From the NCBI GenBank assembly GCA_016875335.1, contig VGRO01000009.1, forward strand, positions 1 through 63,610: 63,610 nucleotides of DNA. Reading direction: 5' to 3'. Position 1 is the stretch's first letter, and each line of letters begins with the position of its first letter. The notes below the pieces were generated by a model. The model was not told the origin of the DNA. It was given only the letters and a program-made list of their open reading frames with translations, and made no database searches. The DNA is from Deltaproteobacteria bacterium (lineage in GTDB: Bacteria; Myxococcota_A; UBA9042). Both the position numbers and the translations under genes were made by a program. This document shows positions 1 to 63,610 of the stretch, piece by piece.

Positions 1-543
1 TGCCGGCGCGCCGGCCGCCGCGACCGCGACCGGGGTTCCGCCCGAGGGCGGGCGCTGCGAGGGTTCGGCAGGTGGCGCCATTGCGCCACTGCTGCGGGCC
101 GGATCCGCCACCGGCGTGGCGAAACCGCCCGAGAGACGGCCGTCTGGGGTTACGCGCAACCACGCCCGCCCCTCGGCGTCGGCGGGCAGCGGCGGCAGGT
201 CGGCCCAGCGCAGGTGCTCGGCGGCAAAAGTGCGCAGCGCATCGTCGCCCTTGTTGCAGCGCAAGGTCTTCCATCGCGCCCCGAACCCGGGCGGAGTCAG
301 GCTGCCCTTGGCGCTCAACCAGATGGCCTCCGCGGCGCACTCGATCTGCGGCCCGTCGGTGCCCGTGGGCCGAAATACGATCGTCATCGGCGTGCCGGGC
401 TGGACCGCGGACCGGCAGGTGAAGAATCCGCCGCCCCGGCAGATGCTGGTGCACACCACCTCGAAAGGCGCTACGCCCGGCAACCTGGCCTCGCCGACCA
501 GCAGGCAGGGAAATCGCGGATTGGAGCGGCGGTCGCCGAGCAT
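1..543 (-). CDS. PilZ-like domain protein (partial, runs off left edge)
   Basis: The reading frame opens at an ATG whose first base is 543 and stays open for 181 codons to the window edge, so the C terminus is missing. The N terminus reads MLGDRRSNPRFPC and contains the RxxxR motif typical of PilZ domains (R6 and R10). A beta-rich stretch of about 90 residues follows and ends near a conserved-looking GARWKTL segment. The second PilZ motif, normally D/N-x-S-x-x-G, is degenerate here (TSICRGGGFF), so binding of cyclic di-GMP is uncertain. After the domain comes an Ala/Pro-rich tail. An AGGTG stretch lies just before the start. The gene is divergent from the lipoprotein gene at 1045. PilZ proteins usually act as c-di-GMP effectors on motility or exopolysaccharide; no specific role can be read here. 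Confidence 0.65.
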   Translation of the reverse strand, partial: MLGDRRSNPRFPCLLVGEARLPGVAPFEVVCTSICRGGGFFTCRSAVQPGTPMTIVFRPTGTDGPQIECAAEAIWLSAKGSLTPPGFGARWKTLRCNKGDDALRTFAAEHLRWADLPPLPADAEGRAWLRVTPDGRLSGGFATPVADPARSSGAMAPPAEPSQRPPSGGTPVAVAAAGAPA

Positions 544-634
544 GTCACCTGCCGCACCCGGTCGGCCGGGGCAGGGTCCGTTGGGGGCCAGCGCCACACT
601 GGCGAGTTCGTGCCCGTGCTCACTGGACGCGGTC

Positions 635-670
635 GGCCAGCAAGGCGGCACAGGCCAGCAAGGCGGCACG
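635..670. repeat. 18-bp tandem duplication
   Basis: Two adjacent copies of GGCCAGCAAGGCGGCAC plus a final A or G lie at 635-652 and 653-670 and differ at one base. They sit in the intergenic region and have no evident function. Confidence 0.8.
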
Positions 671-832
671 GGCCTGCGTGGCGCAAGTGCAGGTGGCACA
701 ACATGAGGTTGCGCCGCATGCGCTCGCGGCGGGCGGTGCGCCCGCGAGGGTGCATTGTGCGCCGACCGCGGCCATCCGGCAAGAAATCGGCGCGAAAAGC
801 CCCGCGTCGCTCGGTCCGGCCCCGTCGGTGTG

Positions 833-868
833 CAACGGGGCCACCAACGGGGCCACCAACGGGGACAT
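833..868. repeat. 12-bp tandem repeat, nearly three copies
   Basis: The unit CAACGGGGCCAC occurs at 833-844 and 845-856, with a diverged third copy at 857-868. It is likely a slippage-generated repeat. Confidence 0.8.
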
Positions 869-1044
869 GGTCCATAGGACGGGCGCGGTTCCGGGACCCG
901 CTCGCACCGGACGCCTCGTCGCCGCCCGGACGGTGTGCCAGGGCCTATGCGCCTGGCCCGCGGACTGGCTTGCGCCCAACTGGCATCTTCGCCACACTTC
1001 CGCCCGCACCGCGTCGGGCCGCGGCTGCTCCGCGACCACCGACC

Positions 1045-1674
1045 ATGCCGACCGACCGCGTTCTGCCCTGCCCAACGCCGCGCCCGCGCGTGGTTTTGGC
1101 CTGCCGCGCCGGGTTGTGGCTGGCCATGATCGTGCTTCCGGTGCTGGCGGGCTGCGAGAAGGCCCGCCAGGAGCGCGCGGCGCGCCAAGCGCAGGCCGCA
1201 GTCGCCAGCGCCATCGAACAGTATTCGACAGCCTCGGCCGGCGCCAACGCAGCGCACAGGGAGGTGCTCGACGCGTTTGCCGCCGCCAATGCGTCGACCA
1301 ATCTGCCCGACTACAAGGCGGCGCTGCGCACGCGGGTGTTGCCCGCCATGGACGTGTTCGTCCACAAGCTCGAGGCCATTCCGACAGCCACCGCTGAACT
1401 CAAGGCCGTGCACGGCAGGTTGACTGAGGCCTACCGTCGCGCCCGCGACGAAATCGCCGAGTTCGAGCGCGGACTGGGCGACGCGCAAGGGCTCAGGCGG
1501 TTTGACGAGATCCGCACGGCACTGCAGCGGGCCGTAGCCGACTACAGGATCCAGTTGGCCGACTACTACACGCGGCACGACCGCCAACTGCGGCTCGACG
1601 CCGCCAGGATGGCCGAGTCTGCGACGCCGACGGGCCGGTCGCCGCCGGCCGCTTCCACGCCGGCAAGCCCATGA
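1045..1674 (+). CDS. putative lipoprotein, helical
   Basis: This 209-residue protein has a hydrophobic N-terminal segment ending in the lipobox VLAGC with Cys37, so it should be a lipid-anchored envelope protein. The mature part is Ala/Arg-rich and predicted helical, with several heptad-like stretches, and it ends in a Pro/Ser/Thr-rich tail. The open frame extends far upstream; I chose the ATG at 1045 because it gives a short pre-sequence, and a second ATG at 1126 would give an even shorter signal. Its stop overlaps the start of the next gene by ATGA (1671-1674), so the two are probably co-translated. I do not recognise a family. Confidence 0.6.
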   Translation: MPTDRVLPCPTPRPRVVLACRAGLWLAMIVLPVLAGCEKARQERAARQAQAAVASAIEQYSTASAGANAAHREVLDAFAAANASTNLPDYKAALRTRVLPAMDVFVHKLEAIPTATAELKAVHGRLTEAYRRARDEIAEFERGLGDAQGLRRFDEIRTALQRAVADYRIQLADYYTRHDRQLRLDAARMAESATPTGRSPPAASTPASP

Positions 1675-2621
1675 CCGACACCGCGGAGCGCGCCGACGCC
1701 CCCACTGCCGCCGCCGCGCCCGGACACCGGCTGCGTCCGCTAGTGCTGCTGCGGGCGATGCGACCGCACCAGTGGGTCAAAAACACCTTCGTCCTCGCCC
1801 CCCTGCTGTTCGCCGGCCCGCAACTCCTGGACCGCGGAGCGTTTGGCAGCGAGGTGGTGGTGCGCGTGGCGATCGCCACTTTGGCGTTCTGCCTCGGGTC
1901 CAGCGCGACCTACCTGCTCAACGATCTGCACGACGTCGGAGCCGACCGGGCGCACCCCGTCAAGCGTCTGCGGCCGATTGCCTCGGGCGAGCTGTCGATG
2001 GCCCAAGCGCGGGCTGCGTTCGCGGCGATGCTGGTCGCAGCGCTGGCGCTGGCCTTTGTCGTCGGACCGCGGGTGGCGGCGATCCAGGCGGGCTACTTCG
2101 CCATGAACCTCGCGTATTCCAAGGGCCTCAAGCGCGTCGCATACTTGGACGCCGTGGTCATCAGTTGCGGGTTCTTGCTGCGGGCACTGGCCGGCGGCGA
2201 GGCGGCGCAAGTGCACCTGTCCGGGTGGCTGATCGCCTGCACCGTGTTGCTCGCGCTCTTTCTGGCGCTCGGCAAGCGCAAGCACGAACTGATGACCAGT
2301 GACGCCGAACACCGCGCGGCGCTCGAGTTCTACCGCATCGAGCACCTCAACTTTGCGCTGGGCGTGCTCGCCGCGCTGGCCGCCGGTGCCTATGCCCTGT
2401 ACACCCGGGACCCGGCGACCATCGCGCGCTTCGGCACGGACCGGTTGCTGTTCACGCTGCCGTTCGCGCTTTTCGGTCTGTGGCGCTACTACCAGTTGCT
2501 CGACGACCACGGCACGGCGCACAGTCCGACCGAGCGCATGTTGCGCGACCCGATCTTCTTGGGCAATGGCATTTTGGGGGCCGTCGCGGTGCTGGCGGTC
2601 ATCTATGGCTTGGCGGCATAG
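1671..2621 (+). CDS. UbiA-family prenyltransferase, decaprenyl-phosphate phosphoribosyltransferase-like
   Basis: This 316-residue polytopic membrane protein belongs to the UbiA superfamily and most resembles decaprenyl-phosphate phosphoribosyltransferase (mycobacterial Rv3806c), which joins PRPP to a polyprenyl phosphate. Diagnostic features are RPHQWVKN near residue 30, the Asp-rich NDLHDVGAD (residues 84-92) and the following HPxKRxRPIASGEL. A LALGKRKHEL segment follows in the second half. About eight to nine hydrophobic segments are visible, and the length is normal for the family. In mycobacteria the product is the arabinose donor precursor for arabinan; here the sugar acceptor and pathway are unknown. 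The gene overlaps its upstream neighbour by 4 bp and its downstream neighbour by 17 bp, suggesting an operon. Confidence 0.85.
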   Translation: MTDTAERADAPTAAAAPGHRLRPLVLLRAMRPHQWVKNTFVLAPLLFAGPQLLDRGAFGSEVVVRVAIATLAFCLGSSATYLLNDLHDVGADRAHPVKRLRPIASGELSMAQARAAFAAMLVAALALAFVVGPRVAAIQAGYFAMNLAYSKGLKRVAYLDAVVISCGFLLRALAGGEAAQVHLSGWLIACTVLLALFLALGKRKHELMTSDAEHRAALEFYRIEHLNFALGVLAALAAGAYALYTRDPATIARFGTDRLLFTLPFALFGLWRYYQLLDDHGTAHSPTERMLRDPIFLGNGILGAVAVLAVIYGLAA

Positions 2622-3051
2622 CCTGACCGGCCTCGGCCTGGTGGCGAGCGCGTGCGGTCCGTTGCAAGGTCCAGCGGTCGTCGCCAATCCGGTGCGCCAC
2701 AGCCTCGATCAGCAGGTGGCGCTGGCCCGCAAGCAGCCGCTGCAGTTGCGGTTCAACCCCGCCTTGTGCAACTGCCCGCCGTTCGAGGTCCGGGTCGGCG
2801 AACGCTGGTGGCGCGCCGAGCTGTCCAGCCCCGACGCCGAGGCGCTGGCCGCCTGGATCGACTACCTCGCAGCGGCGGCCGGCGACGTGCTCCCCGTGGC
2901 GGTGGCGGTCGAGGGTGCGCTGGAGCGCGACATCCTGCGCACCTCCACAGGCGCCTACGCGCTGCGGGTCGACGTCGTTCGGATTGTCGAACCGTTGCCG
3001 CCGCCGCCGCCGCCCGTGGTCCCGCCGCCCGAGCCGGCCTCGCGCACCTGA
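2605..3051 (+). CDS. putative small lipoprotein
   Basis: This 148-residue protein starts inside the end of the prenyltransferase gene. Its N terminus has a short hydrophobic stretch ending in VASAC, compatible with a lipobox. The middle contains ALCNCPPFEVRVGERWWRAEL, which looks like a compact beta domain, and the C terminus is a run of prolines (seven in a row) followed by PPPEPASRT. No ribosome-binding site stands out because the start lies in coding sequence; translational coupling is likely. I do not recognise the family. Confidence 0.6.
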   Translation: MAWRHSLTGLGLVASACGPLQGPAVVANPVRHSLDQQVALARKQPLQLRFNPALCNCPPFEVRVGERWWRAELSSPDAEALAAWIDYLAAAAGDVLPVAVAVEGALERDILRTSTGAYALRVDVVRIVEPLPPPPPPVVPPPEPASRT

Positions 3052-3117
3052 AACTGGCGCGATGGGCGATTTGCGGCATGATCGCGGCGCGCCTGCCCGG
3101 GCGCCCGAGGTGAAACG

Positions 3118-3906
3118 ATGTCGCCGTCCATTGCCCGAACGCTGACCGTCGCGGCCGCGGCATGTCTGTGGTTGGCTGGCACGGCCGCCCGCGCCCAGAC
3201 CCCCGAGGTCGTCAAGCCGCGCCTTGAGCTGCAGGTGTTTCTGCTCGACAAGGCGGTGGGCACCGAGATCCTGCGCGGCGCCAAAGGCGCGGAGGCCAAC
3301 TATTTTTCGACCGAGGCGAACCTGCAGGACAAGGTCGCCAAGGTCTGGCGCGGTTTCAAGCAGCGCACCCACTTGCAACTGACCCCGGCGGGCGAAGTGC
3401 AGTCCTTCGACCGATGGATCGACGTCACCGGCGCCACCCAGGGTACCAAGCTGTTCCAGTTCAACGGCCAGTGGCGCATCGCCGTGACCGAAGCGGCGTT
3501 CGAGGGCAAGAAGCCCAAGCCCAAGGTCACCGACGTCAAGGCGACCCAGCCGCTGGTGGTGCTCGACGAACGGCTGCCGGCGCTGGTGGTGGTGGCGCAA
3601 GAGCGCATGGCTGAAACGGAATCGTTCAGCTACGTGCGTGTCGACAACGCCACCTTTGGCACCCTGCGCCGCACCGTCGAACCCTTGGTGGACGGCAAGG
3701 GTGCCCGCTTCGTGCGGACCTGGCTCAAGGGCGACAAGGTGGCGGTGTGGGTACTGCGCGACGCCAACGGCAAGGTCGTCCAGGTGCAAGGCCTCGATGG
3801 CTGGCGCGGCGTGGCCAAAGAGGCCAAGCCCCCGCAAGGCCTCAAGCCCGCCGACGACGACAAGGCTGGCGATGCGCCCGCCCCGGCAACGCGGACGGAC
3901 GGCTGA
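3118..3906 (+). CDS. secreted protein of unknown function
   Basis: This 262-residue protein has a clear signal peptide with an AxA-type site (TAARA|Q near residue 27). It is followed by an alternating polar/hydrophobic domain of about 220 residues without cysteines, likely a periplasmic beta-rich domain. The C-terminal 25 residues are Ala/Pro/Asp-rich. A good ribosome-binding site (GAGGTGAAACG) precedes the ATG. The stop lies 6 bp from the stop of the convergent GspC-like gene. I cannot assign a function. Confidence 0.75.
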   Translation: MSPSIARTLTVAAAACLWLAGTAARAQTPEVVKPRLELQVFLLDKAVGTEILRGAKGAEANYFSTEANLQDKVAKVWRGFKQRTHLQLTPAGEVQSFDRWIDVTGATQGTKLFQFNGQWRIAVTEAAFEGKKPKPKVTDVKATQPLVVLDERLPALVVVAQERMAETESFSYVRVDNATFGTLRRTVEPLVDGKGARFVRTWLKGDKVAVWVLRDANGKVVQVQGLDGWRGVAKEAKPPQGLKPADDDKAGDAPAPATRTDG

Positions 3907-3912
3907 ACCGGA

Positions 3913-4557
3913 TCACGGGGTCGCCGGGTCGCGCTCCACCTCGGCGGGCGCCCCGCTGCGCGTGACCGGTGCGGCCAGCTCGACGCCGGGCAGCGGCTCG
4001 CCGGGCATCAACACCGGCCAGGCGAACGACCGCTCTTGGCCAGCGCGCACCACCTTGACCTGCAACACCCGGTCGGTCTTGAGTTTCTGAAATACCTGGA
4101 GCAGATCGGTCGGCACCACAATCTTGTGGCCCTGCACGCTGACCAGGCGATCACCGGGCAACACGCCATAGCGCAGCACCTGCGGGTCGTCGCCAAACAG
4201 CGACACGATGCGGTAGCCGAGGAACTTCTTGTTGCCGTCGCGCAGCGGCTCCAGCGGCACCTGGCCGAGCAGCCAGCCTGGACCCGCCGCCAGCACCCTG
4301 TCGAGGCGCGGCCGCGGGATCACCAGCGCGCCGGCCCACGGATCGGCCCGGGGATCGACGCGCCGGGCACCGCCGCCCTTGCGGGCACCCGCGCCTGTGG
4401 ACCGCGCGGGCTCGGCCGCGTTGGCGGGTTCGGCTGCCGTGGGATCTGGGTCGGCGGTCTGGGGGCTGGCACACCTGGTTGCCGTGCACAGCGCCGCGAC
4501 GGCCCAGCGGATCGCGGCGGACGCCGACCGCGCCGTCGTGCTGCGGCCGAGCGACAT
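3913..4557 (-). CDS. GspC/PDZ-like protein
   Basis: This 214-residue protein has a weakly hydrophobic N terminus (residues 12-30), a proline/alanine linker with a basic stretch, and a C-terminal PDZ-like domain. That domain reads FLGYRIVSLFGDDPQ, LRYGVLPGDRLVSVQGHKI and then LLQVFQKLK, the pattern seen in the C-terminal half of type II secretion protein GspC, where the PDZ domain contacts the secretin complex. No other gsp gene lies nearby. It is the last gene of the minus-strand enolase cluster, 77 bp downstream of the preceding lipoprotein gene. It could instead be a stand-alone periplasmic PDZ protein. Confidence 0.65.
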   Translation of the reverse strand: MSLGRSTTARSASAAIRWAVAALCTATRCASPQTADPDPTAAEPANAAEPARSTGAGARKGGGARRVDPRADPWAGALVIPRPRLDRVLAAGPGWLLGQVPLEPLRDGNKKFLGYRIVSLFGDDPQVLRYGVLPGDRLVSVQGHKIVVPTDLLQVFQKLKTDRVLQVKVVRAGQERSFAWPVLMPGEPLPGVELAAPVTRSGAPAEVERDPATP

Positions 4558-4634
4558 GGCGACACCACAGGACGGAGGGGCAACGGGCCGCGCTCGCGCC
4601 TGCGGGGTTGACGGACCCGACGCGGCGGCGGCCA

Positions 4635-4999
4635 CTACGGCGCTACGCCGCAAAACGAGAGCCTCTCTTCGCTGCAAGGGGCCTGGGACGTCGGCGCGGC
4701 CGTTTCGGTACACGCTGGCGCCGGCCGGCACGCAAGGCCCTCGCGGCATTCGTCGTTCGGCGCGCAGCTGCGCATGCAATAGCGGACATCGCCGCCGAAA
4801 TCGACGCAGGTGGCCTCGGGCGGGCACTCGCCCTTGCGGCAGCCGACCTTGAGGCAATAGCCCTCTTGGGTTGTGGTGTCGCAGGTCAGCGTCGTGCCAC
4901 ACTGGCTGTTGCGCTCGCACTTGTCCCCCACCACGGGCGAACACGCGCTGCCCAGACCTGCCGCCGCGACCAGCGCGACCGCGAGGATGCGCGATCGGA

Positions 5000-5003
<4 letters not shown>
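4635..5003 (-). CDS. small cysteine-rich lipoprotein
   Basis: This 122-residue protein starts at a GTG that overlaps the upstream stop by GTGA (5003-5000). The N-terminal signal ends in the lipobox LGSAC. The mature part has about 14 cysteines in patterns such as CERNSQCGTTLTC and CRKGECPPEATC, resembling disulfide-rich myxobacterial lipoproteins. It is probably anchored at the outer membrane. No specific family is recognised. Confidence 0.7.
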
Positions 5004-7145
<2,142 letters not shown>

Positions 7146-7922
7146 TCAACCACCCCCCGCCAGCTCAATCCACACGGGCGCATGGTCGCTCGGCTTGTCG
7201 CCATGGCGCAGGTCCTGGTCCACGCCGGCCGCCACCAGCCGGTCGCGCAGCGGCGCCGTCACCAGCCAATGGTCGATGCGCAGGCCATCGTTGCGCTCAA
7301 GCCCGGCGGCGCGGTAGTCCCACCAACTGAACATGCGGGCTTCGGGGTGCACCGCGCGCGCGGCGTCGCAGAGGCCCCACTGGCACAGGCCACGCCATGC
7401 GCGCCGCACCTCCGGGGTGCACAGCACCGTGTCTTTCCAGGCCGCTGGGTAGCGGACGTCGAGGTCGTCGGGGGCGATGTTCCAGTCGCCGCCGATCGCC
7501 AACGCCTCGCATGGCGCACAGGTGCGGTCGAGCCACGCGCGCAGCCGGCGCAGCCATTGCAGCTTGTAGGCGTACTTGTCGCTGCCGGGCTCGCCGCCGT
7601 TGGGCACGTAGACGCTGACCACCCGCAGCCCGGCGACCTCGCAGTCGATCAGGCGGGCCTGCGGGTCGTCCGCGCCGTCGTCCAGGCTGGTGGCGCGGAC
7701 CGCGATCGGCTGCCGGGCCAGCACCGCAACGCCGTTGTAGGTCTTCTGGCCGACCAGGGCCACCTGGTAGCCGGTCATGGCGATCTCGGCGAACGGAAAC
7801 TCGCCTTGCTGCACCTTGAGTTCTTGCAGCACCACCACGTCGGGTCGGGTGGCGGCCAGCCACGGCACGAGCGCGTCGAGGCGGCTGCGGACGGAGTTGA
7901 CGTTCCAGGTGGCGAGGCGCAT
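7146..7922 (-). CDS. xthA: exodeoxyribonuclease III
   Basis: This 258-residue AP endonuclease/3'-5' exonuclease acts in base excision repair. The start MRLATWNVNSVRSRL is the typical family N terminus, and GGAG lies eight bases upstream of the ATG. Catalytic landmarks are LQELKV (metal-binding Glu), GDWNIAP (Asp and Asn), DGLRIDHWL and the terminal SDHAPV with the catalytic His. Length matches the family. It is transcribed divergently from the HEAT-like gene, and a 57-bp palindromic element sits between the two starts. Confidence 0.95.
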   Translation of the reverse strand: MRLATWNVNSVRSRLDALVPWLAATRPDVVVLQELKVQQGEFPFAEIAMTGYQVALVGQKTYNGVAVLARQPIAVRATSLDDGADDPQARLIDCEVAGLRVVSVYVPNGGEPGSDKYAYKLQWLRRLRAWLDRTCAPCEALAIGGDWNIAPDDLDVRYPAAWKDTVLCTPEVRRAWRGLCQWGLCDAARAVHPEARMFSWWDYRAAGLERNDGLRIDHWLVTAPLRDRLVAAGVDQDLRHGDKPSDHAPVWIELAGGG

Positions 7923-7950
7923 CGGCGGGCTCCAGCGTGGGGCGAGCACG

Positions 7951-8007
7951 CTAGGAGCCTGTCGCCGAAATGCAAGTATCGGCAGATTCTGGCCGACAGG
8001 CTCCTAG
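7951..8007. repeat. 57-bp palindromic element, copy 1
   Basis: Perfect 14-bp inverted arms CTAGGAGCCTGTCG (7951-7964) and its complement (7994-8007) enclose 29 bases. The element begins and ends in CTAG. It matches the copy at 9380-9436 at 51 of 57 positions in the same orientation. It lies between the divergent xthA and HEAT-like gene starts. Confidence 0.9.
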
Positions 8008-8105
8008 CGCGGAATCAGGGCGTTGGCCAAGGCCGCCCTTTGCAAGGGGGCGTCTTGCGGCGACAATGGCGACCACGGCGCCGCGCGGCGCCCAAGGAAC
8101 GGACC

Positions 8106-9236
8106 ATGCAAGGCTTCCAGACCGGCGTCGCAGTTTCGGCGGACGTGCTGCACGGGCCCTTGCGCACCCTCGCCGGGCGCGAGGCGCAGTTGGCAGCCCG
8201 GATGCGGGTGGCCAAGGCGCTCTTGCCGGCGCCGCCCGACTCGCTGGTTCCAGCCCTGGTGTACCTGACCCAGGATCCCGATGCCGGGGTCAGGCAAGCG
8301 GCCCGCGACTCGCTGGCACAGATGCCGGGCGAAGTGTTGTTGCCGATCCTCCAGGGCTTCAAGGACCCGGCCCTGCTCGATGCCACTGGCCGCGCCTTGC
8401 ACAACGTGTCGCGCGCTGCGGTCGAGGTGGTGCTCAACAACCACACAGAGGACGACACCATCCGCTGGCTGGCCACCATGGGCGGCAGCGAAGTGTGCGA
8501 AACCATTGTGCGCAACCAGGTGCGCGCGGTCCGCTCTCCAGCGATCATCGAGGCCATCTACTTCAACCCCTCGGTGGCGCAGGGCGTCGTGCAGGCGATG
8601 CTCGAATTCGCGGTGCGCAGCAACTTGAACCTCGACCACGTCCCAGGGTTTCGCGAAATGCGGGCCGTGCTGCTCGGCGAAGTGGTGGACGACTCGGGCG
8701 GCGGCCTGTCGGACCTCAAGTTCCAGTCGGCCATGCTCATCGCGACCGGCCAGGGCGAACTGGCGGCGCAGCTGCTGGGCCAGTTGAGCGACGAACAGCG
8801 GGCGCACATCGAAGAAAAGGTGATGTCGAGCCTGGGTGCGCTCATCGCCAAGATGAGCGTGTCGCAAAAGATCCGCATCGCCATGGTCGGCGACGCCGCG
8901 ACACGCAAGATCCTGATCCGCGACCCCAAGAAAATGGTGTCGCTGGCGGTACTCAAGTCGCCGCGGTTGACCGACAGCGAAATCACCACCTTTGCCGCAA
9001 ACAAGACCTTGAGCGAGGACATCCTGGCCAACATCGCGCGCAACCGCCAGTGGACCAAGGACTATGCCACGCGCAAGGCGCTCGTGTTCAACCCCAAGTG
9101 CCCGATCACCTTCTCGCTGACCTACCTGCGCACGCTGACGCCCAAAGACATCAAGGACTGCGCCAGTTCGCGCGACGTCAATCAAACGGTCTCGCGCCAA
9201 GCCAAGCGGATGCTGGAGACCTCGCAGAAGAAGTAG
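8106..9236 (+). CDS. HEAT-like repeat protein
   Basis: This 376-residue cytoplasmic protein has no signal peptide. The first 130 residues show HEAT-like helical repeats, for example LVPALVYLTQDPDAGVRQAARDS followed by EVLLPILQGFKDPALLDA. The rest is helical with several charged, evenly spaced repeats and a basic C terminus rich in Lys, Ser and Gln. I chose the ATG at 8106 because AAGGAA lies upstream and the open frame before it is not protein-like. Such proteins are common in Myxococcota and usually act as scaffolds; the partner is unknown. The gene is flanked by two same-orientation copies of a 57-bp palindromic element. Confidence 0.75.
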   Translation: MQGFQTGVAVSADVLHGPLRTLAGREAQLAARMRVAKALLPAPPDSLVPALVYLTQDPDAGVRQAARDSLAQMPGEVLLPILQGFKDPALLDATGRALHNVSRAAVEVVLNNHTEDDTIRWLATMGGSEVCETIVRNQVRAVRSPAIIEAIYFNPSVAQGVVQAMLEFAVRSNLNLDHVPGFREMRAVLLGEVVDDSGGGLSDLKFQSAMLIATGQGELAAQLLGQLSDEQRAHIEEKVMSSLGALIAKMSVSQKIRIAMVGDAATRKILIRDPKKMVSLAVLKSPRLTDSEITTFAANKTLSEDILANIARNRQWTKDYATRKALVFNPKCPITFSLTYLRTLTPKDIKDCASSRDVNQTVSRQAKRMLETSQKK

Positions 9237-9259
9237 CGGGCGCTCCCTCGCACGGACCG

Positions 9260-9300
9260 GGACCACTGCGAATGCAGTCCCCGCGGCGCGCTGCCGCGGC
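9260..9300 (+). terminator. tandem hairpins downstream of the HEAT-like gene
   Basis: Two hairpins follow the stop at 9236. ACTGC-GAAT-GCAGT is at 9265-9278, and CCGCGGC-GCGCT-GCCGCGG is at 9281-9299. There is no T-run, so this is a GC-rich terminator candidate rather than a classic one. Confidence 0.4.
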
Positions 9301-9303
9301 AGG

Positions 9304-9383
9304 CTAGTAGGCGAAACCCCAAATTCGCGTCGGGATATGGGCCGTGATTCCTCAACAAACCCTCAATCGGTTTCGCCTACTAG
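9304..9383. repeat. 80-bp element with 15-bp terminal inverted repeats
   Basis: CTAGTAGGCGAAACC (9304-9318) is the exact complement of 9369-9383, with about 50 bases between. It starts and ends in CTAG and shares its right-hand CTAG (9380-9383) with the adjoining 57-bp element. It contains no coding capacity. Confidence 0.9.
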
Positions 9384-9436
9384 GAGCCTGGCGGCGAAAC
9401 GCCAGAATCGGCAGATTCTGGCAGACAGGCTCCTAG
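9380..9436. repeat. 57-bp palindromic element, copy 2
   Basis: This is the second copy of the element at 7951-8007, at 51 of 57 identical positions. It has CTAGGAGCCTG-type arms and an inner perfect hairpin, GCCAGAAT (9401-9408) with ATTCTGGC (9415-9422). The HEAT-like gene lies between the two copies. Confidence 0.9.
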
Positions 9437-9451
9437 CTGCTTGTTGCGTGA

Positions 9452-9470
9452 AGGGGGCTCGCAGCCCCCT
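9452..9470 (-). terminator. hairpin between convergent genes
   Basis: AGGGGGCT (9452-9459) and AGCCCCCT (9463-9470) form a perfect 8-bp stem with a 3-base loop. On the minus strand it is followed by a short TTC stretch. It probably ends transcription of the OmpA-like gene, but it could serve both strands. Confidence 0.45.
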
Positions 9471-9504
9471 CGCGCGCCCATGCGCGCTCACCCCCGCGGC
9501 CGGA

Positions 9505-9561
9505 AGTACCTCAGCCCTGTTGCGCGCCGGAACCCGGCGCGAATTTCGGGCCTGAGGTACT
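9505..9561. repeat. 57-bp palindrome ending at the OmpA-like stop codon
   Basis: AGTACCTCAG (9505-9514) is complementary to CTGAGGTACT (9552-9561), and an inner CGCGCCGG/CCGGCGCG hairpin fills the centre. The right end overlaps the stop codon of the minus-strand gene and again contains CTAG. It may act as a terminator or belong to the same class of palindromic elements. Confidence 0.75.
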
Positions 9562-10987
9562 AGGGATACACGATCTCAACCCGCGGCCCCTTGCCCTTGG
9601 CGGCGTCTGCACCCAGCGCACTGCCGGTCGCCACCAATCGCTCAGCCGCCACGCCCTTGGACATCAGGTAGTAGCGCACGGCGCCGGCCTGGCCCTGCCC
9701 CACCTTCTCGTCTTGGGCATAACCCACCAGCGTCGCCTTGACGTCGGCGTGCACTTGCAGGGCCGCGGCGAGGCCGTCGAGGTACGCCTGGGCCTTGGTC
9801 GTCAACTGCGCCGACGTGCCCTCCCACGAAATGGCAAGCGCCCCCATGAATTTCTTGAGTTTGTCCGGCACCTTGTCCGGGCAGCCGTCGCCGTCGGCAA
9901 AGCCGTTCTTGGTTTCGGCGTCGCGCGGGCACTTGTCCATGGTGTCTTCGATGCCATCGCCGTCGCTGTCCGGGCTCTGGTCGGGGCAGCCGTCTTCGTC
10001 GTCGAGGTTGTTGCGCGTCTCTTTGTCTTTGGGGCAGTTGTCGCGGCTGTCGGGGATGCCGTCGCCGTCGCTGTCGGGGTCGTCGGGGCAGCCGTCGTCG
10101 TCTTCAAAGCCGTTCTTGTTCTCGGGTACGGGCGGGCACTTGTCATGTTCGTCGTCGATGCCGTCGCCGTCCTTGTCAGCGTCGGGGCAGCCGTCGTCGT
10201 CGCGCACACCGTTCTTGGTTTCGGCGACGTCGGGGCAGCGGTCGGCGGCATCGAGCAACCCGTCGCCGTCGTTGTCCAGTTCCGGGCAGCCGTCCTCGTC
10301 TTGCCAGCCGTCGCGGTCTTCGGCGTCGAGGCGGCACTTGTCGTCGCGGTCGCTGATGCCGTCCTCGTCGCTGTCCTTGGCCTTGCCGCCGATGCGGTAA
10401 GTCACCGACAGCCACACTTCCGGCTCGATGCCGTAGGAACTGCCGCGGATCGGCACCAGCGACACATGCGCGTCCAACCGCAGCCCGAGAAACTCGTTGA
10501 GATCGAAGCGCGTGCCGGCCCCGACAAAGACATGGGCGTCGTCGTCGTCGGGTTCCGTCACATTGGGCGAGGCGGTGCTGATGCCATCCCAGCCCAGGCC
10601 GGCCCGCGCGAACGGCCGCAGCGCGCCGTCGGGGACCAGGGCAAAGGTCGCCCCGGCCCGCCAGGTGGTGATGTTGGCAGCGTCGCCAGACTGGCGCAGC
10701 TTGGACAGGGTGTAGCGGACTTCGCCCTCGGCCGTGACACGGTCGCTGAACGCGTAGCCGCCGCGCAGGCCAAAGCCGGGGCCGGCGACCGGGACCTCGT
10801 CCTTGTAGAGGGCATTGCCCAGTTCGTTGATCTCGTGCTTGAACGCCCAGCCGCCGAGCGCGCCGACCTCGATGGTGGCGGGCGGTTCGGCGCGGGCGGG
10901 CGCGGGCGACAACACGACCCAGGCGGTCCAGGCCAGGGCGCTGCTGGCGGGGGCGAACGAGCACAGGCGATGGTGCGAGGCGGGCAT
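9560..10987 (-). CDS. outer-membrane beta-barrel protein with TSP3 repeats and OmpA-like end
   Basis: This 475-residue exported protein has three parts. A signal peptide ends near residue 33 (APARA|E). A beta-barrel-like domain of about 180 residues follows, with aromatic-ending strands (for example LRGGYAFSDRV and PFARAGLGWDG). Next come about six thrombospondin type-3 calcium-binding repeats of the form DSDGDGIPDSRDNCPKD, each with paired Asp and a disulfide Cys pair. The last 90 residues resemble an OmpA C-terminal peptidoglycan-binding domain (AYLDGLAAALQVHADVKATLVGYAQD) but are somewhat short. It should tie the outer membrane to the cell wall, with the acidic repeats as a Ca-dependent linker. 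Confidence 0.85.
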   Translation of the reverse strand: MPASHHRLCSFAPASSALAWTAWVVLSPAPARAEPPATIEVGALGGWAFKHEINELGNALYKDEVPVAGPGFGLRGGYAFSDRVTAEGEVRYTLSKLRQSGDAANITTWRAGATFALVPDGALRPFARAGLGWDGISTASPNVTEPDDDDAHVFVGAGTRFDLNEFLGLRLDAHVSLVPIRGSSYGIEPEVWLSVTYRIGGKAKDSDEDGISDRDDKCRLDAEDRDGWQDEDGCPELDNDGDGLLDAADRCPDVAETKNGVRDDDGCPDADKDGDGIDDEHDKCPPVPENKNGFEDDDGCPDDPDSDGDGIPDSRDNCPKDKETRNNLDDEDGCPDQSPDSDGDGIEDTMDKCPRDAETKNGFADGDGCPDKVPDKLKKFMGALAISWEGTSAQLTTKAQAYLDGLAAALQVHADVKATLVGYAQDEKVGQGQAGAVRYYLMSKGVAAERLVATGSALGADAAKGKGPRVEIVYP

Positions 10988-11508
10988 GGTGGGGCGGCCA
11001 GCGCGCCGAAAGCAGGGCGGCCGGGGCGGGGCGATGATGCCGCAAACGCCGGCCGCGGCAAACCCGCCCGCCCAGTTCGGGTGGCCATCTGGGCGGTTGC
11101 CGCCGACAACTGCCCCGACCTGATTGGTTGTCGGCTGCCAGGGTCCCTCGTCGTCGCCATTGGCTGCGACGCCGCCACTGGACCGCGTTCACCTTGCCTG
11201 CCGCGTGCCGGATTGCAGCCGCGACGACCATCGCACGCAAGCACCCTCATGTGAATCGACACGCGATGCCGGGGCCGGCCAGCCCGGCAACGCAGGGCCG
11301 GGATTCGGGCCTGCCCGGCCGTACCGTCCTGTGCTACAGTGCCCCCGTTGGTCGCCTTGTTGTGGGTGGCTTGGCCGCCCAGAGGTCGACCGCAGGCCGG
11401 ACTGCCTGCAGACAGGATGGGCCGCCCGATGTCACTCGCTCGTCCTGGTCCGATCCGGCCGGTGGGCCCGGCTGCCTCCACCCTCCACCTGCCGCCGCCC
11501 GGTGACCC
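10988..11508. other. divergent intergenic region
   Basis: These 521 bases separate the start of the TSP3/OmpA gene from the start of the CHASE2-cyclase gene. I see no convincing coding region or RNA gene. A possible -10 (TACAGT at 11335-11340) lacks a matching -35, so no promoter is called. Confidence 0.4.
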
Positions 11509-13404
11509 ATGAGGCGCCCGCCCGCGGCCCCGGCGGTCCTTGGTCTAGGCCGGCCCGCGACGATCGTGCTCGCATGGTTGGCGCTGACCGCGGGAGGCGC
11601 TGCGCTTGACCTCGCAGGGGTGACGGGTGGCTACGAGCGCGCGGCCAGCGACCTCTGGCACCGCCTCTCTGGGCTGCGGCGCACCCCCCAGCACGTGGCA
11701 ATCGTCGGGATCGACGAAGCGTCGCTGGCCGAGAAACCCGACGAGCCGCTGGTGTTCTGGTCGCCGCACTACGCCCGGGCACTCGATGCCCTGGGCAAAG
11801 TCGGGGCCAAAGTGGTGGGCGTCGACCTGTTGCTGACCGTGAGCCCGGAGGCCTGGCTGGCGCGGGCCGGGCTCGCCCCTGGCGACGTCCGAAACTTTGA
11901 TCAGCCATTCCGCAAGGTCCTGGGCGAAGGCCGCACGGTACTGACGGCCTTCGCCACCGGCACCGAGCGCGACGCGGAGCTTCTCCTGCCCAACCGCGAC
12001 TACTGGCTGTCGCTGCCCGGCCTGCTCGACGACGTCGCCCTCGCCAACCTGGAGTACGACGACGACGGCGTGCTCCGCTCGTTCCGCATCCTGAGCGACC
12101 GCCCCGACTCGCCTCGGCGCTTTCTGGGGGCACTGCTGGCCGCCCGGGCCGCGGGTCAGGACCTGGACGCGCCGACTTGGCACCTGGGCGGCAGGGACTT
12201 GCAGGCCCAGGGGGCTCGCCACCAGGTCGCTTTTGCCGGCCCCCCCGGCACCGTACCCGTGGTGCCGATCTCGCGGCTGCTGGCCGCCAACGCCGAGCGC
12301 GATCCACAGGTTCGGGCGCTCGCTGGAAAGACTGTCCTGTTCGCCGCGACCTACCACGCCGCGCAGGACGTCCACCCAACGCCCTACGCGCCTTTGATGA
12401 TGCACGGCGCCGAGATCCACGCCCAGATCGCCGAGTCGCTGCTGACCGGTCGGCGCTTTGATGTCGCGCCGCTGTGGCTGCACGCCGCGCTGCTGGCGCT
12501 GGTGGCGGTGGCCGGGGCGCTGTTGATCTCCGGGCGGCCGGGCGTGGGCCGCGGTGCCGTCGTCACCTCCGTTGGCTTGCTGTCGACGGCCGGCCTGGCC
12601 TTTGGGTTGTGGCAGTTGGATATCGCCGTACCGATCGCCGGGATGCAGGCGGTGCTGGTGAGCGGCTTCGTCGCCGGCCTGGGCCTGGGCCTGCGCGGCA
12701 GCGAGCGCCGGCGCGAAGAGCTCAAGCGGATGTTTGGCCGCTACGTGTCCGACGAGGTCGTCGCGCACCTGCTGGGCAGCGGTCATGCCCCCGACCTGGG
12801 CGGCGAGGCCGGACAGGTTTCCGTCCTGTTCTGCGACATCCGCAACTTCACCACCATCTCCGAGCGTCTGCGGCCGCACGAAGTCGTCGACATGCTCAAC
12901 GCCTGGTTCTCGCTGGCGGCCGAGCCCATCCTGGCCCAGGGCGGGACGATCGACAAGTACATCGGCGACGCGATCATGGCTGTCTTCGGCGCTCCGGCGC
13001 CCCAGCCCGACCACGCGCGTCGCGCGCTGAAGGCGGCCGCGGAGATGGCCCGGCGGGCAGAGAAGTTCCGCGGCTGGATGGAGGAGCGTTTCGCCGGGCG
13101 CGACCTGCCCGCTTTCGGCATCGGCATTGGCATTCACAGCGGCGAGGCCGTGAGCGGCAACATCGGGTCGCCGCGGCGCATGGAATTCACCACCATTGGC
13201 GACACCGTCAACGCTGCCTCGCGCTTGGAAGGACTGACCAAGGGCATGGGGGTCGCCGTGGCCATCAGCAGCGCCACCGCCGACGCCGCCGGCAACGGCC
13301 TGCGCCTCGGTCCGCCCCAGCAAACCCAGGTCAAGGGTCGCCAAGAGGCGATGCAGGTGATGGCCTTTGAGGGATTCGACGACGAAACGGGAGGAAGGGC
13401 ATGA
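11509..13404 (+). CDS. CHASE2-domain class III adenylate cyclase
   Basis: This 631-residue membrane enzyme has one N-terminal TM segment (about 18-37), a periplasmic CHASE2 sensor domain (about 40-310), three TM segments (about 320-400) and a cytoplasmic class III cyclase domain (about 420-600). Metal-binding Asp residues are D443 (in FCDIRNF) and D487 (in YIGDAIMAVFG), and K483 is the substrate-selecting Lys. The segment FTTIGDTVNAASRLE carries the Thr, Asn and Arg expected of a Lys/Thr adenylate cyclase. It should make cAMP in response to an extracytoplasmic signal. It heads a four-gene plus-strand run and overlaps the next gene by ATGA. Confidence 0.93.
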   Translation: MRRPPAAPAVLGLGRPATIVLAWLALTAGGAALDLAGVTGGYERAASDLWHRLSGLRRTPQHVAIVGIDEASLAEKPDEPLVFWSPHYARALDALGKVGAKVVGVDLLLTVSPEAWLARAGLAPGDVRNFDQPFRKVLGEGRTVLTAFATGTERDAELLLPNRDYWLSLPGLLDDVALANLEYDDDGVLRSFRILSDRPDSPRRFLGALLAARAAGQDLDAPTWHLGGRDLQAQGARHQVAFAGPPGTVPVVPISRLLAANAERDPQVRALAGKTVLFAATYHAAQDVHPTPYAPLMMHGAEIHAQIAESLLTGRRFDVAPLWLHAALLALVAVAGALLISGRPGVGRGAVVTSVGLLSTAGLAFGLWQLDIAVPIAGMQAVLVSGFVAGLGLGLRGSERRREELKRMFGRYVSDEVVAHLLGSGHAPDLGGEAGQVSVLFCDIRNFTTISERLRPHEVVDMLNAWFSLAAEPILAQGGTIDKYIGDAIMAVFGAPAPQPDHARRALKAAAEMARRAEKFRGWMEERFAGRDLPAFGIGIGIHSGEAVSGNIGSPRRMEFTTIGDTVNAASRLEGLTKGMGVAVAISSATADAAGNGLRLGPPQQTQVKGRQEAMQVMAFEGFDDETGGRA

Positions 13405-14789
13405 ACGACACCGGGGCAACGGGCGGCCACGCTGGCCGCCGCGGCGAGCGTGGCTCGGTCCAGTGGTGGCTCTGGGGCGTGGGTGCTGGGGTCCTGTTGT
13501 GGGCGTCGCCGGTGCTGGCCCAGGTCACCGGCGGACCGGTGGGGCTGGTCACGCGCGTCACAGGCGTCGTCACCCTCGCGGTGGGCGCCGATGCCCTGCC
13601 GGCGGCGGATTTCGTGCAGGTCGTCAGCGGCGAACTGTACGTCGTGCAGGAAGGGGGACTCATCGAGCTGGTCTACTTCGGTGACGGTCGCCGGGAGCGC
13701 TGGGCCGGCCCGGCCCGAATGGTCGTTCGTCCCACGGGCGGGACGGCGCTCTCCGGGACCCCGCAGGTCAGCTTCCTGCCGGCTTCGGCGGTGGCTGCCC
13801 TCAAGAAAGTGCCACCCCGCGGCATCGCCACCGCAGAGGCCCGGGCCGGGGGCAACCGCGTGCGGGGCCTGGAGCCGGGGGCGCCCCCTGCCGCGCAACC
13901 CGCAGGGTCGCCCCCGCCACCGGCCGCGCCGTTCGACGAGAGGGCGGCCCGCGAGGCGCTGGCGCGCCACGGCGCCGATCCGGGCTCGCCAGTGCGCCCC
14001 GGCACGCAGAAGCCCCAGCCCACCGCCGGTCAGGCCGGCCAGGCGCCCGCCGGTGTCAGCCTGGCGGCCTTGAGCGCCCGCATGGAGGGACCGGCCGCGC
14101 CGGCCCTGGTGGCCGCGGCGACGAGCGCCGGGTTCGCCATGCAGCCGCCTGCGGCGCTGGCTGCCGACGCGGACGTGGTCTTTCGGGCTGCCGAGGGCGG
14201 CGCCCTGTCGGCTCGCCTCAAGGGTGGCGGCGAACTGGTGGCGGCCCGCCAGGAGGCGTGGCCCGAGCTGGTCCTGGGGGCCGCCCGCATGTGCCGCCTG
14301 CAGCGCCTGAGCCAGCCAGACCCCAGCCGCACCATTTCCGTGTCCCTGGCGGTATTCCCCCTGGAGGGCGGAGGGCCTGGATCGGTGCAGGAGCCCGTGT
14401 CGGTGCCGGTGGGTCAGCAAATGGTCATCGAGATGGTCAACGACAGTGCGCTGCCCGTGCAGATCCGCATCGTGGAGGTAGGCCCTTCTGGCAGCGTGTC
14501 GCAGGTCTTTCCTCCGGCCGACAAGGTCGAAGGCTTGCAGCCCTACGGGCGCCGCCGGCTGCCGGGCGAATTCGCCGCCGCACCTCCCCTGGGTGCGTAT
14601 GGCTACGCCTTGGTGGCGACCCGGCAGCCGCCACCCGTGCCGCCCGCAGCGGCCTCGGCCCCTGCGGCGCCACCGGCAGCGGATCCCCTCGCGGCTGTCC
14701 TGCAGTCCAAGAACCCGGCCGCCGCGCTGACCTTGGACACAGGTCTGGCGTGGGGAGTCGGCTGGTCGCGGCTGGTCATCCGGCCATAG
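13401..14789 (+). CDS. exported protein with putative DUF4384 domain
   Basis: This 462-residue protein has a hydrophobic signal at about 22-41 ending in VLAQ. A FecR-like beta segment follows (TGVVTLAVG, then LYVVQEGGLIELVYFGDG), then a long Pro/Ala/Gly-rich middle. Near residue 330 is a domain whose pattern (VSVPVGQQMVIEMVNDS, IRIVEVGPSGSVSQVFPP) resembles DUF4384. DUF4384 and FecR-like proteins often accompany CHAT and CHASE2 genes in other bacteria. It overlaps the cyclase stop by 4 bp and has a GGAGGAAGGG ribosome-binding site, so both should be made together and meet in the periplasm. Confidence 0.7.
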   Translation: MNDTGATGGHAGRRGERGSVQWWLWGVGAGVLLWASPVLAQVTGGPVGLVTRVTGVVTLAVGADALPAADFVQVVSGELYVVQEGGLIELVYFGDGRRERWAGPARMVVRPTGGTALSGTPQVSFLPASAVAALKKVPPRGIATAEARAGGNRVRGLEPGAPPAAQPAGSPPPPAAPFDERAAREALARHGADPGSPVRPGTQKPQPTAGQAGQAPAGVSLAALSARMEGPAAPALVAAATSAGFAMQPPAALAADADVVFRAAEGGALSARLKGGGELVAARQEAWPELVLGAARMCRLQRLSQPDPSRTISVSLAVFPLEGGGPGSVQEPVSVPVGQQMVIEMVNDSALPVQIRIVEVGPSGSVSQVFPPADKVEGLQPYGRRRLPGEFAAAPPLGAYGYALVATRQPPPVPPAAASAPAAPPAADPLAAVLQSKNPAAALTLDTGLAWGVGWSRLVIRP

Positions 14790-14852
14790 CAACCCGTCGT
14801 CTCTCGCGGACACGATCCTGGCGCGCTCGGCCGCGCCCACCAGGGAGGCACC

Positions 14853-15566
14853 ATGCGGCCCATCGCGAGCGATGGTCTTGCAGACGGGCACGACCCCACT
14901 GCACTGCTGACCTGGAGCCCGATTGGCCCGACTGGCGCGACGGCCAGCACGGCCCATCCCTGGCAACGCGACCGCTGGGCACGGACAACGACGTCGCCCC
15001 GGGCGCTGGCCCACGGCCGCCCCCCCACTGCGCGACGCCTCTGTGGCGCTGCGGCAGCCCTGGTGCTGTGGCTGGCCCGTCCTGGGGTGGCCCAAGGGCC
15101 CGCAGCACCCGCCGCACAGTTGCCACCCGCTACGGCAGTGGCGCCGCTCCATCCGCCTGCCGCACCAGCCCCAAGCCCCCCGCCGGTCGTCTTTCTGGGT
15201 CGCTCGGCGCGCGCACATTGGGCGGGCGGCGTCGCCCTGACCGTCCTGGGAGCCGCCGCGACCGGTGCGGCGGTCTGGCTGACCCTCGATTCCCACGCCG
15301 CGCGCGAGCAGGCGCGTGCACACTGCAGCGCCAAGCACCCCAACATCTGCAGCCCGGAGGGTGTTCGCCTCCAAGATCGGGTGCAGCGCGACAGCCTGGC
15401 CGCGCTCGGTGTGGGCGTGGCGGCTGTTCCCATGGTCGGCTTGGGTCTGCTGTCCCTGCTGGTGGCGCCCGGCAACTGGGATGCGGTCACGACCTCGGAC
15501 GCCGCGGTTCAGGTGGTACCCGTCGTGGGGCCGGCGCCTGGCCTGGCCCTGCAAGGGACCTTCTGA
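14853..15566 (+). CDS. two-TM membrane protein, unknown
   Basis: This 237-residue protein follows a strong ribosome-binding site (AGGGAGGCACC). It has a Pro/Ala-rich N-terminal half with a possible signal or TM near residues 63-80. The C-terminal half has two clear TM segments (WAGGVALTVLGAAATGAAVWL, and about 30 residues later ALGVGVAAVPMVGLGLLSLL), with a loop holding two cysteines between them. Proteins with this layout are common beside serine/threonine kinases and lipoproteins in Myxococcota. Its stop overlaps the next start (TGATG at 15564-15568). Confidence 0.65.
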   Translation: MRPIASDGLADGHDPTALLTWSPIGPTGATASTAHPWQRDRWARTTTSPRALAHGRPPTARRLCGAAAALVLWLARPGVAQGPAAPAAQLPPATAVAPLHPPAAPAPSPPPVVFLGRSARAHWAGGVALTVLGAAATGAAVWLTLDSHAAREQARAHCSAKHPNICSPEGVRLQDRVQRDSLAALGVGVAAVPMVGLGLLSLLVAPGNWDAVTTSDAAVQVVPVVGPAPGLALQGTF

Positions 15567-16504
15567 TGTGCCATCTCGCCCGGTTGGGCCGATGGTTGGT
15601 CTTGGCGGTCGTGGGGACGGCGGGGTGTGGGCTGATGGACGACCCGCCGGTCCTGGATTGCGCCTATGCCCCGCTGAGCCAGAACGAGCTGCCGCCATGG
15701 CTGGTCCAGAGCTGCGTGCTGCTGGCGTCCTGCTCGCCCTTTGGGTCCCAGAGCGTTGGCACATGCATCCGCGACGCGGTTCCGCTCAGCAGCGTGTACT
15801 TCCACTGCATCCAAGGCGCCGCCACCTGCCAGGACGTCGAGGCCTGCCAGGGTGCCGGCCGCCTGCCGGCCTCGGCCTGCGCGGACAAGCCCAAGGGCTG
15901 GCACTGCGACGGTCTGCGCGGCGTCCGCTGCGGCTTCGGCGAGCCCACCTACGTGGACTGCGCCAAGGTCGGTGGCACCTGCGCGCTCTACAAGGAGGCA
16001 GCGACGGCCGAAACCTGGCCCTGCCTGTTGAAAAAGGGGGCTTGCGCGGCGGACAAGCACTGGCGTTGCGACGGCACCCGCCAGGTCTTTTGCAGCGGGA
16101 CCGAACTTTGGGGTCAGGACTGCGCCGCCACCGGCCAGCGCTGCCTGCAAGGGAGCACCGGCGCCACGTGCTCCCCCGTCTCCTTCCCCTGCAGCCAGAA
16201 CACCTGCCAGGGCAACACCTTGCACCACTGCCCGTGGTACGGCCAGCCCTGGGGATTCCGCTACGACTGCGCCGTGGCCGGCGGCGTCTGCCAGGACGGC
16301 ATGTGTCGGCGCAAGGAGTGCGCCTACGGCGACACCCCCTGTCGCGAGAGGTGCCTGGATGGCACGCGGATGCAGACCTGCGTCGGCTCCCGCTACGCCT
16401 GGGAGGGCGGCGCCCCGCTGACCGTCGACTGTGCCGCCTACGGTTTCACTGGCTGCGCCCGGCCGGTGGTCAAGGGGGTCGAGGGGCTGCCCGTGTGTCG
16501 GTAG
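15566..16504 (+). CDS. cysteine-rich lipoprotein
   Basis: This 312-residue protein has a signal ending in TAGC (Cys21), so it is a lipoprotein. The mature part has some 40 cysteines in irregularly repeated motifs such as WHCDGLRGVRCG, HWRCDGTRQVFCSG and LHHCPWYG. Each motif looks like a small disulfide-bonded unit of 35-45 residues, of the form C-D-G-x-x-x-x-x-C. The repeats differ from the CDDGNPCT type found elsewhere in the window. It ends the plus-strand arm, and its last 67 bases overlap the 3' end of the convergent lipoprotein gene. Confidence 0.75.
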   Translation: MCHLARLGRWLVLAVVGTAGCGLMDDPPVLDCAYAPLSQNELPPWLVQSCVLLASCSPFGSQSVGTCIRDAVPLSSVYFHCIQGAATCQDVEACQGAGRLPASACADKPKGWHCDGLRGVRCGFGEPTYVDCAKVGGTCALYKEAATAETWPCLLKKGACAADKHWRCDGTRQVFCSGTELWGQDCAATGQRCLQGSTGATCSPVSFPCSQNTCQGNTLHHCPWYGQPWGFRYDCAVAGGVCQDGMCRRKECAYGDTPCRERCLDGTRMQTCVGSRYAWEGGAPLTVDCAAYGFTGCARPVVKGVEGLPVCR

Positions 16505-17235
16505 GGCCCGGCCCCTGGCCGCAGCCATCCCTCTGCCGTCTGCCCTCCGGTCCGCAATTGTACCCGAACGGACGCTGCCGGCACGCCGTCGACCACCACC
16601 CGGCCGAAGTCGTCCGTCCGCGTCACGCTGCCCTGCAGCAACACGCCCGACGCGTCCCAGATGTCGTAGGCCACCTCCGTGCCGGCGACCGGCAGGGACA
16701 CGGCGTAGGTGGTGGTTCTGACCGGCGAATGGAACAGCTCCAGGTCGACGTTGGGGTCGCGGACGTAACGGGGGGCCACCACCGATTGGGCCGGGTTGAG
16801 CAAGCCCAGCCAGAATGCCAGGGAGTTGTGCACCGTGTCCGCCTTGAGGGCCGCCGAATCCTCGAATTTGCCCATGCCGAACGGGTACATGAAGGGCGCC
16901 ACGGCCAGCGCGGCGACGCCGAAGGGGACCTCGAAGAGCTCCCACAGCGGGTTGGGGTTCCACTCGCCGCGAATCTCGATGGTGTTGTAGACGATCCGGC
17001 GCCGCAGGTCGATGTCGCGCCGGGCCAGCACGGCGAACTCGACGCGTCCCGGCCCGCGGCGCTCGGCGACCAGTCGCAGGGTCGCTGGGCCAGCGGCCTT
17101 CTCCACCTCGATGCGCTTGGCCAGGCCGCGCTCATGGACGATGATGCCGGTGCACGCGGTCATGGTCGCCGCGATGACGGTCAGCGCCACGGCGCGGCTG
17201 CCCCTGGCGGGCACGACGGCGACGCGGCGGCTCAC
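16438..17235 (-). CDS. putative lipoprotein, unknown
   Basis: This 265-residue protein starts at GTG overlapping the upstream CHAT gene stop (GTGA, 17235-17232). Its N-terminal signal ends in MTAC (Cys28). The mature protein contains a hydrophobic segment around VAALAVAPFMYPFGMG that could be a membrane-associated hairpin, and a C-terminal beta domain (VAYDIWDASGVLLQG, VVVDGVPAASVRVQLR) resembling a carboxypeptidase-regulatory or Ig-like fold. It is the last gene of a four-lipoprotein arm. The stop lies inside the convergent gene, which makes the exact C terminus slightly uncertain. Confidence 0.65.
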   Translation of the reverse strand: MSRRVAVVPARGSRAVALTVIAATMTACTGIIVHERGLAKRIEVEKAAGPATLRLVAERRGPGRVEFAVLARRDIDLRRRIVYNTIEIRGEWNPNPLWELFEVPFGVAALAVAPFMYPFGMGKFEDSAALKADTVHNSLAFWLGLLNPAQSVVAPRYVRDPNVDLELFHSPVRTTTYAVSLPVAGTEVAYDIWDASGVLLQGSVTRTDDFGRVVVDGVPAASVRVQLRTGGQTAEGWLRPGAGPYRHTGSPSTPLTTGRAQPVKP

Positions 17236-18785
17236 TTGTCCATCCCGTACAGGACGAAGGCCGCCCAGAAGAAGGGGTGTTGCCACCGCGGGTCCTTGCG
17301 GATGGCGGCCTGGGCCGCGCGCAGGGCCTCGGCGCTGCCGAGCTCCAGGAAACGATCGTAGAAACGCAGCATCAAGCGGGCCGTCGCGTCGTCGGAGACC
17401 TGCCACAGGCTGCCGATGACGGTGGGCGTGCCTCCAGCGAGAAAGGCGGCGGTGATGCTGCCCAGGGCGTCGTCCGACCCCGACAGCGTCGTTTCGCAAG
17501 CGCTCAGCACCACCAGGTGGGTGTGGGACAAGTCCATCCGGCTGATCTCGGCGGCGGTCAGGTGGCCGTCGGCGCCGGCCCCGCGGGTCAGGATCAGGCT
17601 CGACGCGCCCGCGGCGGCGGCCCCGGCGAACTGCCCGTGGGTGGCGAGGTGCAGGATGTTGAAGTTGCGGTAGGCGTCCATCACGCGGTGCTCGCTCGCG
17701 TCGTCGCCGACCAAGAGCGCCGAGTCGTCGAACATCCGCGAGACCGCGCGGGCTTCCACTTCGGCCGTGGGCAGGGGCAGCCAGGGCTCGGGGTAGCTGG
17801 CGTTGCCCACCGCCAGCATGCGCGGCGCGTCGGCGGACAGGGGGCGCTGCACGATGGCGTGGTAGAAGGTCGCGGACGGCAGGTAGGCGACGCGTGCCCC
17901 TTCGGTCAGCAACTGCCCCGCCGGGGACTCCAGCACACCAAAGGGCAGGTTGGCCAAGAAGCCATCGGGCACCACAGTCACCGCCTTGGCCCTGGCCACT
18001 TCCGGGCCCAGGGGTGCCAGCAGGGCCATCCACAGCCACCGCGAAACGCCTCGCCACGCGTCCCCCTGGGCAAGACGCAGCGCCCCCGACAGCGAGGACA
18101 CCTGCAGGCGCAAGGCTTGGGGCGGCGTCTGCAGGTGCACCAGCCGGGCGCTGGCGCGGGTGACGACAAACACATGGACCGCGTCGCCGCCCAGGTGGAA
18201 GGACAGCAAAACCTGGTCCCCGGCCAGGCCGCGCTGGATCTCCTCCAGCGTGGTGATGACCAGGTGGCCTGCCAGCGCCAGGCGGTAGGGCAGGCCGCGC
18301 TTGTCGATGGACTCGATGCGCCGGGCGACCTCCTGCTGTCCCAGCCAGAATGCTTGGTCATCGCGCTCGGCGACTTGATGGAAGGCTTCGGGCTGGCGCG
18401 GCTTGAGCCCGGCGAGCCCGCGGCTGCGCCCCCCGGGGCCGATCGGCGCGGCCTGGGCCTCGAAGCTGCGATCCAGGTCGCGGAACACCTCGGGCACCTC
18501 GTCGGCCCGACCGCGGCCGCTGCCGGCGCTGAGGCCGGCGAAGCGGCGACTCCGGGCGACCTCGAGCGCGTAGAAGGCCTGGGCGGGCCGGCCCTGGGCG
18601 ATCTCGCCTGCGATCAGGTCGGGCAGGTCGCGGCGCGCCCGTTCCAGGCGCTCGAACGGCAGCGTTGTGCCACGGCCGGTCGTCTGGATGGTGGCGCAGG
18701 CGCACAGCAAGCCGACCCCAACCAGCGCGATGACCCGCGAAGGCGCGCGAACGCAGGGGCCCGCGTGTCCAGAGGCGAGCGACAT
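17232..18785 (-). CDS. CHAT-domain (caspase-like) lipoprotein
   Basis: This 517-residue protein has an N-terminal signal with the lipobox-like LLCAC (Cys30), a helical region (about 50-200), and a C-terminal CHAT domain (about 215-517). The clan CD cysteine-peptidase dyad is intact: H383 in LHLATHGQF and C430 in VLSACETTLSG. The typical FLANLPFGVL and GTPTVIGSLWQVSDDATA segments also match CHAT. CHAT proteins are normally cytoplasmic proteases; here the signal implies action in the periplasm or at the outer membrane. The ATG follows GGAGGAGCCGTG and overlaps the upstream stop by TGATG. It sits in a four-lipoprotein operon facing the CHASE2-cyclase arm. Confidence 0.9.
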   Translation of the reverse strand: MSLASGHAGPCVRAPSRVIALVGVGLLCACATIQTTGRGTTLPFERLERARRDLPDLIAGEIAQGRPAQAFYALEVARSRRFAGLSAGSGRGRADEVPEVFRDLDRSFEAQAAPIGPGGRSRGLAGLKPRQPEAFHQVAERDDQAFWLGQQEVARRIESIDKRGLPYRLALAGHLVITTLEEIQRGLAGDQVLLSFHLGGDAVHVFVVTRASARLVHLQTPPQALRLQVSSLSGALRLAQGDAWRGVSRWLWMALLAPLGPEVARAKAVTVVPDGFLANLPFGVLESPAGQLLTEGARVAYLPSATFYHAIVQRPLSADAPRMLAVGNASYPEPWLPLPTAEVEARAVSRMFDDSALLVGDDASEHRVMDAYRNFNILHLATHGQFAGAAAAGASSLILTRGAGADGHLTAAEISRMDLSHTHLVVLSACETTLSGSDDALGSITAAFLAGGTPTVIGSLWQVSDDATARLMLRFYDRFLELGSAEALRAAQAAIRKDPRWQHPFFWAAFVLYGMDK

Positions 18786-19360
18786 CACGGCTCCTCCAGG
18801 CGGACGGTCATGTGGCGCACGACCGCGGCCGTCTCCAACGGTGCGCTGGGGTCGAAGGCGCCCGCGACCCGGCTGAGATCGAACAGCACGGCCTGGGTCC
18901 CAAAGGCCCAGTTGGGCGAGCCGGCGTGCCAGGTGGCGGTGACCAGCCCGGTGCGGCGGCTGACCTGGATTTCGACCATCGTTCCGCCGCCAACCAGCAC
19001 GGCGTTGACGCTGCCGGCGAGGACGCGGTTGAGCGCGGGCGCGACCGCCCTGGCGTCCAGATAGCCCGGACCCGGCCGGTGGCCGCCGTGACCGCCAAAC
19101 GCATAGGGCAGGGCGGGGTGAAAGAGGATGGCCTCCCAGGCGCTCGGGTGCAGGGCCCCGGACTCCGAGGCGTCTTCGTCCAGCCCGCGCGACACGCCAG
19201 CGATCGCCATCACGTTGACCTGTTGGACCTGGGCGCCCCGGCAGCCGGTGCCCGCCAGCAGCAGGACACCGAGCACCAGGTGCGCCGGGCTGTTCCAACG
19301 GACTCCGCGGAGACGCTGGCCGCGTGGCGGGGCGCAGTGCGCTGAGCGAGTTGCACTCAC
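18785..19360 (-). CDS. putative lipoprotein, unknown
   Basis: This 191-residue protein starts at GTG overlapping the upstream gene stop by GTGA (19360-19357). The frame is open further upstream, but this start gives a hydrophobic stretch at 27-39 and the lipobox AGTGC (Cys40), and it fits the overlap style of the cluster. The mature domain of about 150 residues includes ALNRVLAGSVNAVLVGGGTMVEIQVS and TGLVTATWHAGS, probably a beta sandwich. No known family is recognised. Confidence 0.65.
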   Translation of the reverse strand: MSATRSAHCAPPRGQRLRGVRWNSPAHLVLGVLLLAGTGCRGAQVQQVNVMAIAGVSRGLDEDASESGALHPSAWEAILFHPALPYAFGGHGGHRPGPGYLDARAVAPALNRVLAGSVNAVLVGGGTMVEIQVSRRTGLVTATWHAGSPNWAFGTQAVLFDLSRVAGAFDPSAPLETAAVVRHMTVRLEEP

Positions 19361-20451
19361 CGCTGCACCTGCTGGCCGCCGTCGCCCGCCAGCCGAGATA
19401 CGACTTCTCTTGCAAATTTGCGCACATGGGGTGGCAGATCGCCCTTCGCCGTGGCTGCGGGCGCCATCCAGTGGGCATCCCCCTCTGCGCACAGCAGGGG
19501 CTCCGGCTTCGGCCATGCGTCCATCCACTTCGGTGCAAGGGCGAGCGCGACAGCGGCCCCCACAGCCAGCCCCAGGCTTGCGCTCAGGACCACCGGCTTG
19601 TCGGCGTACCAGCCGCCCACCACTCCGCCCACTGCCGCCATCAGCCCGGCATAGGCGGGCGCCCCCGTCGCTGCGATGCGTGGGCGCACCCGCACGCCGT
19701 GTTCAGCGCGAAAGACGCCGTCTGCCCCTTCCCACTGCGACAGCGTGCGCGAGAGCTGCCAGTCTGGCGCTCCGGTCGCGGGGTCCAGGGCCTCGGCCAA
19801 GAGGCGGGTTGCCGCCAGGGGAAGGCCCGACAGCGCGTCGAAGCGGGCGGCGCAGCGCTGGTGTATGACCTCTGGGTTGGCGACCATCAGGTCGCCCTCG
19901 GCGGGTTGGGGCGCGACGGTCCGCAGCGTCCAGCGGGTCCGCCCTGCGACCAACTGCCGGCCGGGTTGAAGGGGGGCGTCGACCTCCCGCAGCCGGATCA
20001 CCAGATCCGCACCACTGCGCCGTGCGGCCGCCGTTGGGTCGGACTGGCCTACCCACGAGCGCCATCCCAAGACCCTGAACCCCCGGCCGATCGCCCGCGT
20101 TTCCAGTTCGGACATGAGTTGGCCACAGGGCAACGCCAGCAGGGCCGTCTCGCCCGAAGCTGCGGCCGGGGACGTCGAGCACGGCTCGGGCGCCACGATG
20201 GCCAGCACGGCTGCGCTCCGCCACCGCGCCTCGGCGCCGGGCCTTTGCGCCTCCTCTACCAAGCTGACCACCGGCGCATGGGCGCGCTCGGCCCGCAGGT
20301 AGCCCGGCGCTCCGTAGTGGTGGCAGGCCGACAGGGCCAGAGCGGCGGCCAGCGTCGTCAGCGGACCAGCCAGGGGCGAGACGGCCGGCCCGCAGCCGCG
20401 CGCGGCCCACCGCGGGACTCTTGCCCGGGGCGCGGGAGCGACGCGCTTCAT
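19357..20451 (-). CDS. lipoprotein with embedded hydrophobic hairpin
   Basis: This 364-residue protein has a long basic N terminus and a signal ending in ALSAC (Cys43). The mature part includes ELETRAIGRGFRVLGW and SGADLVIRLREVD, a pattern seen in CsgG-like and other outer-membrane lipoproteins that bind or assemble at the membrane. It also has a hydrophobic hairpin near residues 275-310 (GLMAAVGGVVGGWYAD, then VVLSASLGLAVGAAVALALAP) that could insert into a membrane. It is the first gene of the minus arm that includes the CHAT lipoprotein. Confidence 0.65.
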   Translation of the reverse strand: MKRVAPAPRARVPRWAARGCGPAVSPLAGPLTTLAAALALSACHHYGAPGYLRAERAHAPVVSLVEEAQRPGAEARWRSAAVLAIVAPEPCSTSPAAASGETALLALPCGQLMSELETRAIGRGFRVLGWRSWVGQSDPTAAARRSGADLVIRLREVDAPLQPGRQLVAGRTRWTLRTVAPQPAEGDLMVANPEVIHQRCAARFDALSGLPLAATRLLAEALDPATGAPDWQLSRTLSQWEGADGVFRAEHGVRVRPRIAATGAPAYAGLMAAVGGVVGGWYADKPVVLSASLGLAVGAAVALALAPKWMDAWPKPEPLLCAEGDAHWMAPAATAKGDLPPHVRKFAREVVSRLAGDGGQQVQR

Positions 20452-20603
20452 CGCGGCAAGGTTGTGGGCGCCATGATCCGTCCTTTTGGCGGGAAGCCCC
20501 GGGTGATGCTATCCGCTGGGGGCTGCAATGCAAGGTGGCGTGCCCCCCGCGATCCGCCGCTTCCGCCGCGTTTGGCGTCCGCTGTCGCCCGCGATCGGCA
20601 CCA

Positions 20604-22451
20604 TCACGGCGTCGTGGAGCACGATGCAGTGGTGCCGGTGCTGCTCACCTGGCAGTACTGGGTGGACGAGCACTTCTTGTAGGTCTGCTGCGGCGACCAG
20701 TAGAGGTAGGTTGCGGACGTCGAGCACGAGGTAGAGGAGCCCGTACAGCCGCCAAACGCCTCGGAGAGGTAGATTGTCGCGCCCTTGCTGGCGCTGCTGC
20801 AGGTGTAGAGCTTCTTGGTTGCGAAGGTGCCGCACTTGGTGCCTTTGGCGGCGTATTGGCCGTCGGGGCAGCAGGTCGAGCCCGGCGTGCACTTGTCGCC
20901 GCTGACGCAGTTGCCCGGTGTTTGCGGCGAGGTCACCTGGCACTTCTGTGTCGTTGGGCAGGTCTTGTAGACCTCCGATTGTGCCACGGCGTAGGTCGAG
21001 CTCGACGAGCACAGCGTCGACGTCCCCGCGCATCCCGGCAGCTTGTAGGTCTTGAGCACGTCGCTGCCGTTGCCGCCGCCGCTGCACACGTAGCTCACGC
21101 TGGTCTTGAGCGTGCCGCAGACGGTGCCTTTGGGCGCAAACTGGCCGGCGGCGGTACAGCACGTTGTGCCCGGGGTGCACTTGTCACTGTTGCAGGGCCC
21201 GCAATCGCCCGCGCAGCTCTGGCACGACTCGCCGTCGCCGCAGGTGCCGTCGCCGCAGGCAGAGGTGGTGGAACTGCACACGTTGTCCACGCAGGCGTCG
21301 GTGGTCACCGGGTTGTTGTCGTCGCAGTCGAGGTCGGTGATGCAGCAATCGTTCTTGGGCGTGTTGACGCACTCGCCACCCTTGCACTCGTCGGCGGTGC
21401 ACGGGCTGGAGTCGTCGCAGTCCGTCGCCGTTTTGCAGCAATTGGAGCCAGGCTGATGATCGCAGGTGCCGTTCTGGCAGGTGTCGATGGTGCACGCCTT
21501 GCCGTCGTCGCACTGCTTGTCGGTCACGCAGCAGCCGTCGCCCGCCGGTTGGTGCTGGCATTGGTACTTCTCGCAGCTGTCGAGCGTACACGGGACGCCA
21601 TCGTCGCACGCGCTGACGTCGGCGCAGCAGCCGGCCGAACTCGCACCCTTGAACTGGCAGGTGCCCTTGTCGCAGGTGTCGACGCTGCACGGGTTGTCGT
21701 CACTGCAGGCGGCGTCGGCCATGCAACAGCCCAGCTTGGCCTTGTTTTCGCATGCGCCCGACACGCAGACATCGGTCGTGCAGGTATTGCTGTCGTCGCA
21801 GTCGGCGTTGACCTTGCACTTGCTGATGGCCTTGAAGATACAGTGGTATTCCACGCATTTGCCGCTGGTGGCGCCGCTCGGATCGGCGCACTCGCCGTCG
21901 GCTGCACAGCAGGTGGGGTCAGCATTGTTGGGGTTGACGAACTTGGCGTAGGTGCACAGACCACTTTTGCAGATGTTGGCGGTGCAGGCATTGCTGTCGT
22001 CGCAGTCGCCGGTCTTGGTGCAACTGCAGGCCGGCTCTGACTTGATCGGGTGGTAGCAATAGCCGTTGACACACTTGTCGAGCGAGCACGCCTTGTTGTC
22101 GTCGCAGTCCTGGTCGAGCTTGCACGCGCTGCCCGCTGGCGCGCTGCCAACCCCTTCGCCGACCGCGCCACCTCCGTCCTGGGGCGTCGTCGCCGGGTTC
22201 GCTTCGGATTCGCTGGCGGCATCGGCTGTCGTCGGCCCGGTTGCGTCCCCGCCGCTGATGGCGTCTTTGCCAGGAGTCACCTCAGGTGCACAATTGCCGT
22301 CGATGCAGTCCTGCCCGACGGGGCAGTCGCCGGCCACCGCGCAGAAAATCGCCGGCCCAGGCGACGACGCGTTGCTGTTGTTGCCGGATCTGCCCACGCA
22401 GGCCGCAGTCCCGGCAGACAGGATCGACACCACGAGGACTCGCTGGATCAT
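20604..22451 (-). CDS. cysteine-rich repeat lipoprotein
   Basis: This 615-residue protein has a signal ending in GTAAC (Cys18). After a Gly/Asn/Ser and Ala-rich linker come about ten disulfide-type units whose core is CDDSxxCTxDxCxxGxC, several preceded by a CC pair (for example GCCADVSACDDGVPCTLDSC). The C-terminal 200 residues contain two copies of another Cys module starting DKCTPGTTCC and DKCTPGSTCC, about 80 residues apart. The second of two adjacent ATGs (22451) is six bases from GGAG. Related repeats occur in surface proteins of Myxococcota; the ligand is unknown. A TTGACA promoter lies upstream. Confidence 0.8.
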   Translation of the reverse strand: MIQRVLVVSILSAGTAACVGRSGNNSNASSPGPAIFCAVAGDCPVGQDCIDGNCAPEVTPGKDAISGGDATGPTTADAASESEANPATTPQDGGGAVGEGVGSAPAGSACKLDQDCDDNKACSLDKCVNGYCYHPIKSEPACSCTKTGDCDDSNACTANICKSGLCTYAKFVNPNNADPTCCAADGECADPSGATSGKCVEYHCIFKAISKCKVNADCDDSNTCTTDVCVSGACENKAKLGCCMADAACSDDNPCSVDTCDKGTCQFKGASSAGCCADVSACDDGVPCTLDSCEKYQCQHQPAGDGCCVTDKQCDDGKACTIDTCQNGTCDHQPGSNCCKTATDCDDSSPCTADECKGGECVNTPKNDCCITDLDCDDNNPVTTDACVDNVCSSTTSACGDGTCGDGESCQSCAGDCGPCNSDKCTPGTTCCTAAGQFAPKGTVCGTLKTSVSYVCSGGGNGSDVLKTYKLPGCAGTSTLCSSSSTYAVAQSEVYKTCPTTQKCQVTSPQTPGNCVSGDKCTPGSTCCPDGQYAAKGTKCGTFATKKLYTCSSASKGATIYLSEAFGGCTGSSTSCSTSATYLYWSPQQTYKKCSSTQYCQVSSTGTTASCSTTP

Positions 22452-22613
22452 CATCGGCTCCGGGTCCACGGACAGTGCGCAAGCCAACCGCACAGGTGAA
22501 ATGGAAGCGGAGGGCAACAGCAAGGGGGCACTCTGCCCCGAGCCATCGCCAGCCAAGCGCGACCCTTGCGCCGACGGCGCCCCGCCAGACCCTTCGGCGG
22601 CCGCGCGACCGTC

Positions 22614-22642
22614 ATGCTGCGGTCGCGGATGAGCCGTGTCAA
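22614..22642 (-). promoter_or_regulatory. sigma70-type promoter for the Cys-rich lipoprotein gene
   Basis: On the minus strand a perfect TTGACA (-35, 22642-22637) is followed after 17 bases by CAGCAT (22619-22614), a weak -10. It is about 155 bases upstream of the ATG at 22451. The perfect -35 is notable in such GC-rich DNA. Confidence 0.4.
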
Positions 22643-23216
22643 GCCGAGAAATTGCTTGTCGCGTGCAGACTTCTCCCGCCGCAACTCGGCCCGTCTGTGA
22701 CTACTGCGGCCTCGGGTCTGGGCATTGACCGTGTCGGATGTGGGCATTGGCGCGAGGGGGTTGAGCTGGGCCTGACCTGCGACTGTCCTTGCTCCTGTTC
22801 GGCGCCGCTGTAGGGGACCGCCGCTAGCGACGGTTTGGCGCCGGCTGAGCCTGAGGGGCGGGCGTGGTACGATCTTGCGTGCAAATGTGGGCACTGCCGC
22901 GACCGCGCTACCCCACCAGCGCCACCACCACGCCCTTGCCCGTGCCGGCAAACCCGACCGCCCACGCCCACACCGGCCGGCTGCGCACGCCTTCCACATA
23001 CCGCTTGTCGCGGATCTGCTGCACCGCCACCCACCGCTCGCCACAATCCCGTGACAAACCCGCACCGCGCCAAGACAAATCCGTGACACCTCCGCTGGAC
23101 CCAAAGGGCCAAAAGCGTGCAAGTTGCGCGCACGGGCGGCGGGCAGGCCGCCAGGGCGCCCCCCGGCCGCAGGGCCGGCAATTGGGCGTCGCGCAATTGG
23201 GGTCACGGGGCGGGCC
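22643..23216. other. intergenic region upstream of the nuo operon
   Basis: These 574 bases contain no complete gene I can support. A minus-strand frame around 22908-23095 carries gene-like text (GLSRDCGERWVAVQQIRDKR then WAVGFAGTGKGVVVALVG) without a credible start and may be a decayed fragment. For nuoA, a weak promoter candidate is GTGACA (23051-23056), 17 bases, GACAAA (23074-23079). Confidence 0.35.
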
Positions 23217-23567
23217 ATGGACTACCTCTACGTCTTGGTTTTCGTGGGCTTCGCCGCGGCGATGACGCTGGGCGGCCTCGGCATCTCGCGCCTGCTGGCT
23301 CCGCACGCCCCGGGCGGGCTGAAAAGCGAGCCCTACGAATGCGGCGAGCAGCCCGTCGGGCCGAGCTGGCTGCAGTTCAACGTCGGCTACTACATCTTCG
23401 GGTTGCTTTTCCTGGTGTTCGACGTCGAGGCCGCGTTCTTGCTGCCGTGGGCGGTGGTCGTGCGCGAGGTGGGCGTCGCCGGCTTGGTCGAGGTCGCGAT
23501 TTTCGGCGCAGTCCTGCTCGTCGGCCTGTTGTACGCCTGGAAAAAGGGGGCGCTGCAGTGGGTCTAG
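23217..23567 (+). CDS. nuoA: NADH-quinone oxidoreductase subunit A
   Basis: This 116-residue subunit has three TM segments and belongs to the membrane arm of complex I near the quinone site. Family signatures are [39 protein letters not shown] and a C-terminal [13 protein letters not shown] chose the ATG at 23217 because the protein then starts [12 protein letters not shown] in the usual position; the open frame continues upstream. The gene overlaps nuoB by 10 bp and begins an operon of eleven nuo genes. Confidence 0.96.
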
Positions 23568-24229
23568 TCACCGACCACCTGCCGGGCGCGCTCCTGCCCC
23601 TGCCGGGCGGCGGGGCGCTGTTGACCGCCATCGACCAGGTGGTCAACTGGAGTCGCGCCAACAGCCTGTGGCCGCTGACCTTTGGCACCAGTTGCTGCGC
23701 CATCGAGGTGATGATGGCCACCGGCGCCGCGCGCCACGACTTGGCCCGCTTTGGCGCCGAAGTGGCGAGGCCGTCGCCGCGGCAAGCAGATCTTCTGATT
23801 ATCGCCGGCACCATCGTCAAGAAGATGGCCCCGCGGCTGCGGACGCTCTGGGAGCAGATGGCCGAACCGCGCTACGTGATTGCCACGGGCAGTTGCGCGA
23901 TTTCTGGCGGGCCGTTCCTGTACCACAGCTACACCACCATTCGCGGCGCCGACGAGGTGATTCCGGTCGACGTGTACGTGCCCGGCTGTCCGCCGCGGCC
24001 CGAGGCGCTGCTGTATGGGCTGCTGACGCTGCAAAAGATGATCCGCGAGGGCAGCACGCTGGCCCGACCCGGCCAGGTGCGCAGACCGGTCCTGGCGGCG
24101 TTGCCCGACGGCATGACGCTGGACGATGTGCGGGCCGAGATTGCCGCGTTGGTGCAGGAGACGGCCACGGTGGACCGCAAGGCCGCGGCGGCCGTCGGGG
24201 CGGCGTTCGCTGCACAGGACCGGGTGTAG
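23558..24229 (+). CDS. nuoB: NADH-quinone oxidoreductase subunit B
   Basis: This 223-residue peripheral subunit binds cluster N2, the last iron-sulfur cluster before quinone. The adjacent Cys pair (residues 46-47, in [12 protein letters not shown]) and later [12 protein letters not shown] and [16 protein letters not shown] supply the cluster ligands. It starts at GTG inside the end of nuoA. The C-terminal 50 residues are an Ala/Val-rich helical extension beyond the usual core. Confidence 0.96.
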
Positions 24230-24231
24230 CG

Positions 24232-24732
24232 ATGGCCGCCGACCTGCTGCCGCTGGCTGGCCTCGCCCTGTCCCCGGACGCCCTGGTTGCGGCCGTGCAA
24301 TTGCTGTGCCCCGCCGCCCAAGCGCGCCCCGACTGCGACCGGCCGGCGGTCAAGGTCACCGTGGGGGACTGGCCGGAGCTGGCCGGGCGATTGCGCGCCC
24401 ACGCCGATCTGCTTTTCGACCTGCTGGAGACCCACACCGCCATCGACTGGCCCGAGTCCGGCCGCATCGAGTTGGTGTACCTGCTGACATCGCTGCGGCG
24501 CGGCCACCACCTGACGGTCTTTGTCGATATCCCCCGCGACGACCCGGTCGCACCCAGTGTCTGCGCCGTCTGGCCCGTGGCGCAGTGGCAAGAGCGTGAG
24601 GTCTATGACCTTTTCGGCGTGCGCTACGCCGACCACCCCGACCTGCGCCGCCTTTTCCTTGACGACGACTGGCAGGGCTTTCCGCTGCGCAAAGACTACG
24701 CCGACGCGTTCATGCTGGACCGGCCGTCATGA
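24232..24732 (+). CDS. nuoC: NADH-quinone oxidoreductase subunit C
   Basis: This 166-residue subunit corresponds to the 30-kDa protein of the peripheral arm. The family signature lies at about 108-154: VWPVAQWQEREVYDLFGV, then HPDLRRLFLDDDWQGFPLRKDY. The N-terminal half is less conserved. It starts two bases after the nuoB stop and overlaps nuoD by 4 bp, so C and D are separate genes rather than the nuoCD fusion seen in Escherichia. Confidence 0.95.
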   Translation: MAADLLPLAGLALSPDALVAAVQLLCPAAQARPDCDRPAVKVTVGDWPELAGRLRAHADLLFDLLETHTAIDWPESGRIELVYLLTSLRRGHHLTVFVDIPRDDPVAPSVCAVWPVAQWQEREVYDLFGVRYADHPDLRRLFLDDDWQGFPLRKDYADAFMLDRPS

Positions 24733-25889
24733 CCGCCCCCGCGCCCACGACGCTCCGCGCCCGTCTGGACGCGACACCCTGGGCCAGCCCGCTCGGCACG
24801 CAGGAGTACTTCGTCAACATGGGGCCGCAGCACCCGAGCACCCACGGCGTGCTGCGGCTGGTGCTCAAGCTCGATGGCGAGACCGTCCGCGAGGTCGTCC
24901 CGGTGCTCGGCTACATCCATCGCGGCATCGAGAAAATCTGCGAACACAGCAACTACCGGCAGTTGGTGCACCTGACCGACCGCATGGACTACCTGTCGGC
25001 GCTGGCCAACAACTGGGCCGTCACGCGGGTGGTCGAAAAGGCCGCGGGCCTGGAGACCAACGGCCGCATCGAGGCCATCCGCACCCTGGTGACTGAGTTG
25101 CAGCGGATCCACAGCCACCAACTGTGGTGGGGCGTGTTCGGCATGGACCTGGGCGCCTTCACGCCGTTCTTCTACGGCTTTCGCGACCGCGAGATCCTAA
25201 CCGACGTGTTCGAGCGCACCATCGGCGGCCGCCTGACTCTGAACTACATCCAGCCCGGCGGGGTGATGCACGACATCCACCCCGAGTTCGTCCGCGACGT
25301 CAAGGCGTTCATGGCCGTCTTCAGGCCGCGCCTGGACGAATACGAGGCCTTGCTCAGCGAAAACGTCATCGTCCAAGAGCGCTTGCGCGGCGTCGGCGTG
25401 TTGTCGGCCGCCGATGCCGTGGCCCTGGGGGCGACGGGTCCGGTGCTGCGGGCGAGCGGCGTCGCCCACGACCTGCGCAAAGCCGAACCTTATGGCCTCT
25501 ATGGTCAAGTCCAATTCGACGTGCCGATCGGCAGCCGCGGCGACTGCTGGGACCGCTATGCCGTGCGCATGTGCGAAATGCGCCAGTCGTTGCGCATCGT
25601 CGACCAGCTCATCGACCACATCCCAGAAGGCAAGCACTTTCTGGTCAAGCCGGCCGCCAAGATCAAGGTCCAGCCGGGCGTGTGGTACAGCCACCTCGAA
25701 ACCGCGCGCGGTGTGCTCGGCGCGATGCTGGTCTCGACCGGCGGCGAGGCGCCGTACCGCGTGCACTTGCGCACCCCCAACTTCAACAACCTGTGGACGG
25801 TCACGGCCATGGCGCCCGGCGGTCGCGTCGGCGACCTCGTGGCCATCCTGAGCAGCCTGGACCTGGTCGTCCCCGACATCGACCGATAG
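24729..25889 (+). CDS. nuoD: NADH-quinone oxidoreductase subunit D
   Basis: This 386-residue subunit (49-kDa protein) forms the quinone pocket with NuoB. Signatures are FVNMGPQHPSTHGVLRL near residue 30, LGYIHRGIEKICEH near residue 60, and LGAMLVSTGGEAPYRVHLRTPNF near the C terminus. The MGPQHPSTHG loop holds the quinone-contacting His. The C terminus DLVVPDIDR is the normal end. Confidence 0.97.
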   Translation: MTAPAPTTLRARLDATPWASPLGTQEYFVNMGPQHPSTHGVLRLVLKLDGETVREVVPVLGYIHRGIEKICEHSNYRQLVHLTDRMDYLSALANNWAVTRVVEKAAGLETNGRIEAIRTLVTELQRIHSHQLWWGVFGMDLGAFTPFFYGFRDREILTDVFERTIGGRLTLNYIQPGGVMHDIHPEFVRDVKAFMAVFRPRLDEYEALLSENVIVQERLRGVGVLSAADAVALGATGPVLRASGVAHDLRKAEPYGLYGQVQFDVPIGSRGDCWDRYAVRMCEMRQSLRIVDQLIDHIPEGKHFLVKPAAKIKVQPGVWYSHLETARGVLGAMLVSTGGEAPYRVHLRTPNFNNLWTVTAMAPGGRVGDLVAILSSLDLVVPDIDR

Positions 25890-25901
25890 GAGCGTTCGCC
25901 C

Positions 25902-27044
25902 GTGTCGCTCGAGCCCCAAAGCCTGGCCAGCCGCACCGCCGCGGCGGTGGACGCGGAACCGTGGATGGCGATCGCCTTTTTGGCGGCCAGCGTGGTCGGA
26001 GTGGCGGCGTTCGTCACGGTGCTGGGGTTGGTGCTCATCTACGCGGAACGCAAGATCGCCGCGCATTTCCAGTGCCGGGTGGGTCCCTACCGAGTCGGGC
26101 CACACGGGACGCTCCAGGCGGTGGCTGACGCCATAAAGCTGCTCCTCAAAGAAGACGTGGTGCCGGCCGGCGCGGACCGCCTCTTGCACATCCTGGCTCC
26201 GGTGTTGTCGTTCGCCGGCATGGTGCTGTGCATCGTCGCTTTGCCGTTGGGGCCGCACGCCCAAGTCGTCGACCTGGACATCGGCGTGCTGTACGTCGCG
26301 GCAGTCGCGGGCCTGGGCGTGATCGGCATCCTGCTTGGTGGCTGGTCGAGCCACAACAAGTGGAGCCTTTTGGGGGCTATGCGCGCCGGGGCCCAGATCA
26401 TCAGCTACGAACTGTCGGCCATGCTGGCATTGCTGGTGGCGGTGCTTTTCTCGGGCACGCTGCAACTGTCGGGCATCGTGTTGGCGCAACAAGAGGGCTG
26501 GTGGATCTGGCGCGCCCACGGCGCAGGCGTCGTCGCGTTCGCGCTTTTTGTGGTCGCGGGCACCGCCGAAATCAACCGCACGCCGTTCGACCTGGCCGAG
26601 GGCGAAAGTGAACTGACCGCTGGCTTTCACACCGAGTATTCGGGGCTGCGGTTCGCGTTCTTCTTCTTGGCGGAATTCCTGAATCTTTTCGTGGTTGCGG
26701 CCATGGTGACGACGCTTTTTCTCGGTGGTTGGATGCCGCTGCACATCGGTCAGTGGGCAGCGTGGAATGCGGCCATGGATCTGCTGCCGCCCGGTCTGTG
26801 GTTTGCCGGCAAGGCCGCGGCGGTGGTGTTCCTGCTGATGTGGTTCCGCTGGACCTTTCCCCGGCTGCGCGTGGACCAACTGATGCGCCTGGAGTGGAAG
26901 GTGCTGCTGCCCATCGGCTTTGCCAACTTGTTCTTTGCTGCGGGCCTGGTGGTGAGCGGTTGGTATTTCTTCCCGACCGACGCGGCGCCGACCGCACCGC
27001 TGCCCGCTCCCGCCGGCTGGCCCAGCGACGGGGCTGCGCCGTGA
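25902..27044 (+). CDS. nuoH: NADH-quinone oxidoreductase subunit H
   Basis: This 380-residue membrane subunit connects the peripheral and membrane arms and lines the quinone channel. It starts at GTG with TAGGAGCG just upstream. Family motifs are YAERKIAAHFQCRVGPYRVGP (about 46-67), the acidic loop NRTPFDLAEGESELTAGFHTEYSG (about 224-248) and FPRLRVDQLMRLEWKVLLP. About eight TM segments are visible. Its TGA overlaps the nuoI GTG start. Confidence 0.97.
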   Translation: MSLEPQSLASRTAAAVDAEPWMAIAFLAASVVGVAAFVTVLGLVLIYAERKIAAHFQCRVGPYRVGPHGTLQAVADAIKLLLKEDVVPAGADRLLHILAPVLSFAGMVLCIVALPLGPHAQVVDLDIGVLYVAAVAGLGVIGILLGGWSSHNKWSLLGAMRAGAQIISYELSAMLALLVAVLFSGTLQLSGIVLAQQEGWWIWRAHGAGVVAFALFVVAGTAEINRTPFDLAEGESELTAGFHTEYSGLRFAFFFLAEFLNLFVVAAMVTTLFLGGWMPLHIGQWAAWNAAMDLLPPGLWFAGKAAAVVFLLMWFRWTFPRLRVDQLMRLEWKVLLPIGFANLFFAAGLVVSGWYFFPTDAAPTAPLPAPAGWPSDGAAP

Positions 27045-27913
27045 GCGACGAACGCGCCCCCACCGAACCGCACGACAGCGCGGCCGCGACCGTCACTGCT
27101 TCGCCAGGCCCGAGCGGCCGAGCCGTCGTCGTCGCGCCGCCGTGGCGAGACACTGTCGGGGTGGCCAGCGCCGTGCGCAAGGGTCTGGCGTCGCTGGTCG
27201 GCGGCATGCGCGTCACCGGGCGCTACGTGGCCCGGCCGAGCACGGTGGTCACCCAGCACTACCCCGAGAACCGGGGAACATTGCGGTTGGCCGATCGCTT
27301 CCGCGGCACGCTGCGATTCGACCACGACGCCGACGGCTACCACGGCTGCACGGTGTGCCGCATCTGCGAAGACCAGTGCCCCAACCGCAGCATCGTCATC
27401 ACCCAGCGCGACAAGGGCGCGCTGACCAAGAAGGAACTCGACACCTTCGTGTGGCGGCTGGATGCGTGCACCTTCTGCAACACCTGCGTGATGGTGTGTC
27501 CGTTCAACGTGTTGCACTTCGGCCCGGGATTTGAGTCGGCCGTCTACGACCGACGCTTGCTGGTGTACACGCTGAACGGCTACGCCGGGCCGACCGCGGC
27601 GTTGCTCAAGAAGGTCGCCGATCCACAGGCCCGCAAGGCCGCGTGCGAGCCGCGCGACCCGTTCAGTGGGCCGACCGTTCTGCAGGTGTTGGCCAAGGAA
27701 CGGGCGGCTGCGGCGCCCGCTTCGGTGCCTGTGCCTGTGCCTGTGCCTGCGCCTGTCCCTGACCCTGTGCCTGTCCCTGACCCTGTGCCTGTCCCTGTCC
27801 CTGTGCCTGCGCCTGTCCCTGACCCTGCGCCTGTCCCTGACCCTGTGCCTGTCCCTGTCCCTGACTCTGTGCCCTTGCCCTCTCCTGCCCCCGAGGCCAC
27901 CGATGTCCGCTGA
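27041..27913 (+). CDS. nuoI: NADH-quinone oxidoreductase subunit I with Val-Pro repeat tail
   Basis: This 290-residue subunit carries two 4Fe-4S clusters (N6a/N6b). Ligands are C103, C106, C109 and C113 (CTVCRICEDQC), and C143, C146, C149 and C153 (CTFCNTCVMVC). The core ends near residue 225. The rest is a low-complexity extension of repeated VP, AP and DP dipeptides, which I have not seen in standard NuoI proteins. It also has an N-terminal extension of about 35 residues. The start is the GTG overlapping nuoH by 4 bp. Confidence 0.95.
   Translation: MSDERAPTEPHDSAAATVTASPGPSGRAVVVAPPWRDTVGVASAVRKGLASLVGGMRVTGRYVARPSTVVTQHYPENRGTLRLADRFRGTLRFDHDADGYHGCTVCRICEDQCPNRSIVITQRDKGALTKKELDTFVWRLDACTFCNTCVMVCPFNVLHFGPGFESAVYDRRLLVYTLNGYAGPTAALLKKVADPQARKAACEPRDPFSGPTVLQVLAKERAAAAPASVPVPVPVPAPVPDPVPVPDPVPVPVPVPAPVPDPAPVPDPVPVPVPDSVPLPSPAPEATDVR
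27725..27880 (+). repeat. degenerate hexanucleotide repeat in the 3' end of nuoI
   Basis: About 26 copies of a 6-bp unit (GTGCCT, GTCCCT, GACCCT or GCGCCT) follow in register and encode the Val/Asp/Ala-Pro tail of NuoI. The array stops about 20 bases before the nuoJ start, so it also spaces the two genes. Confidence 0.95.
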
Positions 27914-28451
27914 AGCCCTGCGCACGGCGCTTTTCTGGCTTTTCGCAGCCTTGTCGCTGGCGCTGGCATGGTCGGTGGTCGGCAACCGGCGGCTGTTGCG
28001 CGCGGCGGCGGCGTTGATGGGGGTGTTGGGTTGCAGTGCCGGCTTCTACGCCTTGCTGGGGTTCGGATTCCTGGCCGGCGTGCAGGTGCTGGTCTACGTC
28101 GGCGGCATCGTGGTGCTGTTGGTGTTCTTGGTGATGCTGACGCGCACCCAGGCCCTGCTCGAGGATGAACCGACGCCCTGGCGCCACAACGTCGGCGTGG
28201 TGGCCGCGCTGGCGTTCTTTGCGACCAACCTGTGGGCGCTGGCGGGCCTTCCCGATGCGCCGGTGGTGGGTCCGGCGTTGGGCGGCGATACCCGCGCCAT
28301 CGGGCGGGCGTTGCTCGACGTGGGGGCCACGGGGTATGTGCTGCCGTTCGAGTTGGTGTCGGTGCTGCTCTTGGCGGCGCTGGTCGGCGGCATCGCGGTG
28401 GCGCGCAAGGTCGATCCCGCCAGCCAGTCCGCGGAGGCCGACCATGGCTGA
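27903..28451 (+). CDS. nuoJ: NADH-quinone oxidoreductase subunit J
   Basis: This 182-residue membrane subunit has five TM segments. Signatures include FYALLGFGFLAGVQVLVYVG and GGIVVLLVFLVMLT, containing the pi-bulge helix of TM3. The ATG at 27903 overlaps the nuoI 3' end by 11 bp in another frame; upstream sequence in this frame is the hexanucleotide repeat and not part of the protein. It overlaps nuoK by 8 bp. Confidence 0.94.
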   Translation: MSAEALRTALFWLFAALSLALAWSVVGNRRLLRAAAALMGVLGCSAGFYALLGFGFLAGVQVLVYVGGIVVLLVFLVMLTRTQALLEDEPTPWRHNVGVVAALAFFATNLWALAGLPDAPVVGPALGGDTRAIGRALLDVGATGYVLPFELVSVLLLAALVGGIAVARKVDPASQSAEADHG

Positions 28452-28797
28452 AAACCTGGCCAGCGGAGCGACCGGCTTGCACGCATGGCTCTTGGTCACC
28501 TCGGCGCTGTTTTCCGTGGGCGTCTATGGGTTGCTGACCCGCCGCAATGCTGTGGGCATCCTGCTGTCGCTTGAACTGTGCTTGAACGCCGCGGCGGTGC
28601 AGTTCGTGGTGTTCAACGCCGTGCGCGCCCCGGCGCGGGTCGACGGCGCGGTGATGGCGCTATTCGTGGTCGCGGTCGCTGCCGCTGAAGTGGTGGTCGC
28701 CATGGCGATTTTCGTGCTCCTGTACAGCCGGCGCCGCACGGTAGACGTCACCGACCTGACGGGCGACGGGCCCGGCCACGCAGGAGGCGCGCCGTGA
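28444..28797 (+). CDS. nuoK: NADH-quinone oxidoreductase subunit K
   Basis: This 117-residue subunit has three TM segments. Signatures are NAVGILLSLELCLNAAAVQFV and AAEVVVAMAIFVLLYSRR, with the two membrane Glu residues in LSLELCLN and AAAEVVV needed for proton movement. It starts within the last codons of nuoJ and ends with a short hydrophilic tail. Confidence 0.95.
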   Translation: MAENLASGATGLHAWLLVTSALFSVGVYGLLTRRNAVGILLSLELCLNAAAVQFVVFNAVRAPARVDGAVMALFVVAVAAAEVVVAMAIFVLLYSRRRTVDVTDLTGDGPGHAGGAP

Positions 28798-30770
28798 CCT
28801 GCGACCACAGCGCCATCGTGCAGCACGCCTGGGTCATCCCGGCCCTGCCGCTGTTGTCGTTCGCGCTGGTCGGCCTGGTGTTGCGACCGCTCAACGCCCG
28901 CTTGGCTGGCGCGGTGGCCGCGGCGGCGGTGGCGCTGTCGGCGGCGCTCGGTTGGTGGCTGGCGTTCGACTACTTGCAGTTCGCCCCGCCCGCGGAGCCG
29001 TTGCCGACGTTGATTCCTTGGCAGGTCGAGTGGTTGCGTTTTCAGGACGGACTGCGCATCGACGCGGGGACGCTGCTCGACCCGGCGAGCGTGCTCTTGG
29101 TGGTGGTGGTGACCACGGTGTCGGCGCTGGTCCATGTGTACTCGCTTGCGTACATGAAAGGCGAGCCGGGCTACGGCCGCTATTTCGCCGTGCTCAACCT
29201 GTTCACATTCAGCATGTTGGGCCTGGTGCTCGCCCCCAACCTGGTCCAGATGTTCGTGTGTTGGGAGTTGGTGGGCGCCTCGTCGTTCTTCTTGATTGGC
29301 TTTTGGTACGACCGGCCAGCGGCGGTGGCGGCGAGCAAGAAGGCGTTCGTGGTCACACGCTTTGCCGATCTCGGCTTGCTGCTGGCGATCTTACTGTTGG
29401 GCCAGGCCGCGTTCGACGTCCGCACCCAGTTGGGCGCCTCGGCAGGCGACTCGCAGGCCCTGGATTTCGCGTTCTTGGGTCGCGCGGACGTGCTGGCCGC
29501 GCTGGCCCATCAGGCGCCGGTGCTGGGCGGCATGACGGCCTTGACCCTGGGGTGCCTGCTGCTGTTTGTGGGCGGCGCGGGCAAGAGCGCGATGTTTCCG
29601 TTGCACATCTGGTTGCCCGACGCCATGGAGGGCCCGACCCCGGTGTCAGCGCTCATCCACGCCGCGACCATGGTGGTGGCCGGCGTGTATCTGGTAGCGC
29701 GGGCGTTCCCGCTTCTTGCGGCGGCCGACGGCGTGCTGACTGTGGTGCTGGCGGTCGGCACATTCACGGCGCTGTTTGCCGCCGCCATCGGTTGCACCCA
29801 GGATGACCTCAAGCGCGTGCTGGCGTTCTCGACGTTGTCGCAATTGGGCTACATGATGCTGGCGCTCGGCACCTGCGGGGGCGGCGATCCCGCGGGGCGG
29901 TCGGCCGCGCTGTTCCACCTTTTCACCCATGCGTTTTTCAAGGCGCTGCTGTTCCTGGGGGCTGGAGCGGTCCTGCACGCCGCGCACACAGGCGATGTCT
30001 GGCACCTGGGCGGGCTGCGCCGCAAGATGCCGCTGACCCATGCGCTGTTTCTGCTGGCCACGCTGGCCATCGCGGGGATTTGGCCGCTGTCCGGGTTCTT
30101 TTCCAAAGACGAGGTTCTTGCGGCGGCGCTGCACGGCGGCCATCCGCTGGTGTTCGCGGTCGGGCTGGGCGTGGCGGGCTTGACGGCCTTCTACATGGCA
30201 CGCGTGTACCTGTTGGTGTTCTGGGGCGAACCGCGCCGCGAGGCCAGCGCCCATGTCCACGAAGCGCCGCTGACCATGGTGTTGCCCATGGGCGCGCTGG
30301 CAGTGCTGGCGGCGGTCGCCGGCTTCGTTCCGGTGTCGCGGTGGGTGGCGCTGCCGGGGACGGCCGAACACGCCGGCATCGACTGGCTGGTGGCGGGCCC
30401 GGCAACGGCGGCGGCACTGGCGGGTTTTGGCGCCGCCGGTTGGCTGTATGGCGGGGATTTGGGCCGCTCGGACGCGGCGGTCGCTCGGCTGGGTCGCCTG
30501 TACGGGGCGCTGCGCCACAAGTTCTGGATCGACGAACTGTACCTGTGGGTTGCCCGCAAGGTGATGTTCCGCCTGGTGGCGGCCCCGATCGCGTGGTTCG
30601 ACCGCATGGTCGTCGACGGCACCATGCACGGCGTGGGGTTGCTGACGCGGTTGTGCGGCGCGGGCGTGCAGGCGGCGCAGACGGGGCAGGCACAAGCCTA
30701 CGCGGCGTGGGCGCTGGCCGGCGGTCTGGCGGTGGTCGGCCTGCTGTGGGCCGCGGGTCGGGCGGGGTAG
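28794..30770 (+). CDS. nuoL: NADH-quinone oxidoreductase subunit L
   Basis: This 658-residue antiporter-like subunit is the distal proton pump of the membrane arm and carries the long lateral helix at its C terminus. Signatures are KSAMFPLHIWLPDAMEGPTPVSALIHAATMVVAG and the FSKDEVL segment following IAGIWPLSGF. It starts at GTG (28794) overlapping the nuoK stop, with CAGGAGG upstream. Length is normal for the family. Confidence 0.97.
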   Translation: MTCDHSAIVQHAWVIPALPLLSFALVGLVLRPLNARLAGAVAAAAVALSAALGWWLAFDYLQFAPPAEPLPTLIPWQVEWLRFQDGLRIDAGTLLDPASVLLVVVVTTVSALVHVYSLAYMKGEPGYGRYFAVLNLFTFSMLGLVLAPNLVQMFVCWELVGASSFFLIGFWYDRPAAVAASKKAFVVTRFADLGLLLAILLLGQAAFDVRTQLGASAGDSQALDFAFLGRADVLAALAHQAPVLGGMTALTLGCLLLFVGGAGKSAMFPLHIWLPDAMEGPTPVSALIHAATMVVAGVYLVARAFPLLAAADGVLTVVLAVGTFTALFAAAIGCTQDDLKRVLAFSTLSQLGYMMLALGTCGGGDPAGRSAALFHLFTHAFFKALLFLGAGAVLHAAHTGDVWHLGGLRRKMPLTHALFLLATLAIAGIWPLSGFFSKDEVLAAALHGGHPLVFAVGLGVAGLTAFYMARVYLLVFWGEPRREASAHVHEAPLTMVLPMGALAVLAAVAGFVPVSRWVALPGTAEHAGIDWLVAGPATAAALAGFGAAGWLYGGDLGRSDAAVARLGRLYGALRHKFWIDELYLWVARKVMFRLVAAPIAWFDRMVVDGTMHGVGLLTRLCGAGVQAAQTGQAQAYAAWALAGGLAVVGLLWAAGRAG

Positions 30771-30773
30771 GCG

Positions 30774-32309
30774 ATGGGCTGGGCTTCGGCCATGGTGGTG
30801 CTGCCATTGGCGACGGCGTTCGCGGTGTTGGCGGTTCCGGCTGCGCGTGCGGCGTGGATTCGCTGGGTCGCGCTGGCTGGCACGGGCGCGCACCTGGTGG
30901 TTTCGGGCCTGGCGACGGCGGCGTACTGGCAGGCGGCCTCGCCCGACGCCGACTTCGCACGCACCGCCACAGCCGGCAAGCTCTACCTCGTCGAACGGCA
31001 CGCCTGGTTCCCGTCGCTCGGTATCGAGTACCTGGTCGGCGTGGACGGCGTGTCGATGGCGATGGTTCTGCTGACCAGTCTGGTCATTTTCTGCGGCGTG
31101 TTGGCGAGCTGGCAGGTCCGCGACCGCGCCAAGGAGTTCTTTGCCCTACTGCTGCTTTTGGTCACCGGCGTATTCGGCGTGTTCGTCAGTTTCGATTTGT
31201 TCCTGTTTTTCGTGTTCTACGAGATCGCCGTGCTGCCCATGTACCTGCTCATCGGCATCTGGGGTACGGGCCGCAAAGAGATGGCGGCGATGAAACTGAC
31301 GCTGATGCTGATGGTCGGCTCTGCGTTGATTCTGGTGGGCTTTTTGGCCCTGTGGTGGGCCGCGGGGGGTCGGACGTTCGACCTGACCCAGTTGGCCCGG
31401 TTCCACTACGACCCTGCGTTGCAGCACTGGGTTTTTCCTGTCGTGTTCTTGGGGTTTGGCGTGCTCGGCGCCCTGTATCCCTTCCACACCTGGTCGCCCG
31501 ACGGCCACGCTTCGGCGCCCACCGCGGTGTCGATGTTGCACGCGGGCGTGCTGATGAAACTCGGCGGCTACGGCGCCCTGCGCATTGGCGTCTACCTGTT
31601 GCCCGAAGGCGCGCGCGACTGGGGCTTGTTCTTCATGGCCCTGACCACCATCAACATCCTGTACGGGGCTTTTGGCGCCATCCGCCAAACCGACCTCAAG
31701 TATTTCACCGCCTACTCGTCGGTCAGCCACTGCGGGTTCGTGCTTTTCGGCGTGGCGAGCTTGAACCTGCTCGGCGCCAAGGGCGCGGTCTTGCAAATGG
31801 TCAGCCACGGCGTGATGACGGCGCTCTTCTTCGCGCTCATCGGCATGGTCTACGGCCGCACCCACACGCGGATGATCCCGGAGTTGGGCGGCCTGGCCAG
31901 GACCATGCCGTGGCTGGCGACCTGCTTCTACATCGGGGGCATGGCGTCGCTGGGGCTGCCCGGGCTGTCGGGGTTCGTGGCCGAGGCCCATGTGTTCCTG
32001 GGCGGTTTCTTTGGCAACCCGTTTGCGCCGGTGGCGTGGACGCGCGCCCTGACCGTGGTGGCGACCCTGTCGGTGGTGGTGACCGCGGTGTACGTGCTGC
32101 GCGGCCTGGGGGCGGCGTTCCAGGGGCCAGTCCGCGATCCTGAACACCTGCGCTTGGGCGACGCGACGTTGACCGAACGACTGAGCACCGGCCTTTTGGT
32201 CGCGGCGCTGGTGGTGGCCGGCGTGCTGCCGGGGCTGCTCATCGATCTGGTCGAACCGCCGCTCTTTGCTGTCGTCAACCGCCTGCACGCGCTGCCGGGA
32301 GGGCCGTAG
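30774..32309 (+). CDS. nuoM: NADH-quinone oxidoreductase subunit M
   Basis: This 511-residue antiporter-like proton pump has about fourteen TM segments. Diagnostic text includes FVFYEIAVLPMYLLIGIWG, PFHTWSPDGHASAPTAVSMLHAGVLMKLGGYG and SVSHCGFVLFG. It lies 3 bp after nuoL and 3 bp before nuoN. Confidence 0.97.
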   Translation: MGWASAMVVLPLATAFAVLAVPAARAAWIRWVALAGTGAHLVVSGLATAAYWQAASPDADFARTATAGKLYLVERHAWFPSLGIEYLVGVDGVSMAMVLLTSLVIFCGVLASWQVRDRAKEFFALLLLLVTGVFGVFVSFDLFLFFVFYEIAVLPMYLLIGIWGTGRKEMAAMKLTLMLMVGSALILVGFLALWWAAGGRTFDLTQLARFHYDPALQHWVFPVVFLGFGVLGALYPFHTWSPDGHASAPTAVSMLHAGVLMKLGGYGALRIGVYLLPEGARDWGLFFMALTTINILYGAFGAIRQTDLKYFTAYSSVSHCGFVLFGVASLNLLGAKGAVLQMVSHGVMTALFFALIGMVYGRTHTRMIPELGGLARTMPWLATCFYIGGMASLGLPGLSGFVAEAHVFLGGFFGNPFAPVAWTRALTVVATLSVVVTAVYVLRGLGAAFQGPVRDPEHLRLGDATLTERLSTGLLVAALVVAGVLPGLLIDLVEPPLFAVVNRLHALPGGP

Positions 32310-32312
32310 GCC

Positions 32313-33737
32313 ATGCCCACGCTGGCGCTGCCCGAACTGCTGGTCCTGGCCACGGCGTTGGTGGTGCTGGTCGCCGATCTTTTCGTCGGGCAGGTCGGGC
32401 GCAGGCAGTTGCTGCCGGTGGCGTTGGTGGGCGTCTGCGCCGCACTTGGCGCCTTGCTGGCCGTCGTCCCCGACAGCGGCGAGCTGCTCGGCGGCCGCTT
32501 CGCCGTCGATCCCCTCGGATGGTGGTTCAAGCTGGCGCTGCTGGGGGCTGCGGCCGGCGTCTTGGCTCTGGCGCAACCGGCCTGGCAGGGCGACGGCAGG
32601 GCCGGGCCGACGCTTGCCAACCGGGGAGAGTTCCTCGCAGTCTTGCTTTTCAACCTCGCCGGCATGCTGGTGGTGCCGTCGGCGCGCGACGCGGTGACGT
32701 TCTACCTCGCCCTCGAAACTGCGACGATGCCGCTTTTCCTCTTGGTCGCGTGGCGCCGCAACGCCGCGGGGGCCGAAGCGGCGCTCAAGTACTTGGTCGT
32801 CGGCGCCCTGGCCTCGGCGATGCTGCTCTACGGGTTGGCGTGGCTGTACGGCGTGACCGGCACCTTGGATCTGACGGCGATGGCGGGCCGGCTGCCCGCG
32901 ACCCCAGCGGCGTATCTTGGTCTGGGCCTGGTCGTCGGTGGCCTGGGCTTCAAGTTGACCCTGGCACCGCTGCACTTTTGGGCGCCGCAGGTGTACGCGG
33001 GCGCACCGCTGCCGGTGGCGGCGTGGCTGGGCACGGCGAGCAAGGGCGCGGCGGTGGCGGCGGTGGTGTTGGTGCTGTACCGCGTGGCCGGTCCCCACGC
33101 GCAGGGCTGGACCCTGGCCGTAGCGCTTCTTGCCGCCCTGACCATGACCATCGGCAACCTCGGCGCCGTGGTCCAAACCAACGTGCTGCGCCTGCTGGCG
33201 TTTTCGGCGGTGTCGCAGGCGGGTTACCTGCTGGTCGGCCTGTGCGGCGCCACCCGCGACGGGGCCGCTGCGGTGACGTACTACCTGCTGGTTTACGTCG
33301 TCACCAACCTCGGCGCGTTCGCCGCGGCGGCGGTCGTGCACCACCACACGGGATCGCAGGATCTCGCGGCGTTTCGCGGCCTGTCGCGCCGGCACCCGCT
33401 GTTGGCCCTGGCGATGATGCTGGCGCTTTTCGGGCTGGCCGGCATCCCGCCGCTAGGTGGCTTCACCGGCAAGTTCTTCTTGTTCGCGGTGGCCGCGCAG
33501 GCCGACCTGCATGGGTTGGTGGCGGTCGCGGCCGTCAACTCGACCGTGTCGCTGTACTACTACCTGCGCATCGTCCGGCAGATGTACATCGAACCCGACG
33601 ATAGCGCCGCGCCTGCCACGCCGACCGGGCTGTTGCCGGGGCTGGCGTTGGTGACGGCGACGGCGGGCGGCATCGCGCTGGGCGTGGTGCCCTGGTTTTA
33701 CGAAACCGTGCGCGCGGCGGCGGCCGGTTGGCCGTAG
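32313..33737 (+). CDS. nuoN: NADH-quinone oxidoreductase subunit N
   Basis: This 474-residue antiporter-like subunit is the last nuo gene. Signatures include FYLALETATMPLFLLVAW, ALKYLVVGALASAMLLYGLAWLYG and KLTLAPLHFWAPQVYAGAPLPV. GGAGGGCCGTAGGCC precedes the ATG. No nuoE, nuoF or nuoG follows; the next gene is a ferredoxin. Confidence 0.96.
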   Translation: MPTLALPELLVLATALVVLVADLFVGQVGRRQLLPVALVGVCAALGALLAVVPDSGELLGGRFAVDPLGWWFKLALLGAAAGVLALAQPAWQGDGRAGPTLANRGEFLAVLLFNLAGMLVVPSARDAVTFYLALETATMPLFLLVAWRRNAAGAEAALKYLVVGALASAMLLYGLAWLYGVTGTLDLTAMAGRLPATPAAYLGLGLVVGGLGFKLTLAPLHFWAPQVYAGAPLPVAAWLGTASKGAAVAAVVLVLYRVAGPHAQGWTLAVALLAALTMTIGNLGAVVQTNVLRLLAFSAVSQAGYLLVGLCGATRDGAAAVTYYLLVYVVTNLGAFAAAAVVHHHTGSQDLAAFRGLSRRHPLLALAMMLALFGLAGIPPLGGFTGKFFLFAVAAQADLHGLVAVAAVNSTVSLYYYLRIVRQMYIEPDDSAAPATPTGLLPGLALVTATAGGIALGVVPWFYETVRAAAAGWP

Positions 33738-33785
33738 TCCGCACCTTTTTTTGACCGGCCGCGGGGCCGGGTTGTGAGGGTTCCC

Positions 33786-34070
33786 ATGGCATTCAAAATC
33801 AACGACGACTGCAACAGTTGCGGCGCGTGCGAGCCCGAGTGCCCGAACGACGCCATCCACCAAGGCGACGAGCGGTACGAGGTCGACCCGGCCGCGTGCA
33901 CCGAGTGCGTGGGCTTCCACCCCGAACCGCAGTGCCTCGCGGCATGCCCCATCGAGGCATGCGCCGTGGACGAGGAGCGGGTCGAGAGCGACGCGCAACT
34001 GATTGCGCGGGCCCGCGAGCTGCACCCGGAGCGGGAGTTCGGGTGTGCATACCCGAGCCGGTTTTCGTAG
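33786..34070 (+). CDS. 2[4Fe-4S] ferredoxin, YfhL/Allochromatium type
   Basis: This 94-residue ferredoxin has eight cluster cysteines: C9, C12, C15, C19 and C38, C41, C50, C54. The 8-residue insertion between C41 and C50 and the C-terminal extension are characteristic of the Allochromatium/YfhL type, which has low-potential clusters. GAGG lies seven bases upstream of the ATG. It sits 48 bp after nuoN on the same strand, so it may be expressed with the operon. Confidence 0.93.
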   Translation: MAFKINDDCNSCGACEPECPNDAIHQGDERYEVDPAACTECVGFHPEPQCLAACPIEACAVDEERVESDAQLIARARELHPEREFGCAYPSRFS

Positions 34071-34084
34071 GCGGGCGGAGGAAA

Positions 34085-34122
34085 GGGCCAGGAAATGATT
34101 TACTCAATCATTTCTCGGGCCC
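34085..34122. terminator. bidirectional terminator between ferredoxin and the minus-strand gene
   Basis: GAAATGATT (34092-34100) and AATCATTTC (34106-34114) form a perfect 9-bp stem with a 5-base loop, extended by an outer GGGCC/GGCCC stem (34085-34089 with 34118-34122). Short T-rich runs follow on both strands (GTTTGCTTG on plus, TTTC on minus). It is unusually AT-rich for this genome. Confidence 0.7.
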
Positions 34123-34204
34123 GTTTGCTTGCTCTGTGGGTCGCCAGCTCGCGGAGCAAAGGTCCGACTCGCGGCTCCGTCCTGATGTGAGAGTGATCGA
34201 CCTA

Positions 34205-34777
34205 TTATTTTCCAGTCCCGAACGGGTCGAACGGGGCGCGGGGATGGCCCCGGCGGTAGGCGCCCAGGTCGCCACCCGCCGCCAAGAGCGACGCGACCAC
34301 GGCGTCGAGCGGCCCGGCAGCGCCGTCGACAAGGCGGGTTGGGCCTTGAGGTCCCCCGAGGCGCGAGGCCAATTCGTCGTACTCCGCGAGGATGGCGACG
34401 GAATCCGCACCTGGCAGTTGCAGCACGCGGACGCCAGGTTTTTCGTGCTGGCCGCGCAAGTATGTGGACGCGAGCCGCTCCAAGGCTGACCTACTGGCGC
34501 GCACGTGGAACACAGAGCCGGACCCCGGCGGAAGCCCCTGGGAGAAATGACTTGCGAAGACCTTGGCCTCTGCAAACTGACCGAACAACGTCGCGCTGCC
34601 CAATCGCCATCCAGACCTGTCGAGCAGCTCTTGCGACAGGGGCCACAAGGCCTGTTTGCCCCGCGGCAGCAGCCCAGCGCCCACGCCGCGCTGATCCACG
34701 GTCCGGGACTGCAGCGGCGACTGGCTCGACAAGGGTGCTCCTGACGACCGAACCGAAAGCGCCCTAGTTCGTGTCAT
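34205..34777 (-). CDS. hypothetical protein downstream of kinase
   Basis: This 190-residue protein starts at ATG 34777, 14 bp inside the end of the kinase gene, with GGTGGAGG just upstream. It has no signal peptide or TM segment. The middle reads VFASHFSQGLPPGSGSVFHVRASRSALERLA and VRVLQLPGADSVAILAEYDELA, alternating strands and helices as in a compact alpha/beta domain. The family is not recognised. The strong ribosome-binding site and overlap support translation with the kinase, so it may be a partner or substrate. Confidence 0.6.
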   Translation of the reverse strand: MTRTRALSVRSSGAPLSSQSPLQSRTVDQRGVGAGLLPRGKQALWPLSQELLDRSGWRLGSATLFGQFAEAKVFASHFSQGLPPGSGSVFHVRASRSALERLASTYLRGQHEKPGVRVLQLPGADSVAILAEYDELASRLGGPQGPTRLVDGAAGPLDAVVASLLAAGGDLGAYRRGHPRAPFDPFGTGK

Positions 34778-36218
34778 CCTCCACCGCCCCGCGGTGTGCC
34801 GCAAACAGCGCGACGCCGCTCTGGCCCTCCAGCTTGGCGACGGCCTCGGCGAGGACCCGCTCGACCAGTTCGCGTCTGCTGGCGTGGTAGGTCACCGACA
34901 GCGAACTCATGGCGAAGCGGTCGAGCACCGGCACTTCGGCGGCGGCCTTGAGGAAGTTGGCAGCCTCATTGCAGTTCGTGAAGCGGTCCTCGGGCAACTT
35001 GGCGGTGGTCCTGCGGATGAACTCGCACAGGTCGTCGGGGAGTTCGGGCTCGACCCAGCGCGGATCCGGGGTCGGCATATTGATGTGGCGCGCAAAGAGC
35101 TGCTGCAAGGTGTCGCCATCGAACGGCAATTCGCGGCAGCACATCTCGTAGGCCATGATGCCGAGTGAATACAGGTCGGCGCGGCCGTCGAGCGGCTGGC
35201 CCAGGATCTGTTCCGGGCTCATGTAGTAGGGCGTGCCCATGACCTTGCCGCCCGGCCCCGCGCTGCCGCCGCCCGGGTTGGTGGCGATGCCGAAGTCCAA
35301 GAGCTTGGCCTTGCCGTCGGTGAGCAGAAACACGTTGGCGGGCTTGATGTCGCGGTGGATGAGGCCCTGCCTGTGCGAATACCACAGCGCGTCGCACACC
35401 TCGCGCAGGATGCGCCGGCAGTTGGGCCAGTCCAGTGGCTGGCCGGAGTCGATGAGCGACTCGAGCAGGTCGCCGGTCAGCTTCTCCATGACGATGAAGT
35501 GGGTGCCGTACGCCGACTCGGTGTCGAGCACCCGCACGATGTGGTCGTGGCTCAGTTGGGCCACCAGGCGGGCCTCGTGCTGGAAGTGTTCAGCGAAGGA
35601 CGTGTCGAATACCAGGGCGTGCGACAGCATCTTGAGCGCCACCGGGGTGCCGAGGATCGGGTGGCGCGCTTCGAACACCGTCGCCACGCCGCCCGAACCG
35701 AGCCGGCCGATGACCTCGTACTTGCCGACCTTGCGGATGCCCTTGGACTCCATCAGCCGCTCGCCGACCAGGCGGGTCAGGAACACGGCCGTATTGGGGT
35801 GCCGGCTGAACAGTTCTTGCACCGTCTGCTTGTCGATGCGCAGGCAGCGCACGTCTTCTTCGGCGACGACGCTGGCGGTGCGGGGCTCGCGGGTGATGAG
35901 CGCCATCTCTCCAAAAAGGGCCGGCGCGCTGATGGTGCGCTCGAACACGACCACGTTCTTTTCGTTGCGGACGATGATGCGCATGGTGCCCGACTCGAGC
36001 ACGAACATGTCCTCGCCGGGCTCGCCCTGGGTCAGCACCGCCGTGCCCGCCAAAAACTCTGCCGGGGCCATCGCGTCGCGAAAGTGTTCGACGGCTTCCT
36101 CGCTCAGCCCGGCAAAAAGCGGCAGCGTGGCCCACGACTTGGGCGCAGGAGGCGGCGGGATCGGGCTCGACAGCCCGGCGAACTGCTGGGTCGTGCTGTA
36201 CGAATGGGTCTTTTCCAT
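34764..36218 (-). CDS. cNMP-binding Ser/Thr protein kinase
   Basis: This 484-residue cytoplasmic protein has an N-terminal cyclic-nucleotide-binding fold (about 35-150; GEPGEDMFVLESG, APALFGEMALITREPRTASVVA). The GEMALI and PRTASV stretch is the phosphate-binding cassette and contains the Glu and Arg used to bind cNMP. A Hanks-type kinase domain follows (about 168-430) with GRLGSGGVATVFEA, VALKML, HRDIKPANV and DFGIAT. It should therefore phosphorylate targets under cyclic-nucleotide control. The same window encodes an adenylate cyclase, but no direct link is shown. A hypothetical gene overlaps its 3' end. Confidence 0.95.
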   Translation of the reverse strand: MEKTHSYSTTQQFAGLSSPIPPPPAPKSWATLPLFAGLSEEAVEHFRDAMAPAEFLAGTAVLTQGEPGEDMFVLESGTMRIIVRNEKNVVVFERTISAPALFGEMALITREPRTASVVAEEDVRCLRIDKQTVQELFSRHPNTAVFLTRLVGERLMESKGIRKVGKYEVIGRLGSGGVATVFEARHPILGTPVALKMLSHALVFDTSFAEHFQHEARLVAQLSHDHIVRVLDTESAYGTHFIVMEKLTGDLLESLIDSGQPLDWPNCRRILREVCDALWYSHRQGLIHRDIKPANVFLLTDGKAKLLDFGIATNPGGGSAGPGGKVMGTPYYMSPEQILGQPLDGRADLYSLGIMAYEMCCRELPFDGDTLQQLFARHINMPTPDPRWVEPELPDDLCEFIRRTTAKLPEDRFTNCNEAANFLKAAAEVPVLDRFAMSSLSVTYHASRRELVERVLAEAVAKLEGQSGVALFAAHRGAVEDDTN

Positions 36219-36314
36219 GGTGGACCTTGCGCTTCGCCCTGCCCCGACGCGCGCGGGCGCGGATGGTACGGGATTTGCGATGGGATTGCACCCAGGTGCA
36301 AGGTCGCCGCTGCC

Positions 36315-37841
36315 CTACGAGGACCGTTCGCCCCGCACAGCCTTGGTCTTGCGCGTCGCAACGGACCGCGCGGCGTCCGCCACCACGGCGAGGAAACTGC
36401 CCGAAGGTGTGGCGCGCGGCGCGACGTGCAAGGGCTCGGGTGCCAGCGCACCCACCGGCCACTGCCACAGCGTCAGCTCGCGGCGGCCTTCGGCCGCGGG
36501 CGCCAGCCACGCAAAGCTCTGCACGCCCAAGCGGGTCTTGCAGTCGGGTTCGGCGAACGCGGGCGACCAGAAGCCGGCGTTGCACACTTGCAAGGGGCCG
36601 ATAGGCTTGAGTTCGGGCACATGGGTGTGCCCCACGACGGCGAAGCGGGCGCCCGTGATCCGCGCGATCCATTCGGCGCGGTTGCCGTCGATGAGCGGCT
36701 TGCTGAACGTCTCCGGCCGCACCTTGAACGAATAGGACAAGAACAGCGGAAACAGCATCGACAGCGGCAGCAACGTCCACAACGGGCTGATCGGCCATAC
36801 GAAATTGACCCAGACCACGACCTGGAACGCCGCCCACACCATGCCCATGAACAGCACGGCGCGGTCGAGCCACAACTCGCGGACGATGGCCAGCGGATTG
36901 GTGCATGCGCTCGGCACCGCCGCCGCCGCCAACTGGCGGACCATGCCCGGCGTGGCGTTGGCGCGCTCGGCGATGGTCGCCACCTTGTCCTCGACCATCA
37001 GCGGATCGCGCAACGCCGGCCGCAGGAAATCGGCAAACGTGATGAGCAGCGTCGCCGTCGCCGACCAGAACCACGTCCACAGCAAGATCGGCTGGCTGCG
37101 GACCATGTACTTCAAGAAGAACCGCACGTACTGCATCGCGTTCATGATGTAGTTGGCGGTCGCGTGCGGGTTGAAGTAGCCCATGCCGTTGAGCATGAAG
37201 CGGTTGGCGACCTCGCCGAACGGCAGGCGCACCCTGGCTTTGCCGCGCACCGAGATGAGCGGGTTGACCAGATCGGGCAGCGTGCAGTACGGGTCGAACA
37301 CGTGCCCGTGGGTCAGGAACGTGTCACCGCCCGAGAGGTAGAACCATTCGCAAAACCGCACGCGGCCTTGCATCGCTGTGGGGATGTTGAGCGCGAGGCG
37401 GACCTTGTCCTGGACCTGCGGCCACGCCAGCTCAAGGTCGTGGTTGCCCATCACGAACACCAGGTGGTGGCCGCGCCGCACCAGATCGCCGCAGGCCGCG
37501 AAGAACGCGGGGTGGTCGTCCACGATCACGCCCATCTTGAACGCGCTCATCCACTGTTCGGTCCCCAGGCCGCGCAGACGGCTCAGCCAGTGGATGGGCG
37601 ACGGCGGCGGTTCGGGCATGCGCAGGATCGGGTCGAAATCGAACACATCGCCGTTGAAGACGACTTCGAGCTGGTCGCCCGCGGCCTCGGCCTTGTCCGC
37701 GGCGTGGCGCAGCAGCGCGGCGACGTCGGCGTCGATGAAATACTCGCGCCGTTTGAAGGCCTTCCACATCGGCCGGGCGGGGTCGACCGGTTCGGCGTCG
37801 GCCAGGTGCAAGTCGGACAGGATGAGGGTCTGGGTCGCCAC
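36315..37841 (-). CDS. membrane-embedded calcineurin-like metallophosphoesterase
   Basis: This 508-residue protein starts at GTG with GGAGGCGCC upstream; the frame is open beyond that but is not protein-like. Metallophosphoesterase motifs are in order: LSDLHL near residue 7, FNGDVFDF, VMGNHDLE, LTHGHVFD and a distal VVGHTHVPEL near residue 435. Between the last two lie three to four hydrophobic segments (ILLWTWFWSATATLLITFADFL, VLFMGMVWAAFQVVVWVNFVW and LWTLLPLSMLFPLFLSY). The catalytic core is thus split by a membrane insertion. Substrate unknown; UDP-diacylglucosamine pyrophosphatase-like and lipid phosphatase roles are possible. Confidence 0.8.
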   Translation of the reverse strand: MATQTLILSDLHLADAEPVDPARPMWKAFKRREYFIDADVAALLRHAADKAEAAGDQLEVVFNGDVFDFDPILRMPEPPPSPIHWLSRLRGLGTEQWMSAFKMGVIVDDHPAFFAACGDLVRRGHHLVFVMGNHDLELAWPQVQDKVRLALNIPTAMQGRVRFCEWFYLSGGDTFLTHGHVFDPYCTLPDLVNPLISVRGKARVRLPFGEVANRFMLNGMGYFNPHATANYIMNAMQYVRFFLKYMVRSQPILLWTWFWSATATLLITFADFLRPALRDPLMVEDKVATIAERANATPGMVRQLAAAAVPSACTNPLAIVRELWLDRAVLFMGMVWAAFQVVVWVNFVWPISPLWTLLPLSMLFPLFLSYSFKVRPETFSKPLIDGNRAEWIARITGARFAVVGHTHVPELKPIGPLQVCNAGFWSPAFAEPDCKTRLGVQSFAWLAPAAEGRRELTLWQWPVGALAPEPLHVAPRATPSGSFLAVVADAARSVATRKTKAVRGERSS

Positions 37842-38024
37842 GGCGCCTCCGAGCGCAGAGGCTAGCAGAACGCCGCGCGGTGTCCCGAAAACCGCGATGG
37901 CCGCTCGGTGCGCGCTGCGACGCCGCAACGGAGCCTGCGCACCCCAACGGTCGGGACGCGGGTGCGGACCGCGATTGCCACCTTGCGCCGATGCCGGCAC
38001 CCTGCCGCGCCCGTGGAGGTCGCC

Positions 38025-39923
38025 ATGTCGCGCAGTTTCGTGGTTCTTGCTGCAATGCTCTTGGTTTCAATGGCAGGCGGTCGAGCCGCGGCGTGGGACC
38101 TCGCGTCCGATGATCACGCCCGACCCGAACTGAGCGCCGCCGAGGAGACCGCGTGGCTGCACGCCCTGATCGAGGCGTCGCCACACCGCCAAGCGATGAC
38201 TGCGGCGCCGGCGCACGCAGGCGAGGCCCCGGGTCCGCTGGCGACTGTCGATGCCGCCTACCACCAGAAGCTTGGCGCCTTGCAGGCCCAGGCCAAGAAG
38301 CCCGGCCGGGTGGTGTTCGGCTACTTGCCGTACTGGACCAAGAAGACGGCGGTGATCCCGTGGCCGACCCTGACGACGCTGGCGTGGTTCTCGGTCGGGC
38401 TGTCCACGGGCGGCGTCTCCAATTCCAGCGGCTGGAACACTTCGGAATCCAAGGCGCTCATTGCCACGGCCCACAGCAAGGGCGTGCAGGTGGTGTTGTG
38501 TTTCACCCAGTTCGGCACCGCGGCCATTTCGGCGATCCTGGCCACGCCGGCCTCGCGCACCAAGGCGGTCAACGACATCGCGGCGGCAGTGCTGGCCGGT
38601 GGCGGCGATGGCGCCAACATCGACTTTGAGGGCCTGGCCAAGGCCGACCGCGACAAGATGAGCGCGTTCATCGACGAACTGAACACGACGCTCAAGCAAA
38701 AGCTGCCCGGGGCCGACGTGACCATGGCCACGCCGTGCGTCGACTGGTCGGGGGCCTGGAACTACCAGTACCTCGCCGAGCACTCGGACGGGCTCTTCGT
38801 CATGGCCTACGCCATCCATTGGGGCGGCGGCGCGCCGGGGCCGCAGCTGCCGATGGCCGCCAAGGCGCCGTGGACCCACAAGACCTTGCAGTGGGTGGTC
38901 GACGACTACGTCTACTACGGCAAGGCCAAGAACAAGGCCAAGTTCATCCTGGGTCTGCCGCTCTACGGCTATAGTTGGCCGTCGGCGACCGACAAGCCGG
39001 GCAGCAAGGCCACCGCCAAGGGCACGTCGGTGACCTACGGCAAGGCCCAAGACGCGGCCGGTGCGGCGGGCGGCTGGGTGTGGGACTCGACCTCGGAGTC
39101 GACCTTTTTCGTCACCAAGGACGCGGCCGGCGGCTGGGTGCAGACGTGGTGCGACAACTTCAAGGCCTTGGCGATGCGCGTGGACTACCTACACGCCAGC
39201 GACGTGATGCTGGGGCTGTGGGCGCTGGGCTATAGCGACGGCGACCCGCCGGTCCTGGCCTACATCGACGCGTGGAAGGCCAGCAAGCCGGGCGCGGGCG
39301 TCGCCGACGGCGCCGACGCCGGGCCCATCGACGCGGGCTCGGCCGACGCGGGTTCGACGGACACGGGCGCCAAGGACACGAGCGGCGATGCCGGGGGCGA
39401 CAGCGGCACCAAGGACGCTGCAACGGACGCGGCGGCCGACACGGCCGTTGACACCGCCCCTGCCGATGTCGCCAAACCCGACGCACCGGACAGCGCCGGG
39501 CCCGACACCGCGGGGGTAGACGCCGCCGCCTCTGGAGATGGTGCCGCTGTGGACGCCGGACCCGGCGCGGACGCCGCAGCCGACGACGCCGCGGGCCCCG
39601 ACCTCGACCCAACCGCCCCAGACAGCGCGCGCCGCTCTGTGGACGCGGGCCGCGCCGGCCGGGCCGACGGAGACCGGAGCCGCTCTGGCAGTCCCGACGC
39701 CGCGCCGCGGTTGGGCGAACCGGATGGCACGTTCACTGGCGGCAATGGCGCGGGTGCACCCGAAGATGGGGGGGCGACACTGGGGTCGTCGCTGGCGCGC
39801 GGCGTCGATGGCGGGTGTGCGGCCCGTGGCCGCACCGACGACCGCAGCGGGGCCTGGGCTGGCTTGCTCGCGGCCGTTGCGGCGGTTGCTTGGGGTTGGC
39901 GCCGGCGGCGGCAGGCCGCGTGA
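38025..39923 (+). CDS. GH18 glycosidase with Asp/Ala-rich linker and MYXO-CTERM-like tail
   Basis: This 632-residue exported protein has a signal peptide (cleavage near AAA|W), a GH18 domain (about 88-425) and a 150-residue Asp/Ala/Gly linker. Its last 35 residues form a MYXO-CTERM-like sorting tail: Cys598, a hydrophobic helix and RRRR. The catalytic motif is DGANIDFE with E202 as the expected acid. The Asn in place of the middle Asp resembles YaaH/SleL-type enzymes that cut peptidoglycan rather than chitinases. GTGGAGG lies upstream of the ATG. Its TGA overlaps the GTG of the following LysA-like gene. Confidence 0.88.
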   Translation: MSRSFVVLAAMLLVSMAGGRAAAWDLASDDHARPELSAAEETAWLHALIEASPHRQAMTAAPAHAGEAPGPLATVDAAYHQKLGALQAQAKKPGRVVFGYLPYWTKKTAVIPWPTLTTLAWFSVGLSTGGVSNSSGWNTSESKALIATAHSKGVQVVLCFTQFGTAAISAILATPASRTKAVNDIAAAVLAGGGDGANIDFEGLAKADRDKMSAFIDELNTTLKQKLPGADVTMATPCVDWSGAWNYQYLAEHSDGLFVMAYAIHWGGGAPGPQLPMAAKAPWTHKTLQWVVDDYVYYGKAKNKAKFILGLPLYGYSWPSATDKPGSKATAKGTSVTYGKAQDAAGAAGGWVWDSTSESTFFVTKDAAGGWVQTWCDNFKALAMRVDYLHASDVMLGLWALGYSDGDPPVLAYIDAWKASKPGAGVADGADAGPIDAGSADAGSTDTGAKDTSGDAGGDSGTKDAATDAAADTAVDTAPADVAKPDAPDSAGPDTAGVDAAASGDGAAVDAGPGADAAADDAAGPDLDPTAPDSARRSVDAGRAGRADGDRSRSGSPDAAPRLGEPDGTFTGGNGAGAPEDGGATLGSSLARGVDGGCAARGRTDDRSGAWAGLLAAVAAVAWGWRRRRQAA

Positions 39924-41116
39924 CCGGGCTTGCGGCACCCTGGTGGCAGGGAGGCGCCCTGCGCGTCGGCGCCAGCGGCATGCACATCGGCGGCGTGGCC
40001 ATCGCCGACCTCGCTGCGCTGCACGGCACGCCGCTCTACGTCTACGATCGCGCTCGCATGGTCGGTCAAATCGAGGCCTTGCGCGAGGCGCTCGGCACCG
40101 TGGGCCGCCCCGCGCGGATCTACTATGCGATCAAGGCCAACCGTTGCCCGGCGGTCGTGCAGTGCATGCGCACCCATGGCGGCGTCGGCGTGGACGCCTG
40201 CTCGCCGCGCGAGGTGGCGTTGGCCCTCAGTCATGGTTTTGCGCCCGAGGAGATTTCGGTCACGGCCTCGGTGCTGCCCGACCGCGATCTGCGGACGTTC
40301 GCGGCCCAAGGCGTGCACCTGAACCTGGACAGCGCCGACGTGGTGCGGCGCTACGCGGCCATCGCTCCCAAAGGCACGGCCATCGGGCTGCGCATCGACC
40401 CGGAGACGCGCTTGGGCTACGGCGACGCCACCAAGCTGAACTACGGCGGCGGCAAGTTGGGGCTGGCGCCCGAAGATGTGGTTGCGGTGGCGCAGTTGGC
40501 GCGCGACCTCGGGCTGCGGGTCGACACCTTGCACCTGCACCTGGGCTGGGGCATCCAGCGCCGCGACGCACCGGCGGTGCGCACTGCGTTCCTGCGCATG
40601 CGCGAATTGGCGATTGCCGTCGGCGACATCGGTGTCGTCAACGTGGGCGGCGGCCTGGGCGGCCAGTTGCGACCCGAGGACGACCCGCTGCCGCCCGCGG
40701 ACTGGGCTGCCGCGCTGCGCGACACCTTGGGTGACCTCGACGTGACCTTGGCGTGTGAGCCGGGGACGCTGCTGGTGGCACACGCCGGTCTGTTGGTCGT
40801 GCAGGTCACCAGCACGTTCGAGAAGAAGAGTCAGCGCTGGGCAGGCGTCGACGCCGGCCTGGGCATCCACGTGTACGCCGCGCACTACGGCGCTCCGCTG
40901 TCGGTGCTGGAGGTGGCCCGGCCGACCGCACCGCCCACCCACGCTTGGAACCTCGCCGGCCACATCAACGAGGCCGCCGATGTGCTGGGCCGCGGCGTAG
41001 GCTTGGGCGACCTGCAGTTGGGCGATCTGTTGGCGCTGTACCCGGCGGGCGCCTACGGATCGTCGATGGCGAGTGACCACTGCCTGCGCGGGCTTTTCAC
41101 AGAAGTACTCGTATAG
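39920..41116 (+). CDS. LysA-like PLP-dependent decarboxylase (fold type III)
   Basis: This 398-residue protein matches the diaminopimelate/ornithine decarboxylase family. The PLP lysine is K72 in YYAIKANRCP, followed by VDACSPREVALAL, VNVGGGLGG (phosphate-binding Gly loop) and CEPGTLLV. Near the C terminus the text GHINEAADVLGRG stands where LysA enzymes have G-P-x-C-E-S-x-D, so the catalytic Cys is Asn here. Substrate may therefore differ from meso-diaminopimelate. GAYGSSMASDHCLRG is the normal end motif. The GTG start overlaps the GH18 stop, so the two are co-translated. Confidence 0.85.
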   Translation: MTGLAAPWWQGGALRVGASGMHIGGVAIADLAALHGTPLYVYDRARMVGQIEALREALGTVGRPARIYYAIKANRCPAVVQCMRTHGGVGVDACSPREVALALSHGFAPEEISVTASVLPDRDLRTFAAQGVHLNLDSADVVRRYAAIAPKGTAIGLRIDPETRLGYGDATKLNYGGGKLGLAPEDVVAVAQLARDLGLRVDTLHLHLGWGIQRRDAPAVRTAFLRMRELAIAVGDIGVVNVGGGLGGQLRPEDDPLPPADWAAALRDTLGDLDVTLACEPGTLLVAHAGLLVVQVTSTFEKKSQRWAGVDAGLGIHVYAAHYGAPLSVLEVARPTAPPTHAWNLAGHINEAADVLGRGVGLGDLQLGDLLALYPAGAYGSSMASDHCLRGLFTEVLV

Positions 41117-41321
41117 TCCGCGCTCTCTCGCGGGTCCGCAGCGGTGCCGTGCGCCCTTGCGGTGCGGCGCCCGAGCCCGTGTCCCGCCGGGCGGCGTTGT
41201 TGCGGTTGCGCGCCGATGTTCGCAGGGCCACGCCATGGCCTGCCGCCAAAACTTGCCAACGCCGCGCGCGCTTCGTTACGCTACGCTGCTGCTGACGGCC
41301 CCGTGCTCGGTCGAGGAATCC

Positions 41322-44081
41322 ATGATGCGCACCGCTGCCCCAACGCCCACCGCCCGCCAGCGCCGGCACGCTCAGTGGGCCGGCCTCCTTGCTGCGGTCG
41401 TGATCGCCTCGATGTCCGGCTGCGGCGAGCCCGGGGCAGCGGTCGATACGACCCAGACGGCCGATGCGAGCGGCGGGGGTACCGATGACGGCCTTGGCGC
41501 CCCGGATACGCCCTTTGGTGGCGACGACACCGCCCTGGATGCTGCCAAGGATGGCGGGTCCGACGGTTTGATCCTGCCCGACGTATCGGTCGACGCCGAC
41601 GCCGCAGGCAGTTGCCCCAGCGCACCTTTCTGCACCTGCAGCAAAGCCAGCGACTGCGCCAGCGGTTTTTGCCTCGACACGCCCAAGGGCCAACAGTGCG
41701 CCAAGAAGTGCGACGACAATACCTGCCCGGACCAGTTCAAGTGCGCGACGGTGCCGCTGACTGGCGGCGACGTCGTCAACATCTGCGTGCCGGCGCACGG
41801 CAGCCTGTGCAATCCGTGCACCAGCAACGCCCAGTGCCAGGGCCCCGGCAACGGCGGCGCCCGCTGCGTGTCATTTGGCAACGCCGGCGCTTTCTGCGGC
41901 GAGGCGTGCAGCAAGAGCGACGACTGCGCGACGGGGTACGAGTGCCTGGAGACCAAGGACCTCGCCGGCAACCAGAGCAAGCAGTGCGTGGTCAAGAACG
42001 GCGGCGCGTGCACCTGCAGCGAAGCGGCGATGAAGAATGAGCTTTCGACCGTCTGCTACAAGGACACTGGCACCGCCAAGTGCGCCGGCAAGCGCATCTG
42101 CTTGTCCGCCACCGCGCCCGGTGCGCCGACCGGCGGCGGCCTGACCAACTGCCTCGCCGACGAACCGGAAGCCGAAAAGTGCGACGGCAAGGACAACGAC
42201 TGCGACGGCCAGACCGACGAAAGCGCCTGCGACGACGGTCAGGTCTGCACCGACGACGCCTGCGACCCCAAAGCCGGCTGCAGCCACACGAACAACCAGG
42301 GCTTCTGCGACTCCGACGGCAGCGTGTGCACCAAGGACGACGCCTGCGCCAACGGCAAGTGCCTGACCGGCAAGCCCATCAGCTGCGATGACAACAACCC
42401 GTGCACCAACGACGCCTGCGACCCCAAGACGGGCTGCAAGTCGACCAACGCCGACGGGCTGGGCTGCAACTTCGACGACAACCCCTGCACCGTCGGCGAC
42501 AACTGCAAGGAGGGCAAGTGCACCGCTGGCCCGACCAAGGCGTGCGCCACCGACGAGCCGTGCATCCTGGGCAAATGCAACCTGCTCGGCAGCGGCAACT
42601 GCGAATACAAGCAGAAGGACGGCCAGCCCTGCGACGACGGCAATCTGTGCACCGCCAACGACACCTGCGTGGCCGATGTGTGCAGCGGCGGCAAGGCCAC
42701 CGATTGCGACGACAAGAACGGCTGCACCATCGACGCCTGCGACAAGAAGACCGGTTGCACCCACACCAACGCCGCCGGGGCCTGCGACGACGGCGACAAG
42801 TGCACCACCAAGGACACCTGCGGCGGTGGCAAGTGCGATGGTCAGGCCATTGACCCGGCCAAGACCTGCAGCGACAACAACGGCTGCACCTCGGATACCT
42901 GCAACCCGGCCATTGGCTGCGTCAACAAGCCGTCGCTGGGGGCCGCATGCGACGACGGCAATGCCTGCAGCGTCGGCGACAAGTGCGACGGCAACGGCAG
43001 CTGCCAGTCGGGGACCAACACCTGCGCCTGCGACACCGACAGCGAGTGCGCCAGCAAGGACGACGGCAACGTGTGCAACGGCACGCTCTACTGCGACAAA
43101 TCGGGGCCGCTGTCGCAGTGCAAGGTCAAGCCGAGCACGGTGGTGGTGTGCAATACCGCTGGCGACAACCCGTGCAAGAAGACCGAGTGCGAGCCGGTGA
43201 GCGGCAAGTGCTCGGCCAAGCTTCAGCCCAACGGCCTGCCCTGCCCGGCGGACGACAACGTGTGTACGGTGGACGACGGCTGCCAGGACGGTCAGTGCGT
43301 GTCGGGCAAGGTCCTGAACTGTGACGACAAGAACGCCTGTACCGCCGACGCTTGCGACCCCAAGGCCGGCTGCAAGTACCTGGTGCAGGGCGGCAACTGC
43401 GACGCCGACGGCGACGCCTGCACAGTGGACGACGGCTGCAAGGACGGCAAGTGCCAGGTGGGGGCCAAGAAAGCGTGCGACGACAGCGAGGTGTGCACGC
43501 AGGACAGCTGTGACCCCAAGACCGGCAACTGTGTCTTCAAGGAGCTGACGGCCCAGGTGTGCAGTGACGGCAACGAGTGCACCATCGGCGACAAGTGCGG
43601 CACCGACAAGGCCGGAAAATTCACGTGCGTCGCCGGCAGCGGCCCCAACTGCGACGACGGCAACCCGTGCACCGCCGACACCTGCGATGGCAAGTCGGGC
43701 TGCAAGAACACCGTCGACGCCTCGGCGCAGGTGCCGTGCTACACCGGCGACCCGGCCACCAAGGGCAAGGGCATCTGCAAGATGGGCCTGCAAAACTGCG
43801 ACGCCCAGGGCAAGCTCGGCCCTTGCACAGGCGAGACGTTGCCCGAGAAGACCGACCCGTGCGACGGCAAGGACAACGACTGCAACGGCGTGGCCGACCC
43901 AGGCTGCAGCCCGACGCAGTGGAACATGCGCTTTGCCAACGCCGACGTGGCCGGCAAGGGACCGAACTTGACGCTGCGCGCCGTCGCGGGCGGCAGCAAC
44001 GCCGCAGGGCCATCGGCCGACGGCAAATACACGCTGCGCTGGGGGTTCCTGGCGTGGCTCAAGGCGTGGCTGGGCAAGTAG
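41322..44081 (+). CDS. large cysteine-rich repeat lipoprotein with alternating units
   Basis: This 919-residue protein has a signal ending in SMSGC (Cys34) and an Asp/Gly-rich linker. A first Cys-rich region (about 100-285) is followed by CDGKDNDCDGQTDE (MopE-like) and about 17 units of 22-30 residues. Units alternate between C..CTxDxC and C..CTxxDxC forms. A second CDGKDNDCNG motif precedes the C terminus. GAGGAATCC precedes the ATG. A weak promoter candidate is TTGCCA (41253), 17 bases, TTACGC (41276). Such proteins are surface-exposed in Myxococcota; the ligand is unknown, though the acidic units suggest metal or calcium binding. Confidence 0.82.
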   Translation: MMRTAAPTPTARQRRHAQWAGLLAAVVIASMSGCGEPGAAVDTTQTADASGGGTDDGLGAPDTPFGGDDTALDAAKDGGSDGLILPDVSVDADAAGSCPSAPFCTCSKASDCASGFCLDTPKGQQCAKKCDDNTCPDQFKCATVPLTGGDVVNICVPAHGSLCNPCTSNAQCQGPGNGGARCVSFGNAGAFCGEACSKSDDCATGYECLETKDLAGNQSKQCVVKNGGACTCSEAAMKNELSTVCYKDTGTAKCAGKRICLSATAPGAPTGGGLTNCLADEPEAEKCDGKDNDCDGQTDESACDDGQVCTDDACDPKAGCSHTNNQGFCDSDGSVCTKDDACANGKCLTGKPISCDDNNPCTNDACDPKTGCKSTNADGLGCNFDDNPCTVGDNCKEGKCTAGPTKACATDEPCILGKCNLLGSGNCEYKQKDGQPCDDGNLCTANDTCVADVCSGGKATDCDDKNGCTIDACDKKTGCTHTNAAGACDDGDKCTTKDTCGGGKCDGQAIDPAKTCSDNNGCTSDTCNPAIGCVNKPSLGAACDDGNACSVGDKCDGNGSCQSGTNTCACDTDSECASKDDGNVCNGTLYCDKSGPLSQCKVKPSTVVVCNTAGDNPCKKTECEPVSGKCSAKLQPNGLPCPADDNVCTVDDGCQDGQCVSGKVLNCDDKNACTADACDPKAGCKYLVQGGNCDADGDACTVDDGCKDGKCQVGAKKACDDSEVCTQDSCDPKTGNCVFKELTAQVCSDGNECTIGDKCGTDKAGKFTCVAGSGPNCDDGNPCTADTCDGKSGCKNTVDASAQVPCYTGDPATKGKGICKMGLQNCDAQGKLGPCTGETLPEKTDPCDGKDNDCNGVADPGCSPTQWNMRFANADVAGKGPNLTLRAVAGGSNAAGPSADGKYTLRWGFLAWLKAWLGK

Positions 44082-44136
44082 CCGCATGCGGGGCCGGAGC
44101 GACCGGCGCCGCTCAGAGATTTCGTTCGGAGGCAGC

Positions 44137-45993
44137 ATGCAAGGGCAGTTTGGAATCTGGATCGCGCGCCGCGGGTGGACGGCGGCTTTCGGGTTGGCGT
44201 TCGCGGCCAGCGGCGTGTGGGCAGGCGATGCTGCGGCCGTGGTGCCGGGCAATGCGCTCGTCGAGGGCAGCCTCGCCACCGCTGGCGGGTCGCCGGCCGC
44301 CGACGGCAACTACGGCGTCAAGATTGGCCTGTACAAAGACGCCCAGGGCGGCGCCGCGTTGTGGGCAGAGTCGGCGAGCATCGAGGTCAAGTCCGGGCAG
44401 TTCCAGCATGCGCTCGGCAGTGCGGCCCCGCTGAGTCAACCGGTGCTCGCGGCCGCGGCCTACATCGGCATCGCCGTCGGGTCTGACCCGGAACTGCCGC
44501 GCAAGCCGCTGCATGCGGTGCTGTATGCGGTGCGGGCCGGCGTCGCCGAGAACATCGCCTGTTCCGCGTGCATCCAGGCAGCGCACCTCGACACGCAACT
44601 GGCCAACGACATCAAGAACACCATCAAGGCGTCGGACCTGTCGGACGTCGCCAAGAGCGGCAACTACGCAGACCTGCAAGGCACGCCCAACCTCGCGGCC
44701 TACGCCAAGACCACCGACCTCAAGAAGGTGGCCTTGACCGGGTCGTATGCCGATCTGGCCGACAAGCCCGCGCTGCCCAAGGCCGGCGATGTGTGCGGGA
44801 CGGGCCTGGTGGTCAAGGGCCTCAAGGCCGACGGCAGCTTCGACTGCACCGCGGGGGGCGGCGGCAGCCTGCCGGCCGATGGCATCGCCGGCGTGTCGAA
44901 CCAGTTGATCTTCAATACGTTCGTTGACAAGAAGGCGGGCACCGCCGACGTGCAGATCCCCGACTTCGCCGGCCCGGGCGTCAGCGACGTCGTCGACTTT
45001 CCCGACATCGGGATCACCAAGAAGGTCTGGGTCGAGATGGATCTGAGCAATTCCGACATGTCGGCGATCAAGATCGAACTGTATGGCCCGAGCATGAGCA
45101 CGCCCTACCTGCTCTTCAACGGCGGCAAGACCGGAAACACCTTGAAGGCCAAGTTCAACGACGACACCCCGCTGGTGTCCGGCGACATGGACAAGGACTG
45201 GGTCGGCAAGAACATCAAGGGCTTGTGGTCGATCACCGTGCGCGACTTGAAGGACAACACGCCGCAGAACATCGACGGCAAGTTCAACTGGAGCGTCAAC
45301 ATCCAGACGCTTTCGAACAAGAAGATCCAGATCAAGGGCGATTTGATCGTCGATGGCAACATCACCGCCGGCGGCACCAATCCCGCCCAGTCGGGCAATG
45401 TCTATTACGCCGGTTCATTCCAGACCTACTCCAACGGCAACGGCCATTGGTACGCCAGCAACAACGAGGCGGTGTTTGGCGGGTTGAACGGCTCGACCTG
45501 GACCGACGGCAATGGCCACGCAGCGAGCATCGGAAATGATTTCAACTCATTGAGGACCATCTTCAACCAGAGACGGGCGTTGGCGCCCAACTCGGTGGTG
45601 TGCTCTGAAATCTGGCCCTACACCAGCTCCACGACGGGCAGGGTCTGTGGCGCCGTGTTTCGCGTCAAGAACACGACGGGCAGCGCCATCAACTGGCAGG
45701 TGTCCTTCTACTACACTTCCTATTCGGGCTGGTCTGAGACCGCGTCGCTGTCGATCAATGGTGCGAGCACCTGGACGTCGAACAACAATGCCTGGCCAAG
45801 CACGGGCGTCCAAGTCAGCGTCCCGGTGCCGCCCAACAAGACCAGCACCGTGGTGGTGGTCGCACCGTCGTCGCCCGGATACGGCAACAGTCAACGCGAC
45901 AACTACTTGGCGTTCCACAACAACTGCCTGACCTTGCCGAACGGCCTGCAGTACGTCGACGACTACGAGGTCGTGCAAGGTCCCTGGAAGTAG
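44137..45993 (+). CDS. exported surface protein with proprotein-convertase P-like domain
   Basis: This 618-residue protein has a signal peptide (ASGVWA|G) and a TCGGAGGCAGC ribosome-binding site. After an N-terminal beta domain and a stretch of repeated ADLQGTPNLAAYAKTTDLKK type that resembles phage tail-fibre linkers, residues about 280-400 form a P/Homo B-like jelly roll (VWVEMDLSNSDMSAIKIELYGP, DWVGKNIKGLWSITVRD). The C-terminal 180 residues hold another beta domain rich in Ser, Thr, Asn and Tyr. It lies 55 bp after the Cys-rich lipoprotein gene, so both may share a transcript and act at the cell surface. Confidence 0.78.
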   Translation: MQGQFGIWIARRGWTAAFGLAFAASGVWAGDAAAVVPGNALVEGSLATAGGSPAADGNYGVKIGLYKDAQGGAALWAESASIEVKSGQFQHALGSAAPLSQPVLAAAAYIGIAVGSDPELPRKPLHAVLYAVRAGVAENIACSACIQAAHLDTQLANDIKNTIKASDLSDVAKSGNYADLQGTPNLAAYAKTTDLKKVALTGSYADLADKPALPKAGDVCGTGLVVKGLKADGSFDCTAGGGGSLPADGIAGVSNQLIFNTFVDKKAGTADVQIPDFAGPGVSDVVDFPDIGITKKVWVEMDLSNSDMSAIKIELYGPSMSTPYLLFNGGKTGNTLKAKFNDDTPLVSGDMDKDWVGKNIKGLWSITVRDLKDNTPQNIDGKFNWSVNIQTLSNKKIQIKGDLIVDGNITAGGTNPAQSGNVYYAGSFQTYSNGNGHWYASNNEAVFGGLNGSTWTDGNGHAASIGNDFNSLRTIFNQRRALAPNSVVCSEIWPYTSSTTGRVCGAVFRVKNTTGSAINWQVSFYYTSYSGWSETASLSINGASTWTSNNNAWPSTGVQVSVPVPPNKTSTVVVVAPSSPGYGNSQRDNYLAFHNNCLTLPNGLQYVDDYEVVQGPWK

Positions 45994-46006
45994 CAGGCCG
46001 GTCGTC

Positions 46007-46722
46007 ATGAGGGCGCTCCGGGCCAATACCCCATGGATCGTCGTCACCGCGACCTGCCTTGTCGCCTGCAGCTCCCCACCGGTCAGCTCTGCGCCCGCCG
46101 CCTCCCGCCCCAAAACCTGAACCCACGCTGTGGGCGGGCGGCCACGTCACCAAGATCCTCGCCGCCGACCGCGTGGTGTTCAGCCGCGGCAGCGACGACG
46201 GCATCGCGCTCGGCCGCGACGACCTGACGCTGCACCCGCTGTTGCCCAGCGACGACGGCAAGAACCAGTACCTCGAAACCGACATCCGCATTGCGCGCGG
46301 CAAGGTCGTCGAACTGCGGCCGACCGTCGAGGTCTTGTCGAGGTCCGGCAGCGACGCGGCGCGCGGAGAGCCTGGACGGCAAGACCGACCTGGTGGTGTT
46401 GAGCGCCTGCGAGACGGCGCTGCAGATGGGCAAATCGGCGGGAGAAGAGCTCATCAGCGTCGCCAGTGCCTTCGCCAACGCGGGCGCGCCGAGCCTGGTG
46501 GCATCGCTGTGGGAGGTGGACGACGAGGCAACCGCTGAGCTGATGACCGAGTTCTATCGGCTGATCAAGGCGGGCAAGGACAAGGAAGGAAGGCCGTTGG
46601 ATACACTCGAAGCCTTGCGCCAAGCGCAGTTGCACGTGATGCACCTGAACCGGGCCGGCGCCACGCCGTTTGCGGATCCGGCGTATTGGGCCGGATTCCA
46701 GCTCATCGGCGAGTATCGGTAG
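46007..46722 (+). pseudogene. frameshifted remnant of a CHAT-domain lipoprotein gene
   Basis: Three frames carry pieces of one gene. Codons from ATG 46007 give a 37-residue lipoprotein-type leader (VVTATCLVACSSPPVSS) that ends at TGA 46118-46120. The next frame continues GGHVTKILAADRVVFSRGSDDGIAL to about 46350. The third frame then gives a CHAT C terminus (LDGKTDLVVLSACETALQMG, then LVASLWEVDDEATAELM, ending at 46722). The His motif and the first part of the CHAT domain are missing. Sequencing error could explain a frameshift, but the missing half favours decay. Confidence 0.75.
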
Positions 46723-46765
46723 GCAAGTCTGGCCAGAATGCGTCAGCCGCGGCCCGCGGTCCGGC

Positions 46766-49075
46766 TCAGCCGGCGGACCCGCTGGCCACGGGCGGGGCAT
46801 CGGCGCTGGGGTCCGCGGGCGGCGGCGGCTTGTCTGGCGATTCGGCCTGTGGGGTTCCGCCCACGGGATTCGGAGCGACCGCCGACTTTGGAAAAGCCGC
46901 AGGCCCGTGGGCTGGATCCTGCCCCGCCGACCACCGGGTGACGTCGACCGGCAGCCCGAGCGTCACCGCGGGCTCGGAAATCTCCACCGCGGCCCGCTGG
47001 TTGCCGCACGCTACCTCGACGCCCAGCACGCGAACCCCGCCCGAGGTCGCCCACGCGCTCGGATAGGGCACGCGCACGCCGAAACCGCCGCTCGGCCCCA
47101 CGGTCGCGGCATTGAACCAGTGGTCGCCCCCTTGGCCGATCTGCAAGCGCACGGTGACCGTCGCCCTGCTGCCCGCGGGACAGCCGCCGCCGCGCACCAG
47201 CGCTCCAGGCACGCGCTCGAAGACCTTGGCGCGCAGGTCGGTGCTGGCAAAGGCCAGGCGCCAGGCGGGTCGGGCCTTGCACGTCCCGTCCGGGCTCTGG
47301 CTGCCGTTGCCGTAGTGCAGGCTGTGGGCGTTGATGCACGACCCCGCAGGGGTCAACGCCAAGCGGTCGTCGCGGTCGCGAACGGCCAAGACGTCGGGGT
47401 CGCGGCCGAGCGCTTCGGCGTAGCTGCGCATGGCGCTCATGGCCAGGGGCGAGGTCAGCCAGTAGCGCACGCGGTGGCGGTCCAGCAGCGTCTCGGTGTC
47501 GCCGGAGCCGTCGTCCAGGTGCAATGCAAGGCACGCGTCGAGGCCAGCGGTCTGGCCGGGCGCGATGTGCGGGCTGCACACGTTGGGCAATTGGCCGAGC
47601 GCGCGGATTTCGTGGCCAAGCGCCCAACTGGCCAGCACGGTGGGCGGGTTGCCGCGGTGTGGTGTGCGGTCGGCGCGGTCGCGCAGCCAGTCGAGGGCCT
47701 CCCACACCCGCACGCGCTTGGCCAGCGGCGGGGTGCGGACGTCGAGCGCGACCAGGCCCAACAGCGCAGTCGCCAACACGGCGGCGACCGACAGACGCCG
47801 GCCCCACGCGCCCGCGTCGTGCGCCTGGGCCAGCAGCGCCCCCGACACCACCGCGAGCGGCAGCGCCTGCAGCGTAGAAAACCGCGACTGTGCGACCGTC
47901 AGCAGCCAGCCGACGGCCAGCGCAGCGGTCCAGGTGCGCAGCGCTGGTCGGCTTTGGGTGGCGCGCCAGCCGAACCACAACAACAACGGCACCACCGGCA
48001 GCGACCAACTGGCCACGTCGGGGGTCAGGTGCCACCCGGCGTCCAATAGCGACGCCGACTCGTGGATGATGGCCACGTGGTTGCGGCCCGCCACGAACTG
48101 CGACCCGCCGAGGATCGCCTGCCGACCTGCGGGCCACAGCCCCATTGCGGCCGCGCTGAGCCCGATTGCCGCGCCGAGCGCCGCCCAACGGTGGGGTACG
48201 CGGGCCGCCACGGCGAACGCTGCCGCCCCCACCAGCGCGGCCACCGGCTGCAGCCAACTGGGCGCATGGGCCACTGCGGCCCCGCCCGCGGCGAATGGCG
48301 ACTGCAAGGCCAGGGGCTGGGCGCCGAGCCCCGCAACGGCGAGCGCCAGACCCCACGCGCGCGCGGCTCGGGCATGGTGCCCAGGGTCGGCGACCGCCAT
48401 CCGCACCAGCCCCAGGCCGCCGATCAGGCCAAGCGTCAGCGCCGACGAAGGCAGGCACCACACCGCCAGCGCCAGCGCCAGACCTGCGCCCGCCGACCAC
48501 GCCCGCCAGCGTGCAGATTCGGTGGCCGTGACAAGACCGCCGAGGGCGGCAAACGTCAGCAGTGGCTCGACGGCGTGGTGGTCGACCTTGCCGGCTTGCA
48601 GGTAGTTGTGCAGGCCACCGTGCACCGCCGCGACCACGCCGGCCAGCAGCGCCCCCAACGCCGCGCCCGGCCCCGACCGCAGGATGGCGGTGGCCGCAAC
48701 CGCCAGCGCGGTGGTCAGCGCCGCGCAGACGGCCACCACGGTCAGGCCCGCGACAATGGCGTCCTGCTGGGTGCTCCCTCCGGCGAGGTCGGCCGTGCGC
48801 GCGACCAACCAGTCGAAGCCCGGCGGCCACACCCAGGTCAGCCCTTCGGGGGTGTGGCTGAGCGGATCGGTCCACGGCACCTCACCGGCGAGGCCGGACT
48901 GGACGCGGTGGGTGTGGCCCCAGGAGTCGCCGCTGGTCAGCCACCAGCGGCCGCCGCGGTGCAGCGCGTCGAGGTGGCGGGTGCGCAGCCAGACGGTGGC
49001 CAGGGCCGTGCAGAGCCCGACCGCCCACAGCACCGGGCGCGGACTGGGGGCGGGCGGTTGGGCAGCGTGGTCCAC
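46766..49075 (-). CDS. STT3-like membrane glycosyltransferase (oligosaccharyltransferase family)
   Basis: This 769-residue protein has about twelve TM segments (residues 15-440) and a C-terminal soluble domain. Family features are SGDSWGHTHRVQSG near residue 50, where STT3 has its first acidic motif, and QAGKVDHHAVEPL near residue 160, matching the DHH/E motif of bacterial members. The usual WWDYG motif is replaced by SWALG in PTVLASWALGHEI. The GTG start has AAGG upstream. It may transfer glycans to proteins or lipids, or it may be a related glycosyltransferase. The C-terminal 40 residues are a Pro/Ala-rich tail. Confidence 0.75.
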   Translation of the reverse strand: MDHAAQPPAPSPRPVLWAVGLCTALATVWLRTRHLDALHRGGRWWLTSGDSWGHTHRVQSGLAGEVPWTDPLSHTPEGLTWVWPPGFDWLVARTADLAGGSTQQDAIVAGLTVVAVCAALTTALAVAATAILRSGPGAALGALLAGVVAAVHGGLHNYLQAGKVDHHAVEPLLTFAALGGLVTATESARWRAWSAGAGLALALAVWCLPSSALTLGLIGGLGLVRMAVADPGHHARAARAWGLALAVAGLGAQPLALQSPFAAGGAAVAHAPSWLQPVAALVGAAAFAVAARVPHRWAALGAAIGLSAAAMGLWPAGRQAILGGSQFVAGRNHVAIIHESASLLDAGWHLTPDVASWSLPVVPLLLWFGWRATQSRPALRTWTAALAVGWLLTVAQSRFSTLQALPLAVVSGALLAQAHDAGAWGRRLSVAAVLATALLGLVALDVRTPPLAKRVRVWEALDWLRDRADRTPHRGNPPTVLASWALGHEIRALGQLPNVCSPHIAPGQTAGLDACLALHLDDGSGDTETLLDRHRVRYWLTSPLAMSAMRSYAEALGRDPDVLAVRDRDDRLALTPAGSCINAHSLHYGNGSQSPDGTCKARPAWRLAFASTDLRAKVFERVPGALVRGGGCPAGSRATVTVRLQIGQGGDHWFNAATVGPSGGFGVRVPYPSAWATSGGVRVLGVEVACGNQRAAVEISEPAVTLGLPVDVTRWSAGQDPAHGPAAFPKSAVAPNPVGGTPQAESPDKPPPPADPSADAPPVASGSAG

Positions 49076-49180
49076 GAAGGCCTTGGGGCCGCGGGCGCGG
49101 CGTGGGTCCAGTGTAAACCATGTGCGGGGCTCGGACCCAGCGCCCCAACGGGGAGGACTGCGGCCGTCCCTTGCGAGCCC

Positions 49181-50497
49181 CTACCCCTCCAACGCCGCGA
49201 GCACGGCGCGCGACAGTTCGTCGCGGTGCCTGCGCACCTCGGCAGCGACTTCGTTGCGCACGCCGCGAAGCCACGCCAACCGCAGGACCTGTCGGCGCCG
49301 TTGCCAGCGTTCCGACCAGCGCAGCGCCAGCCATCCCGACAGCGGCCCGGCCACCGCGACCACCAGGGCCGCTCGCCAGCCACCCACTGCGGCCGCCACC
49401 CACGCCTGCGCGCCCCACCACGCCGGCATGCCGACCAGGCCGAGCAGCACCTTGATCGTGCCGATGAGGTCCGTTTCCGTGCCAGCCAGGACCACCGACA
49501 GCGGGCGGATCGCGCGGTAGGCCGGCCAGCCGAGCACGGCGCCGATCACCGCGAACGGACACATCCACAGCAGCCCCAAGGTGCCGCGCAGCACCGCGCC
49601 CGGGGCAGGAAGCGGTTCGTCGATCTGCCAGGGGTCGTCGATGCCCAGGTCGGCCAGCTCAGCCGCGAAGGCCGCAGCCTGGGTCTGCAAGCCATGGGCG
49701 CGGTCGGGATCGGCCGCCAGCAGGATCTGCCAGGCATGCGCAAGCCGCTGCGCCAGCGCCTGCTGGGCCGCCAGATCGCGCGCCGCCCCCTTGTGCACCC
49801 AGCCCGCCACGGCGACCAGACCGCGCAAAAGGGTCTGCTGGTCCGCCTGCAACACCACCTGCGAAAGATCGCCCTGCACGTCTTCGGTCAGTTGGCGGGC
49901 GGCGTCGAAGCCGCAGCCGTGGCGGGCGGCAAACGCGGACACGTCGAGGGGTTCGCCGATCTGCACCGCCACCCTGGACCGAAAAGTCTCTTTGGCCTGG
50001 TAGAGCAGTCCGCACGGGACCAGGTGCAGGCGGTCGGCCGGTTGCGCCTCGACATACGACAGCGCCAACCGCGCGGCCCCGGTCCTGAGCGGGCGCATGG
50101 TCGGGTCGCTGTGGCTGGTGCCCTCTGGAAACAGCGCAATCCAGCAGCCATGTTCCATCCGTTGACGGGCCAACGCGAAGGTCCGCTCGTTGTGACTGGT
50201 GTCGGCACCGTCGCGCGGCCGGAACACCGGCAGCCCCGCAAAGGCATTGAGGGCCAACCGGCCAACCGGATTGCCGAAAAGCGTGGACTTGGCCAAAAAA
50301 CCCACCGGTCGACCGACCGCCAGCCGCAGCACCACCGGGTCCAGCAGGCCATTGGGGTGGTTGGCGACCAGCAGGACCGCGCCCGTGGCCGGCAGATGGT
50401 GCAGCCCCGACACGGCGATCTCGCGGTAGAAAAGCCGCACCAGCCCCAAGCACAGCGATCGGACCGCACGGGTCAGCGCGCCGTCCGGTTCAGTCAC
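49181..50497 (-). CDS. PlsC-type (GPAT/lysophospholipid) acyltransferase
   Basis: This 438-residue protein has the acyltransferase block NHPNGLLDP (H47, D53), followed by VFRPRDG and LFPEGTSHSDPTMRPLRTGA, which carries the substrate-binding EGTS motif. Two to three TM segments lie near residues 320-400 (LRGTLGLLWMCPFAVIGAVLG and later). It belongs to the 1-acyl-glycerol-3-phosphate or lysophospholipid acyltransferase group. The GTG at 50497 overlaps the upstream MFS stop by GTGA; an ATG at 50509 would overlap by 16 bp. Co-translation with the Spinster-like transporter suggests joint lysolipid uptake and re-acylation. Confidence 0.88.
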   Translation of the reverse strand: MTEPDGALTRAVRSLCLGLVRLFYREIAVSGLHHLPATGAVLLVANHPNGLLDPVVLRLAVGRPVGFLAKSTLFGNPVGRLALNAFAGLPVFRPRDGADTSHNERTFALARQRMEHGCWIALFPEGTSHSDPTMRPLRTGAARLALSYVEAQPADRLHLVPCGLLYQAKETFRSRVAVQIGEPLDVSAFAARHGCGFDAARQLTEDVQGDLSQVVLQADQQTLLRGLVAVAGWVHKGAARDLAAQQALAQRLAHAWQILLAADPDRAHGLQTQAAAFAAELADLGIDDPWQIDEPLPAPGAVLRGTLGLLWMCPFAVIGAVLGWPAYRAIRPLSVVLAGTETDLIGTIKVLLGLVGMPAWWGAQAWVAAAVGGWRAALVVAVAGPLSGWLALRWSERWQRRRQVLRLAWLRGVRNEVAAEVRRHRDELSRAVLAALEG

Positions 50498-51711
50498 AGC
50501 TTGCGCCATCCCACGCCCCAGATCGCGGCCCCGAGCAGAAGCGTCGCAGGCACCATCCACATCGCGGTGGCCAGACCCAGGCCGCTGTCTGCCAACACGC
50601 CGACGATGGGCGGTGAAATGGCGTCGCCGAACAGGTGGATGGCCAGGATCGACAGCGCGAACGCCCGGGCGCACAGGCGGGCGGGGACGCTGTTGACGAT
50701 GAGCGCGTTGATGGGGCCGTTGTAGCACCACATGCAGAACTGCGCGGCGACGATGACCAGGGTGACCGCCGCCGCGCCGTGGACCTGCAGCGCCAAGCAT
50801 GCCAACGCAGCGGCAGCGGCCATGGTCGCGGCGCTCAGCAGAAAATACGGGTGCTTGACCCGGCCAGCCAGCCAATCGCCGAGGTAGCCACCGGCCAACG
50901 TGCCGCCCAGACCGCCAAGCACGGTGCCGGCGCCGACGATGCTGCCCGCCTCGGCCAGGTCGAATCCGCGGTGGCGCGCCAGGAACGTCGGGTACCAGTC
51001 GGCCAGCGCCCCCGAAGCAAAGGTCACCGCGACATAGCCGCCGACGGCATACACATACGGCCGGTTGGCGCGCAGCAGGCGCAAGGCCTCCGGCCAATCG
51101 GGCGGCGCCTCCCCAGGGTCGTGCCGGCGCGGGGGTTCGCGCAGAAACCACACCCACACCGCGGCCAAGAGCCCGGGCAGGCCGACCGCCACGAACGCGG
51201 CGCGCCAGCCCCAGAGCTGCCCCAGCGCGCCGCCGGCCGCAAAACCGACGGCCGCCCCGACCGGAATCGCCACGTAGAACCACGTCAGCGCCTTGTTGCG
51301 GCGCTCGGGCGGATAGAAATCGGCGATGAGTCCAGGACTCAAGGTGGCATAGGCCGCCTCGCCGACGCCGACCAGCGCCCGTGCCGACAGGAAGGACCAG
51401 AACCCCTGCGCCAGCGCCGCCGCCGCGGTGGCCACCGACCACAGCGCCACGCCAAAGGCGATGACCTTGCGGCGGGCGAAACGGTCGGCCAGCGACCCGA
51501 ACACCGGGCTGGCCAGCATGTACACGACCACGAACGCGGTCAGCGGCCAACTGGTCTGCGCGTCGTCCAGGTGCAGGTCGGCCTTGAAAAGGTCCTTGAC
51601 CGCGCTCGGCACGTAGCGATCGACGTAGTTCAGCAGGTTGAGCAGCGTCAGTGCCAACAGCGCGCGGCGGGCGCCCTTGGCTGTCGGTCGCTGCAGCGCG
51701 GGTTCGGTCAT
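50494..51711 (-). CDS. Spinster-like MFS transporter
   Basis: This 405-residue protein has twelve TM segments and the MFS signature GSLADRFARRKVI. The stretch GVGEAAYATLSPGLIADFYPPERRNKALTWFYVAIPVGAAVGF matches the Spinster family, whose human members carry lysophospholipids or sphingosine-1-phosphate. The overlapping downstream gene is an acyltransferase, an arrangement functionally reminiscent of LplT-Aas in enteric bacteria. Substrate assignment is inference. Confidence 0.87.
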   Translation of the reverse strand: MTEPALQRPTAKGARRALLALTLLNLLNYVDRYVPSAVKDLFKADLHLDDAQTSWPLTAFVVVYMLASPVFGSLADRFARRKVIAFGVALWSVATAAAALAQGFWSFLSARALVGVGEAAYATLSPGLIADFYPPERRNKALTWFYVAIPVGAAVGFAAGGALGQLWGWRAAFVAVGLPGLLAAVWVWFLREPPRRHDPGEAPPDWPEALRLLRANRPYVYAVGGYVAVTFASGALADWYPTFLARHRGFDLAEAGSIVGAGTVLGGLGGTLAGGYLGDWLAGRVKHPYFLLSAATMAAAAALACLALQVHGAAAVTLVIVAAQFCMWCYNGPINALIVNSVPARLCARAFALSILAIHLFGDAISPPIVGVLADSGLGLATAMWMVPATLLLGAAIWGVGWRKL

Positions 51712-51805
51712 GCGTCCTTGCGGCGTTCGGGGCGTGACGCCCGCTCTCGTTGGGTCCGGCGCGCGGTCGGGGTGTCCTGGACGCGCAGCGTGCCCATCGT
51801 GCCGC

Positions 51806-53092
51806 TCAATCGCTGTAGGTGACCCGGCCGCGGTACACCGTCAGCAGCGTCCGGCCCACCAGCGGTCGGCCCCACACCGGGGTATTGCGGCTCTTGCTTT
51901 GGTTGCTGTGGACGTCGAGCGTCCACGGCCGGTCGGGGTCGAGCAGGGCAAAGGTCGCCGGTTCGCCAATCCGCAGCATCGGCGCCGGCATGCCCAGGAT
52001 CACCCGCGGCATGGTCATGGTGGCGCGCACCAGCGCGGCGTCGTCGAGGTCGCCCTCGCGCACAAGGTCGCACAGCAGCGGCCACACGGTCTGCAAGCCG
52101 ATCGCCCCTGGCTGGGCGCGGTCGAATTCGACCTCCTTGTCGGCGACGCTCCACGGTTGGTGGTCGCTGCAGATGGCGTCGATGGTGCCGTCGCGCAGGC
52201 CGGCGAGCAGCGCCTGGCGGTCCGCCTCGGCGCGCAGCGGCGCCGCGAACCGCAGGTTGGTGTCGTAATCGCGCAGGTCCGCGTCGGTCCGCAGCAGGTG
52301 CCACGGGGTCACCGCCGCCGTCACCGCGATGCCGTCGGCCTTGGCGCGGCGCACGTGGTCCACCGACCGCGCCGCGCTCAAGCGCTGCAAGTGCAGCCGC
52401 CCCAGCGCAAGCTGGCACACGGCGATGTCGCGGGCGACGGCGATGTGCTCGGCCGCCGCTGGAATGCCGCGCAAGCCGAGCCTGGTCGACCACGGCCCCT
52501 CGTGCATCGCGCCGGCCCCGGCCAGGTCCAAGTCGAGCGGCTGACTGAACACGGCTCGGTCAAAGCTGCGCGCGTACTCCAAGGCCCGCCGCAGCATGCG
52601 CGACGACCGCACGGGCCGGTCGGCGTCGCCAAACGCCACCGCGCCGGCCTCGGTCATCTCGCCCATCGGCGACAGCGTCTCGCCTTGCAGACGGTGGGTC
52701 AGCGCGCCGATGGGCAAGAGGTCGCACAGGCCGATGTCGCGCGCCCGCCGCACGATGAGTTCGGTCACCGCGTGGTCGTCGTTGCTCGGCTGGGTGTCGG
52801 GACCGACCGCCACCGCGACATAGCCGCCCGCCGCTGCGCAGCGCGACAGCGACAAGAGGTCCTCATCCTGCTCCTGGCCCGGCTCGCGGCCCGCCGCGCA
52901 CAGGTCCACGAGCCCCGGCGTCAGCCAACAGCCGCGGGCATCGACGCGCTGGGCGCCGGGCATGTCGAGGTGTTGGCCCACCGCCGCGAAATGCCCGCCG
53001 ACCAGAAGGACGCTGCACGGTCCGGGCGGCAGGTTGGCCCAGCCACGCAGGTCGACATCGTCCAGGACCAGGTTGTCGGCGATCGGCAACAT
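51806..53092 (-). CDS. pyrC': dihydroorotase-like protein lacking HxH (PyrC')
   Basis: This 428-residue protein has the dihydroorotase fold landmarks LTPGLVDL and REPGQ, AICSDHQPWS and PVWGRPLVGRTLLTVYRGRVTY. The metal-binding DxHxHxREPG is replaced by DLCAAGREPG, so both His ligands (positions 65 and 67) are Cys and Ala. Such proteins are known as non-catalytic PyrC' partners of aspartate carbamoyltransferase in Pseudomonas. It lies three bases after pyrB, fitting that role. A catalytic dihydroorotase should exist elsewhere in the genome. Confidence 0.88.
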   Translation of the reverse strand: MLPIADNLVLDDVDLRGWANLPPGPCSVLLVGGHFAAVGQHLDMPGAQRVDARGCWLTPGLVDLCAAGREPGQEQDEDLLSLSRCAAAGGYVAVAVGPDTQPSNDDHAVTELIVRRARDIGLCDLLPIGALTHRLQGETLSPMGEMTEAGAVAFGDADRPVRSSRMLRRALEYARSFDRAVFSQPLDLDLAGAGAMHEGPWSTRLGLRGIPAAAEHIAVARDIAVCQLALGRLHLQRLSAARSVDHVRRAKADGIAVTAAVTPWHLLRTDADLRDYDTNLRFAAPLRAEADRQALLAGLRDGTIDAICSDHQPWSVADKEVEFDRAQPGAIGLQTVWPLLCDLVREGDLDDAALVRATMTMPRVILGMPAPMLRIGEPATFALLDPDRPWTLDVHSNQSKSRNTPVWGRPLVGRTLLTVYRGRVTYSD

Positions 53093-53095
53093 CGG

Positions 53096-54045
<950 letters not shown>

Positions 54046-54049
<4 letters not shown>

Positions 54050-54624
54050 GGCGACACGACCTTGGCCGGGCTGCCGGCGTCGACAGGCACCTGCACCACG
54101 CTATGCAACCGGCCGCGCGCATCGCACCGCACCTGGATCTTGTCTCCGGGTGGCACGGCCAGCACGTGGCCCACCGCGTCCGCGGCGATCGGCAACTCGC
54201 GGCCGCCGCGGTCGAGCAACACCGCCAGAGCCACTGCGCGCGGGCGGCCAAAGTCGACCAGCGCGTTCAGCGCCGCGCGCACGGTGCGGCCGGTGTACAG
54301 CACGTCGTCGACCAAGACCACCCGGCGGCCAGTGAGGTCGCCCGGCAGCGCCGTCTGGCCCTCCGCAGCGCGCGGCCCCTTGAGCCACATGTCGTCGCGG
54401 TAGAGCGTGATGTCGAGCGCGCCCACCTGTGGCGCGAAGCCAAGCGCCACGGTGAGCATGGCCGCCAATTCCTCGGCCACCGCGACGCCGCCGCTGCGGA
54501 TGCCGACGAGCCATGGAAACGTCGCGGGGTCGTGCGGCCAGGGCAGCGCCAGCACCTCGTCGGCAAGGCTGCGCAGCACCTGATCCAGGTCCGTGCGGTC
54601 CAGGATCGGCGGCCGGTCGTTCAC
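54046..54624 (-). CDS. pyrR: bifunctional pyrimidine regulator / uracil phosphoribosyltransferase
   Basis: This 192-residue protein has the PRPP-binding motif RRVVLVDDVLYTGRTVRAAL and the upstream WLVGIRSGGV. PyrR proteins bind pyr mRNA leaders in Gram-positive bacteria; some orthologues act only as weak UPRTases. GTG 54624 overlaps the lepB stop (GTGA). No attenuator is visible in the overlapping junction, so regulation of this operon is unclear. Confidence 0.95.
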
Positions 54625-55745
54625 GGCGAGGCCTGCCAGCGCCCGCAGTCACCGTCGGGCGCCTCTTGGTGGATGAACGTGAACATGCGGTGCAGTTCAG
54701 GCCGGTACCAGTCGTCCACGAACGCCCACCACCGCACGCCCGCCTTTCCCTTGACGGTATCGAGGGGCACCAGCCCAAAAAAACGACCGTCCTTGCTGTT
54801 GTCGCGGTTGTCGCCCATGACCAGCAGATGCCCGTCCGGCACCACGAAATCGGGGAAATCGCGGTTCTCTGGCGGGCTGTAGCGCATGGCGTGCGGGCCG
54901 TAGCGCAGCCCATTCCATTCTGCGGGCGGCCAGTGGGCGGCGTTGTCGACGTCGAGCAGCCCCGGTGCCGCCGACACGTGGTGCTGCGCCGTGTACACGA
55001 AGCCACCCAGGCACTCTTGGACCACCTTGCAGCGATAGGCCCCGCCGAACGCCGATTGTCCGCAGTCGCCGGCCTGGTCGACGATCTTGCGGGCGATGGG
55101 CTTGCCGTCGATGTGCAGGACGTTCTCGATCATGCGCACGCGCTGCCCCGCCACGGCCACCACGCGCTTGATGAGGTCCTTGCCGGCAGAATCCGGATCG
55201 TCTTCGTACGGGTACTCGAACACCACGATTTCGCCAGGTTTTGGGTCGCGCAGCGCCAGGTACTTGAGGCGCGTGAACGGGATCTTGAGCCCGTAGAGGA
55301 ACTTGTTGACGAAAAGGTGGTCGTGGATCTGCAGCGTCGGGATCATCGACCCCGTCGGGATCTTGAAGGCCTCGAACACGAACGCGCGGATGCCGAGCGT
55401 CAGCAGCAGCGCCAGGGCGATGGCCTCGACCAACTCGCGGGTCGGCGACTTGCGAAACTGCCCCAGGTGCAGGGTCAGCCCCTCGTCGAAAGCGGCCACC
55501 GCCCGGTCGAAGCGCGCGACGTGCTCGGGACCCGCGTCGCCCGGCGTCTGGGCGCGGGCTTGGCGCAGCGCGGCCAGCTGATCGCGCAGCACCTGCAACG
55601 CCTCGGGCGCCAGCAACCGGCCGCGCTTGCGCAGCAGGCTTTCCCCCGTGGATTCAAGGTATTCCGATCGCTCGCGCAGTTGGCGCAGCGCCCGGCGCAG
55701 GCCCTTGGGGTCGCTCGGCACGCTTGGAGACTGGGTCTGGCTCAC
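54621..55745 (-). CDS. lepB: signal peptidase I
   Basis: This 374-residue protein cleaves signal peptides. It has a hydrophilic coiled N terminus of about 105 residues, longer than usual, one TM segment (about 107-125), and the catalytic Ser133 (IPTGSMIPTL) and Lys193 (DLIKRVVAV). GDNRDNSKDGRFFG near residue 313 completes the family boxes. A 60-residue insertion with three Cys (DCGQSAFGGAYRC, ECLGG) separates the Lys box from the GDNRD box. It leads the pyr operon and starts at GTG. Confidence 0.95.
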   Translation of the reverse strand: MSQTQSPSVPSDPKGLRRALRQLRERSEYLESTGESLLRKRGRLLAPEALQVLRDQLAALRQARAQTPGDAGPEHVARFDRAVAAFDEGLTLHLGQFRKSPTRELVEAIALALLLTLGIRAFVFEAFKIPTGSMIPTLQIHDHLFVNKFLYGLKIPFTRLKYLALRDPKPGEIVVFEYPYEDDPDSAGKDLIKRVVAVAGQRVRMIENVLHIDGKPIARKIVDQAGDCGQSAFGGAYRCKVVQECLGGFVYTAQHHVSAAPGLLDVDNAAHWPPAEWNGLRYGPHAMRYSPPENRDFPDFVVPDGHLLVMGDNRDNSKDGRFFGLVPLDTVKGKAGVRWWAFVDDWYRPELHRMFTFIHQEAPDGDCGRWQASP

Positions 55746-55868
55746 GGGGTGGTCACCGGCAACACCGCAACATCAGGCATGATTGCCGTATCCGCCCCGC
55801 GACTGCGGTGAGGTTCGGGCGCGGCAGCCTACAACCCGATGCGCCCCGTTATCAATCCCGGCGGTCGC

Positions 55869-58800
55869 CTACTTGTCCGCGCGGACCACGATGTCGTCGA
55901 CGAAGGCGCCGGCGCCCGAATTGCTCGCGCAGTCGCCCGAATCGAATTGGAAGATCAACTGCACGTTCTTGCCGTGGAACGTGCTGATGTCAAAGGTGAC
56001 GTCGGCCCACTTCTTGTACAAGTTCGATTTGACCGGAAAGTAGTCGGTCTTGAGGTTGGTCCCGCCCACCTCCTGCACGGTGACCCAGAACTTGTCGTAG
56101 CTCGAACTGGTCTCGCCGTCAAAGTACGACTTGAAGCTCAAGAACGTCTTGGCGCCGGTCGCCGGCACCTTGATGTTGAAGGTCCCGGTCTTGGCGGTGC
56201 CCGACACCTTGCTCGTGCCGCTGGGACAGGTGAAGTTGTAGGCGCCGTTGACCAGGCCGTTGAAGTTCAGCGAGCAGTCGCCCGAGAAGTAGGCGGTGCC
56301 GGCGTCGGCGTTGACGCCCCAGCCGATGGCGTTGGCGTTGGCGACCGTGAACGCGCTGGCGTTGCCGCAGGTGATCATCTCGCCGTACACCGGCGGCGGC
56401 TGGGTGCTCAGTTGGGCATCATCGATGAACCAGCCCTTGCCGTCATTGTCAGTCGAATCCTTGGTATCGAAGTAGAAGCTCAATCGGACCTTCTTGCCCT
56501 TGATCCCGGTCAGGTCCACCCACGCCCAGCGCCAGCCGTTCTTGTGGTTGCCGGCCGAACTCAGTTGCACGTTGATCGGGTAGGTGACCTGGGCGTCGCC
56601 GCTGGCCTGCACCCAGCGCTGGTCGTAGAAGCCGGATTCCGTGTCCACGTACTCCTTGAAGAGCAACGTGACCGATCCGCTGCCTGCGTTGGTCAAGTTA
56701 ATGACGGGCGAGGTGGCGCGCTGCTGCACCAGGCCCGGGAACGACGAGCCATTGTTGACGTTGAGCGAGATCTTGTTGGTGCTGGTTGTATTGACCGACA
56801 CGATGTCGGGGGTCGCGTCGATGGCCCACACGCTGCCGTTGCTGTTGGCCGGGTCGAAGAGCCAGCCGTTGTTGTTGGCGGCGAACGGTTCGGTCCAGTC
56901 CGAGGTCGCCGTGATCGGCACCACAGGGCCGCCATAGACGTCCAGTTGGTCCACGAACACGCCCGCGCCGCTGTTGTCGATGCCGTCGTCCGTGTCGAAG
57001 CGGAAGCGAATCTGAAACTTCTTGCCGATCATCGCCTTGACGTCCACGGTCTGCATCTGCCAAGCGGCGCCCGCCGGCAATTGCTGCGAAACCGCGGTGG
57101 TGGCAAAGCCGTCGCTGCTGACCTCGACCCAGCAGCGGTCCAGGCCCGGCTCTTGCACGGCGACCCAACTGTAGAACACCAACGTCATCGCCGCCCCGCT
57201 GTATCCACTGGCGTCGACCAGGAACTTGCCATACGCCGTCGCCTTGATGGTCTGGACGCCGTCGCCGTAGGTGGTGCCATTGTTCAGGTTGAGCGAAGCC
57301 GCGCCAGTCAGCTTGCCCGGTGCGGCGGGGCTCGCGTCGGTGGCCCACTTGACGTTTGCGGTGCCGCCGTGGTTGACCCACAGCGGGTCGCTGAAGTCGA
57401 TGTTCGACTGGAACGGCAGCTTGTATTCGCCGCAGAGGCTGGTCGCGACGCCGAGCGCAAACTTGCAGTTGGCGGTCGCCGGATCGCACGAATCGGCGGT
57501 GCACGGGTTGCCGTCGTCGCACACCTTGGCCGGGCCGGCGACGCACTTGGCGTCCTTGCAGACATCGGGGCTCGTGCATTTGAGGCCGTCGTCGCACGGC
57601 GCTGCGTTGGCCGCGTTGGCGCACTTCTTGGCCACCTCGTCGCAGGCGTCGTTGGTGCAGCCGTTGCCATCGCCGCAGTCCTTGGCCACGCTGACCTGGC
57701 ACTTTCCGTCCTTGCAGGCGTCCTTCTCGGTGCAGAACTTGCCGTCGTCGCAGAGCGCCACGTTGTTGGCGACCTTGCAGCCTGTGATCTTGTCGCAGCT
57801 GTCGTCGGTGCACGGGTTGTTGTCGTTGCAGTTGAGCGCGCTCGCGCCCTTGCAGGCGCCCTTGCCGTCGCAGAAGTCGCCGAACGTGCACGCGTCGCCG
57901 TCCACGCACGGCTTGGTGTTGTTGGTGGTGCTGCACACGTTGTCCTTGCATCCGTCGTCGGTGCACGGGTTGTTGTCGTCGCAGTTCTTGCCGATGCCTG
58001 CGCACTTGCCGTTGGCGTCGCATTTGTCGCTGGCGGTGCAGGTGTTGCCGTCGTCGCAGGTGCCGCCCGCGGGGGCCGGTTTGTAGGCGCAGCCGGTCTT
58101 GGGGTCGCAGCTGTCGACCGTGCACACGTTCTTGTCGTCGCAGTTGACCGTTGGCTTGCCCTTGCAGGCACCCGCGGCGCAGGCGTCTTCGGTCGTACAC
58201 ACGTTGGCGTCGGTGCACTTGGCGGTGTTGGGCGTCGCCACGCAGCCTTTGGCCGTGTTGCAACTGTCGTCAGTACACAGGTTGCCGTCGTCGCAGACCT
58301 TGGGCTTGGTGCCCTGGCAGGCGCCGGCGCTGCACACGTCGCCCTCGGTGCACGGGTTCTTGTCGTCGCAGTTGTCGCTGTGGTTCTTGTGCTCGCAGCC
58401 CAGGCCGGCGTCACAAGTGTCGGCGGTACACGGGTTGCCGTCGTCGCACTTGTCGAGGGTCGTGCTCGGGGCGCACACCTTGTCCTTGCACACGTCGCCG
58501 ACCGTGCACTTGTTGCCGTCCTCGCACTTTGCGGTGTTGGCGGTGCTGCTGCACCCAACCTTTGCATCGCACTTGTCGTCGGTGCAGGGGTTGCCGTCGT
58601 CGCAGTTCAGGTTGGTGCCCGCACACTTGCCGGCCTTGCACGCGTCCTTTTGCGTGCACACCGAGTTGTCGTCGCACAACGTGTCGTCGGCCAGCGGCGA
58701 ACTCGCGCACTTGCCGGTGGCGTCGTCGCACGCGTCGAGCGTGCACTGGTTGCCGTCGTCGCAGACCACCGGCGTGCCGACGCAGACGCCGCTCTGGCAC

Positions 58801-60242
58801 ACGTCCTTGGTGGTGCACGCCGAGTCGTCCGAACACGTGGCGGTGTTGTTGGTGAACTTGCAGGTGCCGTTGGTGGTCTTGTCGCACAAGTCGTCGGTGC
58901 ACGGGTTCTTGTCGTCACACTTGATGTCTTCGCCGCCGCCGCACGCCTTGTCCTTGCACACGTCTTTTTGGGTGCAGGGGTTGCCGTCGTCGCACGGGTC
59001 GCCGTTGGCGACGGAGCTGCAGGTGTTGTTCGCACACTTCTCGTCGGTGCACGGGTTGCCGTCGTCTTCGCAGACCTTGCCCTTGCCGCTGCACACGCCC
59101 GCCGTGCATTTGTCGTCGAGCGTGCAAGTGTTGTCGTCGTTGCAGGGCGCCGCGTCGTTGTTGCTGGCGGTACAGCCGGTCGACAGGTCACAGCTGTCCT
59201 TGGTGCATGGGTTCTTGTCGTCGCAGTCGGTGGCCTTGCCGGTGCATTTGCCGGCTGCGCAGGCATCGCCGGTGGTGCACGCGTTGGCGTCGTCGCAGGC
59301 CGCGGCGTCGGCGGAAGGCGCGTTGGCGCAGCCGGTCTTCGCGTCGCAACTGTCGCTGGTGCACGGATTCTTGTCGTCGCACACGGTGGGCGTGCCCGCG
59401 GCGCACAGACCGGTCGCGCACAAGTCGCCAGTGGTGCACTTGGAGCCGTCCTCGCAGCCCGCCGTGTTGTTGGCGTGCAGGCAGCCCTTGGTGCCTTTGG
59501 CGGCGTCCAGCACGCCGCAGCTGTCGTCGGTGCACGGGTTGCCATCATCGCACTTGTCGCTGGCGCCCGGTACGCACTTTGCGTCCTTGCAGGCGTCCGC
59601 CAAGGTGCATGCGTCGCCGTCGCTGCACTGCGCGGTGTTGGCGACGTTGGCGCAGCCCTTGGCAGGGTCGCAGCTGTCGTCGGTGCAGTCGTTCTTGTCG
59701 TCGCACACCTTGCTCGCGCCGTCGCACTTGCCGCCAGCGCACACGTCGCCTTCCGTGCAGGCATTGCCGTCGTCGCAGGTCGCGCCATCTGCGACCGGCT
59801 TGTCGCCGCACTTGCCGGTGCCGACATCGCACGCGGCCACGTGGCAGGCTGCGCTGGCTGGCGGGCAGTCCTTGTCCGCCTTGCAGCCGGCGGGCGCGGT
59901 GTCTTCGGGGGTGGTGGTGTCGGGGCCGCTGCCGGTGTCGTCGGGCGTGGTCTCGGTAGCGGTGACGTCGCTGCCCGCGGTGTCGCCGTCGGGCGTGGCG
60001 GTCTCTGCGCCCGCGTCGGTGCCCGCCGTGGTGGTGTCGGCGGTGGTGGTGTCGACCACCGCGTCGGTGCCGCCGCCGGTCACGTCGCCGCCGGTCACGT
60101 TGCCATCGCCGGTGCCCGCGCCTCCGGTGCCGCCCGATCCGGCGCTGCCGTCGCCGCCCACGCACGCGGGTACGGCCAGCAGAGCCAAGAGCGAAAGGAC
60201 GAGGGCCGCGCGGCGGCGGACGAGCGAGATGGGCAGGATCAT
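55869..60242 (-). CDS. giant cysteine-rich lipoprotein with 30 alternating repeats
   Basis: This 1457-residue protein has a signal ending in AVPAC (Cys27) and a Gly/Asp/Thr-rich linker to about residue 125. Thirty Cys-rich units of 23-32 residues follow. They alternate without exception between CTxxDxC (B) and CTxDxC (A) forms, giving 15 dyads. After the repeats (from about residue 940) come three jelly-roll domains of 150-170 residues resembling MAM/CBM modules (for example GKKFQIRFRFDTDDGIDNSG, VRLSFYFDTKDSTDNDGKGW and VQLIFQFDSGDCASNSGAG). It should stand out from the cell surface. GGAG lies eight bases before the ATG, and a strong promoter lies 85 bp upstream. Confidence 0.85.
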   Translation of the reverse strand: MILPISLVRRRAALVLSLLALLAVPACVGGDGSAGSGGTGGAGTGDGNVTGGDVTGGGTDAVVDTTTADTTTAGTDAGAETATPDGDTAGSDVTATETTPDDTGSGPDTTTPEDTAPAGCKADKDCPPASAACHVAACDVGTGKCGDKPVADGATCDDGNACTEGDVCAGGKCDGASKVCDDKNDCTDDSCDPAKGCANVANTAQCSDGDACTLADACKDAKCVPGASDKCDDGNPCTDDSCGVLDAAKGTKGCLHANNTAGCEDGSKCTTGDLCATGLCAAGTPTVCDDKNPCTSDSCDAKTGCANAPSADAAACDDANACTTGDACAAGKCTGKATDCDDKNPCTKDSCDLSTGCTASNNDAAPCNDDNTCTLDDKCTAGVCSGKGKVCEDDGNPCTDEKCANNTCSSVANGDPCDDGNPCTQKDVCKDKACGGGEDIKCDDKNPCTDDLCDKTTNGTCKFTNNTATCSDDSACTTKDVCQSGVCVGTPVVCDDGNQCTLDACDDATGKCASSPLADDTLCDDNSVCTQKDACKAGKCAGTNLNCDDGNPCTDDKCDAKVGCSSTANTAKCEDGNKCTVGDVCKDKVCAPSTTLDKCDDGNPCTADTCDAGLGCEHKNHSDNCDDKNPCTEGDVCSAGACQGTKPKVCDDGNLCTDDSCNTAKGCVATPNTAKCTDANVCTTEDACAAGACKGKPTVNCDDKNVCTVDSCDPKTGCAYKPAPAGGTCDDGNTCTASDKCDANGKCAGIGKNCDDNNPCTDDGCKDNVCSTTNNTKPCVDGDACTFGDFCDGKGACKGASALNCNDNNPCTDDSCDKITGCKVANNVALCDDGKFCTEKDACKDGKCQVSVAKDCGDGNGCTNDACDEVAKKCANAANAAPCDDGLKCTSPDVCKDAKCVAGPAKVCDDGNPCTADSCDPATANCKFALGVATSLCGEYKLPFQSNIDFSDPLWVNHGGTANVKWATDASPAAPGKLTGAASLNLNNGTTYGDGVQTIKATAYGKFLVDASGYSGAAMTLVFYSWVAVQEPGLDRCWVEVSSDGFATTAVSQQLPAGAAWQMQTVDVKAMIGKKFQIRFRFDTDDGIDNSGAGVFVDQLDVYGGPVVPITATSDWTEPFAANNNGWLFDPANSNGSVWAIDATPDIVSVNTTSTNKISLNVNNGSSFPGLVQQRATSPVINLTNAGSGSVTLLFKEYVDTESGFYDQRWVQASGDAQVTYPINVQLSSAGNHKNGWRWAWVDLTGIKGKKVRLSFYFDTKDSTDNDGKGWFIDDAQLSTQPPPVYGEMITCGNASAFTVANANAIGWGVNADAGTAYFSGDCSLNFNGLVNGAYNFTCPSGTSKVSGTAKTGTFNIKVPATGAKTFLSFKSYFDGETSSSYDKFWVTVQEVGGTNLKTDYFPVKSNLYKKWADVTFDISTFHGKNVQLIFQFDSGDCASNSGAGAFVDDIVVRADK

Positions 60243-60326
60243 CGGCAGGGCTCCGAGCGGGAGGGCAGGCGTGCGGCGGCGGGGCCGGCAGGGGCCGCGC
60301 GGACAACACCGCGACGCAAGGCCCGT

Positions 60327-60354
60327 ATTGTACGGCCAACCGGGTACGGGTCAA
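60327..60354 (-). promoter_or_regulatory. sigma70-type promoter of the giant lipoprotein gene
   Basis: On the minus strand TTGACC (60354-60349) and TACAAT (60332-60327) are separated by 16 bases. This is the best promoter match in the window. Transcription would start near 60320, giving a 5' UTR of about 78 bases before the ATG at 60242. Confidence 0.65.
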
Positions 60355-60355
60355 G

Positions 60356-60374
60356 GCAATGACGCATTGCGTCA
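60356..60374. promoter_or_regulatory. two overlapping palindromes abutting the -35
   Basis: GCAATG-ACG-CATTGC (60356-60370) and TGACGCA-T-TGCGTCA (60360-60374) overlap and end one base from the -35 of the promoter above. Such a position suits an activator-binding site. Confidence 0.5.
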
Positions 60375-60434
60375 GCCGGGCTTGGCCGCCAGCGATCGAC
60401 GTGCGAGGCCCATCGCAGTGGGCCGAGGGGCGCC

Positions 60435-62990
60435 TTATTCGAAGTCGACCTTGTCGAAAAGCACGGCAGTATCGTAGATCGAGTCGCCGACGTCGGTGGC
60501 AAAGAAGCTGAGCAGCACCGAACCGTTGCCGGCGAACGGCGAGATGTCCTTGCTGCCCATCACCCACGGCGTCATGAACACCCCGCCCTTGTCGAAGCTG
60601 ACGTCCGCCGGCGTCAAGCCCTTGAACTGGCCGCCGCCGTCGCACAGGTCGTCGACCTTGGCGTTGACGACGGTGATCGAGGCGGCCTTGCCATTGACGA
60701 CGCCGTCGAGCCGGGCCGTGAACGCGTCCTGGTAGGGCGAACCACAGTACTCCTTGAACTCCTCGGAGTAGTACTTCCACCAGAACGAGAACTTGGTCTT
60801 GCCGCTCGGGATGCAGAAGCGCTGCTCGACCTTTCCGACCTGCGCGGTGTAGCCCAAGCCGGTGGAGATGATGCCCATGAACTTGCCGGCGACCGGCACC
60901 GTTGAACCCAGGCGCGAGATCACCCGGCCGTCGCCGCTCTTGATCCAGCCCTGCAGGTTGCCGGTCTCCCACGAGGGGTTGAGGATGTCGCTGTGGAAGG
61001 CGTCCAGGTTCTGGGCCCCCACCAGTTGGAACCAGGTGCCCGGGTTGGCGGCGTCTTCGAGTTGCACGTGGGCCACGCCAGACAGCTTCTTGCCCTCGAC
61101 GATGTTCTGCAAGAACGTGGTGCCCCACTTGGTGGCGAACTCGTTGGACACCGCGCCGTTGAAGCCGGCCACCGCCGCCGCGCCCGCGGCGAAAAACTCG
61201 CCGGCCATGCTGCCGTTCCACAGGCTGCGGCATGCGCCCAGGTAGACGAGGCTGCGCGGGTACGGCTCTTCGGCGTGGCGCTTGACGAAGGTGGGCAGGA
61301 TGCCATAGGTGCCGTCTGCGCCGAGCACCACGCGGCCGCGCCGCACGTCGGCGGTCAAGTGGTCGACGCACACGCCGTTGCCGCCCGACTGGTTGATGAC
61401 ACACTCCAATTCGGGTCCGCACGCCTTGGTTTCGCTGCAACTTGCGCCGCTGCCCACTGAACCGAAATAGCTGCAATTGACCTTGTGGCCCGTCCACACC
61501 ACCTCTTGCGCGCCCGGGTGGCGCCAGTCGTAGGCGGCCTTGGCGGTCGGCGACAAGTCCGCAAACAGCGCGTCGCCGTGGCTGGCGATGGCGACGATGC
61601 CGTAGTGGTACAGGTTGCGCAGCCAGCGGAAATCCGCCTTGTCGTCCTTGTGGGCGTCCGGCGTGTAGGCGGGGCACTTGGTCTTTTGCAGGGTGCTGCT
61701 GAAGGCGCTGATCTCGTCGGCGCCAAACTCGGCCGCATAGGGATCGAGCAGCAGGGCCCGCTTGGACTGCACCTGCACCGTGGCCAGCGCCAGGTTGTCG
61801 GTCGAGGCACCCGAATCGCCCGTCGCTCCGCGGTTGCCGGGCTTGACCAACGGCACGGCACCCAACAGGCCCGACTTGAAGCGCACCCACGCGCTGCCGC
61901 CCGGACCCGATCCGGCCTCGTCGACCGCCGGATTGGCCTTGAGCGCGTCGACCACCGCAGAAGGCCCGCCGTCGGCGACCTTCTTGGCCGCGGCGAGCGC
62001 CTGCAAGGCGTCGGTGCACTCGGCGCTGGCGACTTCGGCGACCACGTCGATGGCCAACACGTCGCTGTACGCCGTCATGGTCTGGCCGTTGAGCGACACC
62101 TGCACGGTCGCGCGCAGCCGCGCGGTGCCGGGTTGGGCGTCGTTGACCGTGATTTTGCGCGTGTACAGGCCGTCGCCCTTGATTTCGTCGCCGCTCGTAT
62201 TCAGAGCGCCGTCGTCGGTCATCTCGCCGAAGGTCGTCAGCGTATTGCCGTCCGCATCCACGCGGAGGAGCTTGACGCTGCCCTTGACGACGTTGGTGGC
62301 CTTGCCGATGGCGGCGACTGCGTGGATGGCCGTGGTCTTGCCCGCCTTGGCGACCCGCGGGTTGGCGCGCAGCCGATCCTGGAAGGTGAAGGCCGGGTTG
62401 TAGGTGATGACCAGGGTGTCGGTCACGGTCTGCTTGGCGTTCTTGGCGGTGACCGTGACCACGTTGTCGCCGGCGACCAGGGCAATCGGATCGGTTTGGA
62501 AGAAGGGCGCACCGTGGGCCGCTCCGCTGCCGCCGGCTTCGGTGGTCCACGTCACCGAGTCCGCGCCGCCGAAAAGCACGCCTGCGACCTCGACGATCGA
62601 ACCCGACACGATGGCGTGCCCGCGACCGCTTGGTCCGACGATGCGCACCCGCAACTCCTCGGACGGGTAGCCAGCGTACTTTGCGTTGACCTTGGGCCCG
62701 CCGGTGCCGCCCGAGCCCGTGGTGGCGTCGGCCGTCGGGTTGGTGGTGCCGCCGCCATCGCCGCCGGTCGTGCCAGCGCCGTCCTTGTCGGCGCCGCCCG
62801 AACCGCCGCCATCGCCGGCCGTCGCCCCGCCGTCGCCACCGCCACGGGTCGCGCCATCGAGACCGACGCCGGGGTTGCCGTTGCCGTCGAGCACGAAGGC
62901 CCCGCCCGCCGAAGGACCGGGGGTGCTGCTTCCGACGCACGCGGAAAAGGCCAGCGCAGCGGTGACGACGGCCAAGGGACGTGCAAACAT
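60435..62990 (-). CDS. lipoprotein with caspase-like (clan CD) His/Cys motif
   Basis: This 851-residue protein has a signal ending in AFSAC (Cys18) and a Gly/Asp/Thr-rich linker (20-100). Two beta domains follow (about 110-320; Ig or PKD-like). A central domain has the patterns LYHYGIVAIASHGDALF (H471) and LVYLGACRSLWNGSMAGEFFAAGA (C587), which match the His and Cys strands of clan CD cysteine peptidases. About 115 residues separate the two, longer than usual, and the insert has six Cys. The C-terminal 190 residues form a jelly-roll domain. GAGG precedes the ATG. The catalytic assignment is inference. Confidence 0.7.
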   Translation of the reverse strand: MFARPLAVVTAALAFSACVGSSTPGPSAGGAFVLDGNGNPGVGLDGATRGGGDGGATAGDGGGSGGADKDGAGTTGGDGGGTTNPTADATTGSGGTGGPKVNAKYAGYPSEELRVRIVGPSGRGHAIVSGSIVEVAGVLFGGADSVTWTTEAGGSGAAHGAPFFQTDPIALVAGDNVVTVTAKNAKQTVTDTLVITYNPAFTFQDRLRANPRVAKAGKTTAIHAVAAIGKATNVVKGSVKLLRVDADGNTLTTFGEMTDDGALNTSGDEIKGDGLYTRKITVNDAQPGTARLRATVQVSLNGQTMTAYSDVLAIDVVAEVASAECTDALQALAAAKKVADGGPSAVVDALKANPAVDEAGSGPGGSAWVRFKSGLLGAVPLVKPGNRGATGDSGASTDNLALATVQVQSKRALLLDPYAAEFGADEISAFSSTLQKTKCPAYTPDAHKDDKADFRWLRNLYHYGIVAIASHGDALFADLSPTAKAAYDWRHPGAQEVVWTGHKVNCSYFGSVGSGASCSETKACGPELECVINQSGGNGVCVDHLTADVRRGRVVLGADGTYGILPTFVKRHAEEPYPRSLVYLGACRSLWNGSMAGEFFAAGAAAVAGFNGAVSNEFATKWGTTFLQNIVEGKKLSGVAHVQLEDAANPGTWFQLVGAQNLDAFHSDILNPSWETGNLQGWIKSGDGRVISRLGSTVPVAGKFMGIISTGLGYTAQVGKVEQRFCIPSGKTKFSFWWKYYSEEFKEYCGSPYQDAFTARLDGVVNGKAASITVVNAKVDDLCDGGGQFKGLTPADVSFDKGGVFMTPWVMGSKDISPFAGNGSVLLSFFATDVGDSIYDTAVLFDKVDFE

Positions 62991-63072
62991 GGGGGACCTC
63001 GCCGCACGGGGCGGCTGCGGGCAGGGGTTGGAGCGCGCGGAGCCGGGGCATTCGAACGGGCAATCCGGCTCA

Positions 63073-63137
63073 AACAGGTACCGCGCGGGAACAGGTGATC
63101 GCGCGCGAACAGGTGACCGCGCGCGAACAGGTTGTCG
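63073..63137. repeat. four AACAGGT direct repeats between divergent genes
   Basis: AACAGGT recurs at 63073, 63090, 63108 and 63126, spaced 17, 18 and 18 bases. The intervals are GC alternations (GCGCGCG). The array lies in the 265-bp divergent region between the clan CD-like lipoprotein gene and the RNA methyltransferase gene and may be a regulatory binding array. Confidence 0.75.
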
Positions 63138-63255
63138 CGCCTTGCACTTCGATCGGGCGCAGGTCCAAGCGCGGGGCGCCTCTGCGGCGGCTGGAAGACA
63201 AGTGCTCGAAAATACAAGAATCCACCCCGAGGGGCGGGCGATACAGGATAGCCAC

Positions 63256-63610
63256 GTGGTCGCGGACCGTCAAACGGTTTTCGCAGCCCCGGCCGCGCAC
63301 CGGGGCGCCTTGCTCCCGCGCAGCGGCCGTGGCCGTCCACCGGCGGTGGGCGACCCGCTGGTGGCGTGGATGGCCACACTGCCGGGACTGGTCGAGGTCA
63401 CCGCCGCCGAGCTGCGCAGCTTGGGACTGCGGCCCAGCCCCGCGCGCGGCGGCGTGCAGGCCGAGCTGCCCGCCGGCAGCCTGTCCAAATTGCTCAGCCT
63501 GCTGCGCACGCCTGAACAATTGCTCATCGAATTCGGCCAGGCCGACGTGGCCGGCGTTGCGGGCCTCGGCGATCTAGCCCAGGCGCTGCGCGCGACCGGG
63601 TGGCTCGTCG
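63256..63610 (+). CDS. THUMP-domain RNA methyltransferase-like protein (partial)
   Basis: The frame from GTG 63256 is open for 118 codons to the window edge, with AGGA seven bases upstream. After a basic N terminus it reads MATLPGLVEVTAAELRSLGL, RGGVQAELPAGSL and LRTPEQLLIEFGQ. This is the usual start of the ferredoxin-like/THUMP region of RlmL- or Trm-type class I methyltransferases that modify guanosine in RNA. The catalytic domain lies beyond the window. A downstream ATG at 63370 is a possible alternative start. Confidence 0.7.
   Translation, partial: MVADRQTVFAAPAAHRGALLPRSGRGRPPAVGDPLVAWMATLPGLVEVTAAELRSLGLRPSPARGGVQAELPAGSLSKLLSLLRTPEQLLIEFGQADVAGVAGLGDLAQALRATGWLV

What the first reader, a model, noticed from the sequence alone, without database searches (positions are those of the whole stretch)
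11509..20451. Convergent CHASE2-cyclase / CHAT-lipoprotein envelope cluster
Eight genes in two facing arms all encode membrane or envelope proteins. One arm has a CHASE2 adenylate cyclase, a DUF4384-like exported protein, a two-TM protein and a Cys-rich lipoprotein. The other has four lipoproteins including a CHAT protein with intact H383 and C430. Every junction within the lipoprotein arm overlaps (GTGA or TGATG). Known: CHASE2, DUF4384/FecR-like and CHAT genes often neighbour each other. Inference: an outer sensor drives cAMP production while a caspase-like enzyme works outside the cytoplasm, possibly a stress or self-recognition response.
Basis: partly seen in the sequence, partly recalled or inferred. 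Interest (0 to 1): 0.82.

Follow-up and report, generated by a model that had tools for sequence, protein, structure and literature searches.

The report
CHASE2-cyclase and CHAT-lipoprotein operon pair
In an uncultured myxobacterial genome, a membrane cAMP-making sensor and a set of lipoproteins that includes a caspase-like protease are encoded in two neighbouring operons, and the same two operons recur rearranged but still adjacent in a related genus, which suggests (but does not prove) that they work together at the cell envelope.

Summary
The eight ORFs, their coordinates, the stop/start overlaps and the intact CHAT dyad (H383, C430) are all real. CHASE2, class III cyclase and CHAT are solid family hits; DUF4384 is only a sub-threshold match, and the "two-TM" ORF (TM2) is the weakest gene call. 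In the 52 class genomes searched, the distinctive arm B lipoproteins (LPb1, LPb4) occur in only one other genome, G009, a different genus of the same family. There LPb1 lies 230 bp from the same CHASE2-cyclase plus DUF4384-like pair, but the arms are divergent, not convergent, and TM2 and CysLP are not on those contigs. A congener, G014, keeps only a decayed arm A and has no detectable LPb1 or LPb4. A third Myxococcota genome, G284, has CHAT-lipoprotein plus LPb4 without arm A. So the conserved unit is about five genes (CHASE2-cyclase, DUF4384-like; LPb1, CHAT, LPb4), not eight, and arm B can stand alone. LPb1 models as a PelC/GNA1162-type outer-membrane lipoprotein fold. Lipoprotein CHATs occur in several phyla, and exported partners of CHASE2 receptors are known. 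Best reading: an envelope-sensing locus in which a periplasmic CHAT module and a CHASE2 adenylate cyclase act in one pathway. The coupling is inferred. New variant of a known kind, moderate interest.

The parts
11509..13404 (+). CHASE2 receptor-type class III adenylate cyclase, 631 aa: N-terminal TM, extracytoplasmic CHASE2 (30-337), further TMs, cytoplasmic cyclase (434-616)
   Evidence: Pfam CHASE2 1.5e-30, Guanylate_cyc 1.8e-23; metal Asp (D443, D487), Lys483, N568 and R572 present; best PDB hits are adenylate cyclases; 60-61% identical homologue in G009
13401..14789 (+). exported protein with DUF4384-like C-terminal region, 462 aa
   Evidence: ATGA overlap with the cyclase gene; DUF4384 E 0.023, sub-threshold, on the C-terminal fragment; homologue in the same position behind the cyclase in G009 and a remnant in G014
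14853..15566 (+). TM2: putative exported or membrane protein; start uncertain (coding-model start 15138)
   Evidence: low coding score; no family; no homologue on the G009 contigs
15566..16504 (+). CysLP: Cys-rich lipoprotein
   Evidence: TGATG junction; lipobox TAGC; no family; not found on the G009 contigs
16438..17235 (-). LPb4: lipoprotein, constant downstream partner of the CHAT lipoprotein
   Evidence: GTGA overlap with CHAT; homologues directly behind CHAT in G009 and G284; no confident fold
17232..18785 (-). CHAT lipoprotein, 517 aa, TPR-free, H383/C430 intact
   Evidence: Pfam CHAT 1e-65; dyad invariant with G009 and G284 homologues
18785..19360 (-). LPb2: small putative lipoprotein
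   Evidence: GTGA and TGATG junctions; only unproven similarity (E 0.036, single pairwise comparison) to the lipoprotein preceding CHAT in G284
19357..20451 (-). LPb1: lipoprotein of the PelC/GNA1162/CsgG-type fold, first gene of arm B
   Evidence: 39%-identical homologue next to the CHASE2-cyclase in G009; family in 9 further Myxococcota genomes; model matches PelC, E 1.7e-4, probability 1.0

Best explanation
Two co-selected operons form an envelope signalling unit. Arm B makes periplasm-facing lipoproteins: LPb1, a PelC/GNA1162-fold protein probably at the outer membrane; a CHAT caspase-like protease; LPb4, which always follows the CHAT gene; and LPb2. Arm A makes a CHASE2 adenylate cyclase in the inner membrane and an exported DUF4384-like protein. 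Most likely mechanism: an envelope or surface cue acts on the lipoprotein assembly; the CHAT protease, or its conformational state, processes a periplasmic partner (LPb4 or the DUF4384-like protein are the first candidates); the changed partner is read by the CHASE2 ectodomain and alters cAMP output. Shown: gene content, recurrence and adjacency in a second genus, intact active-site residues in both enzymes, export signals, and the fold class of LPb1 (modest model). Inferred: outer-membrane location, protease activity, substrate, direction of signalling, and the functional link itself.
For: LPb1 and LPb4 occur in exactly 2 of 52 class genomes, both of which also carry the intact close CHASE2-cyclase subfamily and P0003 homologue. 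In G009, LPb1 and the cyclase lie 230 bp apart in opposite order to the window, so adjacency survived a rearrangement; flanking genes differ (window: eno/xthA-like and nuo; G009: OYE-like and aro/trp). In G014, arm A is a wreck (CHASE2 residues about 152-272 and the whole cyclase domain gone, one stop) and no LPb1 or LPb4 is detectable. CHAT-LPb4 coupling is kept in 3 genomes. A second CHASE2-cyclase plus exported-lipoprotein operon lies divergent from an exported TPR-CHAT in the same genome and 2 congeners; 5 CHASE2/CHAT pairs within 10 kb against 0.43 expected, although 3 are the same locus. Precedent: S. meliloti CHASE2 cyclases respond to a protein ligand through the outer-membrane protein NsrA (PMC13001267); a metacaspase-CHASE2 fusion is reported (PMC3501461).
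Against: Only one other genome has both arms, and its CHAT-LPb4 pair sits on a separate 3.2-kb contig, so only LPb1-cyclase adjacency is shown there. G284 has CHAT-LPb4 without this cyclase. Most LPb1 relatives have no CHAT in the fetched stretch. Window and G009 are one family, so shared descent could explain co-occurrence. cAMP is made in the cytoplasm while CHAT is predicted outside it, so any coupling must cross the inner membrane through CHASE2; no direct evidence for this.
Confidence: 0.42

Rival explanations
1. The arms are functionally separate envelope operons that sit together by shared descent or passive linkage; arm B is a stand-alone CHAT-lipoprotein cassette and arm A an ordinary CHASE2 cyclase with its exported partner.
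For: G284 has CHAT-LP plus LPb4 without arm A; LPb1-family genes are widespread, mostly without CHAT nearby; CHASE2 receptors with exported FecR partners exist without CHAT (PMC5192318); CHASE2 lies near CHAT in only 2 of 79 loci elsewhere.
Against: Adjacency persists after a swap of arm order, in different chromosomal surroundings, in G009; the arms are rare yet occur together, and G014 has lost arm B and has a decayed arm A.
Confidence: 0.38
2. A conflict or defence device (self-recognition, phage or predator response) in which CHAT is the killing effector and the cyclase an alarm.
For: CHAT proteases act in defence (Craspase, PMC9729208); the cyclase domain resembles Pycsar cyclases in PADLOC (3.8e-28), as most class III cyclases would; patchy distribution.
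Against: No defence family other than generic cyclase and weak CHAT matches; CHAT is predicted to be exported, so it cannot be fired directly by cytoplasmic cAMP; no immunity gene or mobile-element hallmark recognised at the window locus; chromosomal setting between housekeeping genes.
Confidence: 0.1
3. The CHAT lipoprotein is an envelope-maintenance protease of the LPb1/LPb4 lipoprotein complex (assembly or export of an outer-membrane polymer), and the cyclase merely co-regulates it.
For: LPb1 models as PelC/GNA1162/LpoB/CsgG-type fold, a class that serves outer-membrane export or peptidoglycan synthesis (PMC12141448 for PelC); lipoprotein CHATs occur in several phyla without CHASE2 nearby.
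Against: No polymer synthesis or export genes were recognised in the neighbourhood; the LPb1 model is modest (mean pLDDT 66.5, TM-score about 0.5 by target).
Confidence: 0.1

Closest known systems
CHASE2-domain adenylate cyclases CyaD1/CyaD2/CyaK with outer-membrane NsrA, Sinorhizobium meliloti (PMC13001267)
   Same: CHASE2 plus class III cyclase; signal enters through an outer-membrane component; output cAMP
   Different: no CHAT protease is mentioned in the passages read; NsrA is a beta-barrel, whereas here the candidate outer components are lipoproteins; no Clr-like regulator was looked for
BiofilmReg operon, Burkholderia: LysM-FecR exported protein plus CHASE2 histidine kinase (PMC5192318)
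   Same: exported partner gene adjoining a CHASE2 receptor gene
   Different: output is a histidine kinase; the partner is FecR/LysM, not DUF4384-like; no CHAT
Metacaspase-CHASE2 fusion of Trichodesmium erythraeum (PMC3501461)
   Same: clan CD protease linked with a CHASE2 receptor
   Different: one polypeptide with the protease in the cytoplasm; here separate genes, CHAT instead of metacaspase, protease predicted in the periplasm
TPR-CHAT/Csx29 of Craspase (PMC9729208)
   Same: CHAT caspase-like domain with His/Cys dyad; NCBIfam Csx29 sub-threshold match 7.2e-9
   Different: no TPR found, a lipoprotein signal, no CRISPR context
PelC / GNA1162 / LpoB / CsgG-type lipoproteins
   Same: alpha/beta core of the LPb1 model; Foldseek against PelC E 1.7e-4
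   Different: LPb1 is larger with a C-terminal helical region; no sequence family match; no pel, curli or PBP genes recognised nearby

Membership tests
CHASE2 receptor-type adenylate cyclase | CHASE2 domain above the curated cut-off between N-terminal and downstream TM helices | tested here: met
   PF05226 107.1 bits against 26.3
CHASE2 receptor-type adenylate cyclase | class III catalytic domain with metal, adenine-selecting and transition-state residues | tested here: met
   PF00211 83.5 bits; D443, D487, K483, N568, R572 read from the sequence and the PDB alignment; activity not tested
CHAT peptidase (caspase/separase-like) | CHAT domain above cut-off with His-Cys dyad | tested here: met
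   222.5 bits; H383 and C430 invariant in 3 homologues
TPR-CHAT | N-terminal TPR repeats | tested here: not met
   no TPR hit in P0007 at E<=1, whereas the second CHAT of the same genome has 11 TPR_12 stretches
DUF4384 proteins | DUF4384 domain above the gathering score | tested here: inconclusive
   15.2 bits against 27, spanning profile 4-81 of 81, on the isolated C-terminal part only; none for the whole protein
CHASE2-FecR operon | recognisable FecR domain in the partner protein | tested here: not met
   no FecR hit; hhalign against a four-sequence FecR profile E 0.85
PelC/GNA1162/CsgG-type lipoprotein | fold match | tested here: inconclusive
   Foldseek E 1.7e-4, probability 1.0, TM by target about 0.5; model pLDDT 66.5
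Outer-membrane lipoprotein | lipidation and Lol sorting | not testable with these tools
   lipobox motif only; simple signal rule

The most novel reading that the evidence does not exclude
An envelope proteolysis-to-cAMP relay: an exported, lipid-anchored caspase-like (CHAT) protease with a PelC-fold lipoprotein gates a CHASE2 adenylate cyclase by cleaving or releasing a periplasmic partner, a two-operon system kept together through rearrangement in Myxococcota.
Probability: 0.22. Interest if true: 0.75.

Novelty: new variant of a known kind. Interest (0 to 1): 0.46.

Why it matters
What CHASE2 domains sense is largely unknown, and CHAT proteins are usually discussed as cytoplasmic or CRISPR effectors. 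A conserved pairing of a CHASE2 cyclase with a lipid-anchored CHAT protease and a PelC-fold lipoprotein gives a concrete candidate input chain for a CHASE2 receptor and a candidate extracytoplasmic role for a caspase-like protease. Both can be tested with cAMP and localisation assays.

Tried and rejected
FecR identity of P0003: my own first impression, rejected by Pfam and hhalign. LPb2 homology to the lipoproteins beside CHAT in G009 and G284: E 0.54 and 0.036 with P0008, unproven. LPb4 fold: model too poor (pLDDT 58, no match at E<=0.001). General CHAT-CHASE2 linkage across bacteria: not seen. RNA elements: none. Promoter and terminator scans: at chance level for terminators, uninformative. 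Defence system: PADLOC gives only generic cyclase and weak CHAT hits. PDB sequence search with CHAT: no hit at E<=0.1. The genome-contig scan returned mostly generic TPR-CHAT loci; its first hit is G009's own contig (CALGHC010000190.1, uncultured Myxococcales bacterium). Papers holding both CHASE2 and "CHAT domain": none in the open library. Limits: phylum searches sampled 379 genomes and scored only 3-5 candidates each, so absences are soft.

Full report
OBSERVATION. All eight ORFs exist where stated. Arm A (+): CHASE2-cyclase 11509-13404, DUF4384-like 13401-14789, TM2 14853-15566, Cys-rich lipoprotein 15566-16504. Arm B (-): LPb1 20451-19357, LPb2 19360-18785, CHAT 18785-17232, LPb4 17235-16438. 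Arm B junctions are GTGA, TGATG and GTGA; in arm A the junctions are ATGA, a 63-bp gap and TGATG; the arms overlap by 67 bp at their 3' ends. CHAT H383 and C430 are present. A codon-usage model supports all eight reading frames, TM2 least (score 17, with a later start at 15138). The locus is chromosomal, between an OmpA/TSP3-like gene and a nuo operon. Pfam recognises only CHASE2, Guanylate_cyc and CHAT. The DUF4384 label rests on a sub-threshold but full-length match of one fragment (E 0.023).

WHAT RECURS. Relatives were searched as whole genomes. LPb4 and LPb1 each occur in 2 of 52 genomes of the class: the window's genome and G009, another genus of the same family. G009 also holds a cyclase 60-61% identical to the window's and a 39%-identical P0003 homologue. 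On G009 contig C549 the order is LPb1(-), CHASE2-cyclase(+), P0003 homologue(+), with 230 bp between the divergent starts; next come an OYE-like gene and aro/trp genes. CHAT and LPb4 of G009 lie together on the 3,218-bp contig C190. Each arm keeps its strand but the sides are exchanged, so the window is tail-to-tail and G009 head-to-head. Simple inversion of the whole locus cannot do this, so adjacency has survived a rearrangement, in different chromosomal surroundings. TM2, CysLP and LPb2 have no detectable homologue on the two G009 contigs. In the congener G014 a single contig keeps an arm A wreck: CHASE2 residues about 24-152 and 273-431 joined, the cyclase catalytic domain gone, fused into the P0003-like gene, with a stop; LPb1 and LPb4 were not found in that 92%-complete genome.

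ARM B ELSEWHERE. In a sample of 379 genomes of the phylum, G284 (another family) has a lipoprotein, a CHAT lipoprotein (7e-92) and LPb4 (3e-33) in a row, without the arm A cyclase; its best cyclase matches cover only the catalytic domain. The three CHAT lipoproteins share the dyad. LPb1 relatives (E 1e-14 to 4e-6) occur in nine more genomes, mostly without CHAT in the fetched stretch; one, in G241, is divergent from an exported caspase-domain protein (Peptidase_C14 3.9e-39). An AlphaFold model of LPb1 (10 sequences, mean pLDDT 66.5) matches PelC (E 1.7e-4, probability 1.0) and, more weakly, GNA1162, LpoB and CsgG: a periplasmic outer-membrane lipoprotein fold. The LPb4 model is too poor to interpret.

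CHASE2 AND CHAT IN GENERAL. In the 52 genomes, CHASE2 and CHAT hits lie within 10 kb five times against 0.43 expected. Three of the five are one locus of the window's genus: a CHASE2-cyclase with an exported lipoprotein gene, divergent from a roughly 1,100-aa TPR-CHAT, with a signal sequence where the start is clear. So there are two or three independent cases, and P is about 0.01-0.07. Across 79 CHAT loci from other organisms, only two (both Ignavibacteria) have CHASE2 within the fetched flanks. The pairing is therefore a feature of this lineage, not a rule. Lipoprotein CHATs are not unusual: 11 of 69 CHAT genes in those loci have a signal plus lipobox, against 29 of 791 other genes.

MECHANISM. 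The cyclase has all catalytic residues and a CHASE2 ectodomain in the periplasm. The CHAT, LPb1, LPb2 and LPb4 proteins carry lipoprotein-like signals, and the DUF4384-like protein an export signal. CHAT therefore cannot be a direct effector of cytoplasmic cAMP. If the arms talk, information flows through the CHASE2 ectodomain, most simply from the lipoproteins inwards. Precedents: S. meliloti CHASE2 cyclases are activated by a protein ligand through the outer-membrane protein NsrA (PMC13001267); CHASE2 kinases pair with exported FecR/LysM proteins (PMC5192318; FecR in 4 of 19 upstream genes here); and one metacaspase-CHASE2 fusion exists (PMC3501461). Protease activity, substrates, outer-membrane location and the functional link are inferences.

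VERDICT. A real, rare, partly conserved two-operon locus. New variant of known kinds; interest moderate because only two genomes carry both arms and the coupling is untested.

Noticed in passing
window 46366-46722: C-terminal fragment of a second CHAT gene (PF12770 positions 184-289, E 2.3e-29) shortly behind a short lipoprotein-like start; looks like a decayed CHAT gene.
   Followed up: partly
L180 (same genome, contig C149) 7334-14458; L183 and L182 in congeners: A second CHASE2-cyclase locus (in L180 and L183 followed by an exported lipoprotein-like gene), divergent from a roughly 1,100-aa TPR-CHAT, conserved in three genomes of the genus.
   Followed up: partly
L090 2440-5419 (G241): LPb1-family gene and a second lipoprotein, divergent from an exported caspase-domain (Peptidase_C14) protein: a different clan CD protease beside the same lipoprotein family.
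   Followed up: partly
L075 5724-7427 (G014): Remnant of arm A with CHASE2 and cyclase deletions fused to the P0003-like gene, about 1.8 kb from a reverse-transcriptase-like ORF (9191-10144) that resembles group II intron enzymes by eye.
   Followed up: partly
L007 right end (G009 C190): Short tandem repeat just upstream of the CHAT gene, at the contig end; probably the cause of the assembly break.
   Followed up: no
window 20604-22454 and 55869-62990: Large Cys-rich or repetitive secreted lipoprotein-like genes flank and follow the region.
   Followed up: no
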